A stretch of DNA of 60,231 nucleotides from a virus. Shown here one piece after another: positions 1 to 60,231 of this stretch. The notes beneath the pieces were generated by a model. That model was not told the DNA's origin. It saw only the letters and a list, made by a program, of their open reading frames with translations, and ran no database searches. The position numbers and the translations under genes were made by a program. The stretch is taken from the IMG/VR virus record IMGVR_UViG_3300035034_001059, positions 1 through 60,231 of that record; one strand, 5' to 3'. Position 1 is the first letter of the stretch; the number at the start of each line of letters is the position of its first letter.

Positions 1-1571
1 TATTCACTGATGGTGATACATTTGGCAGTCATACCATTGGTACAACAGTAACCACAACGCTATTCACTGATGGTGATACATTTGGCAGTCATACCGTCAA
101 TCCAACGATAGATGCAACGCTGTTCGTCGATGGTAACACATTTGGATCACATACTGCAAGTACAGCAACGATATATAACGCGACGCTATTCACTGATGGT
201 GATACATTTGGCAGTCATACTGTCAATCCAACGATAGATACAACGCTGTTCGTCGATGGTGATACATTTGGTAGTCATCAAACGAACCCAACAGTAATAA
301 CAACGTTATTTGCAGATGGTGATACGTTCGGAAATCATTTTGCGGGTATATCACTAAATGGTACATTATTCGTCGATGGTGATACATTTGGTAGTCATCA
401 AATAAACCCCACAATAGATACAACGCTGTTTGCAGATGGCGATACATTTGGTACACATACTCTGAACTCAGATATCTCTGCGACACTGCTTACAGATGGC
501 GATACATTTGGTAGTCATCAAATAAACCCCACAATAGATGCAACGCTGTTCACTGACGGTGACACATTTGGTAGCCACTCTGTAAATACGGCAACAGTTT
601 ACAATGCGACGCTATTTGCAGATGGCGATACATTTGGTAGTCATCAAGTAAATCCAACAGTAGATACAGCATTATTTGCAGATGGCGATACATTTGGTAG
701 TCATCAAGTAAATCCAACAGTAGATGCAACGCTGTTCACTGACGGTGACACATTTGGTAGCCACTCTGTAAATACGGCAACAGTTTACAATGCGACGCTA
801 TTTGCAGATGGTGATATATTTGGTAGTCATGTGGTGGATATGTCAATACCTGCAACATTGTTTATTGATGGTGATACATTCGGTAGTCATGCTGTTGGGG
901 TGTCAATACCTGCAACATTGTTCACAGACGGCGATACATTTGGTAGTCATTCGTTTTCTACACAATTAGATGCAGCATTGTTCACAGACGGCGATATATT
1001 CGGAAGTCATACTGCAACATTTGAATTAACTCTAAATGGTACACTATTCGTTGACGGCGATACATTCGGAAATCATTCTGTTGATACTTCACTTCCTGTC
1101 ACATTATTCGCAGATGGCGATACATTCGGTAGCCATACATTTAACACTGCTACGCAATTAAACTCAACATTGTTTGCAGATGGTGATGCATTCGGAAGTC
1201 ATTCTGTTGATACTTCACTTCCTGCCACATTGTTTGCAGATGGTGATGCATTCGGAAGTCATTCTGTTGATACTTCACTTCCTGTCACATTGTTTGTAGA
1301 TGGCGATACATTCGGAAGTCATTCAGCAAGTGGGGCACTGGAAATATCGGCAACATTGTTCGTCGATGGTGACACATTTGGAAATCATGGAATTGATATA
1401 TCAATACCAGTAACTTTGTTCGTCGATGGTGACACATTTGGATCGCACCAGTCAAATACAGTATTGGGCGCGTCTTTATATGAAAACTTTGATGCGTTCG
1501 GCAGTCATTCGTGGAATTCTGATTATTTAGTGGGAAGCTTATTTGTAGACGGCGATACATTTGGAAACCAC
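1..1571 (+). repeat. Tandem coding repeats, 60/66-bp units, 26 copies
   Basis: The units are 60 bp (11+9 residues) or 66 bp (11+11 residues) and stay in frame throughout. A 91-bp block at 535-625 is repeated exactly at 721-811, offset by 186 bp. That offset equals three units (66+60+60) and points to a recent three-unit duplication. Most other copies differ at synonymous and linker positions, so the array is old with some recent turnover. Confidence 0.9.
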
Positions 1572-1718
1572 AATGCTGATGACGGTTTTGGAAGCTCGGA
1601 AATTGCTTCATCCCTCAAAGCAACCAACAATGCGTTTTATGGTATAAAGCACAAGTTTGTCTCCGGTGGCCGAATTACTTATGATTTATTTTGGGATGAA
1701 AAGAAAACATTTTTCTAA
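1..1718 (+). CDS. Repeat-rich fibre-like structural protein, 5' end outside the window
   Basis: The reading frame is open from the first base to the stop at 1716-1718 (about 571 residues visible); the first in-frame start-like codon at 831 is internal, because the same repeat runs uninterrupted on both sides of it. The visible part is 26 copies of an 11-residue core, consensus LF(T/V/A)DGDTFGSH, each followed by a 9- or 11-residue Thr/Asn/Ser-rich linker. The last two or three copies degenerate before a non-repetitive tail of about 50 residues. A second protein (25247-26647) carries the same repeat with a LamG-like end, so a tail-fibre or virion-surface role is inferred. The position just upstream of scaffold and capsid genes fits a structural protein. 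I do not recognise a named family. Confidence 0.8.
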   Translation, partial: FTDGDTFGSHTIGTTVTTTLFTDGDTFGSHTVNPTIDATLFVDGNTFGSHTASTATIYNATLFTDGDTFGSHTVNPTIDTTLFVDGDTFGSHQTNPTVITTLFADGDTFGNHFAGISLNGTLFVDGDTFGSHQINPTIDTTLFADGDTFGTHTLNSDISATLLTDGDTFGSHQINPTIDATLFTDGDTFGSHSVNTATVYNATLFADGDTFGSHQVNPTVDTALFADGDTFGSHQVNPTVDATLFTDGDTFGSHSVNTATVYNATLFADGDIFGSHVVDMSIPATLFIDGDTFGSHAVGVSIPATLFTDGDTFGSHSFSTQLDAALFTDGDIFGSHTATFELTLNGTLFVDGDTFGNHSVDTSLPVTLFADGDTFGSHTFNTATQLNSTLFADGDAFGSHSVDTSLPATLFADGDAFGSHSVDTSLPVTLFVDGDTFGSHSASGALEISATLFVDGDTFGNHGIDISIPVTLFVDGDTFGSHQSNTVLGASLYENFDAFGSHSWNSDYLVGSLFVDGDTFGNHNADDGFGSSEIASSLKATNNAFYGIKHKFVSGGRITYDLFWDEKKTFF

Positions 1719-1793
1719 TAATCTATAGATATTTTGTCATGCGCGGGGTTTGAGTTATATTTATTATGGAATTTTATAACAGGAGTAAAAAAT

Positions 1794-3395
1794 ATGTCTT
1801 CACTTCTTAAAGAAGCTTTTATAGAGTCACAAAAATTAAGAGAGGCCGCTCGGCAACAAGCTGAGACAGATCTTGTAGGCAAATATGCGTCTGAGATCAG
1901 GTCCAATATGAACCAGATTTTGGAGGGCAAAATTGCCGAGTCAATCCTCGATGAGCAACCAGAGCCAGAACCAGATCTTGGTTTCGCTGGACCCGATGAC
2001 GATTTCGAAATGGGTGAAGAACCTGAAATGTTCGGTTTTGAGGATGATTTGGAATACCCTGAAGCTGGGAATAATTCTTATTTGGATAATCAAGTTCCAA
2101 TGTCATTCGGTGATGGTGAAGATTTGTGTCCTTGTCCAGAAGACGAAGAAGAAATTGAAATCGATTTTGACGACTTAATGGGCATGAGCACAGACGGCGA
2201 CACGATGGATACAAGCAAAGGTGGTCCCGGCGGAATGACCGGCCCTCAGTCTCATGAGGATGCTGCACAAGAGTTGGCCGGCGCAGAAAATAGCGAAGAA
2301 AGCTTTTTGCAAGAATTCGAATTAGATGAATCATTGTTTGAAGAGTATTTGGACGAAGGTGTGCCATTTGCTGATGAGACTCCAGAAGAACGTTCCGCCC
2401 GCCTCGTTGCAAAGGCTGACCAAGCTCATGCCCGTAAAGGTGAATTTACTCCAGTTGAAAAAGATGACGCTTATTTCGATAGAAAAGGAAAACGCAATGC
2501 AGAGTTCGAAAAGTTTGGTAACCAATGGGATAAAATTAATCAACGACAAAAACAAACAAGCGGCACTGCTGTTGCAGGCCCCGACTATGGACGGGAAGAC
2601 ACAGAAGTGACAAAAAACGAGAAACCATTTCAAGAAGAATTAGAAATTGAGTTAGATGAAGAATTGGCTGAAATCGTTGGACGCGGATATTCTGATAAAG
2701 ATGTCTCTGACGCAGAAGTTAGTGAAGGATTGACCGCGGATGTCGAAGAGCAACCATCCGGTTGGTCCCCACGTAGTGACGCAGACTTTGATGACGAATT
2801 TGACAAGTTATTAGCGCGTCTTAATAACCCCGGCAAATCAGATGATGACGATGCGGAAGATAAGGTGAAGAAAGCACATTCCGCACCGGGCGATCGAAGA
2901 ACACAAAATGATACTCACGATTATGTGAATGAATCAAAGAAAATAGCACAATTAAAACGTATTAGCAAAAAATATATAAAAGAAAATCGGAATTTGGAGA
3001 ATAAAGCTAATAGTTATAAGAAGAAGCTGCTAGAAGTAGCAGATTTGATGCAACAACTTAATATAGAGAACGTTAAGTTACAGTTGCAACAGAAGGTATT
3101 TGGAAACAACTCCCTGAATGAGCGGCAAAAACACAAGATTGTCGAAGCAATTTCGGATGCCACAACAGTTGGTGAAGCTCAACGTTTATTTAAGCTTCAA
3201 GAAAGTGCAGCGGGATCTCCCTCAGATATGAAGAGAAGAGATCATAATCCACTCACAGAAGCATTGAAGAATAAACCAACAGCATCATCAGTGCTCCAAA
3301 ACTCTCGTAGACCGAGGGCAGAGGAAGAGAAGGCAATAGTATCAGAAAACACCTCCGGGCGTTGGAAGAAACTAGCTGGAATTTTAAACGATTAA
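1794..3395 (+). CDS. Prohead scaffold/core-like protein (T4 gp22 position)
   Basis: This 533-residue protein starts at ATG 1794 behind AGGAG; the in-frame GTG/ATG-like codons upstream lack a ribosome site. It lies directly before the major capsid gene, where T4-type phages keep their scaffold. The middle (about 45-390) is strongly acidic with low-complexity Glu/Asp stretches. The last third is basic and helical, with a likely coiled coil around residues 395-450 and a LNERQKHKIVEAI segment of the kind I associate with scaffold/core proteins of T4-like marine phages (recalled similarity, not searched). Residues L5-K6-E7/A8 fit the T4 prohead protease consensus (L/I-x-E before a small residue), so processing during head maturation is plausible. 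No protease domain is seen. Confidence 0.6.
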   Translation: MSSLLKEAFIESQKLREAARQQAETDLVGKYASEIRSNMNQILEGKIAESILDEQPEPEPDLGFAGPDDDFEMGEEPEMFGFEDDLEYPEAGNNSYLDNQVPMSFGDGEDLCPCPEDEEEIEIDFDDLMGMSTDGDTMDTSKGGPGGMTGPQSHEDAAQELAGAENSEESFLQEFELDESLFEEYLDEGVPFADETPEERSARLVAKADQAHARKGEFTPVEKDDAYFDRKGKRNAEFEKFGNQWDKINQRQKQTSGTAVAGPDYGREDTEVTKNEKPFQEELEIELDEELAEIVGRGYSDKDVSDAEVSEGLTADVEEQPSGWSPRSDADFDDEFDKLLARLNNPGKSDDDDAEDKVKKAHSAPGDRRTQNDTHDYVNESKKIAQLKRISKKYIKENRNLENKANSYKKKLLEVADLMQQLNIENVKLQLQQKVFGNNSLNERQKHKIVEAISDATTVGEAQRLFKLQESAAGSPSDMKRRDHNPLTEALKNKPTASSVLQNSRRPRAEEEKAIVSENTSGRWKKLAGILND

Positions 3396-3420
3396 TTAAC
3401 TTTTTGGAGAATTGAAAACC

Positions 3421-5157
3421 ATGAATAGAGATCTATATAATCTATTAACTGAAAACATGGTTCAGCGAAATCTTGCAAAAGAAAATGAGCGTATGCTTCG
3501 CAAATGGGAAAACACGGGCCTTCTTGAAGGTTTGGGTGACGACAAGCGACGATCTACGATGTCACGACTTTTGGAAAATCAAGCTGGACAAATTGTAAAG
3601 GAATATAAACAAGTCCTTACAGAAGCATCGACCATGGGTGGCGGTGATGTTGAGGGTTTTGCGTCTGTCGCATTCCCGATCGTCCGTCGCGTCTTTGGTA
3701 ATCTTATTGCGAACGACCTTGTGTCTGTTCAGCCGATGAGCTTGCCATCTGGTCTGATCTTCTTCCTTGACTTTACATACACGAATGACCGCCTTTCACA
3801 AGCTGCTGGTTCTTCGATTTATGGTCAAGGCGTAGTTGGCGCTGAAATCACTGGTGGTGTGTTGCTTGATGCTCTGAACAACGAGCGTTCAGCATACAAC
3901 ATGAACAATGGTTACACATACCCAACTGCATCTTTCACAGCGGCAACAACTCTTGTAGCGTCCGGTACTGTCGGCGCGTCTACAAATAGTGGTTCAAACG
4001 CTGATATCGATAAGTTGGTCAATTTCGACCCGGACCTTTCTGGTTCTGTGGTTGCTATTGCGACGGTTCCATTGGCATCGTTCAAAAGTGCAGGTAATGA
4101 GTTCAGCGAAAAGAACTTTGTTGCTATCACGGATACCGACCTTTCATCTTCTGCAACCCGTGACTCAGCCGGCGCATACAAGCTTGTACGACGTTTGACT
4201 TCCCTTTCGGGGTCGTCTAAGGATACAGTGCTTGTAGTCGCTCGTGTGATCTCTGGTTCGCACACAGAGGGTGACGCAGCAACAGCACTTGATGCTGCGA
4301 GCGCATGGGACGCTCCAGTCGCAGATAACTTCGACGCAGGTGGAGCCGTTGGTTCTGTCGTAGGCGCCGATATCTGGGGTCTGGAAAATGATGAAGGTAT
4401 TCCTGAGCTTGACTTGAAGGTAGACAGCATCGCAATCACAGCGGTAACGCGTAAGTTGAAAGCGAAGTGGACACCAGAATTGGGTCAAGATTTGAACGCT
4501 TATCACAACCTCGACGCTGAAGTTGAGTTAACGTCTGTTCTTGCTGAACATATTGAACTTGAAATCAATATGGAAGTGCTTGAAGATCTTATCAAGGGTG
4601 CTACAGCAGACCTTCGATACTGGTCGCGTAAGCCGGGTCGTTTCCTTAACACGCAAACAGGTGAAGACATTTCTGCTACTACTGCGCCACCTGACTTCAC
4701 GGGTAACATTTCCGAGTGGTATCAATCACTTGTCGAAGTTGTCAACGACGTCAGCGCGGTTATGCACCGTAAGACGCGCCGAGGCGGAGCTAACTTCATC
4801 GTCTGCTCACCGGAAGTTGTATCAATCCTTGAATTCACGCGTGGATTTGTGGGTAACGTTACAGTCGGCGACGACAAGGGCGACGCTGGATCCTACAATG
4901 CTGGTAGTGTGAATAAGAAGTTTGACATTTATGTCGACCCTTACTTCCCACGTCAGTTGATTCTTGTAGGGAGAAAAGGCTCGTCATTCCTAGAATCGGG
5001 TTATGTATATGCACCTTATGTGCCTATGCAAATGACTCCGGTTATCTTCGGTACGGAAGACTTTGTTCCACGTAAGGGTGTTATGACTCGATACGGTAAG
5101 CAAATGGTTCGTCCTGATATGTACGGAATTGTCTGGGTACGTGACCTTGTAGGTTAA
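3421..5157 (+). CDS. Major capsid protein, T4 gp23-like
   Basis: This is the hexamer-forming shell protein, 578 residues. The ATG at 3421 follows GGAGA at a normal distance; a TTG three codons earlier is less likely. The diagnostic block is around residues 80-117: PIVRRVFGNLIANDL, then VSVQPMSLPSGLIFFLDF, matching the gp23 family (HK97 fold). The N-terminus before it is a basic, helical propeptide-like region. L-T-E68/A69 fits the prohead protease site, as in T4 gp23, which is cleaved near residue 65. The length is somewhat above T4 gp23 (about 521 residues), with a Ser/Thr/Ala-rich insertion near residues 160-310 that may be a surface domain. The gene ends just before a strong terminator. 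Confidence 0.93.
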   Translation: MNRDLYNLLTENMVQRNLAKENERMLRKWENTGLLEGLGDDKRRSTMSRLLENQAGQIVKEYKQVLTEASTMGGGDVEGFASVAFPIVRRVFGNLIANDLVSVQPMSLPSGLIFFLDFTYTNDRLSQAAGSSIYGQGVVGAEITGGVLLDALNNERSAYNMNNGYTYPTASFTAATTLVASGTVGASTNSGSNADIDKLVNFDPDLSGSVVAIATVPLASFKSAGNEFSEKNFVAITDTDLSSSATRDSAGAYKLVRRLTSLSGSSKDTVLVVARVISGSHTEGDAATALDAASAWDAPVADNFDAGGAVGSVVGADIWGLENDEGIPELDLKVDSIAITAVTRKLKAKWTPELGQDLNAYHNLDAEVELTSVLAEHIELEINMEVLEDLIKGATADLRYWSRKPGRFLNTQTGEDISATTAPPDFTGNISEWYQSLVEVVNDVSAVMHRKTRRGGANFIVCSPEVVSILEFTRGFVGNVTVGDDKGDAGSYNAGSVNKKFDIYVDPYFPRQLILVGRKGSSFLESGYVYAPYVPMQMTPVIFGTEDFVPRKGVMTRYGKQMVRPDMYGIVWVRDLVG

Positions 5158-5193
5158 GCCTAATAATTGCTGGGGGCGTGTCTAACACGCTAG

Positions 5194-5217
5194 AGGGAGC
5201 CTGACGGCTCCCTTTTT
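5194..5217 (+). terminator. Rho-independent terminator after the capsid gene
   Basis: A 7-bp GC-rich stem, GGGAGCC (5195-5201) with GGCTCCC (5206-5212), has a TGAC loop and is followed by TTTTT. A weaker hairpin, GCGTGT/ACACGC, sits just upstream at about 5176-5190. It separates capsid expression from the neck genes. Confidence 0.85.
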
Positions 5218-5293
5218 CTTTTTGAATTAAAACTCCGATATCTTCTGGTTTGTCCTAATTATAAAGGATTGTCATATTTCGAGGGTTACACCA

Positions 5294-6586
5294 ATGAGTT
5301 CAAATTCTACAGCACTGCCAACACTAACACCGGTCCAGCAAACACCGGTTAACGTGCTGCCCGCAGCGGGCACAGTAGGTAATGTTGCAACAAACCTACC
5401 CTTTGGTATATATGCAGAGCAAACATCGCCTCTCTATGACGCTGCGTTTCTCTCAGGGGCAGCAGACCAAGTAGCACATACCTATTTGAAGCTTGGTGGC
5501 AACATCCTAGATATTGAACTCCAAGAAAAGAACATTTACGCTTCTTATGAAGAATCTGTACTGGAATATTCGTATATCGTAAACATGCACCAAGCAGAAA
5601 ATGTTCTTTCTGACATGCTCGGTGGAACATCTGGTAGCTTTGATCAGGACGGTAATCTGTTATCTGGTACATTGTCATCATCGTTGGGTGGTAGTCATAT
5701 CTCCCTAAAATACCCAAAATTCGGTTTTGCGTATGCACGTCGAGTTGCTGATGGTTTGGCAACAGAAGCCAGCCTTGGTGGATTGGACACAGAGTATTCT
5801 GCTTCAATTGCGACAACGCCAAATCAACAAGATTATGATCTTCAAGAAGCGATTTCCGCTTTACCTGAATTTTCGGGGTCCATAGGTAATAAAAGAATTC
5901 TTGTCACAAAAGTGTTTTTTGAAACACCACGAGCAGCATGGCGTTTTTATGGTTACTATGGTGGATTGACAACAGTTGGTAACTTCCACAACTACGGCCA
6001 GTGGGCCGATGATTCAAGTTTTGAAGTAATTCCTGTTTGGCAGAATAAATTGCAATCGATTCAATATGAAAACGCTTTGTACACACGCCTATCTCACTGG
6101 TCCTACGAGATTCGGAACAATAAGCTCAGAATTTATCCAACACCTCACGATACACTTGGCCCTGACAACTTGTGGATTAGGTTCTATATCCCCAGTGATG
6201 CTTGGGAAGAAGACGGCGATAAGAGAACTGGTATTGATGGCATTAACAATGTTAACACACTGCCTTTCTCGAATATACCCTATAAGAACATTAATGCATT
6301 GGGTAAACAATGGATTAGACAATATGCTCTAGCTTTAGCCAAAGAATCATTGGGATATGTTCGTTCGAAATTGCAATCTATCCCATATCCCGGTGGCAGA
6401 GATGTGACATTGAACGGGCCAGCCCTGATAGAAGAAGGGAAAACAGAACAAAACAGACTTCGGGATCAATTGAATGAGCAACTGGAAAAACTAACATATG
6501 CTGCTCTTATGAGGTCTGACGCTGAGATGGTTGAAGATGTAGACCAAATCCAGCAAAAAATCCCAATCCCAATTGTGGTAGGATAA
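5294..6586 (+). CDS. Virion structural protein, probable neck protein (gp13-like)
   Basis: This 430-residue protein starts at ATG 5294, about 80 bases after the capsid terminator. It has a Pro/Thr-rich N-terminus and a central LRIYPTP segment (about residue 277). A C-terminal helical part contains the pattern IRQYALALAKESLGYVRSKL, then DVTLNGPALIEEGKTEQNRL. I associate this combination with T4-type neck proteins that close the filled head (recalled family resemblance). The position between capsid and the gp14/gp15-like genes agrees. Exact equivalence to T4 gp13 is not proven; a portal-adjacent adaptor is the alternative. Confidence 0.5.
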   Translation: MSSNSTALPTLTPVQQTPVNVLPAAGTVGNVATNLPFGIYAEQTSPLYDAAFLSGAADQVAHTYLKLGGNILDIELQEKNIYASYEESVLEYSYIVNMHQAENVLSDMLGGTSGSFDQDGNLLSGTLSSSLGGSHISLKYPKFGFAYARRVADGLATEASLGGLDTEYSASIATTPNQQDYDLQEAISALPEFSGSIGNKRILVTKVFFETPRAAWRFYGYYGGLTTVGNFHNYGQWADDSSFEVIPVWQNKLQSIQYENALYTRLSHWSYEIRNNKLRIYPTPHDTLGPDNLWIRFYIPSDAWEEDGDKRTGIDGINNVNTLPFSNIPYKNINALGKQWIRQYALALAKESLGYVRSKLQSIPYPGGRDVTLNGPALIEEGKTEQNRLRDQLNEQLEKLTYAALMRSDAEMVEDVDQIQQKIPIPIVVG

Positions 6587-6590
6587 TGAA

Positions 6591-6893
6591 ATGAAGAAAT
6601 TGCTTGAAAACTGGAATAAGACCCTCGACTTATCTAAAAAGGATCACTTTACAAAGACGCGGTTTATGAACAGTCTGGAACCGATTTTGCAAGGTATTGT
6701 GGATCAGTTTTACGACCGTGTGGACCCTCGTGATCACCATTTGGTGCGAGTACGAAACAATGAAGTACAAGAGATTGATAATGAGCAAATGTCTTATTGG
6801 GAAGATTCGTATAAAAATATGTTAACGATTTTATTCCCGAATTACTACGTGGGATTTTTGTTAGAGCAACATAAGAAGAAAACTAATGCATAA
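6591..6893 (+). CDS. Small protein with LLENW-type N-terminal tag
   Basis: A 100-residue protein of unknown function, starting 5 bases after the neck gene. It begins MKKLLENWNKTL, a variant of the tag shared by several neighbours (LMENWRKxxxE), and is otherwise charged and helical with two Trp/Tyr-rich segments near the C-terminus. The tag and its place among head genes suggest a packaged or head-associated protein. I recognise no domain. Confidence 0.7.
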   Translation: MKKLLENWNKTLDLSKKDHFTKTRFMNSLEPILQGIVDQFYDRVDPRDHHLVRVRNNEVQEIDNEQMSYWEDSYKNMLTILFPNYYVGFLLEQHKKKTNA

Positions 6894-6896
6894 CAT

Positions 6897-7049
6897 GTGG
6901 TTGTATTTCTTCGGTCTAGGTCATCGGAAGATGTCGAAATCTTAGATGAGCTATACTATCAAGATAATGAATTTTATGAAGACCCCCAAGATGTTGTGCA
7001 ATTCGCTGCAAACGTTGCTGACTTTTTATTTTATGGAGAAGAGACTTGA
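6897..7049 (+). CDS. Small acidic protein, 50 residues
   Basis: An open frame from GTG 6897 to TGA 7047-7049 fills the gap between two clear genes. It encodes a very acidic peptide with the segments VEILDELYYQDNEFYED and DVVQFAANVADFLFYGEE. The next gene starts on a TTG overlapping its stop, which suggests translational coupling. No ATG or strong ribosome site is visible, so the exact start is uncertain. Confidence 0.5.
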   Translation: MVVFLRSRSSEDVEILDELYYQDNEFYEDPQDVVQFAANVADFLFYGEET

Positions 7050-8734
7050 GTTACAATAAAGTATACAATAACTTCCGAGGTTTTCTTCAGGAAGCAAGAA
7101 TTGACAAAATAATGAAAAGATATCCCGATGATATCGAGGTTGTTCAACAATTGTCAGATAATGATCCTTCCGGTGATGATAAGTATCTTAATTGGATGGC
7201 AAAACAAGCTATCAAAAACAATCACAGTCCCAAAGAGGTTATCGATACGACGCAAAGATTCCACAAAGTTCGTCAACGTTTACAAGGTGCTGAAAAAGAT
7301 ATTTATCAATGGAGTTTTCCTGAATTGCAGCAAAAACTGCAATCTATGGGAAAATCAAAAACGAAGAAACGTGAAGACATTAAATCAGGCGCAATCAAAA
7401 TATACGAAGATGATAAATATCTATTTATTGCTCCTCTGTCAACCAAGGCTAGCTGTTATTACGGAGCTTCAACTAAGTGGTGTATTTCGGGTAAAGAAAG
7501 TAATCAATTTAGCAACTATGCCCTTTATAGAGGAATTAACTTTATCTTTATGATAAACAAAAAGCCAGATAATGAAACACGAGATAATTTTAAGATAGCA
7601 TTGGTGTATTATCCTAAAGAGAAATTGGAAGGTTTGGCTCAAAAGTTGGAAAAAGATGTCGACGAATTGGCAAAGAATCCACAGGAAATCTTTAATGCTA
7701 AAGATGCACAAATGTGCCAAATGGATGTTCCACGTCGTATAGCACAAATGCATGATATTCCAATTAATCGTCAAAAACTGCAACCATGTGAAAAGATGTT
7801 GGATCGTTTAACGAACGGTTTGTGGTCACAAAAATACCAACCAATTATGTATACTGCACAGGGTGAAATTAGAGAATCAATTCAAGATACTGTTAGCCAA
7901 TATGAACAACATGCCAAAGTTTTGATGGAAACCGCTGAATCGTTCGTAAATGACGGCGACGAGATAACGTTAGATAATGGAGAAATTATTGAACCTTATC
8001 AATTTAAGAACTTATACCTAGACAGCGGAGGTTACGCCACATATTCAGATGGAAATTTATCTATTGACAAAACTGATACAGGGTTTACGCAAGAATATCG
8101 ATTCAGCGGTCCTGCAACATTTATCAAGGTAGATATCAATTTAATGTCTGATTTAGGGTTGAAACAGGTGGAATACTCGTTCGAAGAGAAACTGAAACTT
8201 GTTGAAGCGAGGATTGGCGTCGATATGGACAATTGCGTTAAGAAATTCTATGATTCATTGAAAACAATATCGGACCCTGCTGAACGTGAAAAAACTTTAG
8301 AAGTGTTAAGCAAATATTATAATGATTCTGCGAATACTTTGATAAAAGGACGTTCATATAAAGTTGTTTTCGTGTCAATGGTGCAAGCTGCTGAGCTCAT
8401 GATTGATAAAGAATTTGCATCAGCTTTTCAGTCTGGATTGGATTACAAAATAGGATCAACCCGGAGTAGTCTTTGGTTCGATCCTGTAAAAAATCCTACA
8501 TCTGCCGTATTTGGATTTGATTTAAGTCCGTTTGATTATGGATCAGAATATCTTTTGACTCTTGACACTGCTATAAATTGTGACAAGAACTTAAAGAAGT
8601 TTTTTGGACTTACTAGAAAGATTGCACTTGATGCAAACTCTAAGTTGGTTAATAACAGAAATGCGAACTTGGATGATCGTTTATTCGACATTGCGACACC
8701 TGATAAAAAATATAACTTTTGGGAGCCTGTATAA
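7046..8734 (+). CDS. Putative packaged protein with CYYGASTKWC motif
   Basis: This 562-residue protein starts at TTG 7046, preceded by GGAGAAGAG and overlapping the previous stop; no other start lies nearby. The N-terminus, VYNNFRGFLQEARID, resembles the capsid-targeting sequence of T4 internal proteins (YQEFIAEA), and L-Q-E16/A17 fits the prohead protease site. Around residues 115-192 lies a compact domain with IKIYEDDKYLFIAP, SCYYGASTKWCISG (C137, C146), FSNYALYRGINFIFMI and a final FKIALVYYP. I have seen similar WC-containing modules in other phage proteins but know no biochemical function. The rest is unassigned. It sits in a run of tagged proteins between neck and tail genes, so packaging into the head is inferred. 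Confidence 0.75.
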   Translation: MSYNKVYNNFRGFLQEARIDKIMKRYPDDIEVVQQLSDNDPSGDDKYLNWMAKQAIKNNHSPKEVIDTTQRFHKVRQRLQGAEKDIYQWSFPELQQKLQSMGKSKTKKREDIKSGAIKIYEDDKYLFIAPLSTKASCYYGASTKWCISGKESNQFSNYALYRGINFIFMINKKPDNETRDNFKIALVYYPKEKLEGLAQKLEKDVDELAKNPQEIFNAKDAQMCQMDVPRRIAQMHDIPINRQKLQPCEKMLDRLTNGLWSQKYQPIMYTAQGEIRESIQDTVSQYEQHAKVLMETAESFVNDGDEITLDNGEIIEPYQFKNLYLDSGGYATYSDGNLSIDKTDTGFTQEYRFSGPATFIKVDINLMSDLGLKQVEYSFEEKLKLVEARIGVDMDNCVKKFYDSLKTISDPAEREKTLEVLSKYYNDSANTLIKGRSYKVVFVSMVQAAELMIDKEFASAFQSGLDYKIGSTRSSLWFDPVKNPTSAVFGFDLSPFDYGSEYLLTLDTAINCDKNLKKFFGLTRKIALDANSKLVNNRNANLDDRLFDIATPDKKYNFWEPV

Positions 8735-8735
8735 T

Positions 8736-9635
8736 ATGCAAAAACTATTTGAAAATTGCAGAAGAAGCGTTCTCAAAGAAAATGTGTATTCTGAAGAAAT
8801 GCATGCGTTTATACAGTATTCATATGAATTAGATAATCTAATAGAACATAAAAAAATTACCCTAAGAGAAAAACACTCTCGTCTTTATCGCTTTTTTAAG
8901 AACAATAACTTCACCTGCCTTGGCGAAGGCCTGACCAGAGCGGCTTACCAGTCACCCGGTGGGGAGGTTGTTAAAATTGTTAGATCAGTATACGACAAAG
9001 CGATAGGCGAGAATAAAAAAGAAATTAGAAAATTCAATCAATTCAATCTTGATGCGTTTCCTAAAATTGAAGCGTACGACGACCGAGATTATTTGTGGTT
9101 TATTGTCGAATATGTAGAACAAATAGGTAAAGGACACAATTCAATAGAACGATACAAGATGTTATTCCCAAAATTATTTACTATATCTGATCAATTCCGT
9201 GAAAAGATAGCAAATAATTTTGAACCTACGAGCATTATTGGTAATGAATTACAGAAATTCGCACGATCACGACATAAAACGCATGACATTAATAATACAG
9301 TTAAGATATTATTGAAATATAAATGGAATGTTACAAAGCTTTACAGGTCTGACTATCCACCTTCTGGTGGCATTAAACATGGTATGGTAGTAGTATCAGC
9401 ACTACTGCAATTTAGTACGTACAAACTATACAAAGACCCAGAGGGACAACGGTTGCATAAAGATGCACTAAGCGCCTTGTTCAAATATTATGAGAATCCT
9501 GATCCAAATTTCGCGCGGCTCTTGGAAGCAATGCGAGTAGCCAATGTTAATCCCGATGATTTTCATAGCAATAATTTGGGGTTCAATGAAAAAAAGGTGA
9601 TCAAAATTATTGACGCAGGCTTCGGCCATGATTAA
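8736..9635 (+). CDS. Protein-kinase-like fold protein with N-terminal cargo tag
   Basis: A 299-residue protein; ATG 8736 is chosen because MQKLFENCRRSVLKE at its start is a variant of the neighbours' tag and because it follows the previous stop. Kinase-fold landmarks appear in the right order. They are a glycine-rich loop GEGLTRAAY (63-71), Lys80 in VVKIV, a hinge-like WFIVEYVE (121-128), catalytic-loop-like DDFHSNN with D275 and N280, and IIDAGFG with D293. The spacings D275-N280-D293 (5 and 13) equal those of D166-N171-D184 in PKA. The catalytic loop sits very near the C-terminus, so the usual C-lobe is rearranged or cut short. It could phosphorylate a host or virion target or be a fold-only pseudokinase. 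Confidence 0.55.
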   Translation: MQKLFENCRRSVLKENVYSEEMHAFIQYSYELDNLIEHKKITLREKHSRLYRFFKNNNFTCLGEGLTRAAYQSPGGEVVKIVRSVYDKAIGENKKEIRKFNQFNLDAFPKIEAYDDRDYLWFIVEYVEQIGKGHNSIERYKMLFPKLFTISDQFREKIANNFEPTSIIGNELQKFARSRHKTHDINNTVKILLKYKWNVTKLYRSDYPPSGGIKHGMVVVSALLQFSTYKLYKDPEGQRLHKDALSALFKYYENPDPNFARLLEAMRVANVNPDDFHSNNLGFNEKKVIKIIDAGFGHD

Positions 9636-9649
9636 GGAGAGAACAAATT

Positions 9650-10144
9650 ATGGCAGATGATGGCAAAAAATGGTCAAGATTGAGTACGCCACCGGCTCCT
9701 TTATTCACCAATAAAAGAGAACGCGATTTTGTTAAGCAAATTAATGATGAAGTCTCGGAAAGAATCCGAGGTCAGCAATTGTTATACTACCCTATTGATC
9801 AAGTTAGTACAAGATGGAATATATACGGTGAAGCTATTGTCAAAAGTTTTCTATCTCCAGTTCAATCGTTCGCTGTTGTTGAGTGGGGCGGTATTGAAAC
9901 AAATTTCGAAGACAGCTTAGGACCAGATAAGAAAACGGCGATTACGGTTCATTTCTTTAAAAGAAGATTAACAGAAGATCAGAACCTATTCGTAAGAGAA
10001 GGTGATTATATTTTATGGGGTGACATTCTGTACGAAATTCACAAGGTTGCACAACCCGACGAACTCTTCGGCCAACCCGATCATAAATTTGAAGTATCGG
10101 TTGAAGCACGTAAAGCTCGCGAAGGACAATTCGATGCATCTTAA
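9650..10144 (+). CDS. Neck/head-completion protein (gp14-like candidate)
   Basis: A 164-residue protein with AAGGAG upstream of ATG 9650. Recognisable segments are YYPIDQVSTRWNIYGEAIVK (about 46-65), VEWGGIETN, VHFFKRRL, EGDYILWGDILYEIHKV, and an end-piece ELFGQPDHKFEV. I associate this pattern with short neck or head-tail connector proteins of large T4-like phages (memory, not a search). Unlike its neighbours it has no ENWRK-type tag, as expected for a structural part. It overlaps the following gene by 11 bases. Confidence 0.5.
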   Translation: MADDGKKWSRLSTPPAPLFTNKRERDFVKQINDEVSERIRGQQLLYYPIDQVSTRWNIYGEAIVKSFLSPVQSFAVVEWGGIETNFEDSLGPDKKTAITVHFFKRRLTEDQNLFVREGDYILWGDILYEIHKVAQPDELFGQPDHKFEVSVEARKAREGQFDAS

Positions 10145-10796
10145 ACTTATCATGGAAAATTGGAGAAAAACCATAAATGAACGGGTTTATAGTAGGAAAG
10201 CTACGGTATATCACGGGACAAATTCTTTTAAAGATATAAAATCGATGCTTACTCAGGGATATAGTTTACAGAAAAACACAGACGCGTCCTACGGGAAAGC
10301 TTTGTACACAACTTATGATTTAGAAAACGGATCAACAGGATCGGGACTTTATGGTGATATTGTGATTAAGTTTGCAGTGAGCATAACAGATCGTTTCTTG
10401 GTGTTGGATAAAAGTGTGTCAAGAAAAATGGGTGACAATAGAACAATAGAACAAAAATTTCATGATTTGGGGTTACAAGACTTCTTAAATGATGAAGGTA
10501 TTCGCTCAAATTTGGATAATAATTACACTAGTGAAATAGCATACAGATTAGCACAACAATTGATTAATGATGACGGAACTATAGAGAAATTGGATGGGCT
10601 AATCTTTACAGGACGCACTGATGGTCCCGTTTTGGTTGTGTATAAGCCCGAACAAGCCATCATGTTAGCTTGGGGTAAGTTGTCAGACGGATTAAAGTGG
10701 CATCGTGATGTGGGCGGTGAAAATATACTGAAATATATTGCTAGTAAGAAACACCGCGCTCGCCAAATGTCGTTGCTCCCCGAGGATGATATCTAA
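10134..10796 (+). CDS. ADP-ribosyltransferase-like protein with N-terminal cargo tag
   Basis: A 220-residue protein; ATG 10134 has GAAGGA 8 bases upstream. It starts MHLKLIMENWRKTINE, the clearest copy of the tag shared in this region. What follows looks like a compact ART (PARP/toxin-type) fold. VYHGT (H27) is the usual NAD-binding first motif, ASYGKALYTT (51-60) resembles the second-motif strand, and a later strand pair has LDGLIFTGRTDGPVLVVYKPEQA. A canonical catalytic Glu was not assigned. T4 also packages an ART (Alt) in its head to modify host proteins at infection, so an ejected effector is a reasonable inference. Confidence 0.5.
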   Translation: MHLKLIMENWRKTINERVYSRKATVYHGTNSFKDIKSMLTQGYSLQKNTDASYGKALYTTYDLENGSTGSGLYGDIVIKFAVSITDRFLVLDKSVSRKMGDNRTIEQKFHDLGLQDFLNDEGIRSNLDNNYTSEIAYRLAQQLINDDGTIEKLDGLIFTGRTDGPVLVVYKPEQAIMLAWGKLSDGLKWHRDVGGENILKYIASKKHRARQMSLLPEDDI

Positions 10797-10797
10797 A

Positions 10798-11631
10798 ATG
10801 AAAAATAAAACAGTAAATCTAGATCTTTCCACTTTGGAACATATCGATCAGGCAGTGTTAGACTTTGTAAAAGAATTAAACATTCACGCTACAACTAACA
10901 AAGGGTGGAAACCTGTGCCTTTCGTATGGACTGGCGCAGAGCGAGCATATCAGGTTAAGAAAGATTTGAGATTGCGCGATGCAAAGGGTGTTTTGATTTT
11001 GCCTCAAATGACCACACGTCGAGCAAAGACATCAAAAAACTTGAATTTCAAAGGAAAGTATTGGGCAGCTGTTCCTGAAACACCAGATAAGAAAGGTGGT
11101 ATGAGGATTGCATGGTCGAAACGCATCAATGGTCCAAAAACGTCGGAATTTGAGCGTGCCCGGGCTCTTCGGAAAGAAGGAAAACTAAACTTTAAAGCTG
11201 TTGCACCTTTGAAAGAAAACGAGAAGGTCGTATATGAGCACTTTATGATTCCGAATATTGTATATCTAGATTTAAGTTATGTGGTTGTGCTTCGTTGTGA
11301 ATACCAACAACAAATGAATGAGATGCTTACACCGTTTTTGACGAAAGCTGGAAACCACAAGTATTTCTTAGTTAAGAATGGTGATTGGAAATATGAAGCG
11401 TATTTTGATGATGATTTTGGTCAGAATGATAACTTGGAGAATTTCGACGAAGAAGAGAGAATATTTAAAGCCGAGATACCTATTCGTGTGAAAGGTTACA
11501 TAATCGGTGAAGGTGATAATCGCGAACAGCCGGCGATCGCCATTCGGGAAAATGCAGTAGAAATAAGTTTTGAAGAAAGCGTATTAACCGACGAAGAATT
11601 TGATGAACTTTTTGGGAAGTATAGTCAATGA
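10798..11631 (+). CDS. Tail completion / sheath-stabiliser protein (gp15-like)
   Basis: A 277-residue protein starting at ATG 10798, right after the previous stop. The order of elements resembles T4 gp15: VPFVWTGAERAYQV and GVLILPQMTTRR, then NIVYLDLSYVVVLRCEYQQQMNEML (about 150-175), then a strand-rich FKAEIPIRVKGYIIGEGD near 245. gp15 caps the tail and joins it to the neck, which fits the position between neck-type proteins and the sheath gene. The alternative is another neck component. Its stop overlaps a 24-residue membrane micro-gene. Confidence 0.5.
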   Translation: MKNKTVNLDLSTLEHIDQAVLDFVKELNIHATTNKGWKPVPFVWTGAERAYQVKKDLRLRDAKGVLILPQMTTRRAKTSKNLNFKGKYWAAVPETPDKKGGMRIAWSKRINGPKTSEFERARALRKEGKLNFKAVAPLKENEKVVYEHFMIPNIVYLDLSYVVVLRCEYQQQMNEMLTPFLTKAGNHKYFLVKNGDWKYEAYFDDDFGQNDNLENFDEEERIFKAEIPIRVKGYIIGEGDNREQPAIAIRENAVEISFEESVLTDEEFDELFGKYSQ

Positions 11632-11702
11632 TTGGAGTTATAGAAATTGTTGTTGGTTTCTTATTTGCCCTATGCGTCCTGTATGTCGCCGCGAGGTATT
11701 AA
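11628..11702 (+). CDS. 24-residue single-span membrane microprotein
   Basis: The frame runs ATG 11628 to TAA 11702 and overlaps the previous stop as ATGA, the coupling style seen elsewhere in this genome. The product is MIGVIEIVVGFLFA followed by LCVLYVAARY: one hydrophobic helix ending in Arg-Tyr. It fills the gap before the next gene. Function unknown; membrane location is predicted from composition only. Confidence 0.45.
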   Translation: MIGVIEIVVGFLFALCVLYVAARY

Positions 11703-11705
11703 ATT

Positions 11706-12872
11706 ATGAGACAGCTAATGGAAAATTGGAGAGGCGTTGTCAAAGAGGACTCCCAAGGCAATATGAAAAGAATTTTGGGTTTCCCTCCAGATATTGCTCG
11801 CATCTTTCAAAAGCTTTTTGGAAAGAATAGTTTTTTGGTGGCAAAGTGGGCAACAGATCATTATGGAAAGGGGCTCGAAAAGGCCGGAAATTTCACTAGG
11901 ACAGATATTTTTGATAATATAGAAATTAAAAAATTTCTTGAAAGTTTAAGAGAATTACCCTGCTGCGATCCGCGATACGAGAAGTTTTACAACTATAACC
12001 ACCCAAAATGGAAAAATCAAAAATTTGTTGAAGTTCATGATATTGAATTTTTAGGGGAAAGAATCGCTTTTACGGATGAAGAGATAGACAACATCATTGA
12101 AGATATCGAAAAGCGCATGATTGGTGATTTAAGTTATGTTTTGAATTCGGAATTTATCCAAGCGATTATTGACGGTAAATTAACGGATTTAGGGCCTTAT
12201 AAAAATTTAGAATATTCGGAAGCTAAAGAAAAATTCTACGAACGGACACAATTGCCTAATTTCGACGTTCTTAAAAAATACCCTAATGGATACAAGTGGG
12301 TGGACACTAAAAGCAAGAAATGCCGCGCTGTTGGTAAAAAGATGAAGAACTGCGGCAGTCTGGGTGTAATGACACTAGAAGAAAACGCATCAATGATCCT
12401 TTTGTATGATAAAGTAAACAACCCAAAGGTGATTGCTACTTGGGAGCCAGAGTCAAAAACGTTAAAAGGTATACAAGGTCAAAGCGGCACTCCACCGAAA
12501 GAAAAATATCTTCCTTTAATTCGAGATATTATAGAAATTCTCGGAGCGACAAGAGTGAAAGCAAGTGGTGTAACACGGCACTCGTACGGTGAGGAGAACA
12601 CAGATTTGCCGTGGAACATTGTTCAGTTAATGCTGCAACCACAATGGGCTTCTGATTCTAGTTTTGTGGGACCGTTCCCATCCCGCGCTAAATTAACATC
12701 AGCATACTCTGTTCTTACAATCGATGGAGAGGAATATATTACGAATGGCCATTTGCTTGGGAAAGACGATAAATATATCAGAGTTGTTCCATATCGTGAA
12801 GAATATGAAAAGATGCCAAGCCGCGAGTTTCATAAGTTGTTCAGTGATAATAGCGAAGATTTTCATCTATAG
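11706..12872 (+). CDS. Putative packaged protein with Cys motif (AVGKKMKNCG) and ENWR tag
   Basis: A 388-residue protein beginning MRQLMENWRGVVKED, a clear copy of the cargo tag. The centre (about 195-285) contains KWVDTKSKKCRAVGKKMKN, then CGSLG, VIATWEPES and a GQSGTPPKEKYLP segment. A C-x-x-VG-x-x-M-x-NCG pattern of this kind recurs in uncharacterised phage and plasmid proteins, but I know no established activity. The rest is helical and charged. It is the last gene before the sheath transcription unit. Packaging with the DNA is inferred from the tag. Confidence 0.75.
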   Translation: MRQLMENWRGVVKEDSQGNMKRILGFPPDIARIFQKLFGKNSFLVAKWATDHYGKGLEKAGNFTRTDIFDNIEIKKFLESLRELPCCDPRYEKFYNYNHPKWKNQKFVEVHDIEFLGERIAFTDEEIDNIIEDIEKRMIGDLSYVLNSEFIQAIIDGKLTDLGPYKNLEYSEAKEKFYERTQLPNFDVLKKYPNGYKWVDTKSKKCRAVGKKMKNCGSLGVMTLEENASMILLYDKVNNPKVIATWEPESKTLKGIQGQSGTPPKEKYLPLIRDIIEILGATRVKASGVTRHSYGEENTDLPWNIVQLMLQPQWASDSSFVGPFPSRAKLTSAYSVLTIDGEEYITNGHLLGKDDKYIRVVPYREEYEKMPSREFHKLFSDNSEDFHL

Positions 12873-12922
12873 ATAACACCTTCGCCGGCAAATTGAAATC
12901 AAAATTACTTTCCCAAAAATTT

Positions 12923-12980
12923 ACTAATACTTATTAGTGAAAGATTCTTATATCTTATGCTATAAAATTTAAGCAGGAGA
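12923..12980 (+). promoter_or_regulatory. Palindrome and extended -10 promoter candidate before the sheath gene
   Basis: A perfect 7+7 palindrome, ACTAATA-CT-TATTAGT (12923-12938), lies in a 115-base gap. Downstream is TGC-TATAAA (12958-12966), a good extended -10 or a T4-late-like TATAAA box, but no convincing -35. AGGAGA (12976-12981) is the sheath ribosome site. The palindrome could be an operator or a small hairpin. Confidence 0.35.
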
Positions 12981-12987
12981 AAACCAT

Positions 12988-15858
12988 ATGTCAGTCAAAA
13001 AGTTCCGCTTTATATCTCCCGGGGTCGAGTTCCGAGAAATAGATAATTCACAGCTTCCGTCCGTTGCTACAGATAACATCGGCCCGGTTGTGGTCGGCCG
13101 TTCCCAAAAGGGCCCGGCGATGCAGCCAATTCAAGTTAATTCATTTTCTGAATTTATTGAGGTATTCGGTGCACCGACGCCCGGAACCGTGAATGGTGAC
13201 GTTTGGCGCGAAGCGCTTCCTGCATCACCAACGTACGGTGCATATGCTGCCGAAGCTTGGTTGCGCAACAACGCGCCATTAACTTTTGTTCGTCTTCTTG
13301 GTGATCAAAGTGATAATGCCGAAGCCTCTGGTAAAGCCGGATGGGAAACTGATAATACTCCAACAACAACAGTTGGAACAAATGGTGGAGCATATGGTCT
13401 ATTCGTTATTGACTCTGGCTCTACTGAGTCAGCATTGACCGGTGCTCTTGCAGCGGTCTGGTACTTACAAACCGGCTCAATTGTTTTGTCAGGTTCTACA
13501 CGAGACGGTGGAACGGATTCTGGTTCTGCAACGCTGTTCACTTCGAATGGCTCTAATAAGCAATTCCGAGCAATTATCAAAGATGCTAATGACGCAACAG
13601 TTATTGAAACAGACTTTAACTTCAATCGGTCATCAGACAAATATATTCGACGCGTGTTCAACACGAATCCAATTCTTACAAACACAGACATTTTTGATGC
13701 CTCTGATACATACAACTACTGGTTAGGTGAATCTTACGAGCGTCACCTTGACACACTTGTCACATCTTCCGCGGCTGGTTCACAATTTGCTATGGTTATG
13801 GCACTTGAGGGTTCACACAGCGGTGATGTTTCTGGTGGCACATATAAATATAAAAATCAAGCTGCAAAAACAGGTTGGTTTATCTCACAAGATTTTGATG
13901 CTGCTGTATCAACGTTTGAGCCACGAAACTTGCAGAAGTTGTTCCGTCTCCATTCGTTGACTGGTGGCACATGGGATTCTAAGAATCTGAAGATTTCTAT
14001 TCAAAATGTTCGAGCTTCTACATCAACGTCAGAAGAATATGGCACATTTGATGTTGTTGTTCGTCGCACACAAGACAGTGACGCAAATCCGCAAATCATT
14101 GAAAGATATAGTGGTTGTAATTTGAATCCGGCTTCGGCTGACTTTATCGCAGTTCGAATTGGTGATAAATACCTTAGTTGGGATGACATCAAGAAACGAT
14201 TTAAGGAAATTGGTACATATGACAATCGATCTTCATACATTCGTGTTGAAATGAATGATTCTGTCATGAATGGTATGGTTAATCCTGCATCACTTCCGTT
14301 CGGCGTATTTGGCCCGGAAAAACACAAAGCATTTGCATTGATTTCCGGTTCAGCGAACGAAATGTACCCTGATGAAACCGACGAACAAACACAGTTTACC
14401 GGTTCATTAGTGAAGGGCGCCGGTTCTGTACCTCATGCTAATCAAGAGGCTACAGAGTTTGTCAATGTTGGTTCGTTCATCTTTACGGGCTCATTTGAAT
14501 TCCCAGAACTTCAACTTCGTTCTAAAGCAACGGATGGCTCAACTGGCGATGCGATTAAAAGTTATTACGGTGTAACAACAACTCGTACCGCTACTTCTAC
14601 ATTGCATGATGATGGATACGCCGATTATGTCAGACCATTGTCAGGCGATTATCGTAGTGAAACAGATGGTGGTGAGTTTGTCGAATATTCGTGGGTCTTT
14701 ACACTTGACGATGTATCGGGTTCTTCAACACAATTGAACAATGTTTCTGCGCCAGCAGAATATATGTCAGGTAGTCGAGCAGGCGGAACATCTATTAGTG
14801 CAGTATTTGGATATGAGTCGTTGCTTGATAATAATCACAACCGTTTCACTACACCATTATACGGTGGTTTTGACGGTGTGGATATCACAGAAATGAATCC
14901 GTTTAGAAATAGTGCAATTGCATCTACACCAACGGAAACAAGTGATTCAGTATACTATACATATAAGAAAGCGATTGAAGCAGTTAGTGATCCTGAAGTA
15001 ATTGATCACAATCTTGCTGTAATCCCGGGTCTTACAAACGAAGGTCTAACTGGTCTATTAACACGTATTTGTGAGAATCGTGGTGATTCGTTAGCACTCA
15101 TTGATCCTAAAGGCGGCTTCACGGCCCGCGAGGAGTCTTCTAACACGTTCACTGACCGCTTAGGTGATACAGCTACGGTTGTATCCAACATGAAAGCACG
15201 CGGCCTCTCAACGTCTTATGGAGCAGCTTACGAACCGTGGGTACAGATTCGTGATAGCCTTAATGGTAGTTTGGTATGGGTACCGCCTTCTGTGGTGGCT
15301 CTCGGAACAATGGCTCGCACTGATAAAGTGGCAGCGCCTTGGTTCGCACCAGCCGGATTCACACGCGGTGGCTTGACAAAGGGTGATTCGGGCCTCGATG
15401 TGGTTAACGTTTCTCGTCGTCTTTACAGCGACGATCGCGATGACCTTTATCGTACACGAATCAACTCAATTGCCAAAATGCCGAATGAAGGTATTGTGGT
15501 TTGGGGTCAAAAAACGTTGCAAACTGAAAGTTCAGCGTTGGATCGTGTGAATGTTCGTCGTTTGATGATTGACATGAAAAAGCGAATTTCACGCGTTGCA
15601 GCAACAACGTTATTCGAGCCGAATGTTGCAGAAACTTGGAAAAGTTTCAAAGCTTCTGCCTCACCTATTTTAGATGACGCGAAGTCGCGATTCGGCATTA
15701 ATAAATATAAGCTTATATTAGATGAGACGACTACGACAGATGATTTGGTCGATCGAAATATCATGTATGCGAAAATCATCATTGTTCCAACAAGAACGGT
15801 GGAATTCTTCGCAATTGATTTTGTGATCACAAATACTGGCGCAGAATTCGATGACTAA
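12988..15858 (+). CDS. Contractile tail sheath protein (gp18-like)
   Basis: A 956-residue protein. The N-terminus, RFISPGVEFREIDNSQLPS then NIGPVVVGRSQKGPAM, is the hallmark of phage sheath subunits. The C-terminal third (about 660-950) holds the conserved sheath core with GLLTRICENRGDSLALID, NGSLVWVPPSVVALG, APWFAPAGFTRGGL, RVNVRRLMIDMKKRI and FEPN. It is much longer than T4 gp18 (659 residues). The extra mass is a Ser/Thr/Gly-rich middle (about 130-600), probably surface-exposed protrusion domains. It is followed directly by the tail tube gene, as expected. Confidence 0.93.
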   Translation: MSVKKFRFISPGVEFREIDNSQLPSVATDNIGPVVVGRSQKGPAMQPIQVNSFSEFIEVFGAPTPGTVNGDVWREALPASPTYGAYAAEAWLRNNAPLTFVRLLGDQSDNAEASGKAGWETDNTPTTTVGTNGGAYGLFVIDSGSTESALTGALAAVWYLQTGSIVLSGSTRDGGTDSGSATLFTSNGSNKQFRAIIKDANDATVIETDFNFNRSSDKYIRRVFNTNPILTNTDIFDASDTYNYWLGESYERHLDTLVTSSAAGSQFAMVMALEGSHSGDVSGGTYKYKNQAAKTGWFISQDFDAAVSTFEPRNLQKLFRLHSLTGGTWDSKNLKISIQNVRASTSTSEEYGTFDVVVRRTQDSDANPQIIERYSGCNLNPASADFIAVRIGDKYLSWDDIKKRFKEIGTYDNRSSYIRVEMNDSVMNGMVNPASLPFGVFGPEKHKAFALISGSANEMYPDETDEQTQFTGSLVKGAGSVPHANQEATEFVNVGSFIFTGSFEFPELQLRSKATDGSTGDAIKSYYGVTTTRTATSTLHDDGYADYVRPLSGDYRSETDGGEFVEYSWVFTLDDVSGSSTQLNNVSAPAEYMSGSRAGGTSISAVFGYESLLDNNHNRFTTPLYGGFDGVDITEMNPFRNSAIASTPTETSDSVYYTYKKAIEAVSDPEVIDHNLAVIPGLTNEGLTGLLTRICENRGDSLALIDPKGGFTAREESSNTFTDRLGDTATVVSNMKARGLSTSYGAAYEPWVQIRDSLNGSLVWVPPSVVALGTMARTDKVAAPWFAPAGFTRGGLTKGDSGLDVVNVSRRLYSDDRDDLYRTRINSIAKMPNEGIVVWGQKTLQTESSALDRVNVRRLMIDMKKRISRVAATTLFEPNVAETWKSFKASASPILDDAKSRFGINKYKLILDETTTTDDLVDRNIMYAKIIIVPTRTVEFFAIDFVITNTGAEFDD

Positions 15859-15902
15859 TATAGTTAACATGAGCACGATTACTTTAAGGAGAATCATATA
15901 AA

Positions 15903-16454
15903 ATGGCTGGTCAATTCTGGAGTTCACCAAATATGGAACCGAAACAAAACTTTCGGTTCATCATGAGTGTGGCAGATATTATTTTCTATTTGGTTAAGTC
16001 AACAGGCCGACCAAATTTTGAGATTTCAAATGCTACTCATGATTATCTTAATCATGAATTTAAATTCCCTGCGAAAGTTTCGTGGCAGGATATTGATGTC
16101 ACATTAGTGGATCCCATTGATGATAACTCGTCTGAAAAGATGAAACAAATCATTAGTGATTCCGGCTATCAATGGATCAATCCTGATGCTAATCTTTCGT
16201 TCACGAATCTTAACACGATCTCAAAACGTCGAGCAGTTGAGGCGATGAGCCTTGGTTCTCGTAAATCAGTTGTTTTGGACATGATTGATGCCGAAGGTCG
16301 TGTGGTAGACCGTTGGACGCTGCAAAATGCGTGGATTTCCAACGTTAAACCGAGTGATGTAGCGTATGATAACGAAGATTTATCAGATCTTACGTTAACA
16401 ATCAAGTATGATTTTGCTAAACTAGAAACATTCAATCCTCCTGTTGGCGGATAA
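15903..16454 (+). CDS. Tail tube protein (gp19-like)
   Basis: A 183-residue protein with TAAGGAG upstream and ATG at 15903. FRFIMSVADIIFYLVKSTGRP, then a beta-rich PAKVSWQDIDVTLVDP and LDMIDAEGRVVDRWTLQNAWI, match the gp19 family that stacks as hexameric rings inside the sheath. Length is close to T4 gp19 (163 residues). Its place immediately after the sheath gene is the standard order. Confidence 0.9.
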   Translation: MAGQFWSSPNMEPKQNFRFIMSVADIIFYLVKSTGRPNFEISNATHDYLNHEFKFPAKVSWQDIDVTLVDPIDDNSSEKMKQIISDSGYQWINPDANLSFTNLNTISKRRAVEAMSLGSRKSVVLDMIDAEGRVVDRWTLQNAWISNVKPSDVAYDNEDLSDLTLTIKYDFAKLETFNPPVGG

Positions 16455-16484
16455 TAGATTTTTAACCTAATGAAAGAGTTTTAA

Positions 16485-17399
16485 ATGGAAAGCAGAAATA
16501 ATCAAGATCGGCTAGGTCTTCCTGATAATGTTGAAGAGACACAGGAAGACCTTGCTGTATCAAAAGAAGAAAAGCCGAAAAACAAAGGCTTGGAATTTTG
16601 GAACACAGCAACAACAGAGTTTGTGGACCTTCCATCCGAAGGTAAACTATACGCATCAAATAACCCTTTATCAACCGGGAAAGTTGAAATCAAGACGATG
16701 ACAGCTTATCATGAAGATATTCTAGCAAATCGAGAGTATATGCGTGAAGGTATCTTATTTGATAAGTTTATTGATTCTATTCTGATGGAAGACATTGATC
16801 CGAAGGTGATTTTGGAAGGTGATAGGTTAGCCATTATGGTTGCTGCTCGCCGAACAGCCTATGGACCAACATTCGAAGCCACAGTCGCTTGTCCCGCTTG
16901 TCGCGCAGCGAATAAAATTGAAGTAGATATGTCAGATAATGAAGAATCCAATCTTCATACCCAAAAAGGGTTTTTGGATGATAATATTAAAGATGTATTC
17001 AATGTATCACTTAATGAAGATGGGCATTTAGTGTTTGAACTCCCGGTTAGCAAAGTGGTCGTCGAGTCAAAAGTATCTGACGGAGTGTTAGAACGCCAAT
17101 TATTCCAATATGGTGCATTCAAACGCAAACAGGGATTTGGTCAACTTGGCAATGTTGATCATATGAAGAAAATTGTTGTTTCAGTGAATGGTGAAACTGA
17201 TAGAACCAAGTTGGATAATTTCTTCACAAATATGCCTGCACGCGATGCTAAGTATTGGCGAGATATTTACAAGATGTGTCAACCTACGGTGAAACTGTTA
17301 GCACGACAACAGTGTGCAGGGGATTATTGCACTAATCTCATCGAGGAGGAAGTTGGGCTAACGCCAGAGTTTTTTTGGCCTCGATCCCGACTCAAGTAA
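16485..17399 (+). CDS. Baseplate/tail-assembly protein (gp26-like), zero-frame product
   Basis: The unshifted product has 304 residues. VDLPSEGKLY (about 46-55), KTMTAYHEDILANREY (68-83), EGDRLAIMVAARRTAYG (110-126) and a zinc-ribbon-like CPACRAAN follow the layout of T4-type baseplate hub-assembly proteins, which precede the tape measure gene. The zero frame ends 23 bases after a run of seven T. The +1 frame then continues for 60 codons in a way that reads naturally as the true C-terminus, so a longer frameshifted form is likely. The ribosome site (GAAAGAG) is weak. Confidence 0.65.
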   Translation: MESRNNQDRLGLPDNVEETQEDLAVSKEEKPKNKGLEFWNTATTEFVDLPSEGKLYASNNPLSTGKVEIKTMTAYHEDILANREYMREGILFDKFIDSILMEDIDPKVILEGDRLAIMVAARRTAYGPTFEATVACPACRAANKIEVDMSDNEESNLHTQKGFLDDNIKDVFNVSLNEDGHLVFELPVSKVVVESKVSDGVLERQLFQYGAFKRKQGFGQLGNVDHMKKIVVSVNGETDRTKLDNFFTNMPARDAKYWRDIYKMCQPTVKLLARQQCAGDYCTNLIEEEVGLTPEFFWPRSRLK

Positions 17400-17559
17400 A
17401 GCGATATATAACCAGATGTTCAGCTTAGTCGTCATATCGAACGGCACTCTGTCATGGAAAGAGGTATATAACACACCACCACAGTTGAGAGAATGGTTGC
17501 TGGCTAAATACCAAAAGTTTAGACAAGAAGTTAAAAACCAATCTGAGCAGCAGAAATAA
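17362..17559 (+). CDS. Frameshift extension of the tail-assembly gene
   Basis: This frame is open from 17362 (after a stop at 17359-17361) to TAA 17557-17559. Joined at the T-run it gives the peptide TPEFF-GLDPDSSKAIYNQ, then a Trp-rich helical end (SWKEVYNTPPQLREWLL) with a charged tail. Full fused length is 357 residues by +1 or 358 by -2. The only ATG in this frame (17416, 47 codons) has no ribosome site, which argues against a separate gene. Tail-assembly chaperones upstream of the tape measure commonly use programmed frameshifting. A homopolymer sequencing error is the alternative. Confidence 0.6.
   Translation, partial: RQSFFGLDPDSSKAIYNQMFSLVVISNGTLSWKEVYNTPPQLREWLLAKYQKFRQEVKNQSEQQK
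17370..17376 (+). other. Seven-T slippage site (candidate frameshift signal)
   Basis: Zero-frame codons here are GAG TTT TTT TGG. Dropping one T, or slipping back two, moves ribosomes into the downstream open frame. A T7 run can also cause polymerase slippage. No stable 3' stem-loop was identified by eye. Confidence 0.5.
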
Positions 17560-17583
17560 CCCTCAATTTTGAGGGTTTTTTTG
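17559..17583 (+). terminator. Rho-independent terminator after the tail-assembly gene
   Basis: A perfect 8-bp stem, ACCCTCAA (17559-17566) with TTGAGGGT (17569-17576), has a two-base TT loop in the perfect-pair reading and merges into seven T (17576-17582). It begins on the last bases of the frameshift extension's stop codon. Confidence 0.85.
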
Positions 17584-17629
17584 TTTTCTACCTACTTATA
17601 GTGGGTTTCGGAGAATTGAGGAAATAATA

Positions 17630-17953
17630 ATGAATGATGATGAGATGGTTCCTATGGAGATAAACGTTTCACAAGGTGGTCAATTAGATGAGTCTTTTGT
17701 CTCTATGTTTGGTACTGCTGTGAAGATGTTATTGCAACGAATGTTCGGTGCACATGCACCTCCTGTAAAGATAAGTGGTAAAAAGTCAGATGTTAGTTCA
17801 TTTGCTAGCGCTCTTTCAAAAGAGAAAAAGTATATGGAAACATTTCGTGACTATGGATTAGACAACCCGAAAACATATCGCTCAAAAGCACAGTTAAAAA
17901 CAGCGGTTTCGAAATTTGAACGCAAAACCGGTTTGGAGTGGCCCTTCCAGTAA
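17630..17953 (+). CDS. Hypothetical tail-module protein, 107 residues
   Basis: ATG 17630 follows GAGGA and opens a new unit after the terminator. The protein has an acidic start, an amphipathic helix FVSMFGTAVKMLLQRMFG (about 24-41) and a basic second half that ends EWPFQ. It sits directly before the tape measure gene. I do not recognise a family; a minor tail or chaperone role is inferred only from position. Confidence 0.7.
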   Translation: MNDDEMVPMEINVSQGGQLDESFVSMFGTAVKMLLQRMFGAHAPPVKISGKKSDVSSFASALSKEKKYMETFRDYGLDNPKTYRSKAQLKTAVSKFERKTGLEWPFQ

Positions 17954-17959
17954 TAGATT

Positions 17960-20368
17960 ATGGCAGATGAAAGTAAAGAAAAATCTCTAGATCAATTAGA
18001 GCAGGAAGTTAAGATTGAAGCCCGAAAGCTCGATCTCATTCGCGCTGAAGTTAAACTTTATAGTGATTTGACTGCAATTCGGGAAAAAGATTTAGAATTA
18101 AACAAGACAGCCATAGGTTTGATAGAGAAGCGTTTAGACAGACACAATACTATTATCGCTATTGATAAAGAGATAGTGGAACTACAAAAAGATAAGAAAA
18201 ATAATTGGGAAGAAATAATCACTCTCAAGGGACAGGCGCAGAAGCTAAGGGAAAAGGGGTTTGAGATTGAATCAAAGCAGTTGGAAGTATATAAGAAAGA
18301 AGCTAAGAAACTAGAAGAAACTATTCAGTTAATGCAAGACAAGCTTCAAGCTACTGTATCTGCTCAAACTTCACTCGAAAACTCTATATCGTTATTGACC
18401 GGTGTCAATGATCAATGGAAACAAACAACAGTTGGAGCACAACTGTATATGGCTTCTGTTGTCGGCGCTGAACAATGGGCAGCAATGTTTAAAGAGCAAT
18501 TATCCGAACAAGTAACTGTTTCTAACTTGCTTGGCTCATCGATGATGAAAGTGCAAGAGATGACTCTCATGGTCGCCGGAGCGCAAGATCAAGCCAGAGC
18601 CGATTTTATCAGTTCGACCGGTGCACAACGTGAGTATGTTCAGGAACTTGGCGGTGCAGCCCTACAGTCGGCGCGCTATGGCGTCGATGTCGGCAACTTG
18701 ACCGCAGCTATGGCCCAGTTGGAGAATCGCATGAGCATGCTCTCAGCGGAGTCTGACGAGGTGAAGATTGCAATGGGTGTGCAGAATGTAATGCTTGAAC
18801 AATTGGGTGTTTCAACGCAAGCAACAGCCGAACACTATCAAACAATGAGTAAGTCTCTCGGCTATACAGGAAAACAAACTAAAGCATTGCAAGTTCAAAT
18901 GGTCGGCCTCGCAGGGTCAGGTCTTCCAGTTCAACAGGTTTTTGAAGATATTAACATCGCATTACCACAATTGGCACAGCATGGTGAAAAAACCATTCAA
19001 GTGTTTATGGAGATGGAAGCAGCTTCCAAAGAATTAAATATCGCAACATCGGAATTACTTGGTCTTGTTAAACAATATGATACGTTTGAAGGAGCGGCAA
19101 CAAGTGTCGGTAAGCTTAATGCATTGTTAGGTGGTGATTACCTCAATTCTGTTGAAATGCTGAAAGCTACTGAGTCAGAGCGAATCCGAATGTTGATTCA
19201 AAGTCTGGAACTTTCTGGTAAGAATTTTGACTCTATGGGTCGATATGAAAGAATGGCTTTGGCGAATGCTGCCGGAATCACAGACATGGCTCAGGCACAG
19301 AAGATTTTCAATCAGTCTGTAACGGAATATGATAGAAATACGTCCAAGACATTGGCAAACTCGCTCGGAATGACTGAAGAACAAATGCAGAAGAATGCTG
19401 AGATGTCGCAGACATTGAGTGACGATTTAACGAAACTTGCTCAAGCGTGGGCAGTGTCGTTCATGCCACTTATAGATGACTTAAAAACAGTGTCGGCATG
19501 GTTCTTCGATATGGATGAATCAATCCGCGAATTTACTGATGGTGCCGTTGGTCTTGGACATGCATTAACAGGGATCTTTATGATCGCAAAACTTCCGACA
19601 ATTTTAGCTCCCCTGAAAATGGTTGGTAGCTTAATGTCAAGTTTAATACCAACATTTGCTGCAACAACAACAGCAGCACCGCAAGCAGGAAAAGGTCTGA
19701 TGTCGTTCGGCGCGTCTGCTGGTAAAGCAGGTGCCTCAGCCGCGCCAGCTATCCCAATTTTAGCAACAATCGGTGGTGTAATGTTGGCAACAGGAGCGGC
19801 AGGGTTGATGCTCGGCGCGGGGGTCAAAATGGCAGCAGAAGGCTTGACACCACTTATTTCAACATTAACGGAAGCATCACCGGCACAGATCGGCGCAATG
19901 ACAGCCTCTCTAATCGGTTTAATGCTCACAATGGCTAGCCCGATCGCATTTGCTGCTGGAATCGGTATGGTATCGTTTGCAGCCGGCTTAATGGCCCTTT
20001 CTGCCGGGATGGATAACCTAGATTCCGAAGGTTTGTTGGCTTTGACCGGATTAATGTCAGAAGTGCAAGGTTTGGACGCGGAGAAGGTTGTGTTTTTCAA
20101 GCAGATAAATGAAGAGATCAGAAAAACGATAACAAAGGCCGATGCTGCGGCTCCCGGTGCATTGGAATCAATAGCTCGATTATTTGTCAGTAACACAACG
20201 ACAACGACAAACGCTGCTGGCGTCAGCGCAGGTGGCACCGGCGGCTCGCAAGAGATTATCGTCGTTGTCAAAGTCGAAGACGTTTACGGCGGAAAAAGAG
20301 AACTGAGTCGCGAAGTTCGTAGAATACAAAACAGTGATACAGATATCAGGAAGCCGGGGAATCAGTAA
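17960..20368 (+). CDS. Tail tape measure protein
   Basis: An 802-residue protein setting tail length and probably channelling DNA. Residues 1-150 are a long charged coiled coil rich in Lys/Glu/Leu. The middle is Ala/Gln-rich helical. Residues about 525-690 are strongly hydrophobic Ala/Gly/Met/Leu stretches (for example GLMLGAGVKMAAEG and LMLTMASPIAFAAGIGMV), typical of tape measure membrane segments. A Thr/Gly-rich linker and a short beta/charged tail close it. The place after sheath, tube and assembly chaperone and before baseplate genes is the standard one. It is also the longest helical protein here. Confidence 0.85.
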   Translation: MADESKEKSLDQLEQEVKIEARKLDLIRAEVKLYSDLTAIREKDLELNKTAIGLIEKRLDRHNTIIAIDKEIVELQKDKKNNWEEIITLKGQAQKLREKGFEIESKQLEVYKKEAKKLEETIQLMQDKLQATVSAQTSLENSISLLTGVNDQWKQTTVGAQLYMASVVGAEQWAAMFKEQLSEQVTVSNLLGSSMMKVQEMTLMVAGAQDQARADFISSTGAQREYVQELGGAALQSARYGVDVGNLTAAMAQLENRMSMLSAESDEVKIAMGVQNVMLEQLGVSTQATAEHYQTMSKSLGYTGKQTKALQVQMVGLAGSGLPVQQVFEDINIALPQLAQHGEKTIQVFMEMEAASKELNIATSELLGLVKQYDTFEGAATSVGKLNALLGGDYLNSVEMLKATESERIRMLIQSLELSGKNFDSMGRYERMALANAAGITDMAQAQKIFNQSVTEYDRNTSKTLANSLGMTEEQMQKNAEMSQTLSDDLTKLAQAWAVSFMPLIDDLKTVSAWFFDMDESIREFTDGAVGLGHALTGIFMIAKLPTILAPLKMVGSLMSSLIPTFAATTTAAPQAGKGLMSFGASAGKAGASAAPAIPILATIGGVMLATGAAGLMLGAGVKMAAEGLTPLISTLTEASPAQIGAMTASLIGLMLTMASPIAFAAGIGMVSFAAGLMALSAGMDNLDSEGLLALTGLMSEVQGLDAEKVVFFKQINEEIRKTITKADAAAPGALESIARLFVSNTTTTTNAAGVSAGGTGGSQEIIVVVKVEDVYGGKRELSREVRRIQNSDTDIRKPGNQ

Positions 20369-20370
20369 GA

Positions 20371-21279
20371 ATGCCTAAGAATAAAACATATATTAATGAA
20401 AATATTGAAAGTGATTCGAATTCGATCGCATCGAATAATCGAAAACTTATCAACAAATTGCACAACATTCACCGCAACGATGAAACAGATCGAATGTTCG
20501 ATCTGGGTCTTAAAGTTCAGGTATATCACATTCCTACTCGTACCGAAGTGGCGTTTAAAGCGTATATTACAGAATTTTCGGATTCGTATGATCCCGAATG
20601 GAATTCGGAACGCGTTTTTGGTAGAAATGATCCGCACCAAGTGTTTAAAGGAACGGAACGGGTAATTACAATCGGTTGGAAAATATTAGCAGCAACAATG
20701 GCGGAGGCTCAAGAAAACATGAAGAAAATGAGTCTTCTTGCACAGATGCAATACCCAACATATGACAGTTCAGTGCAAGGTGCATCGAATGTTGGAGTTT
20801 ATAACGCTAATGCGATCCAAGCAAGTCCTATCTTTCGTCTTAAATTTATGAATTGGGTTCAAGATGTCAACGCTGGGAATTCACCTATAGCTACAGCAAA
20901 AGATTCCGGTCTTGTTGGTAAGATGGAAGGATTCAAATTTACACCGGAATTGAAAGCTGGAGTATTCCATTTTGACGATGGCAGCATATATGCACGTGAA
21001 TTGCAGGTTAATTTAACATATACAGCCCTTCATACCCATGAACTCGGTTTCAAAGGCCGCGCCGCAAGAAAAGGTTCATTTCCATATGGAGAGGATATTG
21101 CAGATGATTCCGCAGCAGCCGTGTCAAATAATGGCCGAACTGGTTTAAGTGTGACAACAAATAAATCAGGCAAGACAAGACAACAACGCGAAGCGAAAGT
21201 CTCACAAATATTGAACAATGAAGATGGCTCACCAGCATTAGGACTTGATGATAATGGTGTTATACTAGAATTTTATTGA
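20371..21279 (+). CDS. Baseplate tube-cap / tail-tube-initiator-like protein (gp48/gp54 candidate)
   Basis: A 302-residue protein starting two bases after the tape measure stop. The core (about 44-105) reads LGLKVQVYHIPTRTEVAFKA, then ITEFSDSYDPEWNSERVFGR and a strand ERVITIGWKILA. That looks like a tube-fold domain adapted to start tube growth from the baseplate. The second half has LQVNLTYTALHTHELGF and a disordered basic tail. Assignment rests on position and this pattern. Confidence 0.5.
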   Translation: MPKNKTYINENIESDSNSIASNNRKLINKLHNIHRNDETDRMFDLGLKVQVYHIPTRTEVAFKAYITEFSDSYDPEWNSERVFGRNDPHQVFKGTERVITIGWKILAATMAEAQENMKKMSLLAQMQYPTYDSSVQGASNVGVYNANAIQASPIFRLKFMNWVQDVNAGNSPIATAKDSGLVGKMEGFKFTPELKAGVFHFDDGSIYARELQVNLTYTALHTHELGFKGRAARKGSFPYGEDIADDSAAAVSNNGRTGLSVTTNKSGKTRQQREAKVSQILNNEDGSPALGLDDNGVILEFY

Positions 21280-21289
21280 GGTCATGTAA

Positions 21290-21625
21290 ATGTCAAGATA
21301 CGATAACAGAATAGTGTTCACTAACTTAACAGATAAATATAAGAGATCTCTAGAAAAAAGAGGTTTGAAGAAAATTGACCAATATGCGATTGCTAAGTTG
21401 ACTCATCCGACAGCCAAGCAAATTTCATCACTTAACATGATTGGACACACGTGGAGAGTTGGCGATCGTTTTTACAAGTTAGCACATGAACATTACGGCG
21501 ATTCAACGTTGTGGTGGGTTATTGCGTGGTTTAATCAAACACCAACAGAATCCAATGTCTCGCTTGGGGAAGTTATACAAATTCCTAAGCCACTAGACCG
21601 GATTATGGAATTACTGGATATCTAA
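21290..21625 (+). CDS. Baseplate wedge protein with LysM-like fold (gp53-like)
   Basis: A 111-residue protein. The last 60 residues match the LysM-type core of T4 gp53-like baseplate proteins: HTWRVGDRFYKLAHEHYGD, then STLWWVIAWFNQTPTE, then LGEVIQIPKPLDRI. It would help join wedges around the hub. It follows the tube-cap gene and abuts the large hub-type gene, in the order seen in many myoviruses. Confidence 0.75.
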   Translation: MSRYDNRIVFTNLTDKYKRSLEKRGLKKIDQYAIAKLTHPTAKQISSLNMIGHTWRVGDRFYKLAHEHYGDSTLWWVIAWFNQTPTESNVSLGEVIQIPKPLDRIMELLDI

Positions 21626-24316
21626 ATGTCTCATACCCCATCTATATCTGAACTCGCCCGGCGAGGGCGAGAAAAAGAAGCTAAATATATTATCGAAAAG
21701 CAGAAAGAAGAGCAGAAAGAAAAAGAACAATTAGCTGATACTCCTCTTCAAGAACTAAAATTTCAATCACAATGTGTATTGTTGGAAAATTATGATCCGA
21801 TTGTACGGTTCAATTTTCAAAGAAGTTACCCAAATTTTGTGTCTATTCATGGTGAACCTTCCATGGTGACGACAAAAATGAATAAGCGAAAACATGTTGC
21901 CGCGCTTTGGAATATCACTCCTGAACAGTTAGCTCACTTGCAACCAACTTTTCGTCTTTTTAAAATAAGATACCAAAATAACGAAGAAGTGGAAAGTATT
22001 GAATTGCCCTTTGCTGAATCCATTTCTCGCGAAGATTTGGATAACATTACAAATACTAAAGTTTCACGTGGTTCCGGCGTTAATCTTAAAAGTTTCGATT
22101 GGAAACTAAGAGGTTCAAATCCAGCAGAAGCTAGCACTATTATCGAAACCAAGATGGTCATTCGTTTCGAATCATTACAAGATTTGTTAACTCCCAGAAA
22201 AGGAATTAGAAAAGATGGTTCAGAAACCGAAATAAGTTTTGGTGAGTTATTCGGTGTTCCGACGGGTGCCAAAGCGGATGATACGACCGGTTGTGGTCAT
22301 AAAAATGAATTCGATCCTAATCGTTTTTCTTGGCGTGCTGTTGTTGGTTGGAGAACTCTTGATTCAGCAGGAAACAACAGAGCCGACCTCAAAGAATTAG
22401 ACAAGGCTTTGTTGGAAGATCAACGGATCTTTACATGTACTTTAACTAATCATAATATCGATTTTAGTCAAGAAGGTCCGGTTAATATCACTTTCGAAGC
22501 TATTGCTCGAATAGATGTAGCATCATTCATTGCTGAAAGTGATATATTTGAGCCGTACCGTCGAGCTTACGATAGAAAAATAATTGAAGAACAACAGCAG
22601 AGAAACAAGGTTACAAAATTGCAGGATTGTCTCAAGCAGGAGCAGGGAAAGACTGTCACAGGCAATGCTGAACAAGTAAACAAAGATCTGGAACCTCAAC
22701 AGAAAGAGTTAGACACTCTTGCAAGTGAGGCTAAATTTGAAAAAGTAAAAATGTGGTCTTCTTTTCTTAATGACATGCTGGATGACGGAAATGTTTATTC
22801 CATTGTTGTTAGCATGGAGAAAATTCAAGCTTCTGCGGAACGCGGCTTTTTTAATAGAACTCTTCAAAAAACCGCGGAATTCGGGTTTGGAGAAGATCCC
22901 GGGGCAGAAATAAATGTTTATAATCGCAAGGTTGCAGCAGAGCGTCGCAGTCTTGCGGCAAGAATTAGTAGAGAAGGTACAAAACCACAAGATACGGTAG
23001 TGGTAACTGAATATACTGGTCAAGTGACTCGACCAGTTAATCTCGGTTCTGATAATGAGATCGATCAAGCCGCAATTGATGAATCAATTGACGCAGGAAC
23101 ATCACAAAACTATAAAGAAGAGAATGGAACATTTGAAATACCTTTTATTTATCTCGGTGATATACTTGAAATAGGACTTAAAGCAATACACGGAGAAACG
23201 AACCGATTAACTAGTGATTCATTCCAGACATTGGTTGGGGATATTATTATTTATGATCCTTCGGTAGCGCCGAGTGGACAAAAAGTCTCTATCAATCTGG
23301 CTGATATTCCAATTTCACTAGATTTATTTAAACAATGGTATATCAATATGGTTCACAACAGTAAAAAAGGCGAAAGCTGGTCTGGACGAATCTTCTTAAA
23401 AGATGTAATAGAGCGTCTTTTGGTACCAGCCTTGACGCCTGAATCATGCTATATTGAGGTACCGCAACGAACAGTGAAAGCGTCAATGACATACCTTACA
23501 GCTAAAAAAGTTGAAGGTCAAGATCCGATTGCACCTTACGGATGCAATCGAGTATTGATCGAAAATTTACCGAACGTTAGGAACCCGACAAAACCAACTG
23601 ATGATGATATTATGGAATATTTCATCTTATCGACACAAGAAAATCTAGAAGAATCGCGCCTAATGAACCGAGAGCAAGATATGTTAGATGGGATTCATCA
23701 TTTTATCATTGGTCGTGATCGTGGTTTAATCAAATCAATCAATTTTTCACGTGCTGATATGCCGTACATGCGAGAAGCTCAGATAGTGGCAGAAGGAAAC
23801 ACACAATATGGACGTTTGAGAGAATTCTATCAAGCTTCGATCGAAATGGAAGGAAACAATATCTATGTGCCCGGTCAATTAATATACGTTAATCCTTCAA
23901 CTATTGTGTTAGGCAACGCTCGCTCCGAACGATCGATTGGGCAAATTATGGGGTTAGTTGGATATTACCGCATCATTGCTGTTGAGAGTTTTATTGAAGC
24001 TGGTGTGTATAAAACAACACTTACCGCATATTGGGAAGCAGCCGGAACAGGCCAATCTCATCGCGTTAGTGCACGTATAACCAATGATGCATGCAAAAAA
24101 AGTTCATCAGAGTGTTTGAAAATTGGTATAAAAGAGAATGATACAAAAGACGTGAAAAGTTTAAGTTTCTCAAAGTTTCTTGTGTTGGCACCAGATTATG
24201 GTGAACGCTCACAACGCTCACGAGGCGGTGCTTGTTTAGATAGACTCGCAAAGAGCACTAATGTCACAACAGTGATTCAAAAAGATTATAATGGCAATGG
24301 TAGGGTAGCTAAATAA
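21626..24316 (+). CDS. Large baseplate/hub structural protein
   Basis: An 896-residue protein starting immediately after the gp53-like stop. It opens with a charged helix rich in Lys/Glu/Gln. Mostly beta domains follow: FGELFGVPTG and NRFSWRAVVGW near 205-240, a helical spacer at 310-400, and IPFIYLGDILEIGLK near 500. A later region holds GRDRGLIKSINFSRADMPYM (about 695), then GNNIYVPGQLIYVNPSTIVL, reminiscent of gp27-type hub proteins. It may combine hub functions held by several T4 proteins. Assignment is by position and these segments only. Confidence 0.5.
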   Translation: MSHTPSISELARRGREKEAKYIIEKQKEEQKEKEQLADTPLQELKFQSQCVLLENYDPIVRFNFQRSYPNFVSIHGEPSMVTTKMNKRKHVAALWNITPEQLAHLQPTFRLFKIRYQNNEEVESIELPFAESISREDLDNITNTKVSRGSGVNLKSFDWKLRGSNPAEASTIIETKMVIRFESLQDLLTPRKGIRKDGSETEISFGELFGVPTGAKADDTTGCGHKNEFDPNRFSWRAVVGWRTLDSAGNNRADLKELDKALLEDQRIFTCTLTNHNIDFSQEGPVNITFEAIARIDVASFIAESDIFEPYRRAYDRKIIEEQQQRNKVTKLQDCLKQEQGKTVTGNAEQVNKDLEPQQKELDTLASEAKFEKVKMWSSFLNDMLDDGNVYSIVVSMEKIQASAERGFFNRTLQKTAEFGFGEDPGAEINVYNRKVAAERRSLAARISREGTKPQDTVVVTEYTGQVTRPVNLGSDNEIDQAAIDESIDAGTSQNYKEENGTFEIPFIYLGDILEIGLKAIHGETNRLTSDSFQTLVGDIIIYDPSVAPSGQKVSINLADIPISLDLFKQWYINMVHNSKKGESWSGRIFLKDVIERLLVPALTPESCYIEVPQRTVKASMTYLTAKKVEGQDPIAPYGCNRVLIENLPNVRNPTKPTDDDIMEYFILSTQENLEESRLMNREQDMLDGIHHFIIGRDRGLIKSINFSRADMPYMREAQIVAEGNTQYGRLREFYQASIEMEGNNIYVPGQLIYVNPSTIVLGNARSERSIGQIMGLVGYYRIIAVESFIEAGVYKTTLTAYWEAAGTGQSHRVSARITNDACKKSSSECLKIGIKENDTKDVKSLSFSKFLVLAPDYGERSQRSRGGACLDRLAKSTNVTTVIQKDYNGNGRVAK

Positions 24317-25254
24317 TGTTTTTCGGTAAAAACAGTTTAAATTCAAGGCGTCTTTTCGAAGAACGCAAATTGTATCAAGAGGTAATGGACTCCCCAATAA
24401 ATGGTAATACACTCCTAGATACTTGGTATGACTTTCCATATTATGGTCGTATTGATAACAAATGGGATGTCGTGTTGCCGAAGCCACGAAAAATGAAGTC
24501 GATATCTCAAGACAATACAAAGAAGATATTGATGCTCAATTTTGCAGCAGACATGTTCAATGATTTAGTGGAATACTGGAACTCACTGTTAACTACTGGT
24601 AATTTAAACACCCAGACTTCGAAGATATTGGCATTTGAACCAAAAAGAGCATGGGTGAATGTTGAGCTATTGTACCAAAAGTATATGAACACTCTATACG
24701 GCGTTTTTCAGAAGCACATTTTGGGAAATAAATATAAACCGAAAACAGTTGAAGACATGGTGGATTACTTATCTATCTATTTGAAAGAAAACAAGAACTT
24801 CTCATTAATCAATAAAACAGCATTCACGATATCAAAATTTTCAGATATTCGAGTAACCGGTTTGGTGGTGGACTTAACAGATGATCCAATAGACAACGAT
24901 GAAAAGAAATGGAACTATTTGTCAGATCCCAATTTTGTAGCATTTAAAGACGCTGCACAACGATTTGGCTTCAAAGTTGACCAAAACATACCTTGGCGTT
25001 TAATAGTCGATATTCAATCTCCAGTTGTTGAAGATTATCTGAAAAATTACGATTTAACCTCAGATAACGTTTATGATGTGTTATATGACAAGGTATACTT
25101 GACTGAGATGGAAACTTTGAATGATTTCATGGATCAATTTTGGGAAGCCTTGAAAAACAGATTAAAAGTGCAGAGGAACATGTTCTGCAACGAATCACGA
25201 TCATTAACGATTATACAACGTAAGAAAGCTCCGCAGCAACCAATAAATGAATAG
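24316..25254 (+). CDS. Putative tail/baseplate structural protein, 312 residues
   Basis: ATG 24316 overlaps the preceding TAA. The protein has FPYYGRIDNKWDVVLP-like aromatic segments near the N-terminus and is helical later, with VDLTDDPIDNDEKKWNYLSD and NIPWRLIVDIQSPVVEDYL. Its last codons overlap the start of the repeat-LamG fibre gene by 8 bases, tying it to the baseplate/fibre unit. I recognise no domain. Confidence 0.7.
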   Translation: MFFGKNSLNSRRLFEERKLYQEVMDSPINGNTLLDTWYDFPYYGRIDNKWDVVLPKPRKMKSISQDNTKKILMLNFAADMFNDLVEYWNSLLTTGNLNTQTSKILAFEPKRAWVNVELLYQKYMNTLYGVFQKHILGNKYKPKTVEDMVDYLSIYLKENKNFSLINKTAFTISKFSDIRVTGLVVDLTDDPIDNDEKKWNYLSDPNFVAFKDAAQRFGFKVDQNIPWRLIVDIQSPVVEDYLKNYDLTSDNVYDVLYDKVYLTEMETLNDFMDQFWEALKNRLKVQRNMFCNESRSLTIIQRKKAPQQPINE

Positions 25255-26647
25255 AGATAAACTATTACAATTTTATAAGACTCTGAAAGAAACGGAGTCG
25301 GGTAAAAGCATGGAAGGCATTAAGGGAACGTTAAGAGATCCTTTAAAGCTTATTAATGCTAAGTATAAGCAGTCTTATATCAATTTGCCAGAATTCCAGA
25401 ATAACAAAGATGTTTTCATTATCAATAGAAAAAGATCTCCGTTAGATATAAATAATCCGCAAGTTTCTGAGAAACCACTCTTTCTGGCAGAACAATTTCC
25501 TATTCCAACTTTATTTGAAGATGCAGATTCTTTCGGGAGTCATGCACTTATTGCCAACTACAATCTGACAACAGCACTATTCACTGACGGTGACACGTTT
25601 GGGACACATACTATTAATCTATCATTGTCCACAACACTATTCACAGATGGTGATGCGTATGGAACACACCAGATCGACGTATCACTGCCGATGACGATCT
25701 TCACAGATGGTGATGCATATGAAACACACGTGGTCGACGTATCACTGCCGATGACGATCTTCACAGACGGTGACACGTTTGGTGCACATACTATTACAGA
25801 AGTTACGACACTTACTGCAACACTATTCGTTGATGGTGATGCGTATGGAACACACCAGATCGACGTATCACTGCCGATGACGATCTTCACAGATGGGGAC
25901 ACGTTTGGTACGCATGAAGCGATTATGGAACCCACTGAGATTCTTGGTTCAAAACTCAAAGGTTGGTATGACTTTAGCGATACTTCGGTTTTATATACAA
26001 CGCCAGCTAAAACGACAGCAGTATCGTCAGACGGTGATACTATTGGTGCTTGTGAAGATAAAAGCAGCTCTGGTGCAGGTGATATTACCTCGCTCGACGC
26101 GTCGGAAAGTCCCATATATCGAACATCTGGTGTGTTTTCAAAATCTAGCGCAGAATTTGATGGCGTCAACGACCAGCTCTTCACGGCCACGGGTTTCGTC
26201 GCAGTTACTGACCCACATACTGTAATTACTGTATTAGAGAGTGATGGTTCTGCCGGGACAATCTTTGACAATACTAATCGTAGTGGATATACAATTGTTA
26301 ACGGAGATTCGGGCGGCTCTCAATTATCTGGGAGTATACGCGTCTGGGCTGGCGGCTCCGCAGACACAGTAACAAGCTATCCTTCAACAGCATCTTGGAA
26401 ATGTGAGGTGCTGGTAGATAATTCTGGCGGCGATGAGATTCGCGCTGATAACGCCACAGCAGATTCTCTTACCGTGGGCGCAGGCGGAATGGGCGCGAAC
26501 GAGGGCATCGCCATCGGGAATGACCTCCAATACGGTCTCTTCCCGTTCGGAGGTTATATTGGAGAGCAATTAATTATTCAAGGAACTTTAACCTCAACAG
26601 AACGTGCCGATTTGTATCGATATCTAGATAACAAGTGGGGCACATAA
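25247..26647 (+). CDS. Fibre/receptor-binding-like protein: DGDTFG repeats plus LamG-like domain
   Basis: A 466-residue protein, three parts. Residues 1-88 are an anchoring region. Residues about 89-223 are seven repeats of the same type as the protein at window start (LFTDGDTFGTH and variants such as IFTDGDAYGTH). Residues about 230-466 form a concanavalin/LamG-like jelly roll: LKGWYDFSDTSVLY at its start, a central SAEFDGVNDQLFTATG, and GGYIGEQLIIQ then STERADLYRYLDNKWG at its end. That end is typical of carbohydrate-binding phage domains. Shared repeats suggest the two proteins interact or swap segments. A receptor-binding tip is the likely role. Confidence 0.7.
   Translation: MNRDKLLQFYKTLKETESGKSMEGIKGTLRDPLKLINAKYKQSYINLPEFQNNKDVFIINRKRSPLDINNPQVSEKPLFLAEQFPIPTLFEDADSFGSHALIANYNLTTALFTDGDTFGTHTINLSLSTTLFTDGDAYGTHQIDVSLPMTIFTDGDAYETHVVDVSLPMTIFTDGDTFGAHTITEVTTLTATLFVDGDAYGTHQIDVSLPMTIFTDGDTFGTHEAIMEPTEILGSKLKGWYDFSDTSVLYTTPAKTTAVSSDGDTIGACEDKSSSGAGDITSLDASESPIYRTSGVFSKSSAEFDGVNDQLFTATGFVAVTDPHTVITVLESDGSAGTIFDNTNRSGYTIVNGDSGGSQLSGSIRVWAGGSADTVTSYPSTASWKCEVLVDNSGGDEIRADNATADSLTVGAGGMGANEGIAIGNDLQYGLFPFGGYIGEQLIIQGTLTSTERADLYRYLDNKWGT
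25511..25915 (+). repeat. Seven DGDTFG-type coding repeats, second locus
   Basis: Units are 60 or 66 bp as at the window start. A block of about 65 bp at 25646-25710 recurs exactly at 25832-25896, again 186 bp (three units) apart, the same offset as in the first array. Confidence 0.85.
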
Positions 26648-26715
26648 CGATTCTCAGAAACTTGTTAACGCCTCTCTACACTCGGTGTATGATGTTTACC
26701 AGTGGTGAGGTGCCG

Positions 26716-27876
26716 ATGAGTTATTTTCAAATCTTGGACAACAATCGCGATTGCTACGGAGTATACCAAGACAATCGATTGTTGACTGAAAACGTTGATC
26801 CACAAACCTTGAAATATACGTGGAATTATCATCCCTTATACCCCGCAGAATGCGCCTCTCTATACGTGAAAGGAAAGTCAGTCAGTGAAACTATTCCACA
26901 AAAACATAAGAACGCTTGGCTTGAATTAAAGGAACAAAAAACAGCCTTCCTCAAAAGTTTTCAAAATGCGAAGATCGATTTGAATGAGCATTGCTTCTAT
27001 GATTTGGTGCCAAAATCGTTCCTTTTACGATACAATTTTTACAAGAATGAAGCCACAAAATATGTGATAAAAAATGTGCCAAAACCATCCAATTATGACT
27101 ATTTATATAGGTACGCACAGCTTCTAGACAAGATATCAAAACAGACATTAAACACAGACAAAAGAACAAGTTTTTTATACAAAGCCAGACACAAAAAAGA
27201 GTTAACAAGTTACATAGACTACAATCTTTTTGGAACCGTGACCGGCCGGTTAACAACCAAGAAGCATTCGTTTCCAATTTTAAATATAGAGAAAAACTTT
27301 AGAAGCATTTTGAAGCCTCAAAATCATTTCTTTGTTGAATTTGATTTAAACGCGGCTGATATTAGAACGTTTATATCGTTATTGGGAAAAGAGCAGCCAA
27401 AAACTGATATTCATGAGTGGAATAAACAAAACATCTTCAAAGAAGACATGGACAGATCAGAAGCGAAAGAAAGGTTTTTTGCATGGTTTTACAATCCAAT
27501 CAAGGAAGATGCAGCCTTAGAACAGTATTATGATAAGACCGTGCTACTTCGAAATTTTCTAATGAACGGATCGGTCAAGACGCCGTACAATAGAGTTATC
27601 GAGTCGGACGAATATCATGCTCTGAGCTATCTGGTTCAAAGCACTTCTAACGATGTAGTGTTAAACGCTGCTTGTGAGATAGACGATTTTCTTCATGATT
27701 CTAAATCGCATATAACATGCATGATGCACGACAGCGTGGTTATTGACATGCACAATGACGATGTACCAAAAGTTGAAGAGATTAAGGAAATGATGTCTGA
27801 TTCAAAAATTGGCTATTTTCACAATACATCAGTTTCAGTTGGCAAAGATTACGGAAATTTATATGAGATATCATAA
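26716..27876 (+). CDS. DNA polymerase, family A (Pol I type) catalytic core
   Basis: A 386-residue protein; ATG 26716 follows GAGG. All three polymerase motifs are present. Motif A is VEFDLNAADIRTF with D210. Motif B is RSEAKERFFAWFYNP with R247, K251, F255 and Y259, spaced exactly like R754/K758/F762/Y766 of E. coli Pol I. Motif C is MMHDSVVID with D339. The Phe at the 762-like position is expected to discriminate against dideoxynucleotides. No 3'-5' exonuclease domain is evident in the roughly 200 residues before motif A, and the 5' nuclease is a separate gene (30937-31938). It heads the replication cluster. A family C polymerase is also encoded. Confidence 0.85.
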   Translation: MSYFQILDNNRDCYGVYQDNRLLTENVDPQTLKYTWNYHPLYPAECASLYVKGKSVSETIPQKHKNAWLELKEQKTAFLKSFQNAKIDLNEHCFYDLVPKSFLLRYNFYKNEATKYVIKNVPKPSNYDYLYRYAQLLDKISKQTLNTDKRTSFLYKARHKKELTSYIDYNLFGTVTGRLTTKKHSFPILNIEKNFRSILKPQNHFFVEFDLNAADIRTFISLLGKEQPKTDIHEWNKQNIFKEDMDRSEAKERFFAWFYNPIKEDAALEQYYDKTVLLRNFLMNGSVKTPYNRVIESDEYHALSYLVQSTSNDVVLNAACEIDDFLHDSKSHITCMMHDSVVIDMHNDDVPKVEEIKEMMSDSKIGYFHNTSVSVGKDYGNLYEIS

Positions 27877-28775
27877 TGTCTGATACAATGAGATTAATCG
27901 GTATCGGCTCCGCAGGAGCGAATATTGTTAAACAATTTGACCATTATGATGTGTATGATTTGACGTATGTTGATGAGGAACATCACGATTTTGACAAAGG
28001 AACAGTGATTCAAAAACCAACGGAAAAACCTTATCATGAGGCATACGATCAACTTGATTATGACTGGGCCGGCCTTGAAGGCGATTCGAAAGAAATACAG
28101 CTTTTTGTCTGTGGTGCAAGTGATGTATCTGGCGTTGTATTACAGGTTTTGCAACATTTAAATAGTGTTGGCTGTGAAATAGAAGTATTTTTTATAATGC
28201 CAGATTATAAATTTTTATCACATATTGAGAAACTTCAGAACAGAGTTACGTTTGGTGTATTACAAGAATATGCACGTTCAGGTCTGTTAAAGAATATACT
28301 AATATTTGATAACAACATTCTTGGCAAAATGATTGGAAATGTTGCAATTTCCAATTACTACAACAAGATTAATGATCATATTTGTAGAACAGTTCACATG
28401 CTCAATTATTGTACTAAGAATAAACCCATTTTTGGCAACAAAGGAGAATTCTTAGAAACCACTAGAATAGGATGTGTAGGTTATGGACTATTAGAGGAGG
28501 ATATAAACCTATTTTATGATTTAAAGTGGCAAAGCGATGACAAGGAAATTGTATATCCACTGGAAATCCAGTATAACTTTTTCGTTCCCAAGGAGAAAAT
28601 AGATAATGACGTTAACCTAATGACAACAATTTTGGAAACAGTAGAAAAAAGAGAAGAACAGTACAAGACGATAAGCTATGGAGTTTTTGAGAATGATGCT
28701 GAACAGGACGATGTAACCGTGCTAGTATGGCTTCACACCTCAAAGGTTCAAGACACAAAACACAAAACACAATAG
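27876..28775 (+). CDS. Divergent FtsZ/tubulin-like protein
   Basis: A 299-residue protein whose ATG overlaps the polymerase stop (TAATG). Elements of the FtsZ/tubulin GTPase occur in order. RLIGIGSAGANIVKQF (6-21) matches the first nucleotide loop. LFVCGASDVSGVVLQVL (76-92) sits where FtsZ has GGGTGTG. IEVFFIMPD follows as the next strand, then ILIFDNNIL as in FtsZ's IPN-type strand. GYGLLEEDINLF lies where the T7 loop would be, and a final ISYGVFENDAEQDDVTVLVW resembles the FtsZ C-terminal strand pair. The signature loop is degenerate, so GTPase activity is uncertain. Possible roles are a cytoskeletal filament that positions DNA or interference with host division. Confidence 0.55.
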   Translation: MSDTMRLIGIGSAGANIVKQFDHYDVYDLTYVDEEHHDFDKGTVIQKPTEKPYHEAYDQLDYDWAGLEGDSKEIQLFVCGASDVSGVVLQVLQHLNSVGCEIEVFFIMPDYKFLSHIEKLQNRVTFGVLQEYARSGLLKNILIFDNNILGKMIGNVAISNYYNKINDHICRTVHMLNYCTKNKPIFGNKGEFLETTRIGCVGYGLLEEDINLFYDLKWQSDDKEIVYPLEIQYNFFVPKEKIDNDVNLMTTILETVEKREEQYKTISYGVFENDAEQDDVTVLVWLHTSKVQDTKHKTQ

Positions 28776-28796
28776 ACAAACAGAGAGGAACAAATT

Positions 28797-29588
28797 ATGG
28801 CATCTCCCAATTTAGAAAAAATGAAAGAGCAACTGGCTGCACTGAAAGACAATCGTAGCATCAATTCAAGTGGTGGTCCGAGTGTCTTCTGGAAGCTGAC
28901 ACCCGGTAACCATGATATACGCGTGTTGCTTTATGATGATGATCAGTTCTCACGTGAATTTCATTGGCACTACAATGTCAACGGAAACCGCTACCTTTGC
29001 GCCAAGAAGTCGTATGGTAAAGAGTGCCCGGTGTGCGATTTGGCATCAGAAATCTGGAATCAGTATGTTGCAACTGAGCAAGCAGGAAATCCAGATGATT
29101 CTTTGAAAGAAACAGCGAAAGAACTGTTCTCGTCAAAGCGTTATTACCTACCTGTTTTGGTTCGTGATTTGGAAGACGAAGGTCCAAAACTTTACTCATG
29201 TGGCGTTCGCGCTCTGGAGCAGATCTTGTCGATCGCTCTGGATGATGAAAGCAAGGATATGTTCGATCCGAAGAAAGGTTTTGATTTGAAGGTTTCCTAC
29301 TCACTGGCTAATCCAAATGACCGCCGTTCAGCGAGCACAACGATTAACCGTCGCGTGAAAACTTCACCGTTATTCTCGGAAGGTCCGGTTAATGACGAGA
29401 CCGTCGAAGAACTCCGCGCTGAAATCACCGGTCCAGAAGATGTATTCGAATTGCCGGATATTGAAGCCATCCGTGCTGATTTGGATTCTGTATTCGGAGC
29501 CGCATCAGATGATGCCGGTACTGCGAAGTATGCAGCGGAAGAAAACGATGTGACCGCCGCGTTCGCGAAGCTTCAAGCTAGCGACTAG
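28797..29588 (+). CDS. Single-stranded DNA-binding protein (T4 gp32-like)
   Basis: A 263-residue protein with GAGGAA upstream. The core has FWKLTPGNHDIRVLLYDDD, a His/Cys zinc site (HWHYN...YLCAKKSYGKECPVCD, about 56-82) and an acidic C-terminal tail (about 200-263) of the kind gp32 uses to contact replication partners. It coats unwound DNA for replication and recombination and sits between the polymerase and UvsX genes, as expected. Confidence 0.85.
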   Translation: MASPNLEKMKEQLAALKDNRSINSSGGPSVFWKLTPGNHDIRVLLYDDDQFSREFHWHYNVNGNRYLCAKKSYGKECPVCDLASEIWNQYVATEQAGNPDDSLKETAKELFSSKRYYLPVLVRDLEDEGPKLYSCGVRALEQILSIALDDESKDMFDPKKGFDLKVSYSLANPNDRRSASTTINRRVKTSPLFSEGPVNDETVEELRAEITGPEDVFELPDIEAIRADLDSVFGAASDDAGTAKYAAEENDVTAAFAKLQASD

Positions 29589-29638
29589 AACCCCGAACAA
29601 TTCAATATTTTATTTAATTTACAGGATCGGTATATCTA

Positions 29639-30781
29639 ATGGCAAAGAAAAAGAAGTCAAAACTAACAACGAGCCAAATGAGGAATTTGGTAAACAAAGC
29701 GGCAGGTTCGAATGTTGCTTTTGATTTGCGAAAAGAAAATCCGACCGAAGTGAAATATTGGATCCCAACCGGGTCAAGAGTATTAGATTCAATTACTTGT
29801 AAAGGCCAGCGAGCCGGAATTCCCGGCTGCAAAGTTACCGGTATCGCTGGCCTTCAATCTACAGGCAAAAGTTACCTCGCCACTCAAATTGCTGCAAACG
29901 CTCAAAAGATGGGCATAACAGTTGTATACTTTGATTCGGAATCTGCGATATCTCCAGAATTCTTGGCAGATTGTGGCGTAGACTTGAAAAACTTTCTATA
30001 CGTCCAAGGTAAATCAGTAGAATTTATTTTGGAACAAATTCAAAACATTTTAAATATTACAGATAACAGAGTATTATTTATCTGGGATTCGCTGGCATTG
30101 ACTGCCACGAACAACGAATTAGAAGATGATTTCAATCCTCGTAGTGACATCGCAGAAATGGCGCGTATCTTATCCAAGGGACTGAAAAAGCTTTTGATTC
30201 CTATTGCTGACAAAGAATGTGCTCTTTTGATTCTCAACCAATTGAAAGAGAATATCACATCTGACAGAATCGAAAAGATGGTGAATCCTTATACAACTCC
30301 CGGCGGCAAAAGTCCGAAATACGCATATTCTCTTGAAGTATGGTTGACTAGACGAACGTCAAACAGTGCTTACCTTGAAGATGAGCATGGGAACAGGGAG
30401 GGTGGTGAGGTTAAGGCGGAAATCAAAAAATCTCGCTTTGGAACAGAAAGACGCAAATGCAAGTTTGATATTATCTGGACATATCCACCTCGAATTGCTG
30501 ATAAAGAGTCGTGGTTCGAAGTTATCAAAGATAGCGATCGCTATAAACAGAACGGCGCATATTTTCAGATTGACCTCACCGGTAACGGCGATTGGACCAA
30601 AAATCGTTTCAGCAAAGATTTTCTTCCTATGTTAAATAAAGATAAAGATTTCAGAAAAGCGATCGAAGAAATGCTAGATGATGAGTTGATTATTAAATTC
30701 GCCAAAGAGCATGACGCATTGTTAAAACCAGAAGATGACGAAGAAAACGATGAGTCCGAAGAAGAAACCGAAAAAGAATAG
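29639..30781 (+). CDS. uvsX: UvsX/RecA-family recombinase
   Basis: A 380-residue ATP-dependent strand-exchange protein. Walker A is GLQSTGKS (71-78), Walker B-like VLFIWDSLAL is near residue 145, and VVYFDSESAISPEFL and CALLILNQLKENI match the RecA/UvsX core. The C-terminus is acidic (EDDEENDESEEETEKE), as in many recombinases. It would pair with the gp32-like SSB next door. The end overlaps a small membrane-protein frame. Confidence 0.88.
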   Translation: MAKKKKSKLTTSQMRNLVNKAAGSNVAFDLRKENPTEVKYWIPTGSRVLDSITCKGQRAGIPGCKVTGIAGLQSTGKSYLATQIAANAQKMGITVVYFDSESAISPEFLADCGVDLKNFLYVQGKSVEFILEQIQNILNITDNRVLFIWDSLALTATNNELEDDFNPRSDIAEMARILSKGLKKLLIPIADKECALLILNQLKENITSDRIEKMVNPYTTPGGKSPKYAYSLEVWLTRRTSNSAYLEDEHGNREGGEVKAEIKKSRFGTERRKCKFDIIWTYPPRIADKESWFEVIKDSDRYKQNGAYFQIDLTGNGDWTKNRFSKDFLPMLNKDKDFRKAIEEMLDDELIIKFAKEHDALLKPEDDEENDESEEETEKE

Positions 30782-30956
30782 TTTTCAATTCTGGATGAGC
30801 CTGATGATAGGTTCGCTGATCGTAGCATGCGCCTTGCAATTCGCCTCGTTCTATGTTATAATGAACCCCTACCACCTCATCGTGATAGGGGTTGTCCATT
30901 TAATCTTATTCATTAGCCTTCTTGTGGTAATAAATCATGACCAATTCGGAAAATAA
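30735..30956 (+). CDS. Small two-helix membrane protein
   Basis: A 73-residue frame overlapping the end of uvsX by 47 bases and the next gene by 20. After a Lys/Pro-rich start (KKKPKK) come two hydrophobic helices, MSLMIGSLIVACALQFASF and LIVIGVVHLILFISLLVVI. A second ATG at 30750 is possible. No clear ribosome site is seen and a promoter-like sequence lies inside, so it is less certain than its neighbours. Confidence 0.45.
   Translation: MTKKTMSPKKKPKKNSFQFWMSLMIGSLIVACALQFASFYVIMNPYHLIVIGVVHLILFISLLVVINHDQFGK
30834..30862 (+). promoter_or_regulatory. Sigma-70-type promoter candidate before the FEN nuclease gene
   Basis: TTGCAA (30834-30839), a 17-base spacer, then TATAAT (30857-30862) preceded by TG at the extended -10 position. 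This is the best classical promoter match noticed in the window. It lies 75 bases before the nuclease start, inside the small membrane-protein frame. Confidence 0.5.
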
Positions 30957-31938
30957 AAAAGTAATTCTTTTAATTGACGCACTCAACACATTCTTTCGCA
31001 GCTACGCTGTCGATCCGAGTATCAGTTCTAAAGGTGAGCATATCGGCGGCTGCAAAGGTTTTCTCAAACAAATAAACAAGTTCTGTCGTGAAATGGCACC
31101 GGACGAAATTCATGTTGTTTGGGACGGAGAAGGTGGCAGTAAGAAACGTAAGACAATGAAGAAGGATTATAAGGAAGGCAGAAAAGCTGTCAACCCTAAA
31201 AATTATAATCGTAACATTGAGATTCCACAGACTGATGAAGAGATTAAAGAAAACAAAGTCTGGCAATTGAAGCGCTTGATGGAATATCTTAACGAAACAC
31301 CTATCAAGCAGTATCTAGTGGACAATGTTGAGGCCGATGATATTATTGCCATGTTGAGTAACAAATATTTCAAGGGCTACAATAAAGTTATCATATCAAA
31401 TGACAAAGATTTTCTCCAATTAGCCGATCACGAAACAATCGTGTACCGACCAGCTGTCAAGGGTGTGATGACTCGTGATGATATCATTGAGAAATATGAA
31501 GTCCATCCAGAAAACATGGCACTCTCCAGAGCCATCATAGGCGACTCTAGTGACAATCTCCCGGGTGTCCCGGGCATAGGCTTCAAGACTCTCGTAAAGG
31601 TCTTACCGTCGATCTCAGGGAGTGCTACGATGATGCTGGAAGACGTGATGAACGCCATGTCAGATGTTGAAGAGAAAGATCGTCTGAAAGCACACAATTC
31701 AATTTTGGAACACAAAGACAGGATTGATCTAAACTACAGAATGATGCAATTGTACAATCCTAAGATGGGCCACGCAACTGTTCGTATTGTTGAACAAGTG
31801 GTTGAAGAGGAGCTATACAACTATTCTAGGTTCGAGTTAGAAAAAATGATGATTGAAGATGGTTTCGGTGAATATAACTGGAATGCCATGCACGCTCGTT
31901 TCCGAGGAATGTTGTATGACCAAAAAAATGAAGATTGA
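30937..31938 (+). CDS. 5'-3' exonuclease / flap nuclease (T4 RNase H-like, FEN family)
   Basis: A 333-residue protein with metal-binding acidic motifs of the FEN/PIN fold: VILLIDALNTFFRS at the N-terminus, HVVWDGEGG near 65, VEADDIIAML near 130, and VIISNDKDFLQLADHE. A helix-hairpin-helix follows in SSDNLPGVPGIGFKTL. It would remove RNA primers and flaps, supplying the 5' nuclease missing from the short family A polymerase. The last codons overlap the start of a small Cys-motif protein. Confidence 0.88.
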   Translation: MTNSENKKVILLIDALNTFFRSYAVDPSISSKGEHIGGCKGFLKQINKFCREMAPDEIHVVWDGEGGSKKRKTMKKDYKEGRKAVNPKNYNRNIEIPQTDEEIKENKVWQLKRLMEYLNETPIKQYLVDNVEADDIIAMLSNKYFKGYNKVIISNDKDFLQLADHETIVYRPAVKGVMTRDDIIEKYEVHPENMALSRAIIGDSSDNLPGVPGIGFKTLVKVLPSISGSATMMLEDVMNAMSDVEEKDRLKAHNSILEHKDRIDLNYRMMQLYNPKMGHATVRIVEQVVEEELYNYSRFELEKMMIEDGFGEYNWNAMHARFRGMLYDQKNED

Positions 31939-32107
31939 GTCTCGTCATTGCATGTTTCAATGCAAAATGTTCAACCCCCGGGCGAATATTGGAAGTATCC
32001 CCAAAAAAATATACAGTCGTATATACTTCTCCGGATGGCCCGGGCGGTTGCTTCCCGACATAAAGATAATTTTTTATAATACAGGTGACATCTGGTATCA
32101 CATATGA
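31928..32107 (+). CDS. Tiny protein of the RxC family (SRHCMFQC)
   Basis: A 59-residue frame from ATG 31928, overlapping the nuclease stop. It begins MKIESRHCMFQCKMF, matching the R-(Y/H/F)-C motif found at the start of many tiny proteins here. It ends with a strand-like IKIIFYNTGDIWYHI. ATGA links it to the next frame. Function unknown. Confidence 0.6.
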   Translation: MKIESRHCMFQCKMFNPRANIGSIPKKIYSRIYFSGWPGRLLPDIKIIFYNTGDIWYHI

Positions 32108-32331
32108 GAGACCACTACGAACAAAAGGTAATAAACAAAAGCAAAAGGTATAGGAATTGTTATTTGTATACAAGAGAAGACAAAATTAAGAAAGAATGTA
32201 ACACCACAAGGATTCAAGTACTATTATCCACTTCACATGATTTGGTCATCTCTCCCGGCGATAAAATAATGTTTTTCAGCAGTGGAATCATACTCCATAC
32301 AAAAGATTGCAAAGCGAGTACGAGATTATGA
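32104..32331 (+). CDS. Small protein, possible RxC-family relative
   Basis: A 75-residue frame starting at ATGA over the previous stop. KRYRNCYLYTRED (about 14-26) resembles the family motif with one extra residue. A second half, GDKIMFFSSGIILHTKDC, resembles the FF(S/T)(D/G) segment of its paralogues. Function unknown. Confidence 0.5.
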   Translation: MRDHYEQKVINKSKRYRNCYLYTREDKIKKECNTTRIQVLLSTSHDLVISPGDKIMFFSSGIILHTKDCKASTRL

Positions 32332-32494
32332 ACAAAAGAAGATTTTTTTAATTATGGGCTTGTTTCTCACTATGGACCGCCTCGGTAACTACGATCCCGA
32401 CGAAAATTATATAACTACACCGAGAATATCATTTCTTAAAAAGCGCCATGACCGGTCCCGGGCGCATATAATACATGAATTTTTAGGACTTTGA
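32282..32494 (+). CDS. Small hypothetical frame before the helicase
   Basis: A 70-residue frame from GTG 32282, or 46 residues from ATG 32354, ending one base before the helicase ATG. It is Lys/Arg-rich with SFLKKRHDRSRAH. In another frame, ATG 32328 encodes only MNKRRFF, which looks like a decayed start of the small-protein family. Coding status is uncertain. Confidence 0.3.
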   Translation: MESYSIQKIAKRVRDYEQKKIFLIMGLFLTMDRLGNYDPDENYITTPRISFLKKRHDRSRAHIIHEFLGL

Positions 32495-33877
32495 ATGACA
32501 ATAAATAAAGAAGATTTTTCACAATTTGGCAAATCATTTCAAGAAAAGCTAGCTTGCTTAATACTGAATGATCGCTCTTTTTCGGAGCAAGTAGAAGAGG
32601 TACTGGAAACAAACTTCTTTGAATATGAACACCTGCGCATTTTTGCTGAATTGATTTTCAATTATCGACATGAATATGGTGTTCATCCATCAAGTGATAC
32701 ACTGGAAACAATTCTAGCAACTGAATTGCAGAAGTATAACGAAGAAGACCGAGAAATGGTCTTAGAATTCTTTGAAGATGCAGAACAGAAGTGTGGCAAG
32801 ATTGGAGATGCTGAATTCATCAAGAATTTGGCTCTTGACTTTTGCAAAAAGCGTAAACTATACGGAGCGATGGTTAAGTCTATCGACCTATTGGAAAAAA
32901 AGAAGTTTGATGAAATCAAATATGAAATCGAAGAGGCATTAAAACTTGGTAACGATAACAATTGCGGCCATGATTACAAGATTGATTTGGAAGAAAGGTA
33001 TCTCCTGAAAGCGAGAAGTCCTGTCACGACTGGTTGGAGCAAAATAGACGAGATTACACAAGGTGGTCTGGGTAAGGGCGAGCTAGGTGTAATTATTGCT
33101 GGCACTGGTGCCGGTAAATCGATCGCACTGGCACACCTTTCAGCTAAAGCTGTGAGTCAAGGTAAAACAGTTCTTTACTACACCTTTGAATTGGCAGAGG
33201 AAACAGTTGGCCTGCGACATGACTCGTGGTTTACTGGTGTTTCTCTTAATGAATTAAAAATATACAAAGAAACAGTAAAAGAGATAGTTAAAGAGGTCGA
33301 AGGCGAACTTATCGTCAAATATTACCCGACCAAAACAGCGTCACTCATGACACTAAGAAACCATATCGAAAAAATTAAGAGATTAGGTAAGAACATAGAT
33401 TTGATTATAGTTGATTATGGTGACCTGCTTCAACCACCGCGCACTCGCAATAGAGACGATTTGGAGTACGCTGACATTTACGAAGGTTTACGCGGTATAG
33501 CAGGAGAAAATAAATGCCCACTTTGGACAGCTTCGCAGAGTAATCGCGGCGGTAGAAACGCCGAGATCGTCACAATGGATGCCGTCGCTGATTCATATGC
33601 TAAGTGTTTTTGTGCCGATTTCATCTTTTCTATCTCCAGAACAATCCAAGACAAAGAAACGAAAACAGGCAGATTCTTTATAGCCAAAAACCGAAACGGC
33701 CCTGATGCCGGAATTTATCCTATTGTTATGGATCCCGAATTTGTCAAGATTCGTGTTTTAGAACCATCGGGACAATCTGTACAAGATATGGTCGATGACG
33801 CGGCCGGCAAACAACAAGTAAAGATGAAGCAAAAATTGTCAACAGCTTGGCAAAGAGTGAAGAATAATGACGATTAA
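32495..33877 (+). CDS. Replicative DNA helicase, DnaB/gp41-type
   Basis: A 460-residue protein. The N-terminal helical domain is about 1-160. The RecA-like motor has Walker A GTGAGKS (203-209), YYTFELAEE, Walker B LIIVDYGDLLQ (about 305) and a WTASQSNRGG sensor segment. It would unwind the fork in the 5'-3' direction as a hexameric ring. No primase was recognised next to it. The stop overlaps the next small gene. Confidence 0.88.
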   Translation: MTINKEDFSQFGKSFQEKLACLILNDRSFSEQVEEVLETNFFEYEHLRIFAELIFNYRHEYGVHPSSDTLETILATELQKYNEEDREMVLEFFEDAEQKCGKIGDAEFIKNLALDFCKKRKLYGAMVKSIDLLEKKKFDEIKYEIEEALKLGNDNNCGHDYKIDLEERYLLKARSPVTTGWSKIDEITQGGLGKGELGVIIAGTGAGKSIALAHLSAKAVSQGKTVLYYTFELAEETVGLRHDSWFTGVSLNELKIYKETVKEIVKEVEGELIVKYYPTKTASLMTLRNHIEKIKRLGKNIDLIIVDYGDLLQPPRTRNRDDLEYADIYEGLRGIAGENKCPLWTASQSNRGGRNAEIVTMDAVADSYAKCFCADFIFSISRTIQDKETKTGRFFIAKNRNGPDAGIYPIVMDPEFVKIRVLEPSGQSVQDMVDDAAGKQQVKMKQKLSTAWQRVKNNDD

Positions 33878-34127
33878 AACTTTAACAACGCATTGGCAGA
33901 CTAATAATTGGTATCGCAACACGCGTGCAGATCGAGATGAGTGTTGGGGAAACAAAAGACACTGTTTTTTTGGATTTTTAGAATTTCGGCGCCAAAAGTG
34001 GGAACTGTTTGATAGACTGTTCTTTAGTTCAAAAACCGACGATTATCGTTTAACATTTGATGTCGGTGCCTCGGAAAGAGAAGTTTATATGTGGTATAAA
34101 AGCCCTTCTGATATCGAAGTCTCATGA
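33867..34127 (+). CDS. Small protein of the RxC family (NKRHCFFGF)
   Basis: An 86-residue protein overlapping the helicase end by 11 bases and the next gene by ATGA. GNKRHCFFGFLEF (about 28-40) carries the family motif, here preceded by a longer N-terminus rich in Trp, Asn and Arg. A later LFFSSKTDDYRLTFD resembles the second conserved segment of its relatives. Function unknown. Confidence 0.65.
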   Translation: MTIKTLTTHWQTNNWYRNTRADRDECWGNKRHCFFGFLEFRRQKWELFDRLFFSSKTDDYRLTFDVGASEREVYMWYKSPSDIEVS

Positions 34128-34453
34128 GCACTTATTATTCGATTAATGCCTATAACTATGTTTTTCCATATAATAAGAAAAATTGGGATAGCGGCAACAC
34201 ATTATTCTTTTCTCCGTTTTTACTAGGTGAAATGAATAGTGATCAACGACTATGTGAAGAACAAGACCCACTAAACGACATATTCTTTTCACGCGTCAAA
34301 AGATCGTTCGATCATAAAAGAGCATGTTTTCGAACAACATTTAACAAAGATCATATGGCGTTTGGCACGAGAGAAAAGATAATTAACTTCAATAAGAAAA
34401 GAAATGATATACGGCATTATATTAATGCCCAGAACCACAATTCAGAGGAATAA
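34124..34453 (+). CDS. Hypothetical protein, 109 residues
   Basis: It begins at an ATGA overlap and ends two bases before the reductase gene. It is aromatic and Asn-rich, with TLFFSPFLLGEM and FDHKRACFRTTF, the latter a weak echo of the R-x-C motif. Function unknown. Confidence 0.65.
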   Translation: MSTYYSINAYNYVFPYNKKNWDSGNTLFFSPFLLGEMNSDQRLCEEQDPLNDIFFSRVKRSFDHKRACFRTTFNKDHMAFGTREKIINFNKKRNDIRHYINAQNHNSEE

Positions 34454-34455
34454 AA

Positions 34456-36867
34456 ATGACATATACGAAAGAAGAGGTTACGAAGGACACAAAAAGATAT
34501 TTCAAGGGCAATGAATTAGCTACAAACGTGTTCTTCAAATATGCCTTGAAAGATGAAGATCAGAATTTTTTAGAAAAGGATCCTGATGACCTTCATCGGC
34601 GACTTTCTTCTGAGTTTGCTAGAATAGAAAAGCAATATCCCAATCCTCATCATGATGAGGATATATACAGAAAATTACAATATTTTAAGTATATTGTTCC
34701 ACAGGGCAGCCCCATGTATGGGGTTGGTAACCCAAAACCTGTGTCTCTTTCTAATTGTTTTGTTATCCCCTCCCCTGAAGATAACATATCTTCAATCCTT
34801 GATGCTGCCAAAAATATTGCAAATCTTAGTAAACGACGTGGTGGCGTCGGTCTCGATATATCGAAGTTAAGGCCAGAAGGCGCAAACGTTAACAATGCAG
34901 CAGAAACAAGCTCTGGTGCATGGTCGTTCGCAGATTTGTTTTCATTTACCGGTCGCCTTGTCGGACAAAACGGCCGCCGAGCCGCATTAATGATCACAAT
35001 TGATGTGCAGCATCCTGATGTAATGCAATTCGTCACAATGAAAAATGACAAAACTAAGGTCACCGGAGCAAATGTATCAGTAAGATTGCGTGACGATTTC
35101 ATGGAAGCTGTCATTGCTGATGAAATGTACACGCTACAATGGCCACTCGATGTGCCAAACCCGGAAATTACTAGAGAAGTGAAAGCTTCTGACATTTGGA
35201 ATCTAATCATTACCAATGCCACAGAGCATGCCGAGCCCGGTGCGCTGATGTGGGATACGATGATTCAGAATCTTCCCTCACACTTTTACCCCGGTTTTGA
35301 GACACTGAGCACAAACCCTTGTGGTGAAATTGCCATGAATAATGATTCATGTCGGTTGATCTCACAGTGTCTGAAATGGTATGTCAACGATCCATACACA
35401 AATTTCGCCAGCTTTGATTGGAAAGCATTCGAAGAGGACGCCCGAATGGCAACCAGATTGAGTGACGATTTGGTTGATTTGGAAATTGAGAAGCTTAATG
35501 ATATCATTGCTGCAACAGACGATGAGTCAGAAAAGATTCTGTTTCAAAATTTGCTCTATTCTGCGCGGTGGGGGAGGCGTACTGGACTGGGTACCCACGG
35601 CCTCGCCGACGCCCTCGCGCGCCTGTGTTTAAGATATGATTCTGAGGAAGCTCTGGAGTTCGTTGATAAATTATACGAAAAAAGAAAACTCATTGTATAT
35701 GACGAAAGTATAGAACTAGCCAAGGAACGTGGTGCGTTTCCAATTTTCGAGTGGGAAACGGAAAAAGACTGTAAATTCTTTGAATCATTCCCTGATGACC
35801 TCATTGAAAAGATGAAGAAATACGGCAGACGCAACATCGCGCTGCTGACGAACGCTCCAACCGGCTCAGTCTCAATCGAATCACTATGTGACGGTTCTGG
35901 CTGCGAACCTGTATTCAGATTCCTGATGACTCGACGCCGCAAACTGAGTCATAACGAAACAGACGTAGTTCCAGACTTTGTTGATGAATTAGGAGACCGT
36001 TGGATCGAGTTTGAGGTTAAGTCTCATCTATTGAAAGAATATTTAGAGATTACTGGAAAAGATATAGAAAAAGATGGATTACCTGATTATTTTGTTACCA
36101 GTGACGAAATTGATTGGATTAAACGCGTCACTATTCAGGCGGCGATGTCGAAGCATATTGACCATTCTATTAGTTCAACAATCAACTTGCCCCGAGATAC
36201 ACAACCTCATATAGTTGGAAACATCTACAAAGAAGCATGGAAGCAAGGTTGCAAAGGTGTGACAGTATATGTAGATGGTTCACGAGATGGCGTGTTGTTG
36301 ACAGAAGATGACCAAGACAACCTCGGAATTACATACTATGATGCAACACCTCGGCCAGAAGAAATAGAATGCGATATACATCAAGCTAAAGTGAACGGTA
36401 AAGATTGGGTTATTTTGGTAGGACTTCTTGAAGGAAAACCGTATGAAGTTATGGGTGGAGCAGCAACACAGGTTGAGATACCCGAGGATTACAAAAAAGG
36501 TAAAACAATTAAAAGAAAGTATAAAACGGTGCCAAACAAATATGATTTGAAAGTGAATGGATTCACGATCAAGGATATTGTAGCAATGTTTGACAATCCT
36601 GATAATGCTGTGTTAACTCGAATGGTAAGTACATCGTTGAGACATGGTGTCCGTCCCTCATTCTTAGTTGAACAATTAAAGAAAGATAAAGACGCGAGTT
36701 TCGCCAGCTTCTCCAAAGTTCTATCAAGAGTATTGAAGGAATATATAGATGATGGTACAAAAGTAGTATCAGGTGCAAAAGGAGAATGCACTGACGGCGA
36801 TATTCATGACTTGACTTACAGTGAAGGGTGCGTAATTTGTTCTAAGTGTGGTTGGACGGCCTGTTGA
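34456..36867 (+). CDS. nrdJ: Ribonucleotide reductase, class II (adenosylcobalamin-dependent)
   Basis: An 803-residue enzyme reducing ribonucleotides to deoxyribonucleotides. Key residues are C101 in LSNCFVIPS, the radical cysteine C289 with E291 in NPCGEI, a partner-position C299, and NAPTGSVSIE near 473. The C-terminus ends in a Cys-rich CVICSKCGWTAC, as in NrdJ, where it takes part in re-reduction. No separate beta subunit or glycine-radical motif is present, which supports the B12-dependent class. The enzyme works with or without oxygen but needs host cobalamin. It feeds the two DNA polymerases and dUTPase encoded nearby. Confidence 0.9.
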   Translation: MTYTKEEVTKDTKRYFKGNELATNVFFKYALKDEDQNFLEKDPDDLHRRLSSEFARIEKQYPNPHHDEDIYRKLQYFKYIVPQGSPMYGVGNPKPVSLSNCFVIPSPEDNISSILDAAKNIANLSKRRGGVGLDISKLRPEGANVNNAAETSSGAWSFADLFSFTGRLVGQNGRRAALMITIDVQHPDVMQFVTMKNDKTKVTGANVSVRLRDDFMEAVIADEMYTLQWPLDVPNPEITREVKASDIWNLIITNATEHAEPGALMWDTMIQNLPSHFYPGFETLSTNPCGEIAMNNDSCRLISQCLKWYVNDPYTNFASFDWKAFEEDARMATRLSDDLVDLEIEKLNDIIAATDDESEKILFQNLLYSARWGRRTGLGTHGLADALARLCLRYDSEEALEFVDKLYEKRKLIVYDESIELAKERGAFPIFEWETEKDCKFFESFPDDLIEKMKKYGRRNIALLTNAPTGSVSIESLCDGSGCEPVFRFLMTRRRKLSHNETDVVPDFVDELGDRWIEFEVKSHLLKEYLEITGKDIEKDGLPDYFVTSDEIDWIKRVTIQAAMSKHIDHSISSTINLPRDTQPHIVGNIYKEAWKQGCKGVTVYVDGSRDGVLLTEDDQDNLGITYYDATPRPEEIECDIHQAKVNGKDWVILVGLLEGKPYEVMGGAATQVEIPEDYKKGKTIKRKYKTVPNKYDLKVNGFTIKDIVAMFDNPDNAVLTRMVSTSLRHGVRPSFLVEQLKKDKDASFASFSKVLSRVLKEYIDDGTKVVSGAKGECTDGDIHDLTYSEGCVICSKCGWTAC

Positions 36868-36868
36868 T

Positions 36869-37051
36869 ATGGCTATTTGGTACTCATTAGATTATTTGAA
36901 ACATGGTAGGCATTGCGCTTTTTGGTCCACAACATCAGAAAAGAACTATGCTATAATGGAATTCTATACGGATTGCTATGGTGTACAATTGTATGGATCA
37001 GGAATAGTAGTGCATGATTGTCAGCAGGAACAAACACCGGAAAATGCATGA
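36869..37051 (+). CDS. Tiny protein of the RxC family (GRHCAFW)
   Basis: A 60-residue protein starting just after the reductase stop. LKHGRHCAFWSTTSEKN (about 10-26) carries the motif. It then has IMEFYTDCYGVQLYGSG, closely echoed by LQFYTDANCFLIHRSG in the next gene. Function unknown. Confidence 0.65.
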   Translation: MAIWYSLDYLKHGRHCAFWSTTSEKNYAIMEFYTDCYGVQLYGSGIVVHDCQQEQTPENA

Positions 37052-37167
37052 TCAAAGCTAGGAAATACAGAATGTGGTTAGTTGGTGGTTATAGCGAATT
37101 GCAATTTTACACAGACGCAAACTGTTTTCTTATACATCGCTCAGGAAGCGTACAACTATTAAAATAG
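37048..37167 (+). CDS. Tiny protein, paralogue of its neighbour
   Basis: A 39-residue frame from ATG 37048, overlapping the previous stop (ATGA), to TAG 37165-37167. It has KARKYRMWL and LQFYTDANCFLIHRSG, matching the second half of the upstream tiny protein. Too short for confident assignment. Confidence 0.5.
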   Translation: MIKARKYRMWLVGGYSELQFYTDANCFLIHRSGSVQLLK

Positions 37168-37179
37168 GAGGAGAAATGA

Positions 37180-37452
37180 ATGTACGATTGGGGAAGAGAG
37201 AAAAGAATCTTTCAAATAAGGAATTTGAAAAAGTCCTTGACACAGGAGGAGTTACTTGATACCATTAAGTTCGATTGGGAAAACGCTAGTACGATTCCCG
37301 ACACATCTTCTTATAAGCTAAAGTTTATAAAAGAGAAACAGATGTTTTATGGAGTGCTTGATATTGAAGAACAATATCAAGCTTGGCAGAATGAAGAGGA
37401 CAGGATAAAAGAGAAATATCCTGCAATTCACAAACGGAGTGAAAATGAGTGA
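37180..37452 (+). CDS. Hypothetical protein, 90 residues
   Basis: A strong AGGAGG lies 8 bases before ATG 37180; an out-of-frame ATG at 37176 gives only 27 codons. The product is charged and helical with FDWENASTIPDTSSYKLKF in the middle. It overlaps the next gene slightly. Function unknown. Confidence 0.7.
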   Translation: MYDWGREKRIFQIRNLKKSLTQEELLDTIKFDWENASTIPDTSSYKLKFIKEKQMFYGVLDIEEQYQAWQNEEDRIKEKYPAIHKRSENE

Positions 37453-37699
37453 TACTAAGACGAAAGAACAACACATGATCGATTTCATCAAACAATTCGC
37501 TCAGTATGAGCATGCTATGGAGCCCTATAAAGAAGGTAAGAAGGATCTTCGCAAATCTTTCAAGGATAACAATTATCTTACTTCGGCAGACATGGCACAG
37601 GCTGTTCGAGCCTACCGCTCTATTGAGAAGGGAATTGACCTCAACGAGACTCAACAAATCAAAGAAACACTTGAGAAAGAGTTGGGAGTATCTGAGTAA
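37445..37699 (+). CDS. Small helical protein, 84 residues
   Basis: ATG 37445 follows GGAG. The protein is wholly helical and charged: FIKQFAQYEHAM, then KKDLRKSFKDNNYLTSADMAQ. The layout loosely recalls GapR/DUF2312 DNA-binding helices, but this is speculation. Its stop touches the co-chaperonin gene. Confidence 0.65.
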   Translation: MSDTKTKEQHMIDFIKQFAQYEHAMEPYKEGKKDLRKSFKDNNYLTSADMAQAVRAYRSIEKGIDLNETQQIKETLEKELGVSE

Positions 37700-38019
37700 T
37701 GAGAGTGGCACCACTGAACAGATATATCGTCCTTAAAGATTATACTCCCAAAGAAGAAAACCCGCACGCCAGCGATGATAGCGAAAGCACGTTTTATATG
37801 CCGAAGGAATTTTTTCAGGAACGTGCTGAGAACATGGATAAGTACGAACTCCGTGTTGTTGACGCTGTTTCAGAACATTGCCACAATTTGGACCAATTAT
37901 CAATCGGTGATGTTATCGTGGTGGAAACGTCAATGATTGAGGCGTTACCCGATCCTGACGGCAACATGGTGCAAGTAATTACGGAGAACTATATTCTCGT
38001 TAAATATTCTGATCTATAA
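37699..38019 (+). CDS. GroES/gp31-like co-chaperonin
   Basis: A 106-residue protein. MRVAPLNRYIVLKDY matches the GroES first strand. A flexible charged stretch (about 17-30) fits the mobile loop, then FYMPKEFF. The back half has YELRVVDAVSEH, LSIGDVIVVETSMIE and VITENYILVKYSDL, the usual GroES ending. It would cap a GroEL ring during folding of phage proteins such as the capsid subunit. A phage GroEL is encoded at 50447-52036, so this genome carries a matched pair 12 kb apart. Confidence 0.75.
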   Translation: MRVAPLNRYIVLKDYTPKEENPHASDDSESTFYMPKEFFQERAENMDKYELRVVDAVSEHCHNLDQLSIGDVIVVETSMIEALPDPDGNMVQVITENYILVKYSDL

Positions 38020-38825
38020 TGCTAACCGGAGTTAAAGCAGTAATAGGGTGGTCTATGGAGGCTGCCCTGCTCGCTTTTAAAAAGGATTATTGGCTCATTT
38101 TGCCTAACGATATTGATCACTCTTTTAGGGATCGTGTCCCGGCGGATGTGCAATTAGGCTTTTTGGAGATAGAAAACGATATGGGAATCTTCAAGAGTAA
38201 TTATGGGAATCTACGCGAAGGATTGCAAAAGCAGTTGATAGCTGATAGGATTCGTGGTTTCATGTCAGTACATGGCATGGTCCACAAAGGCAAGATTCAT
38301 GTATCAGACAACATCATTACGGTATATCAAGAGAATAGCTATTCATATGCGCTAGATTGTGACGATATCGTCATGTACAATTCTGACAATATCACCGGCG
38401 CATACTACGAAACAGAAAGTATCAAATATGAAGTAATCGATTATTTCAGCGCAACTCTCAGAAATACAAAGAAATATAATCTCTATCTCACTGGCTATAA
38501 ACGCATAGCACAGGAACTCTGGATTCTGCCAGATAATATCGCAGTGATCTCCTATCCAAACAAAGAAGAATATGACGAAAACAAAATAGATGAAATTACT
38601 GTTCGTCTTATGCTGGAAGATATGTTTGATAATGTAAAAGATATCAAGTTAAAAGGCAGACTTGGGTTTATTCGAAGAGAAGCAACAAAATCTTACAATT
38701 TTACTAACAATGATGAGGGTAACAAAACCCTCGAAGATATACTGAGTTTGCCACTATCAGACAGCATGTCTCTTAAATATCAAAAGATAATGGATATCGA
38801 TGGCTGGTTCACGCGAGATAGATGA
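38019..38825 (+). CDS. Hypothetical protein, 268 residues
   Basis: ATG overlaps the preceding TAA (TAATG). It is a mixed alpha/beta protein with MEAALLAFKKDYWLILPNDID at the start and a Tyr/Asn-rich middle (VYQENSYSYALDCDDIVMYN). I recognise no family. It overlaps the next gene by 26 bases, so the two are probably co-translated. Confidence 0.75.
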   Translation: MLTGVKAVIGWSMEAALLAFKKDYWLILPNDIDHSFRDRVPADVQLGFLEIENDMGIFKSNYGNLREGLQKQLIADRIRGFMSVHGMVHKGKIHVSDNIITVYQENSYSYALDCDDIVMYNSDNITGAYYETESIKYEVIDYFSATLRNTKKYNLYLTGYKRIAQELWILPDNIAVISYPNKEEYDENKIDEITVRLMLEDMFDNVKDIKLKGRLGFIRREATKSYNFTNNDEGNKTLEDILSLPLSDSMSLKYQKIMDIDGWFTRDR

Positions 38826-39756
38826 AAAAGATTATGTTCCTCCGAGCACCGCACACTGTGCTGGGATAATACCCGTTTGTGGTCAACAGTATAAAAACAC
38901 AAATATGCTCTGGCATCCTGCGTTGCAACCGTTGCACGAGGATTACTTACTGTTAGATAACGCTATCACGCAGTGTGCGTTTCTTGGTGTTGATACAATA
39001 TGGATTGTATTTGATGACTCCATGACCCCATTCATTCGTAAACGTATTGGGGATTTCATTGACGATCCTGTGTATAAGGGAATCAATTACCATAAAAACC
39101 GATTAACGACGAAAAGAATTCCTATCCACTTTGTGCCACAATCAACGATGGAAGCGAACAAGAGAGATAGTGTTGCTTATACAGCATTGCATGCTATTCA
39201 AACCTCTCGAAAGATTTGTGGGCAAATCAGCACATATGTGATACCTCAAACGTACTTTATTACATTTCCTTACAGCATTGTCGACCCGCATGAGATTCGG
39301 GAGAACAGAGAAGATATAAGAAACGCAGAAACACCATTATTGTTCACTGACCCGGAAAACAACTCTGTTGCCACTGGGCACTATTACCCACTATTGATAA
39401 CATATAAGCAAGCTAAACAAATTAAACAACACGTGTATCATGTCGGCACTGGTGTGAAAGACATGAGCCAGCCGAAAAGTGAATGGATGTTTGGTTCCGT
39501 CCCAACGAAGAGACTCCCCGAAAGCGAACAATATTCAGCAAGGTATTTCGGTCCTGACGAAGTATACCGCCCTCTGTACGAGAAATATACACCAAACTAT
39601 CATGCAATGTCTTGGGCGTATGATGCGCATACATTTGAAGGTTATAGAAAAGCACTCGGCTCTGACCAAGATTTTTATCCAACAGATTTCCGAAACCTGT
39701 TCGCATCTATCGCCAAAAACTCTATGTCATTTGATGACGATGAGTTTGACGATTAG
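38800..39756 (+). CDS. Putative nucleotidyltransferase-like (GT-A fold) protein
   Basis: A 318-residue protein. The N-terminal half reads like an NTP-transferase Rossmann unit: CAGIIPVCGQQYKNTNMLWHP (about 20-40), a helix LLDNAITQCAFLGVDTIWIVFDD, and then DSVAYTALHAI. That recalls nucleotide-sugar pyrophosphorylases, but the exact G-x-G-x-R signature is missing. An acidic tail (FDDDEFDD) closes it. Alternatives include a phage-specific enzyme of DNA or surface modification. Confidence 0.4.
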   Translation: MAGSREIDEKDYVPPSTAHCAGIIPVCGQQYKNTNMLWHPALQPLHEDYLLLDNAITQCAFLGVDTIWIVFDDSMTPFIRKRIGDFIDDPVYKGINYHKNRLTTKRIPIHFVPQSTMEANKRDSVAYTALHAIQTSRKICGQISTYVIPQTYFITFPYSIVDPHEIRENREDIRNAETPLLFTDPENNSVATGHYYPLLITYKQAKQIKQHVYHVGTGVKDMSQPKSEWMFGSVPTKRLPESEQYSARYFGPDEVYRPLYEKYTPNYHAMSWAYDAHTFEGYRKALGSDQDFYPTDFRNLFASIAKNSMSFDDDEFDD

Positions 39757-39759
39757 CCC

Positions 39760-39792
39760 TTGACTCCCAGACTGACGTGCTTACATTTATAG
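39760..39792 (+). promoter_or_regulatory. Conserved promoter motif, copy 1
   Basis: TTGACT (39760-39765), 11 bases, GTGC (39777-39780), then TTACATTTATAG. The same arrangement with identical spacing occurs at 52356, 56781 and 56864. It lies in a gap before a small-protein cluster and the DnaE-type polymerase. Confidence 0.65.
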
Positions 39793-39814
39793 GAGTCGAC
39801 AGAAAGAGAACCAG

Positions 39815-40009
39815 ATGCGTCTATACAAACTAAGGCGCCTCTTCACACCCCGCTGTTACGCTTGTAAACGTATCGCTAAAGGAACGATCAGTTTGTATTC
39901 ATGGATCAAGATAACTACATTGCATACAGCAGGCGACCATGAGTGTATACAATTCTTTTCTGATGCACACACTAAAATTTACATAAACTTTGATGGCCAC
40001 AATGAATAA
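39815..40009 (+). CDS. Small basic Cys protein, first gene after promoter copy 1
   Basis: A 64-residue protein with TPRCYACKRIAKG (about 11-23) and CIQFFSDAHTKIYINFDG near the end, both resembling the paired segments of the RxC small-protein family. It overlaps the next tiny gene. No strong ribosome site is seen. Function unknown. Confidence 0.6.
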   Translation: MRLYKLRRLFTPRCYACKRIAKGTISLYSWIKITTLHTAGDHECIQFFSDAHTKIYINFDGHNE

Positions 40010-40181
40010 TAGATACTGCTATCTGCAAAAAAATGTCAACTGGCTCGACCGCAACGACGAGACATTCGGCCCCAACGCAAAATATATAAGAATAGCTCTT
40101 TCTAAGCACAATTATCATACGCAGTCAAAGAGTCTTTCTTTTTATTCTAGTAATTCTATTGATATATCAATCATATCATGA
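40002..40181 (+). CDS. Tiny protein of the RxC family (MNNRYCYL)
   Basis: A 59-residue protein starting at ATG 40002 within the previous gene's last codons. It begins MNNRYCYLQKNVNWLD. The start region at DNA level (ATGAATAATAGATACTGC) nearly matches those at 46359 and 56105. Function unknown. Confidence 0.65.
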   Translation: MNNRYCYLQKNVNWLDRNDETFGPNAKYIRIALSKHNYHTQSKSLSFYSSNSIDISIIS

Positions 40182-40211
40182 GATATTGTTATATATTAGC
40201 GGCCCGAAGAC

Positions 40212-40460
40212 ATGATCATGTTCATTCCGCACAAATCTCTTTCAGGTTCATCGCGCGACATCATCGGGGTTATTCTCCAAGAATTAAGTTTAACAAATCA
40301 TTCGGCGTCCCTTTTGAGATTTTTATATTATGAGAACATATTTTTAAGGTGGTTCACATTTTCTCTATATCCAAAATCTGTTGGAACAGAGAATAACAAA
40401 CCTTTTGTTAGTTTTCATTCCAACAATACTACGCCAATTCACATCATGAGGTATGCATGA
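40212..40460 (+). CDS. Hypothetical protein, 82 residues
   Basis: It starts at ATG 40212 (an earlier-frame choice is not available) and ends in ATGA overlap with the polymerase gene. It is rich in Phe, Ser and Leu with YYENIFLRWFTFSLYP. Function unknown; coding is supported mainly by the coupled overlap. Confidence 0.5.
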   Translation: MIMFIPHKSLSGSSRDIIGVILQELSLTNHSASLLRFLYYENIFLRWFTFSLYPKSVGTENNKPFVSFHSNNTTPIHIMRYA

Positions 40461-43400
40461 CAGAGCGAAATAAATCAAAATTAAAATTTGTCAATCTTCA
40501 CGGCCACAGTTGTGCATCTGTTTTTGATGGTTTAGGTTATCCATCAGAGCATATGGATTTCGCATATGAAAACGGCCTCGACGCGATTGCTCTGACTGAT
40601 CACGGCAATATGAATAACTTGCCACTGCAAGTATTCCATGCCAAAAAGATGGAAAAAGATGGTCGTGAATTCAAACCCATTTATGGTGTTGAAGGATATG
40701 CATTTCCTGATTTACAGGAATGGCAAGACACCTACAAACAATCAAAAGAGAAGGATGACAGTGATTCGGCTATCGTTGTAGAAACTGAAGAAAGAGACAT
40801 CAAGAGCATTTTGAAGCGCCGACGACACATGGTGCTATTGGCGAAAAATCAAGACGGTCTAAACAAGCTCTTTGAAATGATTACTCAGTCATTCGAAAAG
40901 CCGTGGCACTACTACTTCCCGCGCATTGACTACAAAACACTAAAGAAGTTCGCCGGTGGCGATATCATTGCGACGAGCGCATGTCTTGGTGGAGTGTACG
41001 CTGGTAACATGTGGGAAAACTATGACTTTGAATTGAGCAAGGAAGAAAACGACGCCAAGGTGCTTAACGCTATGCGCGAGACATCTGAGCAGATGTTGGA
41101 CATTTTTGGAGAAGATTGGTACGGTGAAATTCAATGGAACAACATTCCTGAACAACACTTACTTAACTCATACGTTATTCAAATCTGCAAAGAATTCAAT
41201 ATCAAGCTTGTTTCTACGTGTGATGCACATTATCCCAATCCTGAGCTGTTCGCCGCGCGCGAGATGTATAAGCGCCTCGGCTGGCTGAGAAACAAAGAAG
41301 ATCTAGAGCCACTGCCGGAAAAAATTGAGGATATGGGCTATCAACTCTGGCCTAAGAATGGCGACCAGATGCTCGAATCGTTTCGCAACTCTACGGTCCA
41401 CCCAGATATCAAAGACTATCTGGCAGAAAATGATATTGAGTATGATGAATCGATGGTAATTGGGTCGATCGAAGAATCGTACAATATTGCACACAATAAA
41501 ATTGAGAGTTTCTATCCTGACAGTACGGTGAAGTTGCCCGATTTTGTTGTACCCGAAAACAAGACAGCCGACGAAGCGCTGAGTGAAATGGCTTTCGCCG
41601 CACTTGCAGAAAAAGGTTATGATGCATTGCCATCGTATTATGATCGTTTAGAAAAAGAACTCGCGGTTATCTCTAGTCGCGGCTTTTCTAAATATTTCTT
41701 GACAATGAAAGAAGTGACAGACGAAGCGAAGCAGTTATACCTTTGTGGTCCCGGTCGAGGTTCTGCTGCTGGTTCGCTGCTGGCATATATGCTAGGAATT
41801 ACACAGGTTAATCCATTGCGCTGGAATACACAGTTCGAGCGATTTTTGCGGTCTGACGCGACTGACTACCCTGATATTGATTTCGATATTAGTCACAACT
41901 CAGACTTCCGTGATCATTTGATTGAAAAATGGGGTAAGAACACTGTTGTCTCTATCTCAAATATCAATACCATGCAACTGCGGTCTCTTGTTAAGGATAT
42001 CTCAAAGTATTATGGTATTGATTTCACCGAGGTTAACAAGGTCACCAGCACAATGATGCAGGAAGCGACACCTCGTGCAAAGCAAAAGCACGGAATCAAG
42101 GCTGGTGTTTATACACCAACATATGAGGAAGTAAAAGAGTTCTCCGAGTCACTTCAAGCGTTCTTACGCAAATACCCGAAGATCGAAAAGTTCATTGATA
42201 GTTTGCATGGCATGCCACGCTCTGTGTCACGGCACGCTGGTGGTGTGGTTATTGCTGACAATCTCAACAAACACATTCCATTGATTAATAGCAAAGGCAC
42301 GACGCAGGTGCCGTGGACTAAAGACACACTAGAACCGATGGGTTTCATCAAATTCGACCTTCTTGGTTTGGATACCTTAAAAATGATGCACCGCGCGATC
42401 GCGAATATCCTTCGGCGATATCATAACAAAACTGATATCACCATCGATGATATCACTGGTTATTACAATGAGAAATTACACCCTGATGTGATCGACCTTG
42501 AAGACCAAAAGGTATACAAAAATGTATATCATGATGGTAAATGGGCAGGTGTGTTCCAATTCACTGAACAAGGCGCGCAGAATTTTTGCCAAGTTGTTAA
42601 ACCGACGAATATCATTGAATTAGCGTCGATCACTAGTATTCAACGTCCCGGTCCTCTGGCGGCTGGCGTTGATGAAGAATATGGTGAGGCCAAAGAATAC
42701 CCTCACAAGATTAAATTCATGAATGATATTCATGCTGAGGTAACGGCTGAAACATACGGTTTCTTGATTTTCCAAGAGCAGATTGCCGAAATGGCACACA
42801 AACTTGGGAAAGATATCTCTCTGGATGACGGCAACAAGCTTCGGAAAGCACTAACTAAGAAGAATAGCGAAAAATCCAAGAAAATGAAAGAGGAGTTGTA
42901 CGACAAGTTTGTCGATGGCTGCATGGAAAAGGGTATGACGCGCAAACAAGCCAAAGAAACGTGGCAATTGTTTGAGTATTTCTCCGGTTATGGTTTCAAC
43001 AAATCACACGCCGTTTGTTACAGCTTAATCTCCTTTCAGACTGCATGGCTATTAACATATTATCCAGAGTGCTGGCTCGCCGCGTTCCTTAACGAAGAGT
43101 CGGAAACAAAGATGGAAAAAGCTATTGCCATCGTTAAGAAGCTCGGCTACAATGTTAAACGCCCAAACATCAATTATTCATCAGACCAATGGGAAATCTC
43201 TAAAGATGGGTCAACCCTGTTCCAGCCACTGACTGATATTGATGGAGTTGGTGATGCTGCATATAAAGAGATACTGCCACATCGCCCATTCGAACTAATT
43301 GAGGATTTATACTATCATAAAGACATCCGCTGGTCTAAGGTGAATAAGACTGTCATTGATAGGTTGTGTCGTTCAGGGGCACTCGATGACCTGATTGATG

Positions 43401-43903
43401 ATCGTTTCACCGGATCAAAACATTTCTGGTCTGTGCTGCTGTCCCGGGAAAAGAAGAAAGAAAACTTCCTAGAGCTTATTGAAAACCCGGAATATAGAGA
43501 AGAAGGTGATTTCTCTGATATGGAGCGCATCGCCTTCCTTTCCGACTTGACATCGGTGCTGCCGATTGATATGATAGTAGACGACGAAATGTTGAAACAC
43601 TTCGATCAGTTAGACATTGGTCCACTATCAGAGAATCAGGTGGGTCATAAGTATAGTTGGTGTATCCCTGTCTCATTCCGCAAGCGAAAGACAAAGAAAC
43701 GTGGCTCTCCATATTATGAAATTATGGTAACTGATTCGACGTTTCAAATGTCACGCGTTCGTGTTTGGAACATTCGAACGGCACGATCTGAGCCGCAGCT
43801 TTATCGTCCGTATATTGTCAAAGGTGTTGAATACGATACACAGTGGGGGTTTTCTACTGGTTGGCGCGCGCCGTTCGAAAAAAACTGGGTTATTGTAGGA
43901 TAA
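40457..43903 (+). CDS. dnaE: DNA polymerase III alpha-like (family C, DnaE type)
   Basis: An 1148-residue replicative polymerase. The PHP domain opens with NLHGHSCASVFDG (H15, H17) and ALTDHGN. The palm has LCGPGRGSAAGSLLAYMLGI (about 432-451) and the catalytic YPDIDFDIS with D473, D475 and D477. RSVSRHAGGVVIA, GLDTLKMM, VFQFTEQGAQNF and GYGFNKSHAVCYSLI are further family C landmarks. The C-terminal region has HhH-type and OB-like parts (about 905-1148), close to bacterial DnaE in length. A phage holding both this and a family A polymerase is unusual. It could be the main replicase or serve another phase of infection. Confidence 0.92.
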   Translation: MTERNKSKLKFVNLHGHSCASVFDGLGYPSEHMDFAYENGLDAIALTDHGNMNNLPLQVFHAKKMEKDGREFKPIYGVEGYAFPDLQEWQDTYKQSKEKDDSDSAIVVETEERDIKSILKRRRHMVLLAKNQDGLNKLFEMITQSFEKPWHYYFPRIDYKTLKKFAGGDIIATSACLGGVYAGNMWENYDFELSKEENDAKVLNAMRETSEQMLDIFGEDWYGEIQWNNIPEQHLLNSYVIQICKEFNIKLVSTCDAHYPNPELFAAREMYKRLGWLRNKEDLEPLPEKIEDMGYQLWPKNGDQMLESFRNSTVHPDIKDYLAENDIEYDESMVIGSIEESYNIAHNKIESFYPDSTVKLPDFVVPENKTADEALSEMAFAALAEKGYDALPSYYDRLEKELAVISSRGFSKYFLTMKEVTDEAKQLYLCGPGRGSAAGSLLAYMLGITQVNPLRWNTQFERFLRSDATDYPDIDFDISHNSDFRDHLIEKWGKNTVVSISNINTMQLRSLVKDISKYYGIDFTEVNKVTSTMMQEATPRAKQKHGIKAGVYTPTYEEVKEFSESLQAFLRKYPKIEKFIDSLHGMPRSVSRHAGGVVIADNLNKHIPLINSKGTTQVPWTKDTLEPMGFIKFDLLGLDTLKMMHRAIANILRRYHNKTDITIDDITGYYNEKLHPDVIDLEDQKVYKNVYHDGKWAGVFQFTEQGAQNFCQVVKPTNIIELASITSIQRPGPLAAGVDEEYGEAKEYPHKIKFMNDIHAEVTAETYGFLIFQEQIAEMAHKLGKDISLDDGNKLRKALTKKNSEKSKKMKEELYDKFVDGCMEKGMTRKQAKETWQLFEYFSGYGFNKSHAVCYSLISFQTAWLLTYYPECWLAAFLNEESETKMEKAIAIVKKLGYNVKRPNINYSSDQWEISKDGSTLFQPLTDIDGVGDAAYKEILPHRPFELIEDLYYHKDIRWSKVNKTVIDRLCRSGALDDLIDDRFTGSKHFWSVLLSREKKKENFLELIENPEYREEGDFSDMERIAFLSDLTSVLPIDMIVDDEMLKHFDQLDIGPLSENQVGHKYSWCIPVSFRKRKTKKRGSPYYEIMVTDSTFQMSRVRVWNIRTARSEPQLYRPYIVKGVEYDTQWGFSTGWRAPFEKNWVIVG

Positions 43904-43907
43904 GATT

Positions 43908-44279
43908 ATGGGATTCAATCCTGATAAAATAAAAGATCGCCACTGCTTGTTTTTCCCTTGCAAGCTTAAAACCCAATATCGTGTAAAGGAGGCAATCACG
44001 TTTGCAACGATGGATCATAATCCAGATAAGGAGCATAAAAAGACGCGCCGAAGTTGGAAAGCTGATGCAGCAACAGTTGTTGTCAATCCATTTTCATTGG
44101 AGTTCAAAACAGAATCATTCTGTTTCTACAATCTTGCTATAGACAAAAGACCTAGAATGTTCCGTAAATCAGCGCTATATGATATGCTCGAATTAACTAA
44201 TGAAGCACAAATGATTATCAATAAAATAATACTAGAAAAGAAGGAGAAGAGAAGTGTATTTAAAATATTCCAAGATTAG
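43908..44279 (+). CDS. Small protein of the RxC family (KDRHCLFFPC)
   Basis: A 123-residue protein starting 4 bases after the polymerase stop. DKIKDRHCLFFPCKLK (about 6-21) carries the motif with a second Cys, like SRHCMFQCK at 31928. A central FSLEFKTESFCFYNL and a basic helical C-terminus follow. It overlaps the dUTPase start. Function unknown. Confidence 0.7.
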   Translation: MGFNPDKIKDRHCLFFPCKLKTQYRVKEAITFATMDHNPDKEHKKTRRSWKADAATVVVNPFSLEFKTESFCFYNLAIDKRPRMFRKSALYDMLELTNEAQMIINKIILEKKEKRSVFKIFQD

Positions 44280-44718
44280 AGAAGATGTAAAAGATCCTGT
44301 AAGAGCCCACCCGTCTGATGCGGGTCTTGACGTGTTTTATTATGATGATTCGATCCGACCACGTGACGAGCGAACAGTTTATCCAAGTTGTTCACGTTTA
44401 TTTAAAACGGGGCTGAAGTTTGAGGTACCTCATGGTTATATGTTGCGGGCTGAGAATCGATCATCAATGGCTGCAAAAAAGCAATTGATCGTCGGCGCAT
44501 GTGTGATCGATTCTGGTTACAATGGCGAAGTATTTATTGACCTTCACAATATTGGTGATAAACCCCAAGTTATCAATATTCACGATAAAATCGCCCAGCT
44601 TGTTTTGATCAAGATTGAAACACCACATTGCGAGTTAGTAGAGGAATCGGAATTGTACAAGAATCCTGTAACGATTTCAGATCGAGGTGACGGAGCACTT
44701 GGGAGTACAGATGGATAA
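44254..44718 (+). CDS. dut: dUTPase (trimeric dUTP diphosphatase)
   Basis: A 154-residue enzyme. The five conserved motifs are present: AGLDVFYYD, ENRSSMA, ACVIDSGYNGEVFIDLHNIG (with the catalytic Asp), DKIAQLVLI, and a C-terminal RGDGALGSTDG arm. It converts dUTP to dUMP, keeping uracil out of phage DNA. It is coupled to a small gene before an IMPDH-like gene. The start, GTG 44254, follows AAGGAGAAGAGAA. Confidence 0.92.
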   Translation: MYLKYSKIREDVKDPVRAHPSDAGLDVFYYDDSIRPRDERTVYPSCSRLFKTGLKFEVPHGYMLRAENRSSMAAKKQLIVGACVIDSGYNGEVFIDLHNIGDKPQVINIHDKIAQLVLIKIETPHCELVEESELYKNPVTISDRGDGALGSTDG

Positions 44719-44974
44719 AGAAAAAGTAAAAATATTTGGTGTTTTTTATATGATAAAGAACGACTCATCTAAGCACCCACGCATTCGCGAATGTAGTACT
44801 TTGGGAGAAGCACAACGCTTCGCCAAATACAAAGTTTTGAGATCTCAAGATAGAATGTTCCGCAACATTACAAAATATTCTTACGAAAAACAAATACATA
44901 CTATCGCTGGTCACAAAGAAGAGGTGCTTTATTGTACCGAAATTAAAATAATACGAGGTAAAATGAATGGATGA
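44711..44974 (+). CDS. Hypothetical protein, 87 residues
   Basis: ATG 44711 lies inside the end of the dUTPase gene and the stop overlaps the next gene. It is a basic protein with KIFGVFYMIKND and GEAQRFAKYKVLRSQDR. Function unknown. Confidence 0.65.
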   Translation: MDKEKVKIFGVFYMIKNDSSKHPRIRECSTLGEAQRFAKYKVLRSQDRMFRNITKYSYEKQIHTIAGHKEEVLYCTEIKIIRGKMNG

Positions 44975-46055
44975 TAAAATTGCTTTAACATACGATGACG
45001 TTGCACTAATTCCGCAATATTCTGAAATTGAAAGCAGAAGTCATTGTGATATATCCGTTGAGTTAAAAACACCAAAGAAAACAGAGAAGCTTCGTATACC
45101 GCTAATTGGTGCGCCAATGGACACGATCTGTGAAGCAGAGATGTGTATCGCTCTTTGGGAAGAAGGAGCAATAGGAATATTGCATCGTTATATCACCATC
45201 GACGAACAAGTGGAAATGCTTCAACGTGTGGTCGCCGACGATGCAACTTGTTTCGCCGCTATTGGTGTAACGGGGGACTATCTCGATCGCGCTACTGTAT
45301 TATATAACAACGGAGCCCGACATTTCTGCATTGATGTTGCACACGGAAGCCATATTTTTGTGAAAAAAGCCATCACAGCTTTGAGGCACTCGTACAAAAA
45401 TATACACATCATGGCCGGCAATGTGTGTGATTATGACGGCGCCTTCCGTTGTTTTAAATGGGGCGCTGATTCAATCCGTGTCGGCGTTGGCGGTGGAGCC
45501 GTGTGCACAACACGGCTCGTCACTGGACATGGTGTCCCAAATTTAACAGCAATTGAATTGGCTCGCAAAGCTAAAGAGGATTATCAAGAACTGGAAAATC
45601 GAGATTGTTATATTGTTGCTGATGGCGGCATTCGAACATCTGGCGATGCCGCAAAAGCTTTCGCCTTTGGTGCAGATTATGTGATGGTCGGTTCAATGTT
45701 ATCCGGCTGCGAAGAAACACCATCTGTTGTACAATATCGCGGATTTTTGGATCAGCTCGACGCCAGCACAGTTGAACAGCAACCCCAGAAACAAGTTGTA
45801 TATCGTGGTATGGCGTCACAGCCCGCTCAGAACGCCAACGGACGCGTCTCTGTTGTGGAAGGGGTCGAGGTCAAAGTTGACATGAAAGGCCCTGTAACTG
45901 GGGTTCTACTCACTTTCAGGGATGGTTTGCGCAGCGCCTTGAGCTATACTGGTGCAACGAACTTATCAGACTTCAAAAAGACGGCCCGATATATACGTGT
46001 ATCTCCTGCTGCTCAAATTGAAAGCCAACCTCACGCAAAGTTTGATAATCAGTAA
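44967..46055 (+). CDS. IMP dehydrogenase / GMP reductase family enzyme
   Basis: A 362-residue TIM-barrel enzyme of guanine nucleotide metabolism. The N-terminus has LTYDDVALIPQYSEIESRS and IPLIGAPMDTI, the family start. GADSIRVGVGGGAVCTTRLV holds the catalytic C180, ADGGIRTSGDAAKAFAFGAD the phosphate site, and VVYRGMASQPAQ the flap region. At this length it lacks the CBS pair of bacterial IMPDH. Sequence alone does not settle the direction (IMP to XMP, or GMP to IMP). With NrdJ and dUTPase it forms a nucleotide-supply set. Confidence 0.8.
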   Translation: MDDKIALTYDDVALIPQYSEIESRSHCDISVELKTPKKTEKLRIPLIGAPMDTICEAEMCIALWEEGAIGILHRYITIDEQVEMLQRVVADDATCFAAIGVTGDYLDRATVLYNNGARHFCIDVAHGSHIFVKKAITALRHSYKNIHIMAGNVCDYDGAFRCFKWGADSIRVGVGGGAVCTTRLVTGHGVPNLTAIELARKAKEDYQELENRDCYIVADGGIRTSGDAAKAFAFGADYVMVGSMLSGCEETPSVVQYRGFLDQLDASTVEQQPQKQVVYRGMASQPAQNANGRVSVVEGVEVKVDMKGPVTGVLLTFRDGLRSALSYTGATNLSDFKKTARYIRVSPAAQIESQPHAKFDNQ

Positions 46056-46366
46056 TGGCAAAGAAACCTAAAAACAAAAAGATCGTTTTTAAACAAAACG
46101 ATAAAGTCCACGCTGATTTCAAAGTTCGTTGCCAACACGAGAATATCACACAATCAAAGTTTTTTCGTTTAATGATGAGAAAGTTTTTAGAACGTGATTC
46201 TCGGTTGCAAGATATTGTGGATGACTGGAAAGAGGAGAAAGGTGTTATAACAAAGAGGCAGCAAGACTTGATCGAGAAAGAAAGAAAAAAGAAAGAGGAA
46301 TTCGAAGAGGAATTCATGATCACGGATAAGGAACTATATGAAATGTATGACTTCTTCGATGAATAA
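46055..46366 (+). CDS. Small protein with ribbon-helix-helix-like region
   Basis: A 103-residue protein. KVHADFKVRCQHENITQSKFF (about 18-38, split here by eye) has the strand-helix-turn-helix look of Arc/MetJ-type DNA-binding dimers, with RLMMRKFLERD as the second helix. A long charged helix makes up the C-terminus. A regulator is possible but not shown. Confidence 0.45.
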   Translation: MAKKPKNKKIVFKQNDKVHADFKVRCQHENITQSKFFRLMMRKFLERDSRLQDIVDDWKEEKGVITKRQQDLIEKERKKKEEFEEEFMITDKELYEMYDFFDE

Positions 46367-46607
46367 AAGATATTGCTCATTTGGTTATAAGAATCAAATG
46401 CACTTTTATGTTCGTGATGTGAAAAGTGAGAATAAACTTGATTCATTGTATTGTATCCAAATATTACGTGACGGTCCCCGCGATTACAAGGAATTGCGAA
46501 AACAATTGCGCTGTTGTTGTAATAAAATAACCGTCCACCGGATCACAACCATTGGGCCAAAAAAGTGTCTATGTAAACATAACTCTAGAAGTAGGAATAA
46601 ACTATGA
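46359..46607 (+). CDS. Tiny protein of the RxC family (MNKRYCSFG)
   Basis: An 82-residue protein starting within the previous gene's last codons. MNKRYCSFGYKNQMHFYVRD carries the motif; LRCCCNKITVH and CLCKHNS add a Cys-rich end. The DNA at its start (GAATAAAAGATATTG) is identical to that at 56110-56124. Function unknown. Confidence 0.65.
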   Translation: MNKRYCSFGYKNQMHFYVRDVKSENKLDSLYCIQILRDGPRDYKELRKQLRCCCNKITVHRITTIGPKKCLCKHNSRSRNKL

Positions 46608-46837
46608 ACGAAGATAAAGCCAAGACTATTTGTGACTGTTTGTCATGTGATAAAGATCAAAAAGAATGCCGTCAATACATTGATTATCCCGATGAGCATA
46701 ACTGCACACTAGTTAGTGTGTACGAGAATGGTGAAATGTCACTAAGAGAGATTGCGAAGCGTTTAGGGATTTCGCATGTTAGGGTGATGCAGATTGAAAA
46801 GAAGGCTCTCAAAAAGATCGAGAAGAATATACATTAA
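46604..46837 (+). CDS. Sigma-70 region-4-like mini protein
   Basis: A 77-residue protein. Four Cys in the first 30 residues (CDCLSC, C24) could bind metal. The last 35 residues, MSLREIAKRLGISHVRVMQIE and KKALKKIEK, match the HTH of sigma factor region 4, which reads -35 elements. No region 2 is present. It might bind RNA polymerase or a promoter as a specificity factor. A plain HTH regulator is the alternative. Confidence 0.6.
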   Translation: MNEDKAKTICDCLSCDKDQKECRQYIDYPDEHNCTLVSVYENGEMSLREIAKRLGISHVRVMQIEKKALKKIEKNIH

Positions 46838-46908
46838 GAAAAGTTTGCCATTTGAGCGACATTACCCTATTTAATACAGGAAAATTTTCTAAGGAGATTA
46901 AATATATC

Positions 46909-47655
46909 ATGAGTAAAAAGAAGAAGATGTTACACGAGGGAACAAAAATTCGTTGGTCTCGAATTGCCAATATCGTTGACGACCAAGAAGCTCGTCGCCG
47001 ATCGTATCAGCTTAATGAAGCGACCCGCAAATTTCCGGGCAATGAGATCGAAGAAGACATGGAAATGAATCCGGACGGAGGTTATCATTATCTCGATGAA
47101 GAAGATGAAGAATTAGCTGATGTTGGTGGTACTGAAGATTTCGGTGGCGCTGGCGGCGGCATGGATGACGAATATGACATGGGTGCCGAAGATGACATGG
47201 GTGCCGAAGATGACATGGGCATGGATGACATGGGCATGGATGACATGAGCATGGGCGCAGGTGCAGGCGACGAAACACTGGCCGCGGATCTGATCACTGC
47301 TGTTTCTGATGCTATTGCAAGTGTTCTGGGAACTGAGGCTGAAGTGTCAGCGGAACCGGACATGGGCGATGACATGGGTATGGATTACGATGTTGATGAC
47401 ATGGGTGCCGAAGATGACATGGACGGCGACGACATGGAAATGGGCGCAGAAGACGATCTGGATGACGATGAACTGATGGAAGAATTGGAAAATTCTATTA
47501 ACCCTAATGGTGGAAAGGTCGATAATTCTCATTCCGACCATAAACTTAGTAAAGAAAAATCCCACCTTAAAAATTCTATCAATGAAAGTAGAATCGATCA
47601 AATTGCCGAGTCAGTGGTTCGCAAGTTGGCACGACATATGCGAAAGCGCCGATAA
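46909..47655 (+). CDS. Asp/Met/Gly-rich structural-like protein
   Basis: A 248-residue protein; ATG 46909 lies 12 bases after AAGGAG, better than the upstream TTG. A basic N-terminus (about 1-40) and basic C-terminus (SRIDQIAESVVRKLARHMRKRR region) flank a very acidic centre with repeated DDMGA/DDMGMDDMG units. The layout, acidic middle and basic helical end, resembles the scaffold-like protein at 1794-3395. A core or internal head protein is a guess. It is a single-gene unit ended by a terminator. Confidence 0.6.
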   Translation: MSKKKKMLHEGTKIRWSRIANIVDDQEARRRSYQLNEATRKFPGNEIEEDMEMNPDGGYHYLDEEDEELADVGGTEDFGGAGGGMDDEYDMGAEDDMGAEDDMGMDDMGMDDMSMGAGAGDETLAADLITAVSDAIASVLGTEAEVSAEPDMGDDMGMDYDVDDMGAEDDMDGDDMEMGAEDDLDDDELMEELENSINPNGGKVDNSHSDHKLSKEKSHLKNSINESRIDQIAESVVRKLARHMRKRR

Positions 47656-47694
47656 AGCATTTAACACAAAGGTAAACTCATGATATAAAGTATG

Positions 47695-47723
47695 GAGGCA
47701 CTCAAGGGTGCCTCTTTATTTTT
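47695..47723 (+). terminator. Rho-independent terminator before the endolysin gene
   Basis: Stem GAGGCAC (47695-47701) with GTGCCTC (47708-47714), loop TCAAGG, followed by the T-rich tail TTTATTTTT. It overlaps the leader of the endolysin gene. Confidence 0.8.
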
Positions 47724-47735
47724 ATGGAGAGTAAT

Positions 47736-48635
47736 ATGTCAAAAGTTTGTATTTCAAATAGAAAGTTTTATAATAGAGGAAGTGCATTTTATCTCGGCTG
47801 GGATCCTACATGGTTCGAATTGCCTAAAGATGAATTTGGTGACAAATTAACAAGAAAAATTATTGCATTTCAAGAAGAATACAATATCGCTCCTGATGGA
47901 ATCGTCGGCGAGGGAACATTTACTCGGTTATCCACATCACGTGAAGCCGTTGTCGTGGAACAAGAAAGAAACATTAGTTGTCAACTTCACGAGTTACCAA
48001 TTAACTGGCCAAGAGTTTCCAACAGATTATACAACAAGTTGCCATCCCGAAATTATAGAGAAGTACCTCTAGATGAAAATCGCAACATCGATAAGATTGT
48101 GATTCATTGGGATGCTGCGCTCTCGTCACAAAGCGCGTTCAAAATCCTCAAGAAGCGAGGCTATTCAACTCATTTCTTGATTGATAATGACGGATCAATC
48201 CTCCAGCTTATCAATACCAATCACGTTGGTTACCACTGCAAAGAAGTGAATAATACTAGCATTGGTATTGATATCTCAAATGCATACTATCCTAAATATC
48301 AAGACACATACGAAGCAAACGGCCACGGCACTCGACCAACTATCTCTACGGTAGTCAATGGCCAAAGCTTGAAGAATCATTTGGGATACTATCCAGAACA
48401 AGTGGATGCGGCTCGCGAATTGGTTCGTGTGTTAACAGATCATTATGATATTCCATTAACAACACCAGATACTCATAATACGCTACCAAATCCTGATGAC
48501 GAAAGTGCTCATTCGGGCATTTTTCACCATTATCACTTCAATGAAAACAAAATTGATACGGCTGGCTTCCCTATCAAACTAATTATTAAAGATATCAAGA
48601 GGGACAGAAAGGATAATGAAGAAGATACTAAATGA
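47736..48635 (+). CDS. Endolysin: peptidoglycan-binding plus N-acetylmuramoyl-L-alanine amidase
   Basis: A 299-residue protein; ATG 47736 sits close behind GGAGAG. Residues about 36-66 form a peptidoglycan-binding repeat (IAFQEEYNIAPDGIVGEGTF). The amidase domain starts at KIVIHWDAALS with H124. It continues with GYSTHFLIDNDGSILQLI, GYHCKEVNNTSIGIDISNAY and a His cluster, FHHYH (about 263-267), for the second zinc ligand. It would cut the amide bond in the cell wall for lysis. No signal peptide is seen, so it needs a holin; a candidate small membrane protein is at 52069-52359. Confidence 0.82.
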   Translation: MSKVCISNRKFYNRGSAFYLGWDPTWFELPKDEFGDKLTRKIIAFQEEYNIAPDGIVGEGTFTRLSTSREAVVVEQERNISCQLHELPINWPRVSNRLYNKLPSRNYREVPLDENRNIDKIVIHWDAALSSQSAFKILKKRGYSTHFLIDNDGSILQLINTNHVGYHCKEVNNTSIGIDISNAYYPKYQDTYEANGHGTRPTISTVVNGQSLKNHLGYYPEQVDAARELVRVLTDHYDIPLTTPDTHNTLPNPDDESAHSGIFHHYHFNENKIDTAGFPIKLIIKDIKRDRKDNEEDTK

Positions 48636-50427
48636 AATGATAGAGAAGGTTGCTGACAAGAAATTGTACGAGAAGAGAAAAAAGTCTCAACAACTAGTCG
48701 AAAATTTTTTAAGAAAGAAACCAACATTGGAAGACTTTCTGAAAGAAAACGTTGACAAAATCTTCAATGAACAGTTCGAAATGCTGAAGAATAATGAACT
48801 AATCCTTAATGAAGATAAGGGAAGCGCTCAGAAGATTATGGGTCTATTGCCCAAATTCGAAGTTTCTGAACAACTTGGTATCAAAGGTACACTCCCTCGC
48901 CAAATGTATGAGCGATATTTTAACCTTATTATTTCAAGCGGGCAGACGCTTGAAGAACGTATCGACTATCTTGAGTCTTTCGTTCAAGCAGAAGATATCA
49001 TGTCCTATTCAATCTCAGAGATTTTGGGCAACCTGACATACCTTTATCTTCTCAACACAGTTGTTGAAGGATTCTCACCTGCTGGTGCTGGTTTCATTTT
49101 CGAAGCTTGGATGGCTGCGATGACGCTTGGTGTGCAGGAAACCGAACGCTCCGATGACGTGGGCGGTACCCTGCCAATTCATGATTATGTTACGGGCGGA
49201 AACACACCAGTTTCGCTGAAACTCTTGACGCCGAAGACGAACGTGCACGGCTCGGTCAGCAATATTCTCTCGTTCTTAGCACAGCATCCTCTGGCTGAAA
49301 AATCTGAACGCGGTATCGTATATCTGGTTACATATAAATTTTCAGATAAACGTCTTGGTTTCTATGAATTCGACTTAAATCATAAAAATATCTTTCATAT
49401 TACCAACATGTTCTACACAACTGGTAAGGGTAAGAAAAAGAAGCTGAAATCTAGAATGTTTAATAAGGATGGGATCGAAAACGCAATACGAGATTACTTT
49501 AATCAAAAAGAACCGCTTATGGAAGAAGATAAGAAGGGTGATGAATTCTATGCATACAAAAAGTTCTTTAAGGAAATCGGGCCGGCCCTTGGTTTTGATG
49601 CATCTAATCTAAACCCGAAAGAAGATGAAATATCTGACAATTACTTGAGTTGGGGCTCACGCCCGAAAAATGGTAATAAATCTGATTTGCAAGGCGTTGC
49701 CTCCTTGGTTATCTCTCCCGGGGCCCAAAACGGCTGGGAAGAATTCTTGAGACTCTCGGATTCTACTCTTACGGCGCTTTCGAATGAAAAAGTGTTAAAC
49801 CTATATCAGTCGTATGAAGATTTAATTAACAAGGTACAAGCTTTGGCGCTGCAAAAGGACATAAAACCGTCAAATGAAATCCAAGAAGACGCTGAAAATC
49901 CACAACAAATCTTGAACGACCTGAAGACAGAATTGGAAGGTTTGCTTGAAGAAATTTCCAATATTGCAAAAGATAGGTCAACATTGGTGTTGGATTTCTT
50001 GAGAAGTCGTTCATTTAAAGATCCTTATTCATACCACCGCGTTGCAAGAGCAATTCACAAAGGTGACTATGAAATTGAGGAAGAAGACTTGTTCACTCAA
50101 TTGGAACAAATCTGGGATGAAGACAGAAATGTGTGGTTAAGTATATTGACCTCCAATATTGTCGACACGCAGTGGAGTGTCGCATCGCAATGGGTGCGTG
50201 AATATGCGAAACGAATCGGAACGCTTGACTTCGGCGAAAACTGGCTTGAAGATTCCGTTACAAAATATTCACAACGTCTCGAAGAAATGGTTGTCCCAAT
50301 CTATCAAGATCTCGCGGACTTAACAGAGTTCATCAATATGTACTATGTTGAAGGTAAGCCCGAAGCCGGCGCCGAGGCAGCAACAACGGCACAAAACCTG
50401 CATAAGAAAGTTAACCAATTAAGTTAA
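48616..50427 (+). CDS. PD-(D/E)XK nuclease-like large protein
   Basis: A 603-residue protein overlapping the endolysin end. Residues about 155-225 look like a nuclease core: GFIFEAWMAAM with E163, PIHDYV with D190, VSLKLL with K202, then VHGSVSNILSFL. This E-D-xxK order fits the PD-(D/E)XK fold. The N-terminal 60 residues are a charged helix like those of head-internal proteins; the C-terminal half is helical and acidic. It may process DNA during packaging or attack host DNA. The assignment is by motif only. Confidence 0.5.
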   Translation: MKKILNEMIEKVADKKLYEKRKKSQQLVENFLRKKPTLEDFLKENVDKIFNEQFEMLKNNELILNEDKGSAQKIMGLLPKFEVSEQLGIKGTLPRQMYERYFNLIISSGQTLEERIDYLESFVQAEDIMSYSISEILGNLTYLYLLNTVVEGFSPAGAGFIFEAWMAAMTLGVQETERSDDVGGTLPIHDYVTGGNTPVSLKLLTPKTNVHGSVSNILSFLAQHPLAEKSERGIVYLVTYKFSDKRLGFYEFDLNHKNIFHITNMFYTTGKGKKKKLKSRMFNKDGIENAIRDYFNQKEPLMEEDKKGDEFYAYKKFFKEIGPALGFDASNLNPKEDEISDNYLSWGSRPKNGNKSDLQGVASLVISPGAQNGWEEFLRLSDSTLTALSNEKVLNLYQSYEDLINKVQALALQKDIKPSNEIQEDAENPQQILNDLKTELEGLLEEISNIAKDRSTLVLDFLRSRSFKDPYSYHRVARAIHKGDYEIEEEDLFTQLEQIWDEDRNVWLSILTSNIVDTQWSVASQWVREYAKRIGTLDFGENWLEDSVTKYSQRLEEMVVPIYQDLADLTEFINMYYVEGKPEAGAEAATTAQNLHKKVNQLS

Positions 50428-50446
50428 TATAACTCACGGAGCGAAA

Positions 50447-52036
50447 ATGAAAAATGTTGTCTTTCGAGAAGATTTACATAAAAAATTAAAATCGGGATCC
50501 AATAAACTTGTCGAAGCGGTTGGATCCACACTGGGGCCGAATGGACATAATGTTATTTTATCCGATGACATGGGTAATGTCTCTGTGACTAAAGACGGTG
50601 TAACAGTGGCACGATTCTTTGACCTTGAGGACTCGGTTGAAAATCTCGCCTGTCAAATTATCAAACAATCATCTATTGAAACCGGGAACCGTGCCGGGGA
50701 CGGAACCACAACGTCAACCATTTTGGCTGACGCTATATACCGTGCGGGCTTGCACGCAATGGAAAGTAATTCGATGCCTCTGATTGATCTCAAGTTCGAG
50801 ATCGAGGCCGCGGCAAAACAAGTGAAAGAATACATCGCCAGTATTGCTATTGAAATTGGAAACAAAGAACAGGTTAAGAACATCGCTACAATTTCAGCAA
50901 ACGGGGACGATGCTATTGGTTCTCTTATCGCCGACGCTGTGCATAATGTCGGTAAGGCTGGTTCTATTGTTGTAGAAAAATCTGGTGAGAATGAAACCAT
51001 TCTAGACTTTGTGGAAGGTTTCACACTTGACGTGGGTTATCGAGCACCTGCATTCGTTAACAAAAAGCGGCTAAATATGGCTCAATACGAGAGCCCATTA
51101 GTGTTGGTGACCGATCTGGCAATCAATAACCACAACTTTGAACAGTTTCGCCGAGTGTTTGCATATGCCGACAAAGAAGGAAGACCGCTGGTCATCGTCG
51201 CAGATGATGTTGATGATAAGCCGCTGGCCTTATTGATTATGAATGCCCTCAAAGATCTCCCAGTTTTGGTGGTAAAGCCGCCGCGCTATGGTTCAGAGAG
51301 GCGTTTAATCATGGAGGATTTGGCTATCTCATTGGGCGGTCGATTCATTAGTTCACAAGCAGGAGATACGATCGGCCGCGTTAAATTGGAAGACCTTGGA
51401 ACTTGTGCAACCATCGAATGCACCAAGATAAAGACGGTATTCTCCGAAGGCGTGGGAAGCATTGAGGCGATCACAGAGCGCATGGAGCAGATCAAGAGTG
51501 AGATGCATCAAATGAAGGATGCGGATGCGTCAGAGAGGCTTCAAGAGCGTCTGACACGCATGTCAGCGGGTATAGCAGTAATCCGGGTGGGTGGCACTAC
51601 CCAAGTGGAGGTAGACGAGAAGAAATATAGAATTGAAGATGCCTTGGAAGCTGTTCGTTCGGCAAAAGAAGAAGGAATTGTCCCCGGTGGAGGCACTGTG
51701 TTTCTTAAAGCACGCGATCTATTCTTTGATTGTTCAGATCCCAAGAGTATAACACTCGGAAAGACAGCAGGAGAAAGAGTAATATATAACGCGTTGCTAG
51801 CCCCATTTGAAAAGTTGTACGAAACAACGTTTGGCAAACTAACTACTGATGTTATATCAAGTATTCAAACTGCACCAGAATCAGTTGGTATTAATTTCAG
51901 AACAAAAGAACGCGTTGACAATCTAATTGAAGAGGGAGTGGTTGATCCTGCAAAAGTATTGCGAACAGCTTTGGAGAATGCTGTATCCGCTGCGACTACA
52001 CTGTTGTTGGCAAACACGGCTATCTTAGAAGAATAA
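50447..52036 (+). CDS. groEL: GroEL-type chaperonin (Hsp60)
   Basis: A 529-residue protein. ATPase residues align with E. coli GroEL: TLGPNGHNVIL, TKDGVTVA (D50), GDGTTTS (D85), D398 in EDALEAVRSA, and GGG at 414-416, the last two at identical numbers. The apical region is conserved in length (about 190-370). The C-terminal Gly-Gly-Met tail of bacterial GroEL is absent; the protein ends NTAILEE. It would form folding rings, with the phage co-chaperonin at 37699-38019 or the host's GroES. Large phages occasionally carry GroEL, but most rely on the host. Confidence 0.92.
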   Translation: MKNVVFREDLHKKLKSGSNKLVEAVGSTLGPNGHNVILSDDMGNVSVTKDGVTVARFFDLEDSVENLACQIIKQSSIETGNRAGDGTTTSTILADAIYRAGLHAMESNSMPLIDLKFEIEAAAKQVKEYIASIAIEIGNKEQVKNIATISANGDDAIGSLIADAVHNVGKAGSIVVEKSGENETILDFVEGFTLDVGYRAPAFVNKKRLNMAQYESPLVLVTDLAINNHNFEQFRRVFAYADKEGRPLVIVADDVDDKPLALLIMNALKDLPVLVVKPPRYGSERRLIMEDLAISLGGRFISSQAGDTIGRVKLEDLGTCATIECTKIKTVFSEGVGSIEAITERMEQIKSEMHQMKDADASERLQERLTRMSAGIAVIRVGGTTQVEVDEKKYRIEDALEAVRSAKEEGIVPGGGTVFLKARDLFFDCSDPKSITLGKTAGERVIYNALLAPFEKLYETTFGKLTTDVISSIQTAPESVGINFRTKERVDNLIEEGVVDPAKVLRTALENAVSAATTLLLANTAILEE

Positions 52037-52068
52037 GTGATAGTCGCAGCGAGAGACTAGTTATAGTA

Positions 52069-52359
52069 ATGGATAAAGATATACAGAATCTTATATTGGC
52101 TCAATTAGAAGAAATAGCTAAAATTGTTCGCGATGTTGATTCACGCTTAACAAGGCTTGAGACTTCTACAGATATCGAAACTACACATAAGCACAAATTT
52201 GATGAGGCAGTCCAGAAGAATTTAAGAGGGATCGAAAACCGGCTAACGAACTTGGAAAATTTCCGCATGAAACTTGTGATCGGTGCCGCCCTTCTCGCCG
52301 TCTCAGCAACAATTATATGGGAAGTCTTGAGTCCCGTCGTTCACGGATTTTTCACTTGA
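52069..52359 (+). CDS. Coiled-coil protein with C-terminal membrane helix (holin-like candidate)
   Basis: A 96-residue protein. Residues 1-65 are a coiled coil (IVRDVDSRLTRLETST, NRLTNLENF). Residues about 68-88 are one hydrophobic helix, KLVIGAALLAVSATIIW. The layout resembles XhlA-type proteins that act with holins. Since no other holin is seen near the endolysin, a lysis role is possible. Its end overlaps promoter copy 2. Confidence 0.45.
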   Translation: MDKDIQNLILAQLEEIAKIVRDVDSRLTRLETSTDIETTHKHKFDEAVQKNLRGIENRLTNLENFRMKLVIGAALLAVSATIIWEVLSPVVHGFFT

Positions 52360-52388
52360 CCCGCCCTGAGACGTGCTTACTTTTATAG
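52356..52388 (+). promoter_or_regulatory. Conserved promoter motif, copy 2
   Basis: TTGACC (52356-52361), 11 bases, GTGC (52373-52376), then TTACTTTTATAG. It matches the copy at 39760 closely. It drives the small-gene operon from 52509 to about 56752. Confidence 0.65.
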
Positions 52389-52458
52389 AGTCCAACAGCA
52401 TGGAACGGAAAAAACCCCTTACCAAAAAACTCATTAGAGTTTATAATTATTTGAGAGT

Positions 52459-52478
52459 ACCTGATCGTCTGGTCAGGT
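52459..52478 (+). promoter_or_regulatory. Inverted repeat in the leader of the 52509 operon
   Basis: ACCTGA (52459-52464) and TCAGGT (52473-52478) flank an 8-base centre, about 70 bases downstream of promoter copy 2 and 30 bases before the first gene. It could be an operator or an mRNA hairpin. The surrounding 149-base gap otherwise holds only the promoter and a ribosome site (CGGAGA). Confidence 0.3.
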
Positions 52479-52508
52479 GTTTGTATTCCCTTTATACGGA
52501 GAATAAAA

Positions 52509-52772
52509 ATGACAGAAAGATTGATTCGAGTTCCGAAGGCATACACGCTGAAAGATGTGGAGAGTGAAATTAAAAAGCTTCAAGATCTCGCGTCGTCATT
52601 ATCGAAGGTTATTCATAATGAAGTGAGCCCTGATAATGATTCAGTATACCTTGCATCAGACGCTATCGCGCGATCATTCAGTATGATTAATCGATTGAGT
52701 ATCACACTTGAAGATATTGAAACATTCCAAGAGGCCCGAGAATCGCTCAGTGAGACAACGGAGGAGCAATAA
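52509..52772 (+). CDS. Hypothetical helical protein, 87 residues
   Basis: First gene after promoter copy 2, with CGGAGA upstream of ATG 52509. It is helical, with YTLKDVESEIKKLQDLASSL and an acidic tail. The stop overlaps the next ATG (TAATG). Function unknown. Confidence 0.7.
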   Translation: MTERLIRVPKAYTLKDVESEIKKLQDLASSLSKVIHNEVSPDNDSVYLASDAIARSFSMINRLSITLEDIETFQEARESLSETTEEQ

Positions 52773-53044
52773 TGTTAACATTAATTGAAGTAATAAATGG
52801 AGGTGAGTCATCATACACCTTCCGAGACCTTAAAATAGAACCATCGGATATCAAACAGATTACCGAATCCTTGCAGCACAACCAAGTGTTGCGTGAAGAT
52901 AAAAGCAAATTCCCCGATAATCTTAGCGAACACACTCGTTTTTCTCGTATTGTTACAAGTGACGGTGCTGCTCATGTCGTTGTCGGGAGCATTAACGAAA
53001 TTGAGCGCAAAAAAGCAGGCGCACGACGAGTGCTCCTAGGATGA
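52772..53044 (+). CDS. Hypothetical protein, 90 residues
   Basis: It is coupled on both sides (TAATG before, ATGA after). It is a mixed-charge protein with FRDLKIEPSDIKQITESL and a basic end (ERKKAGARRVLLG). Function unknown. Confidence 0.65.
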   Translation: MLTLIEVINGGESSYTFRDLKIEPSDIKQITESLQHNQVLREDKSKFPDNLSEHTRFSRIVTSDGAAHVVVGSINEIERKKAGARRVLLG

Positions 53045-53544
53045 AAGGTGAAATAGATATATGGAGAAAATTTTTAACTGAGCATAAAGATGATATTAAT
53101 GCAGCCGCAGGAATATTGTTGTTCAATCCTGACAGTGAAGTGATGTTGAGCAAAAGGTCGGAAACGGTTAATAATCCCTTGACCATCGGAACAATTGGTG
53201 GTCATCTTACACAGGGCGAAAGCCCGCTAGAAGGTGCAAAAAGAGAATTTTACGAAGAATCAAGTTACGACGGCCCATTTGATAACATTACGATGTTAGC
53301 AAAACAAACAAGAGAAGACGGCTTTCGTTACTATTCTTTTATTGCATTTACAGAGGATTACGAAGATCATGATTTTTTGCCTTTCGAAGAATTTGAAAAC
53401 GAAATCCTTTGGAACAAATGGATACCATTTGATGAAGCAATTCATTTAGGTAATCTCCACCCCGGATTGGAACAAACGTTTACAAACGTCAACCTAATAG
53501 CCAAAATTCGGGAGTTCCTAGATGCCAACATTACCATATACTGA
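53041..53544 (+). CDS. Nudix hydrolase
   Basis: A 167-residue protein. The Nudix box GHLTQGE-(x7)-REFYEES spans 54-74, with metal-binding E72/E73. It would cleave nucleoside diphosphate-linked compounds (modified dNTPs, NAD-type dinucleotides or capped RNA); the substrate cannot be told. Its N-terminus, IDIWRKFLTEHKDD, echoes the ENWRK-type tag of the head-region proteins, though it lies far from that cluster. It starts in an ATGA overlap. Confidence 0.8.
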   Translation: MKGEIDIWRKFLTEHKDDINAAAGILLFNPDSEVMLSKRSETVNNPLTIGTIGGHLTQGESPLEGAKREFYEESSYDGPFDNITMLAKQTREDGFRYYSFIAFTEDYEDHDFLPFEEFENEILWNKWIPFDEAIHLGNLHPGLEQTFTNVNLIAKIREFLDANITIY

Positions 53545-53827
53545 AGAAGAGAAGAATCAATTCCACGAGAAAACCCTTTCGATTCAAGTAACAAATTTCG
53601 CTAATCACTTCCCAGATTTGATGGATGAAGTGAAGCCTGAAATCATAGAGTATAGAGAATGCAGTACGAAGATGGCAAGTTTGAAAAAACTGATAAAACA
53701 GTTTGAAGATTCGTCGCAAGATCATGATGATCTTTTGGATCAGTTTTATTTTGAACTGTCCTTATTGCAGTGTGCCTATAATCACGCAAATTTTCTTATA
53801 AAACGCAAAATCGAAGGCGGTGATTGA
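53522..53827 (+). CDS. Hypothetical helical protein, 101 residues
   Basis: ATG 53522 lies inside the Nudix gene's last codons. The protein is helical and acidic, with FANHFPDLMDEVKPEIIEYRE and a C-terminal NHANFLIKRKIEGGD. Its TGA overlaps the next ATG. Function unknown. Confidence 0.7.
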   Translation: MPTLPYTEEEKNQFHEKTLSIQVTNFANHFPDLMDEVKPEIIEYRECSTKMASLKKLIKQFEDSSQDHDDLLDQFYFELSLLQCAYNHANFLIKRKIEGGD

Positions 53828-54408
53828 TGCAGCGCTATTCCAAAGTAAAACTTATTATTGACGAACTTCTCGGCGAAGAAAAAACAACGATAAACATTCT
53901 TAAACTTGAAATCACAGAAGATGACGAATTCGAGCAAACCTTTGTGCAAACAAAGTTTGAGACGAATAATGAATACAGCGGCATACACGGCGCCGGCGAA
54001 GGATTCGTCGACGCGATGGTCGCGAGTTTTGTAGAACATTTCCAAGAAGAATACCCATCCCTAGAAAATTTCTATCTGTCCAGATATGAAGTGAAAGCAA
54101 GAATTAAAAAGAAACTCATAGGAGAGGTTAAACAAACAGACGCCTCAGTTGAAGTGGAAATTGGCATACAAGTTCCCGCAGGTGAGGAAATTTTATTCAG
54201 TAGCAAAGACGTGTCTCTGGTTCGTGCGACAACCAAAGTTGTCAGAGATGCTATACAATTTATGATCAACTGTGAAAAAGCCGCGCACACTGCAAGATTT
54301 TGCTTGCAACAGGCTAAAACTTCTGGTAGAGTAGAGGTGGTGGAAAAATATATCGGCTATCTGTCGACATTGGTTAAAATAGCCAGTTATGATAAAGCAT
54401 TTAATTAA
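53827..54408 (+). CDS. LeuA regulatory-domain-like protein
   Basis: A 193-residue protein. Residues about 50-150 follow the layout of the allosteric dimer domain of 2-isopropylmalate synthase. GIHGAGEGFVDAMVASFVEH corresponds to LeuA's G-x-GPVDA helix, YLSRYEVKARI to its L-x-Y-x-V strand, TDASVEVEIGIQV to the DA-x-V strand, and a final VSLVRATTKVVRDAIQF helix completes the match. No catalytic TIM barrel is present here. It might bind a ligand or mimic a regulatory partner of a host enzyme. Pattern match only. Confidence 0.45.
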   Translation: MQRYSKVKLIIDELLGEEKTTINILKLEITEDDEFEQTFVQTKFETNNEYSGIHGAGEGFVDAMVASFVEHFQEEYPSLENFYLSRYEVKARIKKKLIGEVKQTDASVEVEIGIQVPAGEEILFSSKDVSLVRATTKVVRDAIQFMINCEKAAHTARFCLQQAKTSGRVEVVEKYIGYLSTLVKIASYDKAFN

Positions 54409-54421
54409 TAACGGAGGATAC

Positions 54422-54748
54422 ATGAGTATCAAAACAGAAAGAATCATTGACGCGTTGCGAGAAGCAGACGCCGACGACAAAACAATAGAGTATATGGAAG
54501 AGATGTATTCAGAAATGGAAGCAATTCTTTCTGATGAAGAAATGATGGTGCTCGTCAATTATTACGAGAATCCGAATTTCCAGAAAATCTGGAAGGTTCA
54601 ACGTCTCGCCAGTGAAAAGATTGTATATCGTGTGATGAATGACGCAATGATGGATTCTGTGAGAACAACCCCGCGCGATGGCATTGATACAGATTTGCAG
54701 AAGTATATGGATATCCTTTCCGGCGATGATGATTACGGAGACAATTGA
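54422..54748 (+). CDS. Hypothetical acidic helical protein, 108 residues
   Basis: GGAGG precedes ATG 54422. It is acidic and helical with YMEEMYSEMEAILSDEEMMV and ends DILSGDDDYGDN. Function unknown. Confidence 0.7.
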   Translation: MSIKTERIIDALREADADDKTIEYMEEMYSEMEAILSDEEMMVLVNYYENPNFQKIWKVQRLASEKIVYRVMNDAMMDSVRTTPRDGIDTDLQKYMDILSGDDDYGDN

Positions 54749-54749
54749 G

Positions 54750-55184
54750 ATGCCACAGACTTGGCGAAAGCTCCGCAAATCTCTCAAAAAGAGAAATAAG
54801 CTTTTCAGCACATTATATCACATTCGTGTTGATCTGGTTGGTGTAGACTTGAAGTGTATTATACATCGCTGGAATCCTTACACACAAGAATCAGATGTGG
54901 TCCTGAAAGAATGCATTACATTAGCCCAAATGAAAAACTTTGATTCAGTCAAGGACAATTTAGTTCAGAATGGAAATGTTTGGGTTAGAGATAAGTCAAT
55001 GGATATCATCTGTCGCAAATTTACTTGGCCTCTCTTTACTCATTATAGTGGATGCAAGAAATGCAATAACTTTCGCTACATTCCGTTGATGAGTTTTTAC
55101 ACGGGCTGTACCGTCTGTAACTCAAGAGATACCGGAGAATACACACACTTTGAAGCAAACGAAAGATCAAATAAGATCGAATAG
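54750..55184 (+). CDS. Putative zinc-ribbon protein, 144 residues
   Basis: ATG 54750 begins right after the previous stop. The first 25 residues are very basic (WRKLRKSLKKRNK). Two CxxC pairs, GCKKCNN and GCTVCNS, 22 residues apart near the C-terminus, could bind zinc. A nucleic-acid-binding role is possible. The stop overlaps the next small gene. Confidence 0.6.
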   Translation: MPQTWRKLRKSLKKRNKLFSTLYHIRVDLVGVDLKCIIHRWNPYTQESDVVLKECITLAQMKNFDSVKDNLVQNGNVWVRDKSMDIICRKFTWPLFTHYSGCKKCNNFRYIPLMSFYTGCTVCNSRDTGEYTHFEANERSNKIE

Positions 55185-55440
55185 GCATTGCCACCTTGGA
55201 ATTGTATCCTTATGGAAAGCATACACAATAAAATTTTGGCTCAATAAATATAACGAAAGGTTCTTATCCGAAGATCATATGTGTGACATGATTCGTTTTA
55301 CTTGTCATACTCATTACAATGGACAAAAGCTTGGAAGTTCCGCGGCTCTTGTGGAATTAAGTTCCGCTAAATTCGAGACACTCGCCCTTACTAACTGGAC
55401 AACAAAAGTTAACACGGCATTCAATACCAATACAAAATAG
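55150..55440 (+). CDS. Small protein of the RxC family (SNRHCHLG)
   Basis: A 96-residue frame from TTG 55150; no ATG is available before the motif. IRSNRHCHLGIVSLWKAY (about 8-25) carries the family motif. A later FTCHTHYNGQKLGSSAALVE is unlike its relatives. Start codon uncertain. Confidence 0.55.
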   Translation: MKQTKDQIRSNRHCHLGIVSLWKAYTIKFWLNKYNERFLSEDHMCDMIRFTCHTHYNGQKLGSSAALVELSSAKFETLALTNWTTKVNTAFNTNTK

Positions 55441-55449
55441 ATCATAATT

Positions 55450-56115
55450 ATGGATTTCCAGAAAGTTGACAATCGTTTCGAACTTAAACTCGATTCTTGT
55501 TCCATTGAGGCGTACACCGATACAGACGAGTCTAGTACCGTGGTACTGTACCGAGGTGGTGCGCTCCGCAAGATAACAATACTCAATGTCACCAACCTTA
55601 CAGATGCTTTGATCGATGCCTGTCGAACGTTCAAAACATTCATCCAAGGTGACCGTGAATTGAATAAGATGTTTGTTTCACTTATCAAAGAGGAGTGGCC
55701 GAAGTTTGGTGACGAGGTTATTGAACCAACATATCAGAACAAGGAATTGGAATATTATAAACTAGAGCCGCGCACACTCACAGCATTACACAAAAACAAG
55801 ATTTATGTTCGCGGTGACGTGCCAGAGAATCTTATCGCAATTCGTAAACTTAAAGGTGTTGGCCTCAAGGCTGCGGAAGAAGTGTTCAACAAAGTTATCA
55901 AAACTGGTCCTACCAAGAAAATTATATCAAAGGGCAGCGCCGGCGCAGTTCTTACGGTTGACAGCAAATTGCCCAAGAATCTCAAGAAGATTCTTCTTAA
56001 AAATACGTTTCATTTAATTGCAGATATACCCAGAGAAGTCAAAAGGCTCTGCAAAATTGATGGAATTGGCAAAAAGAAAGCTAATCAAATTGTGGAGATT
56101 CTTAATGCTGAATAA
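55450..56115 (+). CDS. Helix-hairpin-helix protein, 221 residues
   Basis: The C-terminal half has two HhH units, IRKLKGVGLKAAEEV (about 132-146) and LCKIDGIGKKKANQIVEI (about 201-218), which usually bind DNA backbone non-specifically. The N-terminal half is beta-rich and unassigned (VVLYRGGALRKITIL). It could be a DNA-binding accessory factor in replication or repair. It overlaps the next tiny gene. Confidence 0.6.
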   Translation: MDFQKVDNRFELKLDSCSIEAYTDTDESSTVVLYRGGALRKITILNVTNLTDALIDACRTFKTFIQGDRELNKMFVSLIKEEWPKFGDEVIEPTYQNKELEYYKLEPRTLTALHKNKIYVRGDVPENLIAIRKLKGVGLKAAEEVFNKVIKTGPTKKIISKGSAGAVLTVDSKLPKNLKKILLKNTFHLIADIPREVKRLCKIDGIGKKKANQIVEILNAE

Positions 56116-56302
56116 AAGATATTGTTATACAGGAGCAGGGTTAGATAATTTGACAAATTATTGTGATTTTGTGACAGAAAGTGATCACATTCTATTTTTA
56201 CATCATAAGTCTCATATAAAGCGTTGTTCTTCCGTTATAATAACCGGTCCTTCCTCTACACGACAATCATACTCCAATAATGAACATAGAGGCTTTTTGT
56301 GA
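56105..56302 (+). CDS. Tiny protein of the RxC family (MLNKRYCYTG)
   Basis: A 65-residue protein starting inside the HhH gene's last codons. MLNKRYCYTGAGLDN carries the motif; a second Cys segment, HIKRCSSVIITG, follows. The start DNA matches the gene at 46359 over GAATAAAAGATATTG. Function unknown. Confidence 0.65.
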   Translation: MLNKRYCYTGAGLDNLTNYCDFVTESDHILFLHHKSHIKRCSSVIITGPSSTRQSYSNNEHRGFL

Positions 56303-56568
56303 AATTTGACAAATCAAGTAGCGAAGAAGAAATTGTATATTTTCTAGACATGGCTCTGGAAAGTGAGGATTATCCTAACGAAGATGGCAGTTACTTTGTA
56401 GATTTTAGAGACTACCAACGAGCGACAAGAGTTGCTTTCCTATGGGTTACCTCACTATTTACTAATGAAGAATGGAATTATATTCAAACCTATATACAGG
56501 AGAAACTCGATCCGAAAGTCGTCGTTTCAGTTATTCGAAGCGATGGCCATTTTGATTTCGATGAATAG
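56299..56568 (+). CDS. Hypothetical acidic protein, 89 residues
   Basis: GTG 56299 overlaps the previous stop. It has SSSEEEIVYFLDMALESED and an aromatic FLWVTSLFTNEEWNYIQTY, ending in a strand plus acidic FDFDE. Function unknown. Confidence 0.65.
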   Translation: MKFDKSSSEEEIVYFLDMALESEDYPNEDGSYFVDFRDYQRATRVAFLWVTSLFTNEEWNYIQTYIQEKLDPKVVVSVIRSDGHFDFDE

Positions 56569-56752
56569 AGCTATAATGCATACAAAGATACCGCTAGATA
56601 TTCTGATTTGGGAAGAAATGAAAAAAGAAGAAGAATCGGAATCTGATAATCAATCACAATTAAGATTACCCTTGTATGAAAACTATGAAAAATGGAAGAA
56701 AGAAGAAGAATCCCCCGCCGAAAAAGAATCAGTCATCATTATCCAAATGTGA
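56561..56752 (+). CDS. Hypothetical charged protein, 63 residues
   Basis: ATG 56561 lies in the previous gene's last codons (ATG 56576 is the alternative). It is Glu/Lys-rich with ILIWEEMKKEEESES and YEKWKKEEESPAEKES. It closes the operon before the tandem promoters. Confidence 0.55.
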   Translation: MNRAIMHTKIPLDILIWEEMKKEEESESDNQSQLRLPLYENYEKWKKEEESPAEKESVIIIQM

Positions 56753-56780
56753 CTTTAACACCCTCCCTTAAAAAAAATCC

Positions 56781-56813
56781 TTGACTCACTCATACTGGTG
56801 CCTACATTTATAA
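56781..56813 (+). promoter_or_regulatory. Conserved promoter motif, copy 3 (distal of a tandem pair)
   Basis: TTGACT (56781-56786), 11 bases, GTGC (56798-56801), then CTACATTTATAA. It lies in the 181-base gap before the MoxR gene, which contains nothing else recognisable besides copy 4 and short A-rich runs. Confidence 0.65.
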
Positions 56814-56863
56814 CGTGCTCAGAGAAGCGGTAAAAGGAATCCGAAGAAACTGAAAAAACTTGC

Positions 56864-56897
56864 TTGACTCTGTTGGTCGAGTGCTTAACTTTAATAG
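56864..56897 (+). promoter_or_regulatory. Conserved promoter motif, copy 4 (proximal of a tandem pair)
   Basis: TTGACT (56864-56869), 11 bases, GTGC (56881-56884), then TTAACTTTAATAG. It lies 83 bases downstream of copy 3 and 37 bases before the MoxR ATG. Two promoters in a row suggest strong or staged expression of the ATPase unit. Confidence 0.65.
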
Positions 56898-56933
56898 TGT
56901 CAGTCAGAACAACACCTACAACGAGAGAATGAC

Positions 56934-58154
56934 ATGACTGTAGTGAACATGACGCAAATGAAACAGCTTGCCCGCGCGGTCCTTACCTCACCTTTCCCAC
57001 TTCTTATTCGTGGGAAACACGCAATTGGTAAATCCGAGTTCGTATACCAATTCGCCAAGGAGGCCGGCACGCTGGTCGGACAGGATGCCGAACTGCGAGT
57101 TATCGAGAAACGAGCATCCTTGATGGATGTTGGTGACCTCCAAGGTCTGCCGTATAAAGGCCCAGAAATTGGGGGCCAAAGCTCTACGCAGTTCAACCCG
57201 CCGGATTGGTATCTCCGCGCCTGCGTTGAACCTGTGATTCTGTTCTTCGATGAAGTCGACCGTGCTTGCATGGAAGTTCGTCAGGGCATTTTCCAGATCA
57301 ATGACTCCCGTCAGCTTGACGGTCATCATCTTCACCCCGGAACGCGTGTTGTTGCGTGTATCAACGGTGGGCAGCATGGCGCGATGTATCAGGTCGGCGA
57401 TTTTGACCCGGCTGAACTCGATCGTTACACGGTCTACGACCTTGAACCGACAGTTGAGGAGTGGATTGATTACGCAACCTTGACGGATCACCTGCCGGAA
57501 GTTATCTCGTTTGTTCGAGAAAATCCGCAATGGCTCGAAGTGACGGATGTTTCCGGCTTTGATCCGACGCAGGTGACGCCTTCTCGTCGATCTTGGACGC
57601 GACTGTCGACGACCCTTAAAGCGCTCGATATGTTTGCCGACGGATTCGAGGACGCTCATGGCCCGATGATGTTCAATATCGCGCAGGGTTTCGTCGGTGA
57701 GGACGCGTCTGTTGCGTTCAAGAATCACGCGCTGGATTATATCCGAGCCGTCCGACCAGAAGATGTGATTTATGAAGGTAATATCGAGGCTCTGAACGAC
57801 ATTCAGATCTCGACGATGATGGAGTTCGTTAACGAATTCATCGCTTCGGGAATCATGAACCGCAACGATCTGACGGAAGAATATGTCAGTAATATCCGTC
57901 AGGCGATCCAGATGTTCCCAACGGAAGCTCTGATCGTATTCTTCAAGAATCTCGTGACGTCTGGTGACTTTCTGCCGGAAAACATCGAGAAGCTTGGTTG
58001 GGATTACGACAACAAAGAGACGGAAGAGGAGCAGATCGAATTCACCAAGTTTATCAAAGATAAGCTTATCGAACCGGAAGAGGATGAGGAACTGAAAAAG
58101 CTCATCGAACAGGCTCAGAAAGCTGACGAAGAGGAATCTTCGGACGAAGAATGA
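56934..58154 (+). CDS. MoxR-family AAA+ ATPase
   Basis: A 406-residue ATPase. Walker A is GKHAIGKS (27-34), Walker B VILFFDEVDRA (101-111), and VVACINGGQHGAMYQVGDFD with PAELDRYTVYDL gives the sensor and MoxR-type region. The last 50 residues are acidic (LIEPEEDEELKKLIEQAQ and beyond). Base composition looks more GC-rich than its neighbours, which may mean later acquisition. MoxR ATPases usually work with a VWA-domain partner as metal-insertion or disassembly chaperones; the next large gene encodes one. Its own tandem promoters suggest it is needed early or in quantity. Confidence 0.85.
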   Translation: MTVVNMTQMKQLARAVLTSPFPLLIRGKHAIGKSEFVYQFAKEAGTLVGQDAELRVIEKRASLMDVGDLQGLPYKGPEIGGQSSTQFNPPDWYLRACVEPVILFFDEVDRACMEVRQGIFQINDSRQLDGHHLHPGTRVVACINGGQHGAMYQVGDFDPAELDRYTVYDLEPTVEEWIDYATLTDHLPEVISFVRENPQWLEVTDVSGFDPTQVTPSRRSWTRLSTTLKALDMFADGFEDAHGPMMFNIAQGFVGEDASVAFKNHALDYIRAVRPEDVIYEGNIEALNDIQISTMMEFVNEFIASGIMNRNDLTEEYVSNIRQAIQMFPTEALIVFFKNLVTSGDFLPENIEKLGWDYDNKETEEEQIEFTKFIKDKLIEPEEDEELKKLIEQAQKADEEESSDEE

Positions 58155-58163
58155 GAATAAATG

Positions 58164-58281
58164 ATAGGATAACGGCCACCATGCAAAAACGACATTGCCT
58201 TCTGAATAGAGTTCGTTCATACTCTCAGTATCGCCCTCCCGCGCATAGCACGGCAGGGCAGGATATCGGCCGTTATCCTAT
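58164..58281 (+). repeat. 14-bp perfect inverted repeat enclosing a micro-gene
   Basis: ATAGGATAACGGCC (58164-58177) is exactly complementary to GGCCGTTATCCTAT (58268-58281), 90 bases apart. Between them lies an inner imperfect hairpin, CCCTCCCG with CGGCAGGG. This could be a structured RNA, a regulatory element between the MoxR and VWA genes, or the edges of a small inserted cassette. Confidence 0.6.
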
Positions 58282-58291
58282 TGACACATGA
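58181..58291 (+). CDS. 36-residue micro-gene of the RxC type (MQKRHCLL)
   Basis: ATG 58181 to TGA 58289-58291 encodes MQKRHCLLNRVRSYSQYRPP and a short polar tail. The start matches the R-(Y/H)-C family. It lies almost wholly inside the inverted repeat, so coding and RNA structure may compete as explanations. No clear ribosome site is seen. The 112 bases after it, up to the VWA gene, hold only a ribosome site (AAGGA) near the end. Confidence 0.4.
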   Translation: MQKRHCLLNRVRSYSQYRPPAHSTAGQDIGRYPIDT

Positions 58292-58403
58292 TTTTCAAAT
58301 AAGGTTCGATTCTGGGCCTGCCGAATACAAAATGGTATCGTTAAAACCAACCACTTCACATATGAAGCAAGAATTAAACGAACAACATTTTAAGGAATAA
58401 AAC

Positions 58404-59603
58404 ATGGCTTCAATTGACAAAATTATGCTGCATATCTGGGTCGAAGAGCCTTTTTATGCCGGAATGACTCGGAACGTTCGATTTCGTGCTGATTCCGATT
58501 GCCCTACGGCTGGCGTTCGATACCTCAAAGGTGTCGGAAAGTTTGAACTTGTGTACAATCCCAAGTTTATCGCCGGCATGACCTTCATGCAAGGTGTGGC
58601 AATTTTCAAGCACGAATTGATGCATCTGATCTTTGAACATGTTTCTGGTCGTCGTCATCCTATGGAACGTCATGGGGTGCAGATCTGGAATCACGCCACA
58701 GATTTGGCGATCAATTCGTTCCTTCGCGGCGAACTGCCACGCAAGCTTGTTGATGCAGATACTGGCGAAGTGAAAGATCTGCAATTCATTGTGCCGGGTG
58801 AATCAATGTACGAAGATTACCCACCATTTCAGGCGGCGGAATGGTATCTCTCGAAGATTCTGAATGATCCGAATATCGAGAAGATCGCGCAGGCTAGCAT
58901 GAATATGGTTGGCGACCATAGCGAGTGGGGTGAAGGCCCCGGGAAAGTTGGCGGTGCTGGTAAAGACCCGCTCGAAGACGCAGAATTGAAGCGCGTAATC
59001 CGTGACGCTCAAAAAGAAGCAATGGAACGTTCGTGGGGGTCAGTGCCAGCCGAAATACAGAAGATGGTCGGAGACCACCTCCACACTACTGTAAATTGGA
59101 AACAAGTTCTACGCTACTTCATCAATGGTACACGAAAGGCTGAGAAATTCAGCACGTTTAAAAAGTACAACAAACGTTATCCGTACCAGCAACCCGGCCG
59201 ACGGCAGAAACGAGCAGCAAACATCGCTGTGTCGATTGACCAGTCGGGCTCTGTTTCTGATCAATTGCTTGCCAAGTTCTTTGCTGAATTGAAGAACCTT
59301 GCGAGCGAAGTATCATTCACTGTTGTTCCTTTTGACACTCGCGTGGTAGAAGACAATGTGTATGAATGGCGCAAGAATAAGAGCCTGCCGCCTGAACGCG
59401 TAGCTTGTGGTGGTACTGACTTCAATGCACCAACAAAGTGGGTAAACGAGAAGACCGAGTTTGATGCGCACATTGTTCTGACGGACATGGGCGCGCCCAA
59501 ACCGATAGTATCTCGTTGCCCGCGCCTGTGGATCACAGAACGCGCATATGAACAAAGTATCTCCGAGGTTGCTGGTAATGAAATGTCGATTGTGATCACA
59601 TGA
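58404..59603 (+). CDS. VWA-domain metallopeptidase-like protein (DUF2201 type)
   Basis: A 399-residue protein. The N-terminal part has a zincin motif, FKHELMHLIFEH (H70, E71, H74). The C-terminal part is a VWA-like domain with MIDAS SIDQSGSVS (D279, S281, S283), the Thr in CGGTDFNAP and a late LTDMG. This two-domain layout matches predicted metallopeptidases that partner MoxR ATPases (COG3864-type, recalled). With the upstream ATPase it forms a MoxR-VWA pair. The natural substrate is unknown. The gene overlaps a third, also zincin-like, gene. Confidence 0.82.
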   Translation: MASIDKIMLHIWVEEPFYAGMTRNVRFRADSDCPTAGVRYLKGVGKFELVYNPKFIAGMTFMQGVAIFKHELMHLIFEHVSGRRHPMERHGVQIWNHATDLAINSFLRGELPRKLVDADTGEVKDLQFIVPGESMYEDYPPFQAAEWYLSKILNDPNIEKIAQASMNMVGDHSEWGEGPGKVGGAGKDPLEDAELKRVIRDAQKEAMERSWGSVPAEIQKMVGDHLHTTVNWKQVLRYFINGTRKAEKFSTFKKYNKRYPYQQPGRRQKRAANIAVSIDQSGSVSDQLLAKFFAELKNLASEVSFTVVPFDTRVVEDNVYEWRKNKSLPPERVACGGTDFNAPTKWVNEKTEFDAHIVLTDMGAPKPIVSRCPRLWITERAYEQSISEVAGNEMSIVIT

Positions 59604-60055
59604 TTGACAAAATAATCCTTTTCCTGGAAAGGAAGGGTATTACTTGTTATCTGTTTGAGGATGTGCGCACATCGTATAATTCCCAGACAAAATCACTGAT
59701 CCTAAACCATCAGGCTGATTCACGTAAGATTCTTTATTCTCTGTTGCACGAGGCTGGACACGCCGTGTTGATGGAGAATAAAGAATCTTATCATAACTTA
59801 TACCCTTCGAAACGACACGATGATCCAATAGTAAAAATTTGGATTAACGACCTTTTACAAGAAGAATATGACGCTTGGCAAAAGGGGTATGAACTGTCTC
59901 AAAATTTAAACCTGAAGATTGATATAGAAATGTATCAAACGTATGCCGATAGATGCTTAAACACATACAGAAAATTTGCTAATTGTATTCGCAAGATGGA
60001 AAACGCCGAGATTTTAAGTGCCAAAGAAATGCAATACATCTCAGACAATTTATAA
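59600..60055 (+). CDS. Small zinc metallopeptidase-like protein (HEAGH)
   Basis: A 151-residue protein starting at ATGA over the VWA gene stop. LYSLLHEAGHAVLM gives H50-E51-H54, and E88/E89 in LLQEEYDAWQKGYE could be the third ligand, a layout like ImmA/IrrE-type peptidases. Those cleave repressors or act in stress responses; here it may complete the MoxR-VWA unit. No HTH is present. Confidence 0.65.
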   Translation: MIDKIILFLERKGITCYLFEDVRTSYNSQTKSLILNHQADSRKILYSLLHEAGHAVLMENKESYHNLYPSKRHDDPIVKIWINDLLQEEYDAWQKGYELSQNLNLKIDIEMYQTYADRCLNTYRKFANCIRKMENAEILSAKEMQYISDNL

Positions 60056-60200
60056 GAAAAGATTCTGTATTATTATCTTTAATTACGATTACAATTGTAT
60101 GCAGTTTCGAATTCTGGTTGACCCGGGTCTCTGCGAGATAGCTGATGCACACAGGGTACAATTCGGTTTTTGGTACGATGGATATGTAGATTGTGGCTAA
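60018..60200 (+). CDS. Small protein of the RxC family (KKRFCIII)
   Basis: A frame of up to 60 residues; the start is uncertain because the ATG at 60018 lies well inside the previous gene. YKKRFCIIIFNYDYNC carries a motif variant, then QFRILVDPGLCEIADAHRV and a final FGFWYDGYVDC. Function unknown. Confidence 0.45.
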   Translation: MPKKCNTSQTIYKKRFCIIIFNYDYNCMQFRILVDPGLCEIADAHRVQFGFWYDGYVDCG

Positions 60201-60231
60201 TTCAAACAATAAACGTTACTGTTACTTCGAA
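60193..60231 (+). CDS. Start of another RxC-family protein, cut by the window end
   Basis: GTG 60193 overlaps the previous stop. The 13 visible codons encode MANSNNKRYCYFE, a clear copy of the family motif. The rest lies outside the window. Confidence 0.5.
   Translation, partial: MANSNNKRYCYFE

Follow-up and report, generated by a model that had tools for sequence, protein, structure and literature searches.

A degenerate FtsZ/tubulin-fold protein encoded in the replication operon of a clade of T4-related phages

Why should a phage encode, between its DNA polymerase and its single-stranded DNA-binding protein (SSB), a protein built like FtsZ that does not have the glycine-rich loop of FtsZ? 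The question is raised by an open reading frame of 299 aa at positions 27876-28775 (plus strand) of a 60,231-nucleotide stretch of viral DNA, IMG/VR record IMGVR_UViG_3300035034_001059, referred to here as the window. We use the label TUB for its product, a degenerate FtsZ/tubulin-fold protein. A first-pass annotation of the letters had described the gene as a degenerate, replication-linked member of the FtsZ/tubulin superfamily. Here we ask whether the gene is real, whether the assignment is correct, and what the protein may do.

A conserved gene between polymerase and SSB

The gene upstream of TUB encodes a family-A DNA polymerase of 413 aa (26635-27876, plus strand; PF00476, 4.8e-10; phrog_17, 3.5e-18), which keeps the catalytic residues, with D237, K278, Y286 and D366 as invariant columns. 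Downstream lies a gp32-like SSB (28797-29588, plus strand; PF08804, 1.1e-13; phrog_1192, 6e-22). The start codon of TUB sits within the stop codon of the polymerase (TAATG, 1-nt overlap), so that both the location between polymerase and SSB and the coupling to the polymerase, as first annotated, hold. The order continues on the plus strand with a UvsX/RecA-like recombinase (29639-30781; phrog_97, 9.7e-54), a 5'-3' exonuclease (30937-31938; PF02739, 6e-30), a DnaB-like replicative helicase (32495-33877; PF03796, 3.7e-20) and the large subunit of ribonucleotide reductase (34456-36867; PF02867, 1.7e-87). In addition to the PolA-type polymerase, the phage encodes a DnaE-type DNA polymerase III alpha (40457-43903, plus strand; PF07733, 1.8e-57).

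A gp23-like major head protein, a tail sheath and a tube protein place the window phage among the contractile-tailed, T4-related phages, and an amidase suggests a host with peptidoglycan. Judging by the IMG sample series, the clade is presumably mostly marine. The same phage encodes an IMP dehydrogenase/GMP reductase of guanine-nucleotide metabolism (44967-46055; PF00478, 6.7e-87), a Cpn60/TCP1-family chaperonin (50447-52036; PF00118, 3e-54), a metallopeptidase/VWA-like protein (DUF2201; 58404-59603), and two proteins with many short repeats around LFTDGDTFGTH (25247-26647 and 831-1718), which are probably tail or fibre parts. A library of defence systems gave nothing relevant.

The window protein alone matches no Pfam, PHROG or PDB family, and tblastn with four TUB members (the window protein and three others) found no match in 50,697 annotated phage records. 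Relatives were found among uncultured viruses. By means of an alignment of helicases from four phages that share this operon order, 80 IMG/VR loci were fetched; among their open reading frames phmmer identified the window gene, an identical copy of it and 36 further relatives. A scan of IMG/VR with the TUB alignment revealed at least 596 stretches encoding relatives, and 126 distinct full-length members were collected. The median dN/dS of 0.057 (29 close pairs) indicates purifying selection. With 126 distinct full-length homologues, purifying selection and a constant gene position, the open reading frame is a genuine gene and not a chance one. A conserved acidic tail, DDQDI[GS], ends 15 of the 126 members and is possibly a short binding motif.

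Few candidates for relatives came from elsewhere. A scan of the genomes of cellular species gave a single match, in a WOR-3 metagenome-assembled genome (L094, CP070664.1); we rejected its reading as a prophage, since the phage-like replication-operon stretch is flanked by runs of N, and take it as a scaffolding artefact. The genes between polymerase and SSB in Microcystis phage Mel-JY01, Flavobacterium phage immuto and LR756508 were considered as homologues, but reading them revealed no sign of a relationship, and LR756508 gave no match to the TUB family profile. No description of the family was found in the part of the literature that our search covered. Absence from the families and phage records searched is in line with the new branch proposed at first, and we consider TUB a new family within the FtsZ/tubulin superfamily that is not FtsZ, PhuZ or TubZ.

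The position of the gene is remarkably constant. In the helicase- and TUB-based scans, TUB lies between polymerase and SSB in all 99 loci holding both; this set includes loci that were retrieved with TUB itself, and some of its loci lie on the same contigs as others. The gap between polymerase and TUB is often -4 (ATGA), and that between TUB and SSB is mostly below 100 bases. A less biased scan based on the polymerase, counted by hand and with some contigs recurring from the earlier scans, found TUB in 29 of 29 loci with polymerase, SSB and a window-like polymerase, against 0 of 38 in a sister clade whose operon is arranged in the same order. As far as can be judged, TUB is universal in its clade. 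DnaE was found in 16 of 18 TUB-clade records (TUB itself being detected in 16 of those 18) but in none of six sister-clade records. In 11 and 13 large records, which may be incomplete, no sliding clamp of either the phage gp45 type or the bacterial beta type turned up; the polymerases are thus left without an obvious phage-encoded partner.

Fold and homology to FtsZ

Structure prediction and comparison, as suggested with the first-pass annotation, were carried out using AlphaFold2 on 31 sequences (the window protein and 30 homologues; mean pLDDT 84.9, pTM 0.86). The model has the two-domain architecture of tubulins, with a Rossmann-type GTP domain, an H7 linker and a C-terminal activation domain. 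In a Foldseek search against the PDB, the best 50 matches were all FtsZ, TubZ or CetZ (top match 1.9e-14), with TM-scores by query length of 0.62-0.73 and an identity to FtsZ of ~12% in the fold alignments. The FtsZ-like order of motifs that had been read from the letters is borne out by model and matches. A prediction from the window sequence by itself was poor (pLDDT 41), yet its Foldseek list was already headed by FtsZ. The best viral structural match (BFVD) is A0A6J5RW92 (1.5e-15, TMq 0.76), an FtsZ cell division GTPase of an uncultured Caudovirales phage, with 452 aa compared to the 299 aa of TUB.

Sequence comparisons lead to the same superfamily when profiles are used. The TUB profile matches a profile of 20 FtsZ sequences in the expected register (73.7%, 2.9e-5), whereas six unrelated families from the same loci, used as controls in the same comparison, score 0.05-0.6. 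A stronger match (96.3%, 1.5e-9, across 254 columns) connects TUB to a second phage FtsZ-like family, of which 67 sequences were collected and which in turn matches FtsZ (98.2%, 2.8e-14); through these two steps TUB is linked to FtsZ by sequence. Searches with single sequences or curated families are less sensitive: the window protein reaches only 0.034 against FtsZ TIGR00065, no TUB member matches Pfam Tubulin at its curated cut-off, and a single E. coli FtsZ is not significant against the TUB-side (A4) profile (0.8%). Because the single-sequence comparison with FtsZ fails, the claim of homology rests on profile-profile comparison and structure.

A different origin would be indicated by several TUB members that give short matches to Pfam TrkA_N (best 8.8e-06), as expected if TUB were an NAD-binding Rossmann protein, TrkA-like and not homologous to tubulin. 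However, these matches are only ~28-63 residues long and fall on either T1 or the G-box, two glycine loops that tubulins also have, and no full-length match to an NAD-binding Rossmann protein was found. The FtsZ, TubZ and CetZ structures that fill the best 50 PDB matches, the significant profile chain to FtsZ, and an H7 linker and tubulin C-terminal activation domain already visible in the predicted model are all at odds with this reading. We rejected it, the structure fitting FtsZ, and regard it as very improbable. The predicted fold is that of a tubulin/FtsZ protein, no unrelated Rossmann family matches better, and membership of the FtsZ/tubulin superfamily, as originally annotated, is near certain.

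The second phage FtsZ-like family occurs in some of the same genomes. In the 190,528-bp TUB record of L076, the second superfamily gene (L288:744-1874) matches Pfam Tubulin (7.9e-9) and TubZ-like_C (2.6e-6) above the cut-offs; another member lies at L290:1240-2445 on the minus strand. The G-box of this family is glycine-rich (GVSGGSGGGTVN or GGGGGTGSS) and its T7 loop reads TFDxxD. The second gene and full-length TUB are found together in ten records: eight of the 18 fetched by the second gene, and the L076 and L086 records. It was not found in the window, nor in most large TUB records, several of them 146-192 kb long. A narrow pattern retrieved 74 IMG/VR loci of the family, which in several contigs lies ~32 kb from TUB; among annotated phages, Bacillus phage G alone gave a match, and a weak one. 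Several phage-labelled records matched by FtsZ carry an ordinary bacterial ftsZ (one beside lpxC) and are probably bacterial contigs. With a GTPase-type and a degenerate FtsZ-like gene paired in some genomes, the route leading from an active GTPase to a pseudo-GTPase can be tested directly.

Nucleotide-site motifs lost and kept

Columns were counted over 107 TUB members, and motifs were searched in the 126 distinct full-length members. The T1 loop, GIGSAGAN (residues 9-16; 27900-27923, plus strand), corresponds to GxGGxGxN of FtsZ and is well conserved (G11 in 106/107, G9 in 100/107, G14 in 91/107 and N16 in 62/107). At the T4/G-box position (residues 80-86; 28113-28133, plus strand) the window protein has GASDVSG in place of GGGTGTG, just as the first-pass annotation had stated. 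The family consensus here is G[SA][GS]x[IVS][SA]G, with G80 in 103/107, and GGGTG[ST]G occurs in none of the 126 members.

The degeneracy goes deeper than initially described. The FtsZ-like T7 acid motif NxDxxD is likewise found in 0/126 members, and the T7/H8 region (residues 184-197; 28425-28466, plus strand; R197 in 99/107) is shorter than in FtsZ. Helix H8 appears to be missing, as the model contains no helix between the strands at 186-188 and 198-205, and the T3 region appears shortened. Other elements persist. Asn146 (28311-28313, plus strand; N in 92/107), in a register taken from profile alignment and merge, corresponds to the T6 Asn of FtsZ (PND). The start of H7 reads Y-x-x-x-N (residues 162-166; 28359-28373, plus strand; F-x-x-x-N in FtsZ), with Y/F162 in 84/107 and N166 in 96/107; a motif of this type is present in 104 of the 126 members. 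We take Y162 and N166 to be equivalent to Y224-N228 of tubulin, on the guanine side. A hallmark of the family itself, LQEYARSG at the end of H5 (residues 129-136; 28260-28283, plus strand), was found by motif search in 122 of 126 members, with Q130 and R134 in 107/107, S135 in 106/107 and E131 in 105/107.

We read this pattern as a base pocket that is mostly kept, with the phosphate and catalytic parts lost. With the G-box signature replaced and the T7 acids and H8 gone from sequence and model, TUB appears to have lost GTP hydrolysis. It probably still holds a guanine nucleotide, by means of the T1 loop, the T6 Asn and the aromatic/Asn pair of H7, although the degenerate G-box may bind no nucleotide at all. 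The protofilaments of phiKZ TubZ, tubulin and FtsZ share an interface made up of T7, the base of H8 and S9 (PMC3678025). Loss of T7/H8, part of this canonical interface, argues against an ordinary dynamic filament of the PhuZ/TubZ type.

Possible roles and comparison with known systems

We hypothesize, with a probability of about 0.48, that TUB is a component of the phage replisome. TUB would be a phage-specific member of the FtsZ/tubulin superfamily that has lost hydrolysis and probably still holds guanine nucleotide; it would be translated together with the PolA-type polymerase and work as a fixed component of the replication machinery, where it would bind the polymerase, the SSB or both and serve as a scaffold or regulator responsive to guanine nucleotide, and not as a cytomotive filament. 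The fold, the homology chain, the synteny, the purifying selection and the loss of catalytic motifs were computed; nucleotide binding, a protein partner and the role of scaffold or regulator are what we infer. Several considerations weigh against a replisome role. Synteny indicates shared inheritance and expression but not contact, clade is a confounder of the correlation with DnaE, the absence of clamps from fragmentary records proves nothing, and the phages of the sister clade, whose polymerase is of the same type, replicate without TUB. The more specific proposal is a tentative one, put somewhat below even odds: TUB would be an obligatory pseudo-GTPase subunit of the replisome (for processivity, scaffolding or nucleotide sensing) in a large uncultured T4-related clade with PolA-type and DnaE polymerases, and would descend from a phage FtsZ-like GTPase. 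If this is true, DNA replication in these phages makes use of a protein whose fold was originally cytoskeletal.

The main rival to a replisome role starts from the cytoskeletal nature of the superfamily. TUB could be a filament or co-filament subunit that positions or compacts replicating phage DNA, either as a static polymer with a new interface or as the non-catalytic partner of the second FtsZ-like GTPase, as alpha- is to beta-tubulin. The hallmark LQExARS and R197 probably lie, by topology, on the bottom (T7-side) face, and the FtsZ-like protein encoded in ten TUB records has both a glycine-rich G-box and a TFDxxD T7 loop. The T7 mutant D198A of PhuZ polymerises constitutively (PMC10299810); hence loss of hydrolysis does not by itself exclude polymers, and by analogy a non-hydrolysing tubulin such as TUB could still polymerise. 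Erosion of T7/H8, which with S9 form the canonical interface (PMC3678025), speaks against a filament, and a partnership is hard to reconcile with the absence of the second gene from most TUB records, even several of 146-192 kb, and with its location ~32 kb away while TUB stays tied to polymerase and SSB. We consider a filament role unlikely on balance. Less likely still is that TUB poisons host FtsZ, acting as a dominant-negative mimic that blocks cell division during infection. Many phages inhibit FtsZ. T7 mutants of tubulin-superfamily proteins can be dominant negatives, as is PhuZ D198A (PMC10299810), but TUB shares only ~12% identity with FtsZ in the fold alignments, its contact regions, phosphate at the top and T7 at the bottom, are altered, and it lacks the C-terminal tail of FtsZ; host-takeover genes are also not typically so well conserved or so strictly confined to a replication operon. 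This role seems improbable to us, and we return to TUB as a replisome component as the preferred reading.

Compared with FtsZ, TUB shares the two-domain fold with H7 linker, the T1 loop, the T6 Asn and the aromatic-x3-Asn of H7, and matches it in structure over the full length (1.9e-14). It differs in the absence of GGGTG[ST]G, of the T7 catalytic acids, of H8 and of the C-terminal tail, and in residing in a replication operon instead of a division cluster. Its closest relative by profile, the second phage family, has in common with it DN at T6 and the N-x7-H motif of H7, but retains the glycine-rich G-box, the T7 TFDxxD and the H8 region, is located elsewhere in the genome and occurs only in some phages. 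TubZ and CetZ are among the 50 best structural matches (TMq 0.66-0.73). These proteins have roles in plasmid segregation or archaeal cell shape and carry canonical GTPase motifs.

FtsZl1 and FtsZl2 are, like TUB, diverged FtsZ-like families with a distinct genome context, and the search for such families relied on the GTP-binding loop that both of them carry (Makarova and Koonin, 2010; PMC2875224). They are cellular and have the GGGTG(S/T)G loop, whereas TUB lacks it and would escape such a motif search; the context of FtsZl1 consists of VWA, GTPase and kinase genes, that of TUB is a phage replication operon. No match to Pfam Tubulin_2 was listed for TUB members. Since TUB evades motif- and Pfam-based searches, hundreds of copies have remained unrecognised in virus databases.

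PhuZ of phiKZ-like phages is, like TUB, a phage-encoded protein of the tubulin superfamily. It has the tubulin T4 signature and the catalytic T7 Asp and forms GTP-driven filaments, whereas TUB lacks both motifs. The similarity between the profiles is weak and confined to the N-terminal part (63%, 6.9e-5), and in tblastn searches of the phage collection a PhuZ query found PhuZ-type proteins while TUB queries found no match. At its C-terminus PhuZ has H11 and an acidic knuckle, which bind the next subunit; in TUB little sequence follows the last pair of strands, and 15 of the 126 members have a tail with DDQDI. Of the chimallin phages, 66.2% carry PhuZ, which they can do without (PMC10299810); TUB, in contrast to this optional protein, is universal in its clade as far as can be judged and tied to polymerase and SSB. 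The phage tubulins known so far serve as accessory filaments for moving DNA or virions. TUB, without the catalytic motifs, is tied to a replication operon; it thus either brings DNA replication into the range of the superfamily or represents a new kind of filament that is not dynamic.
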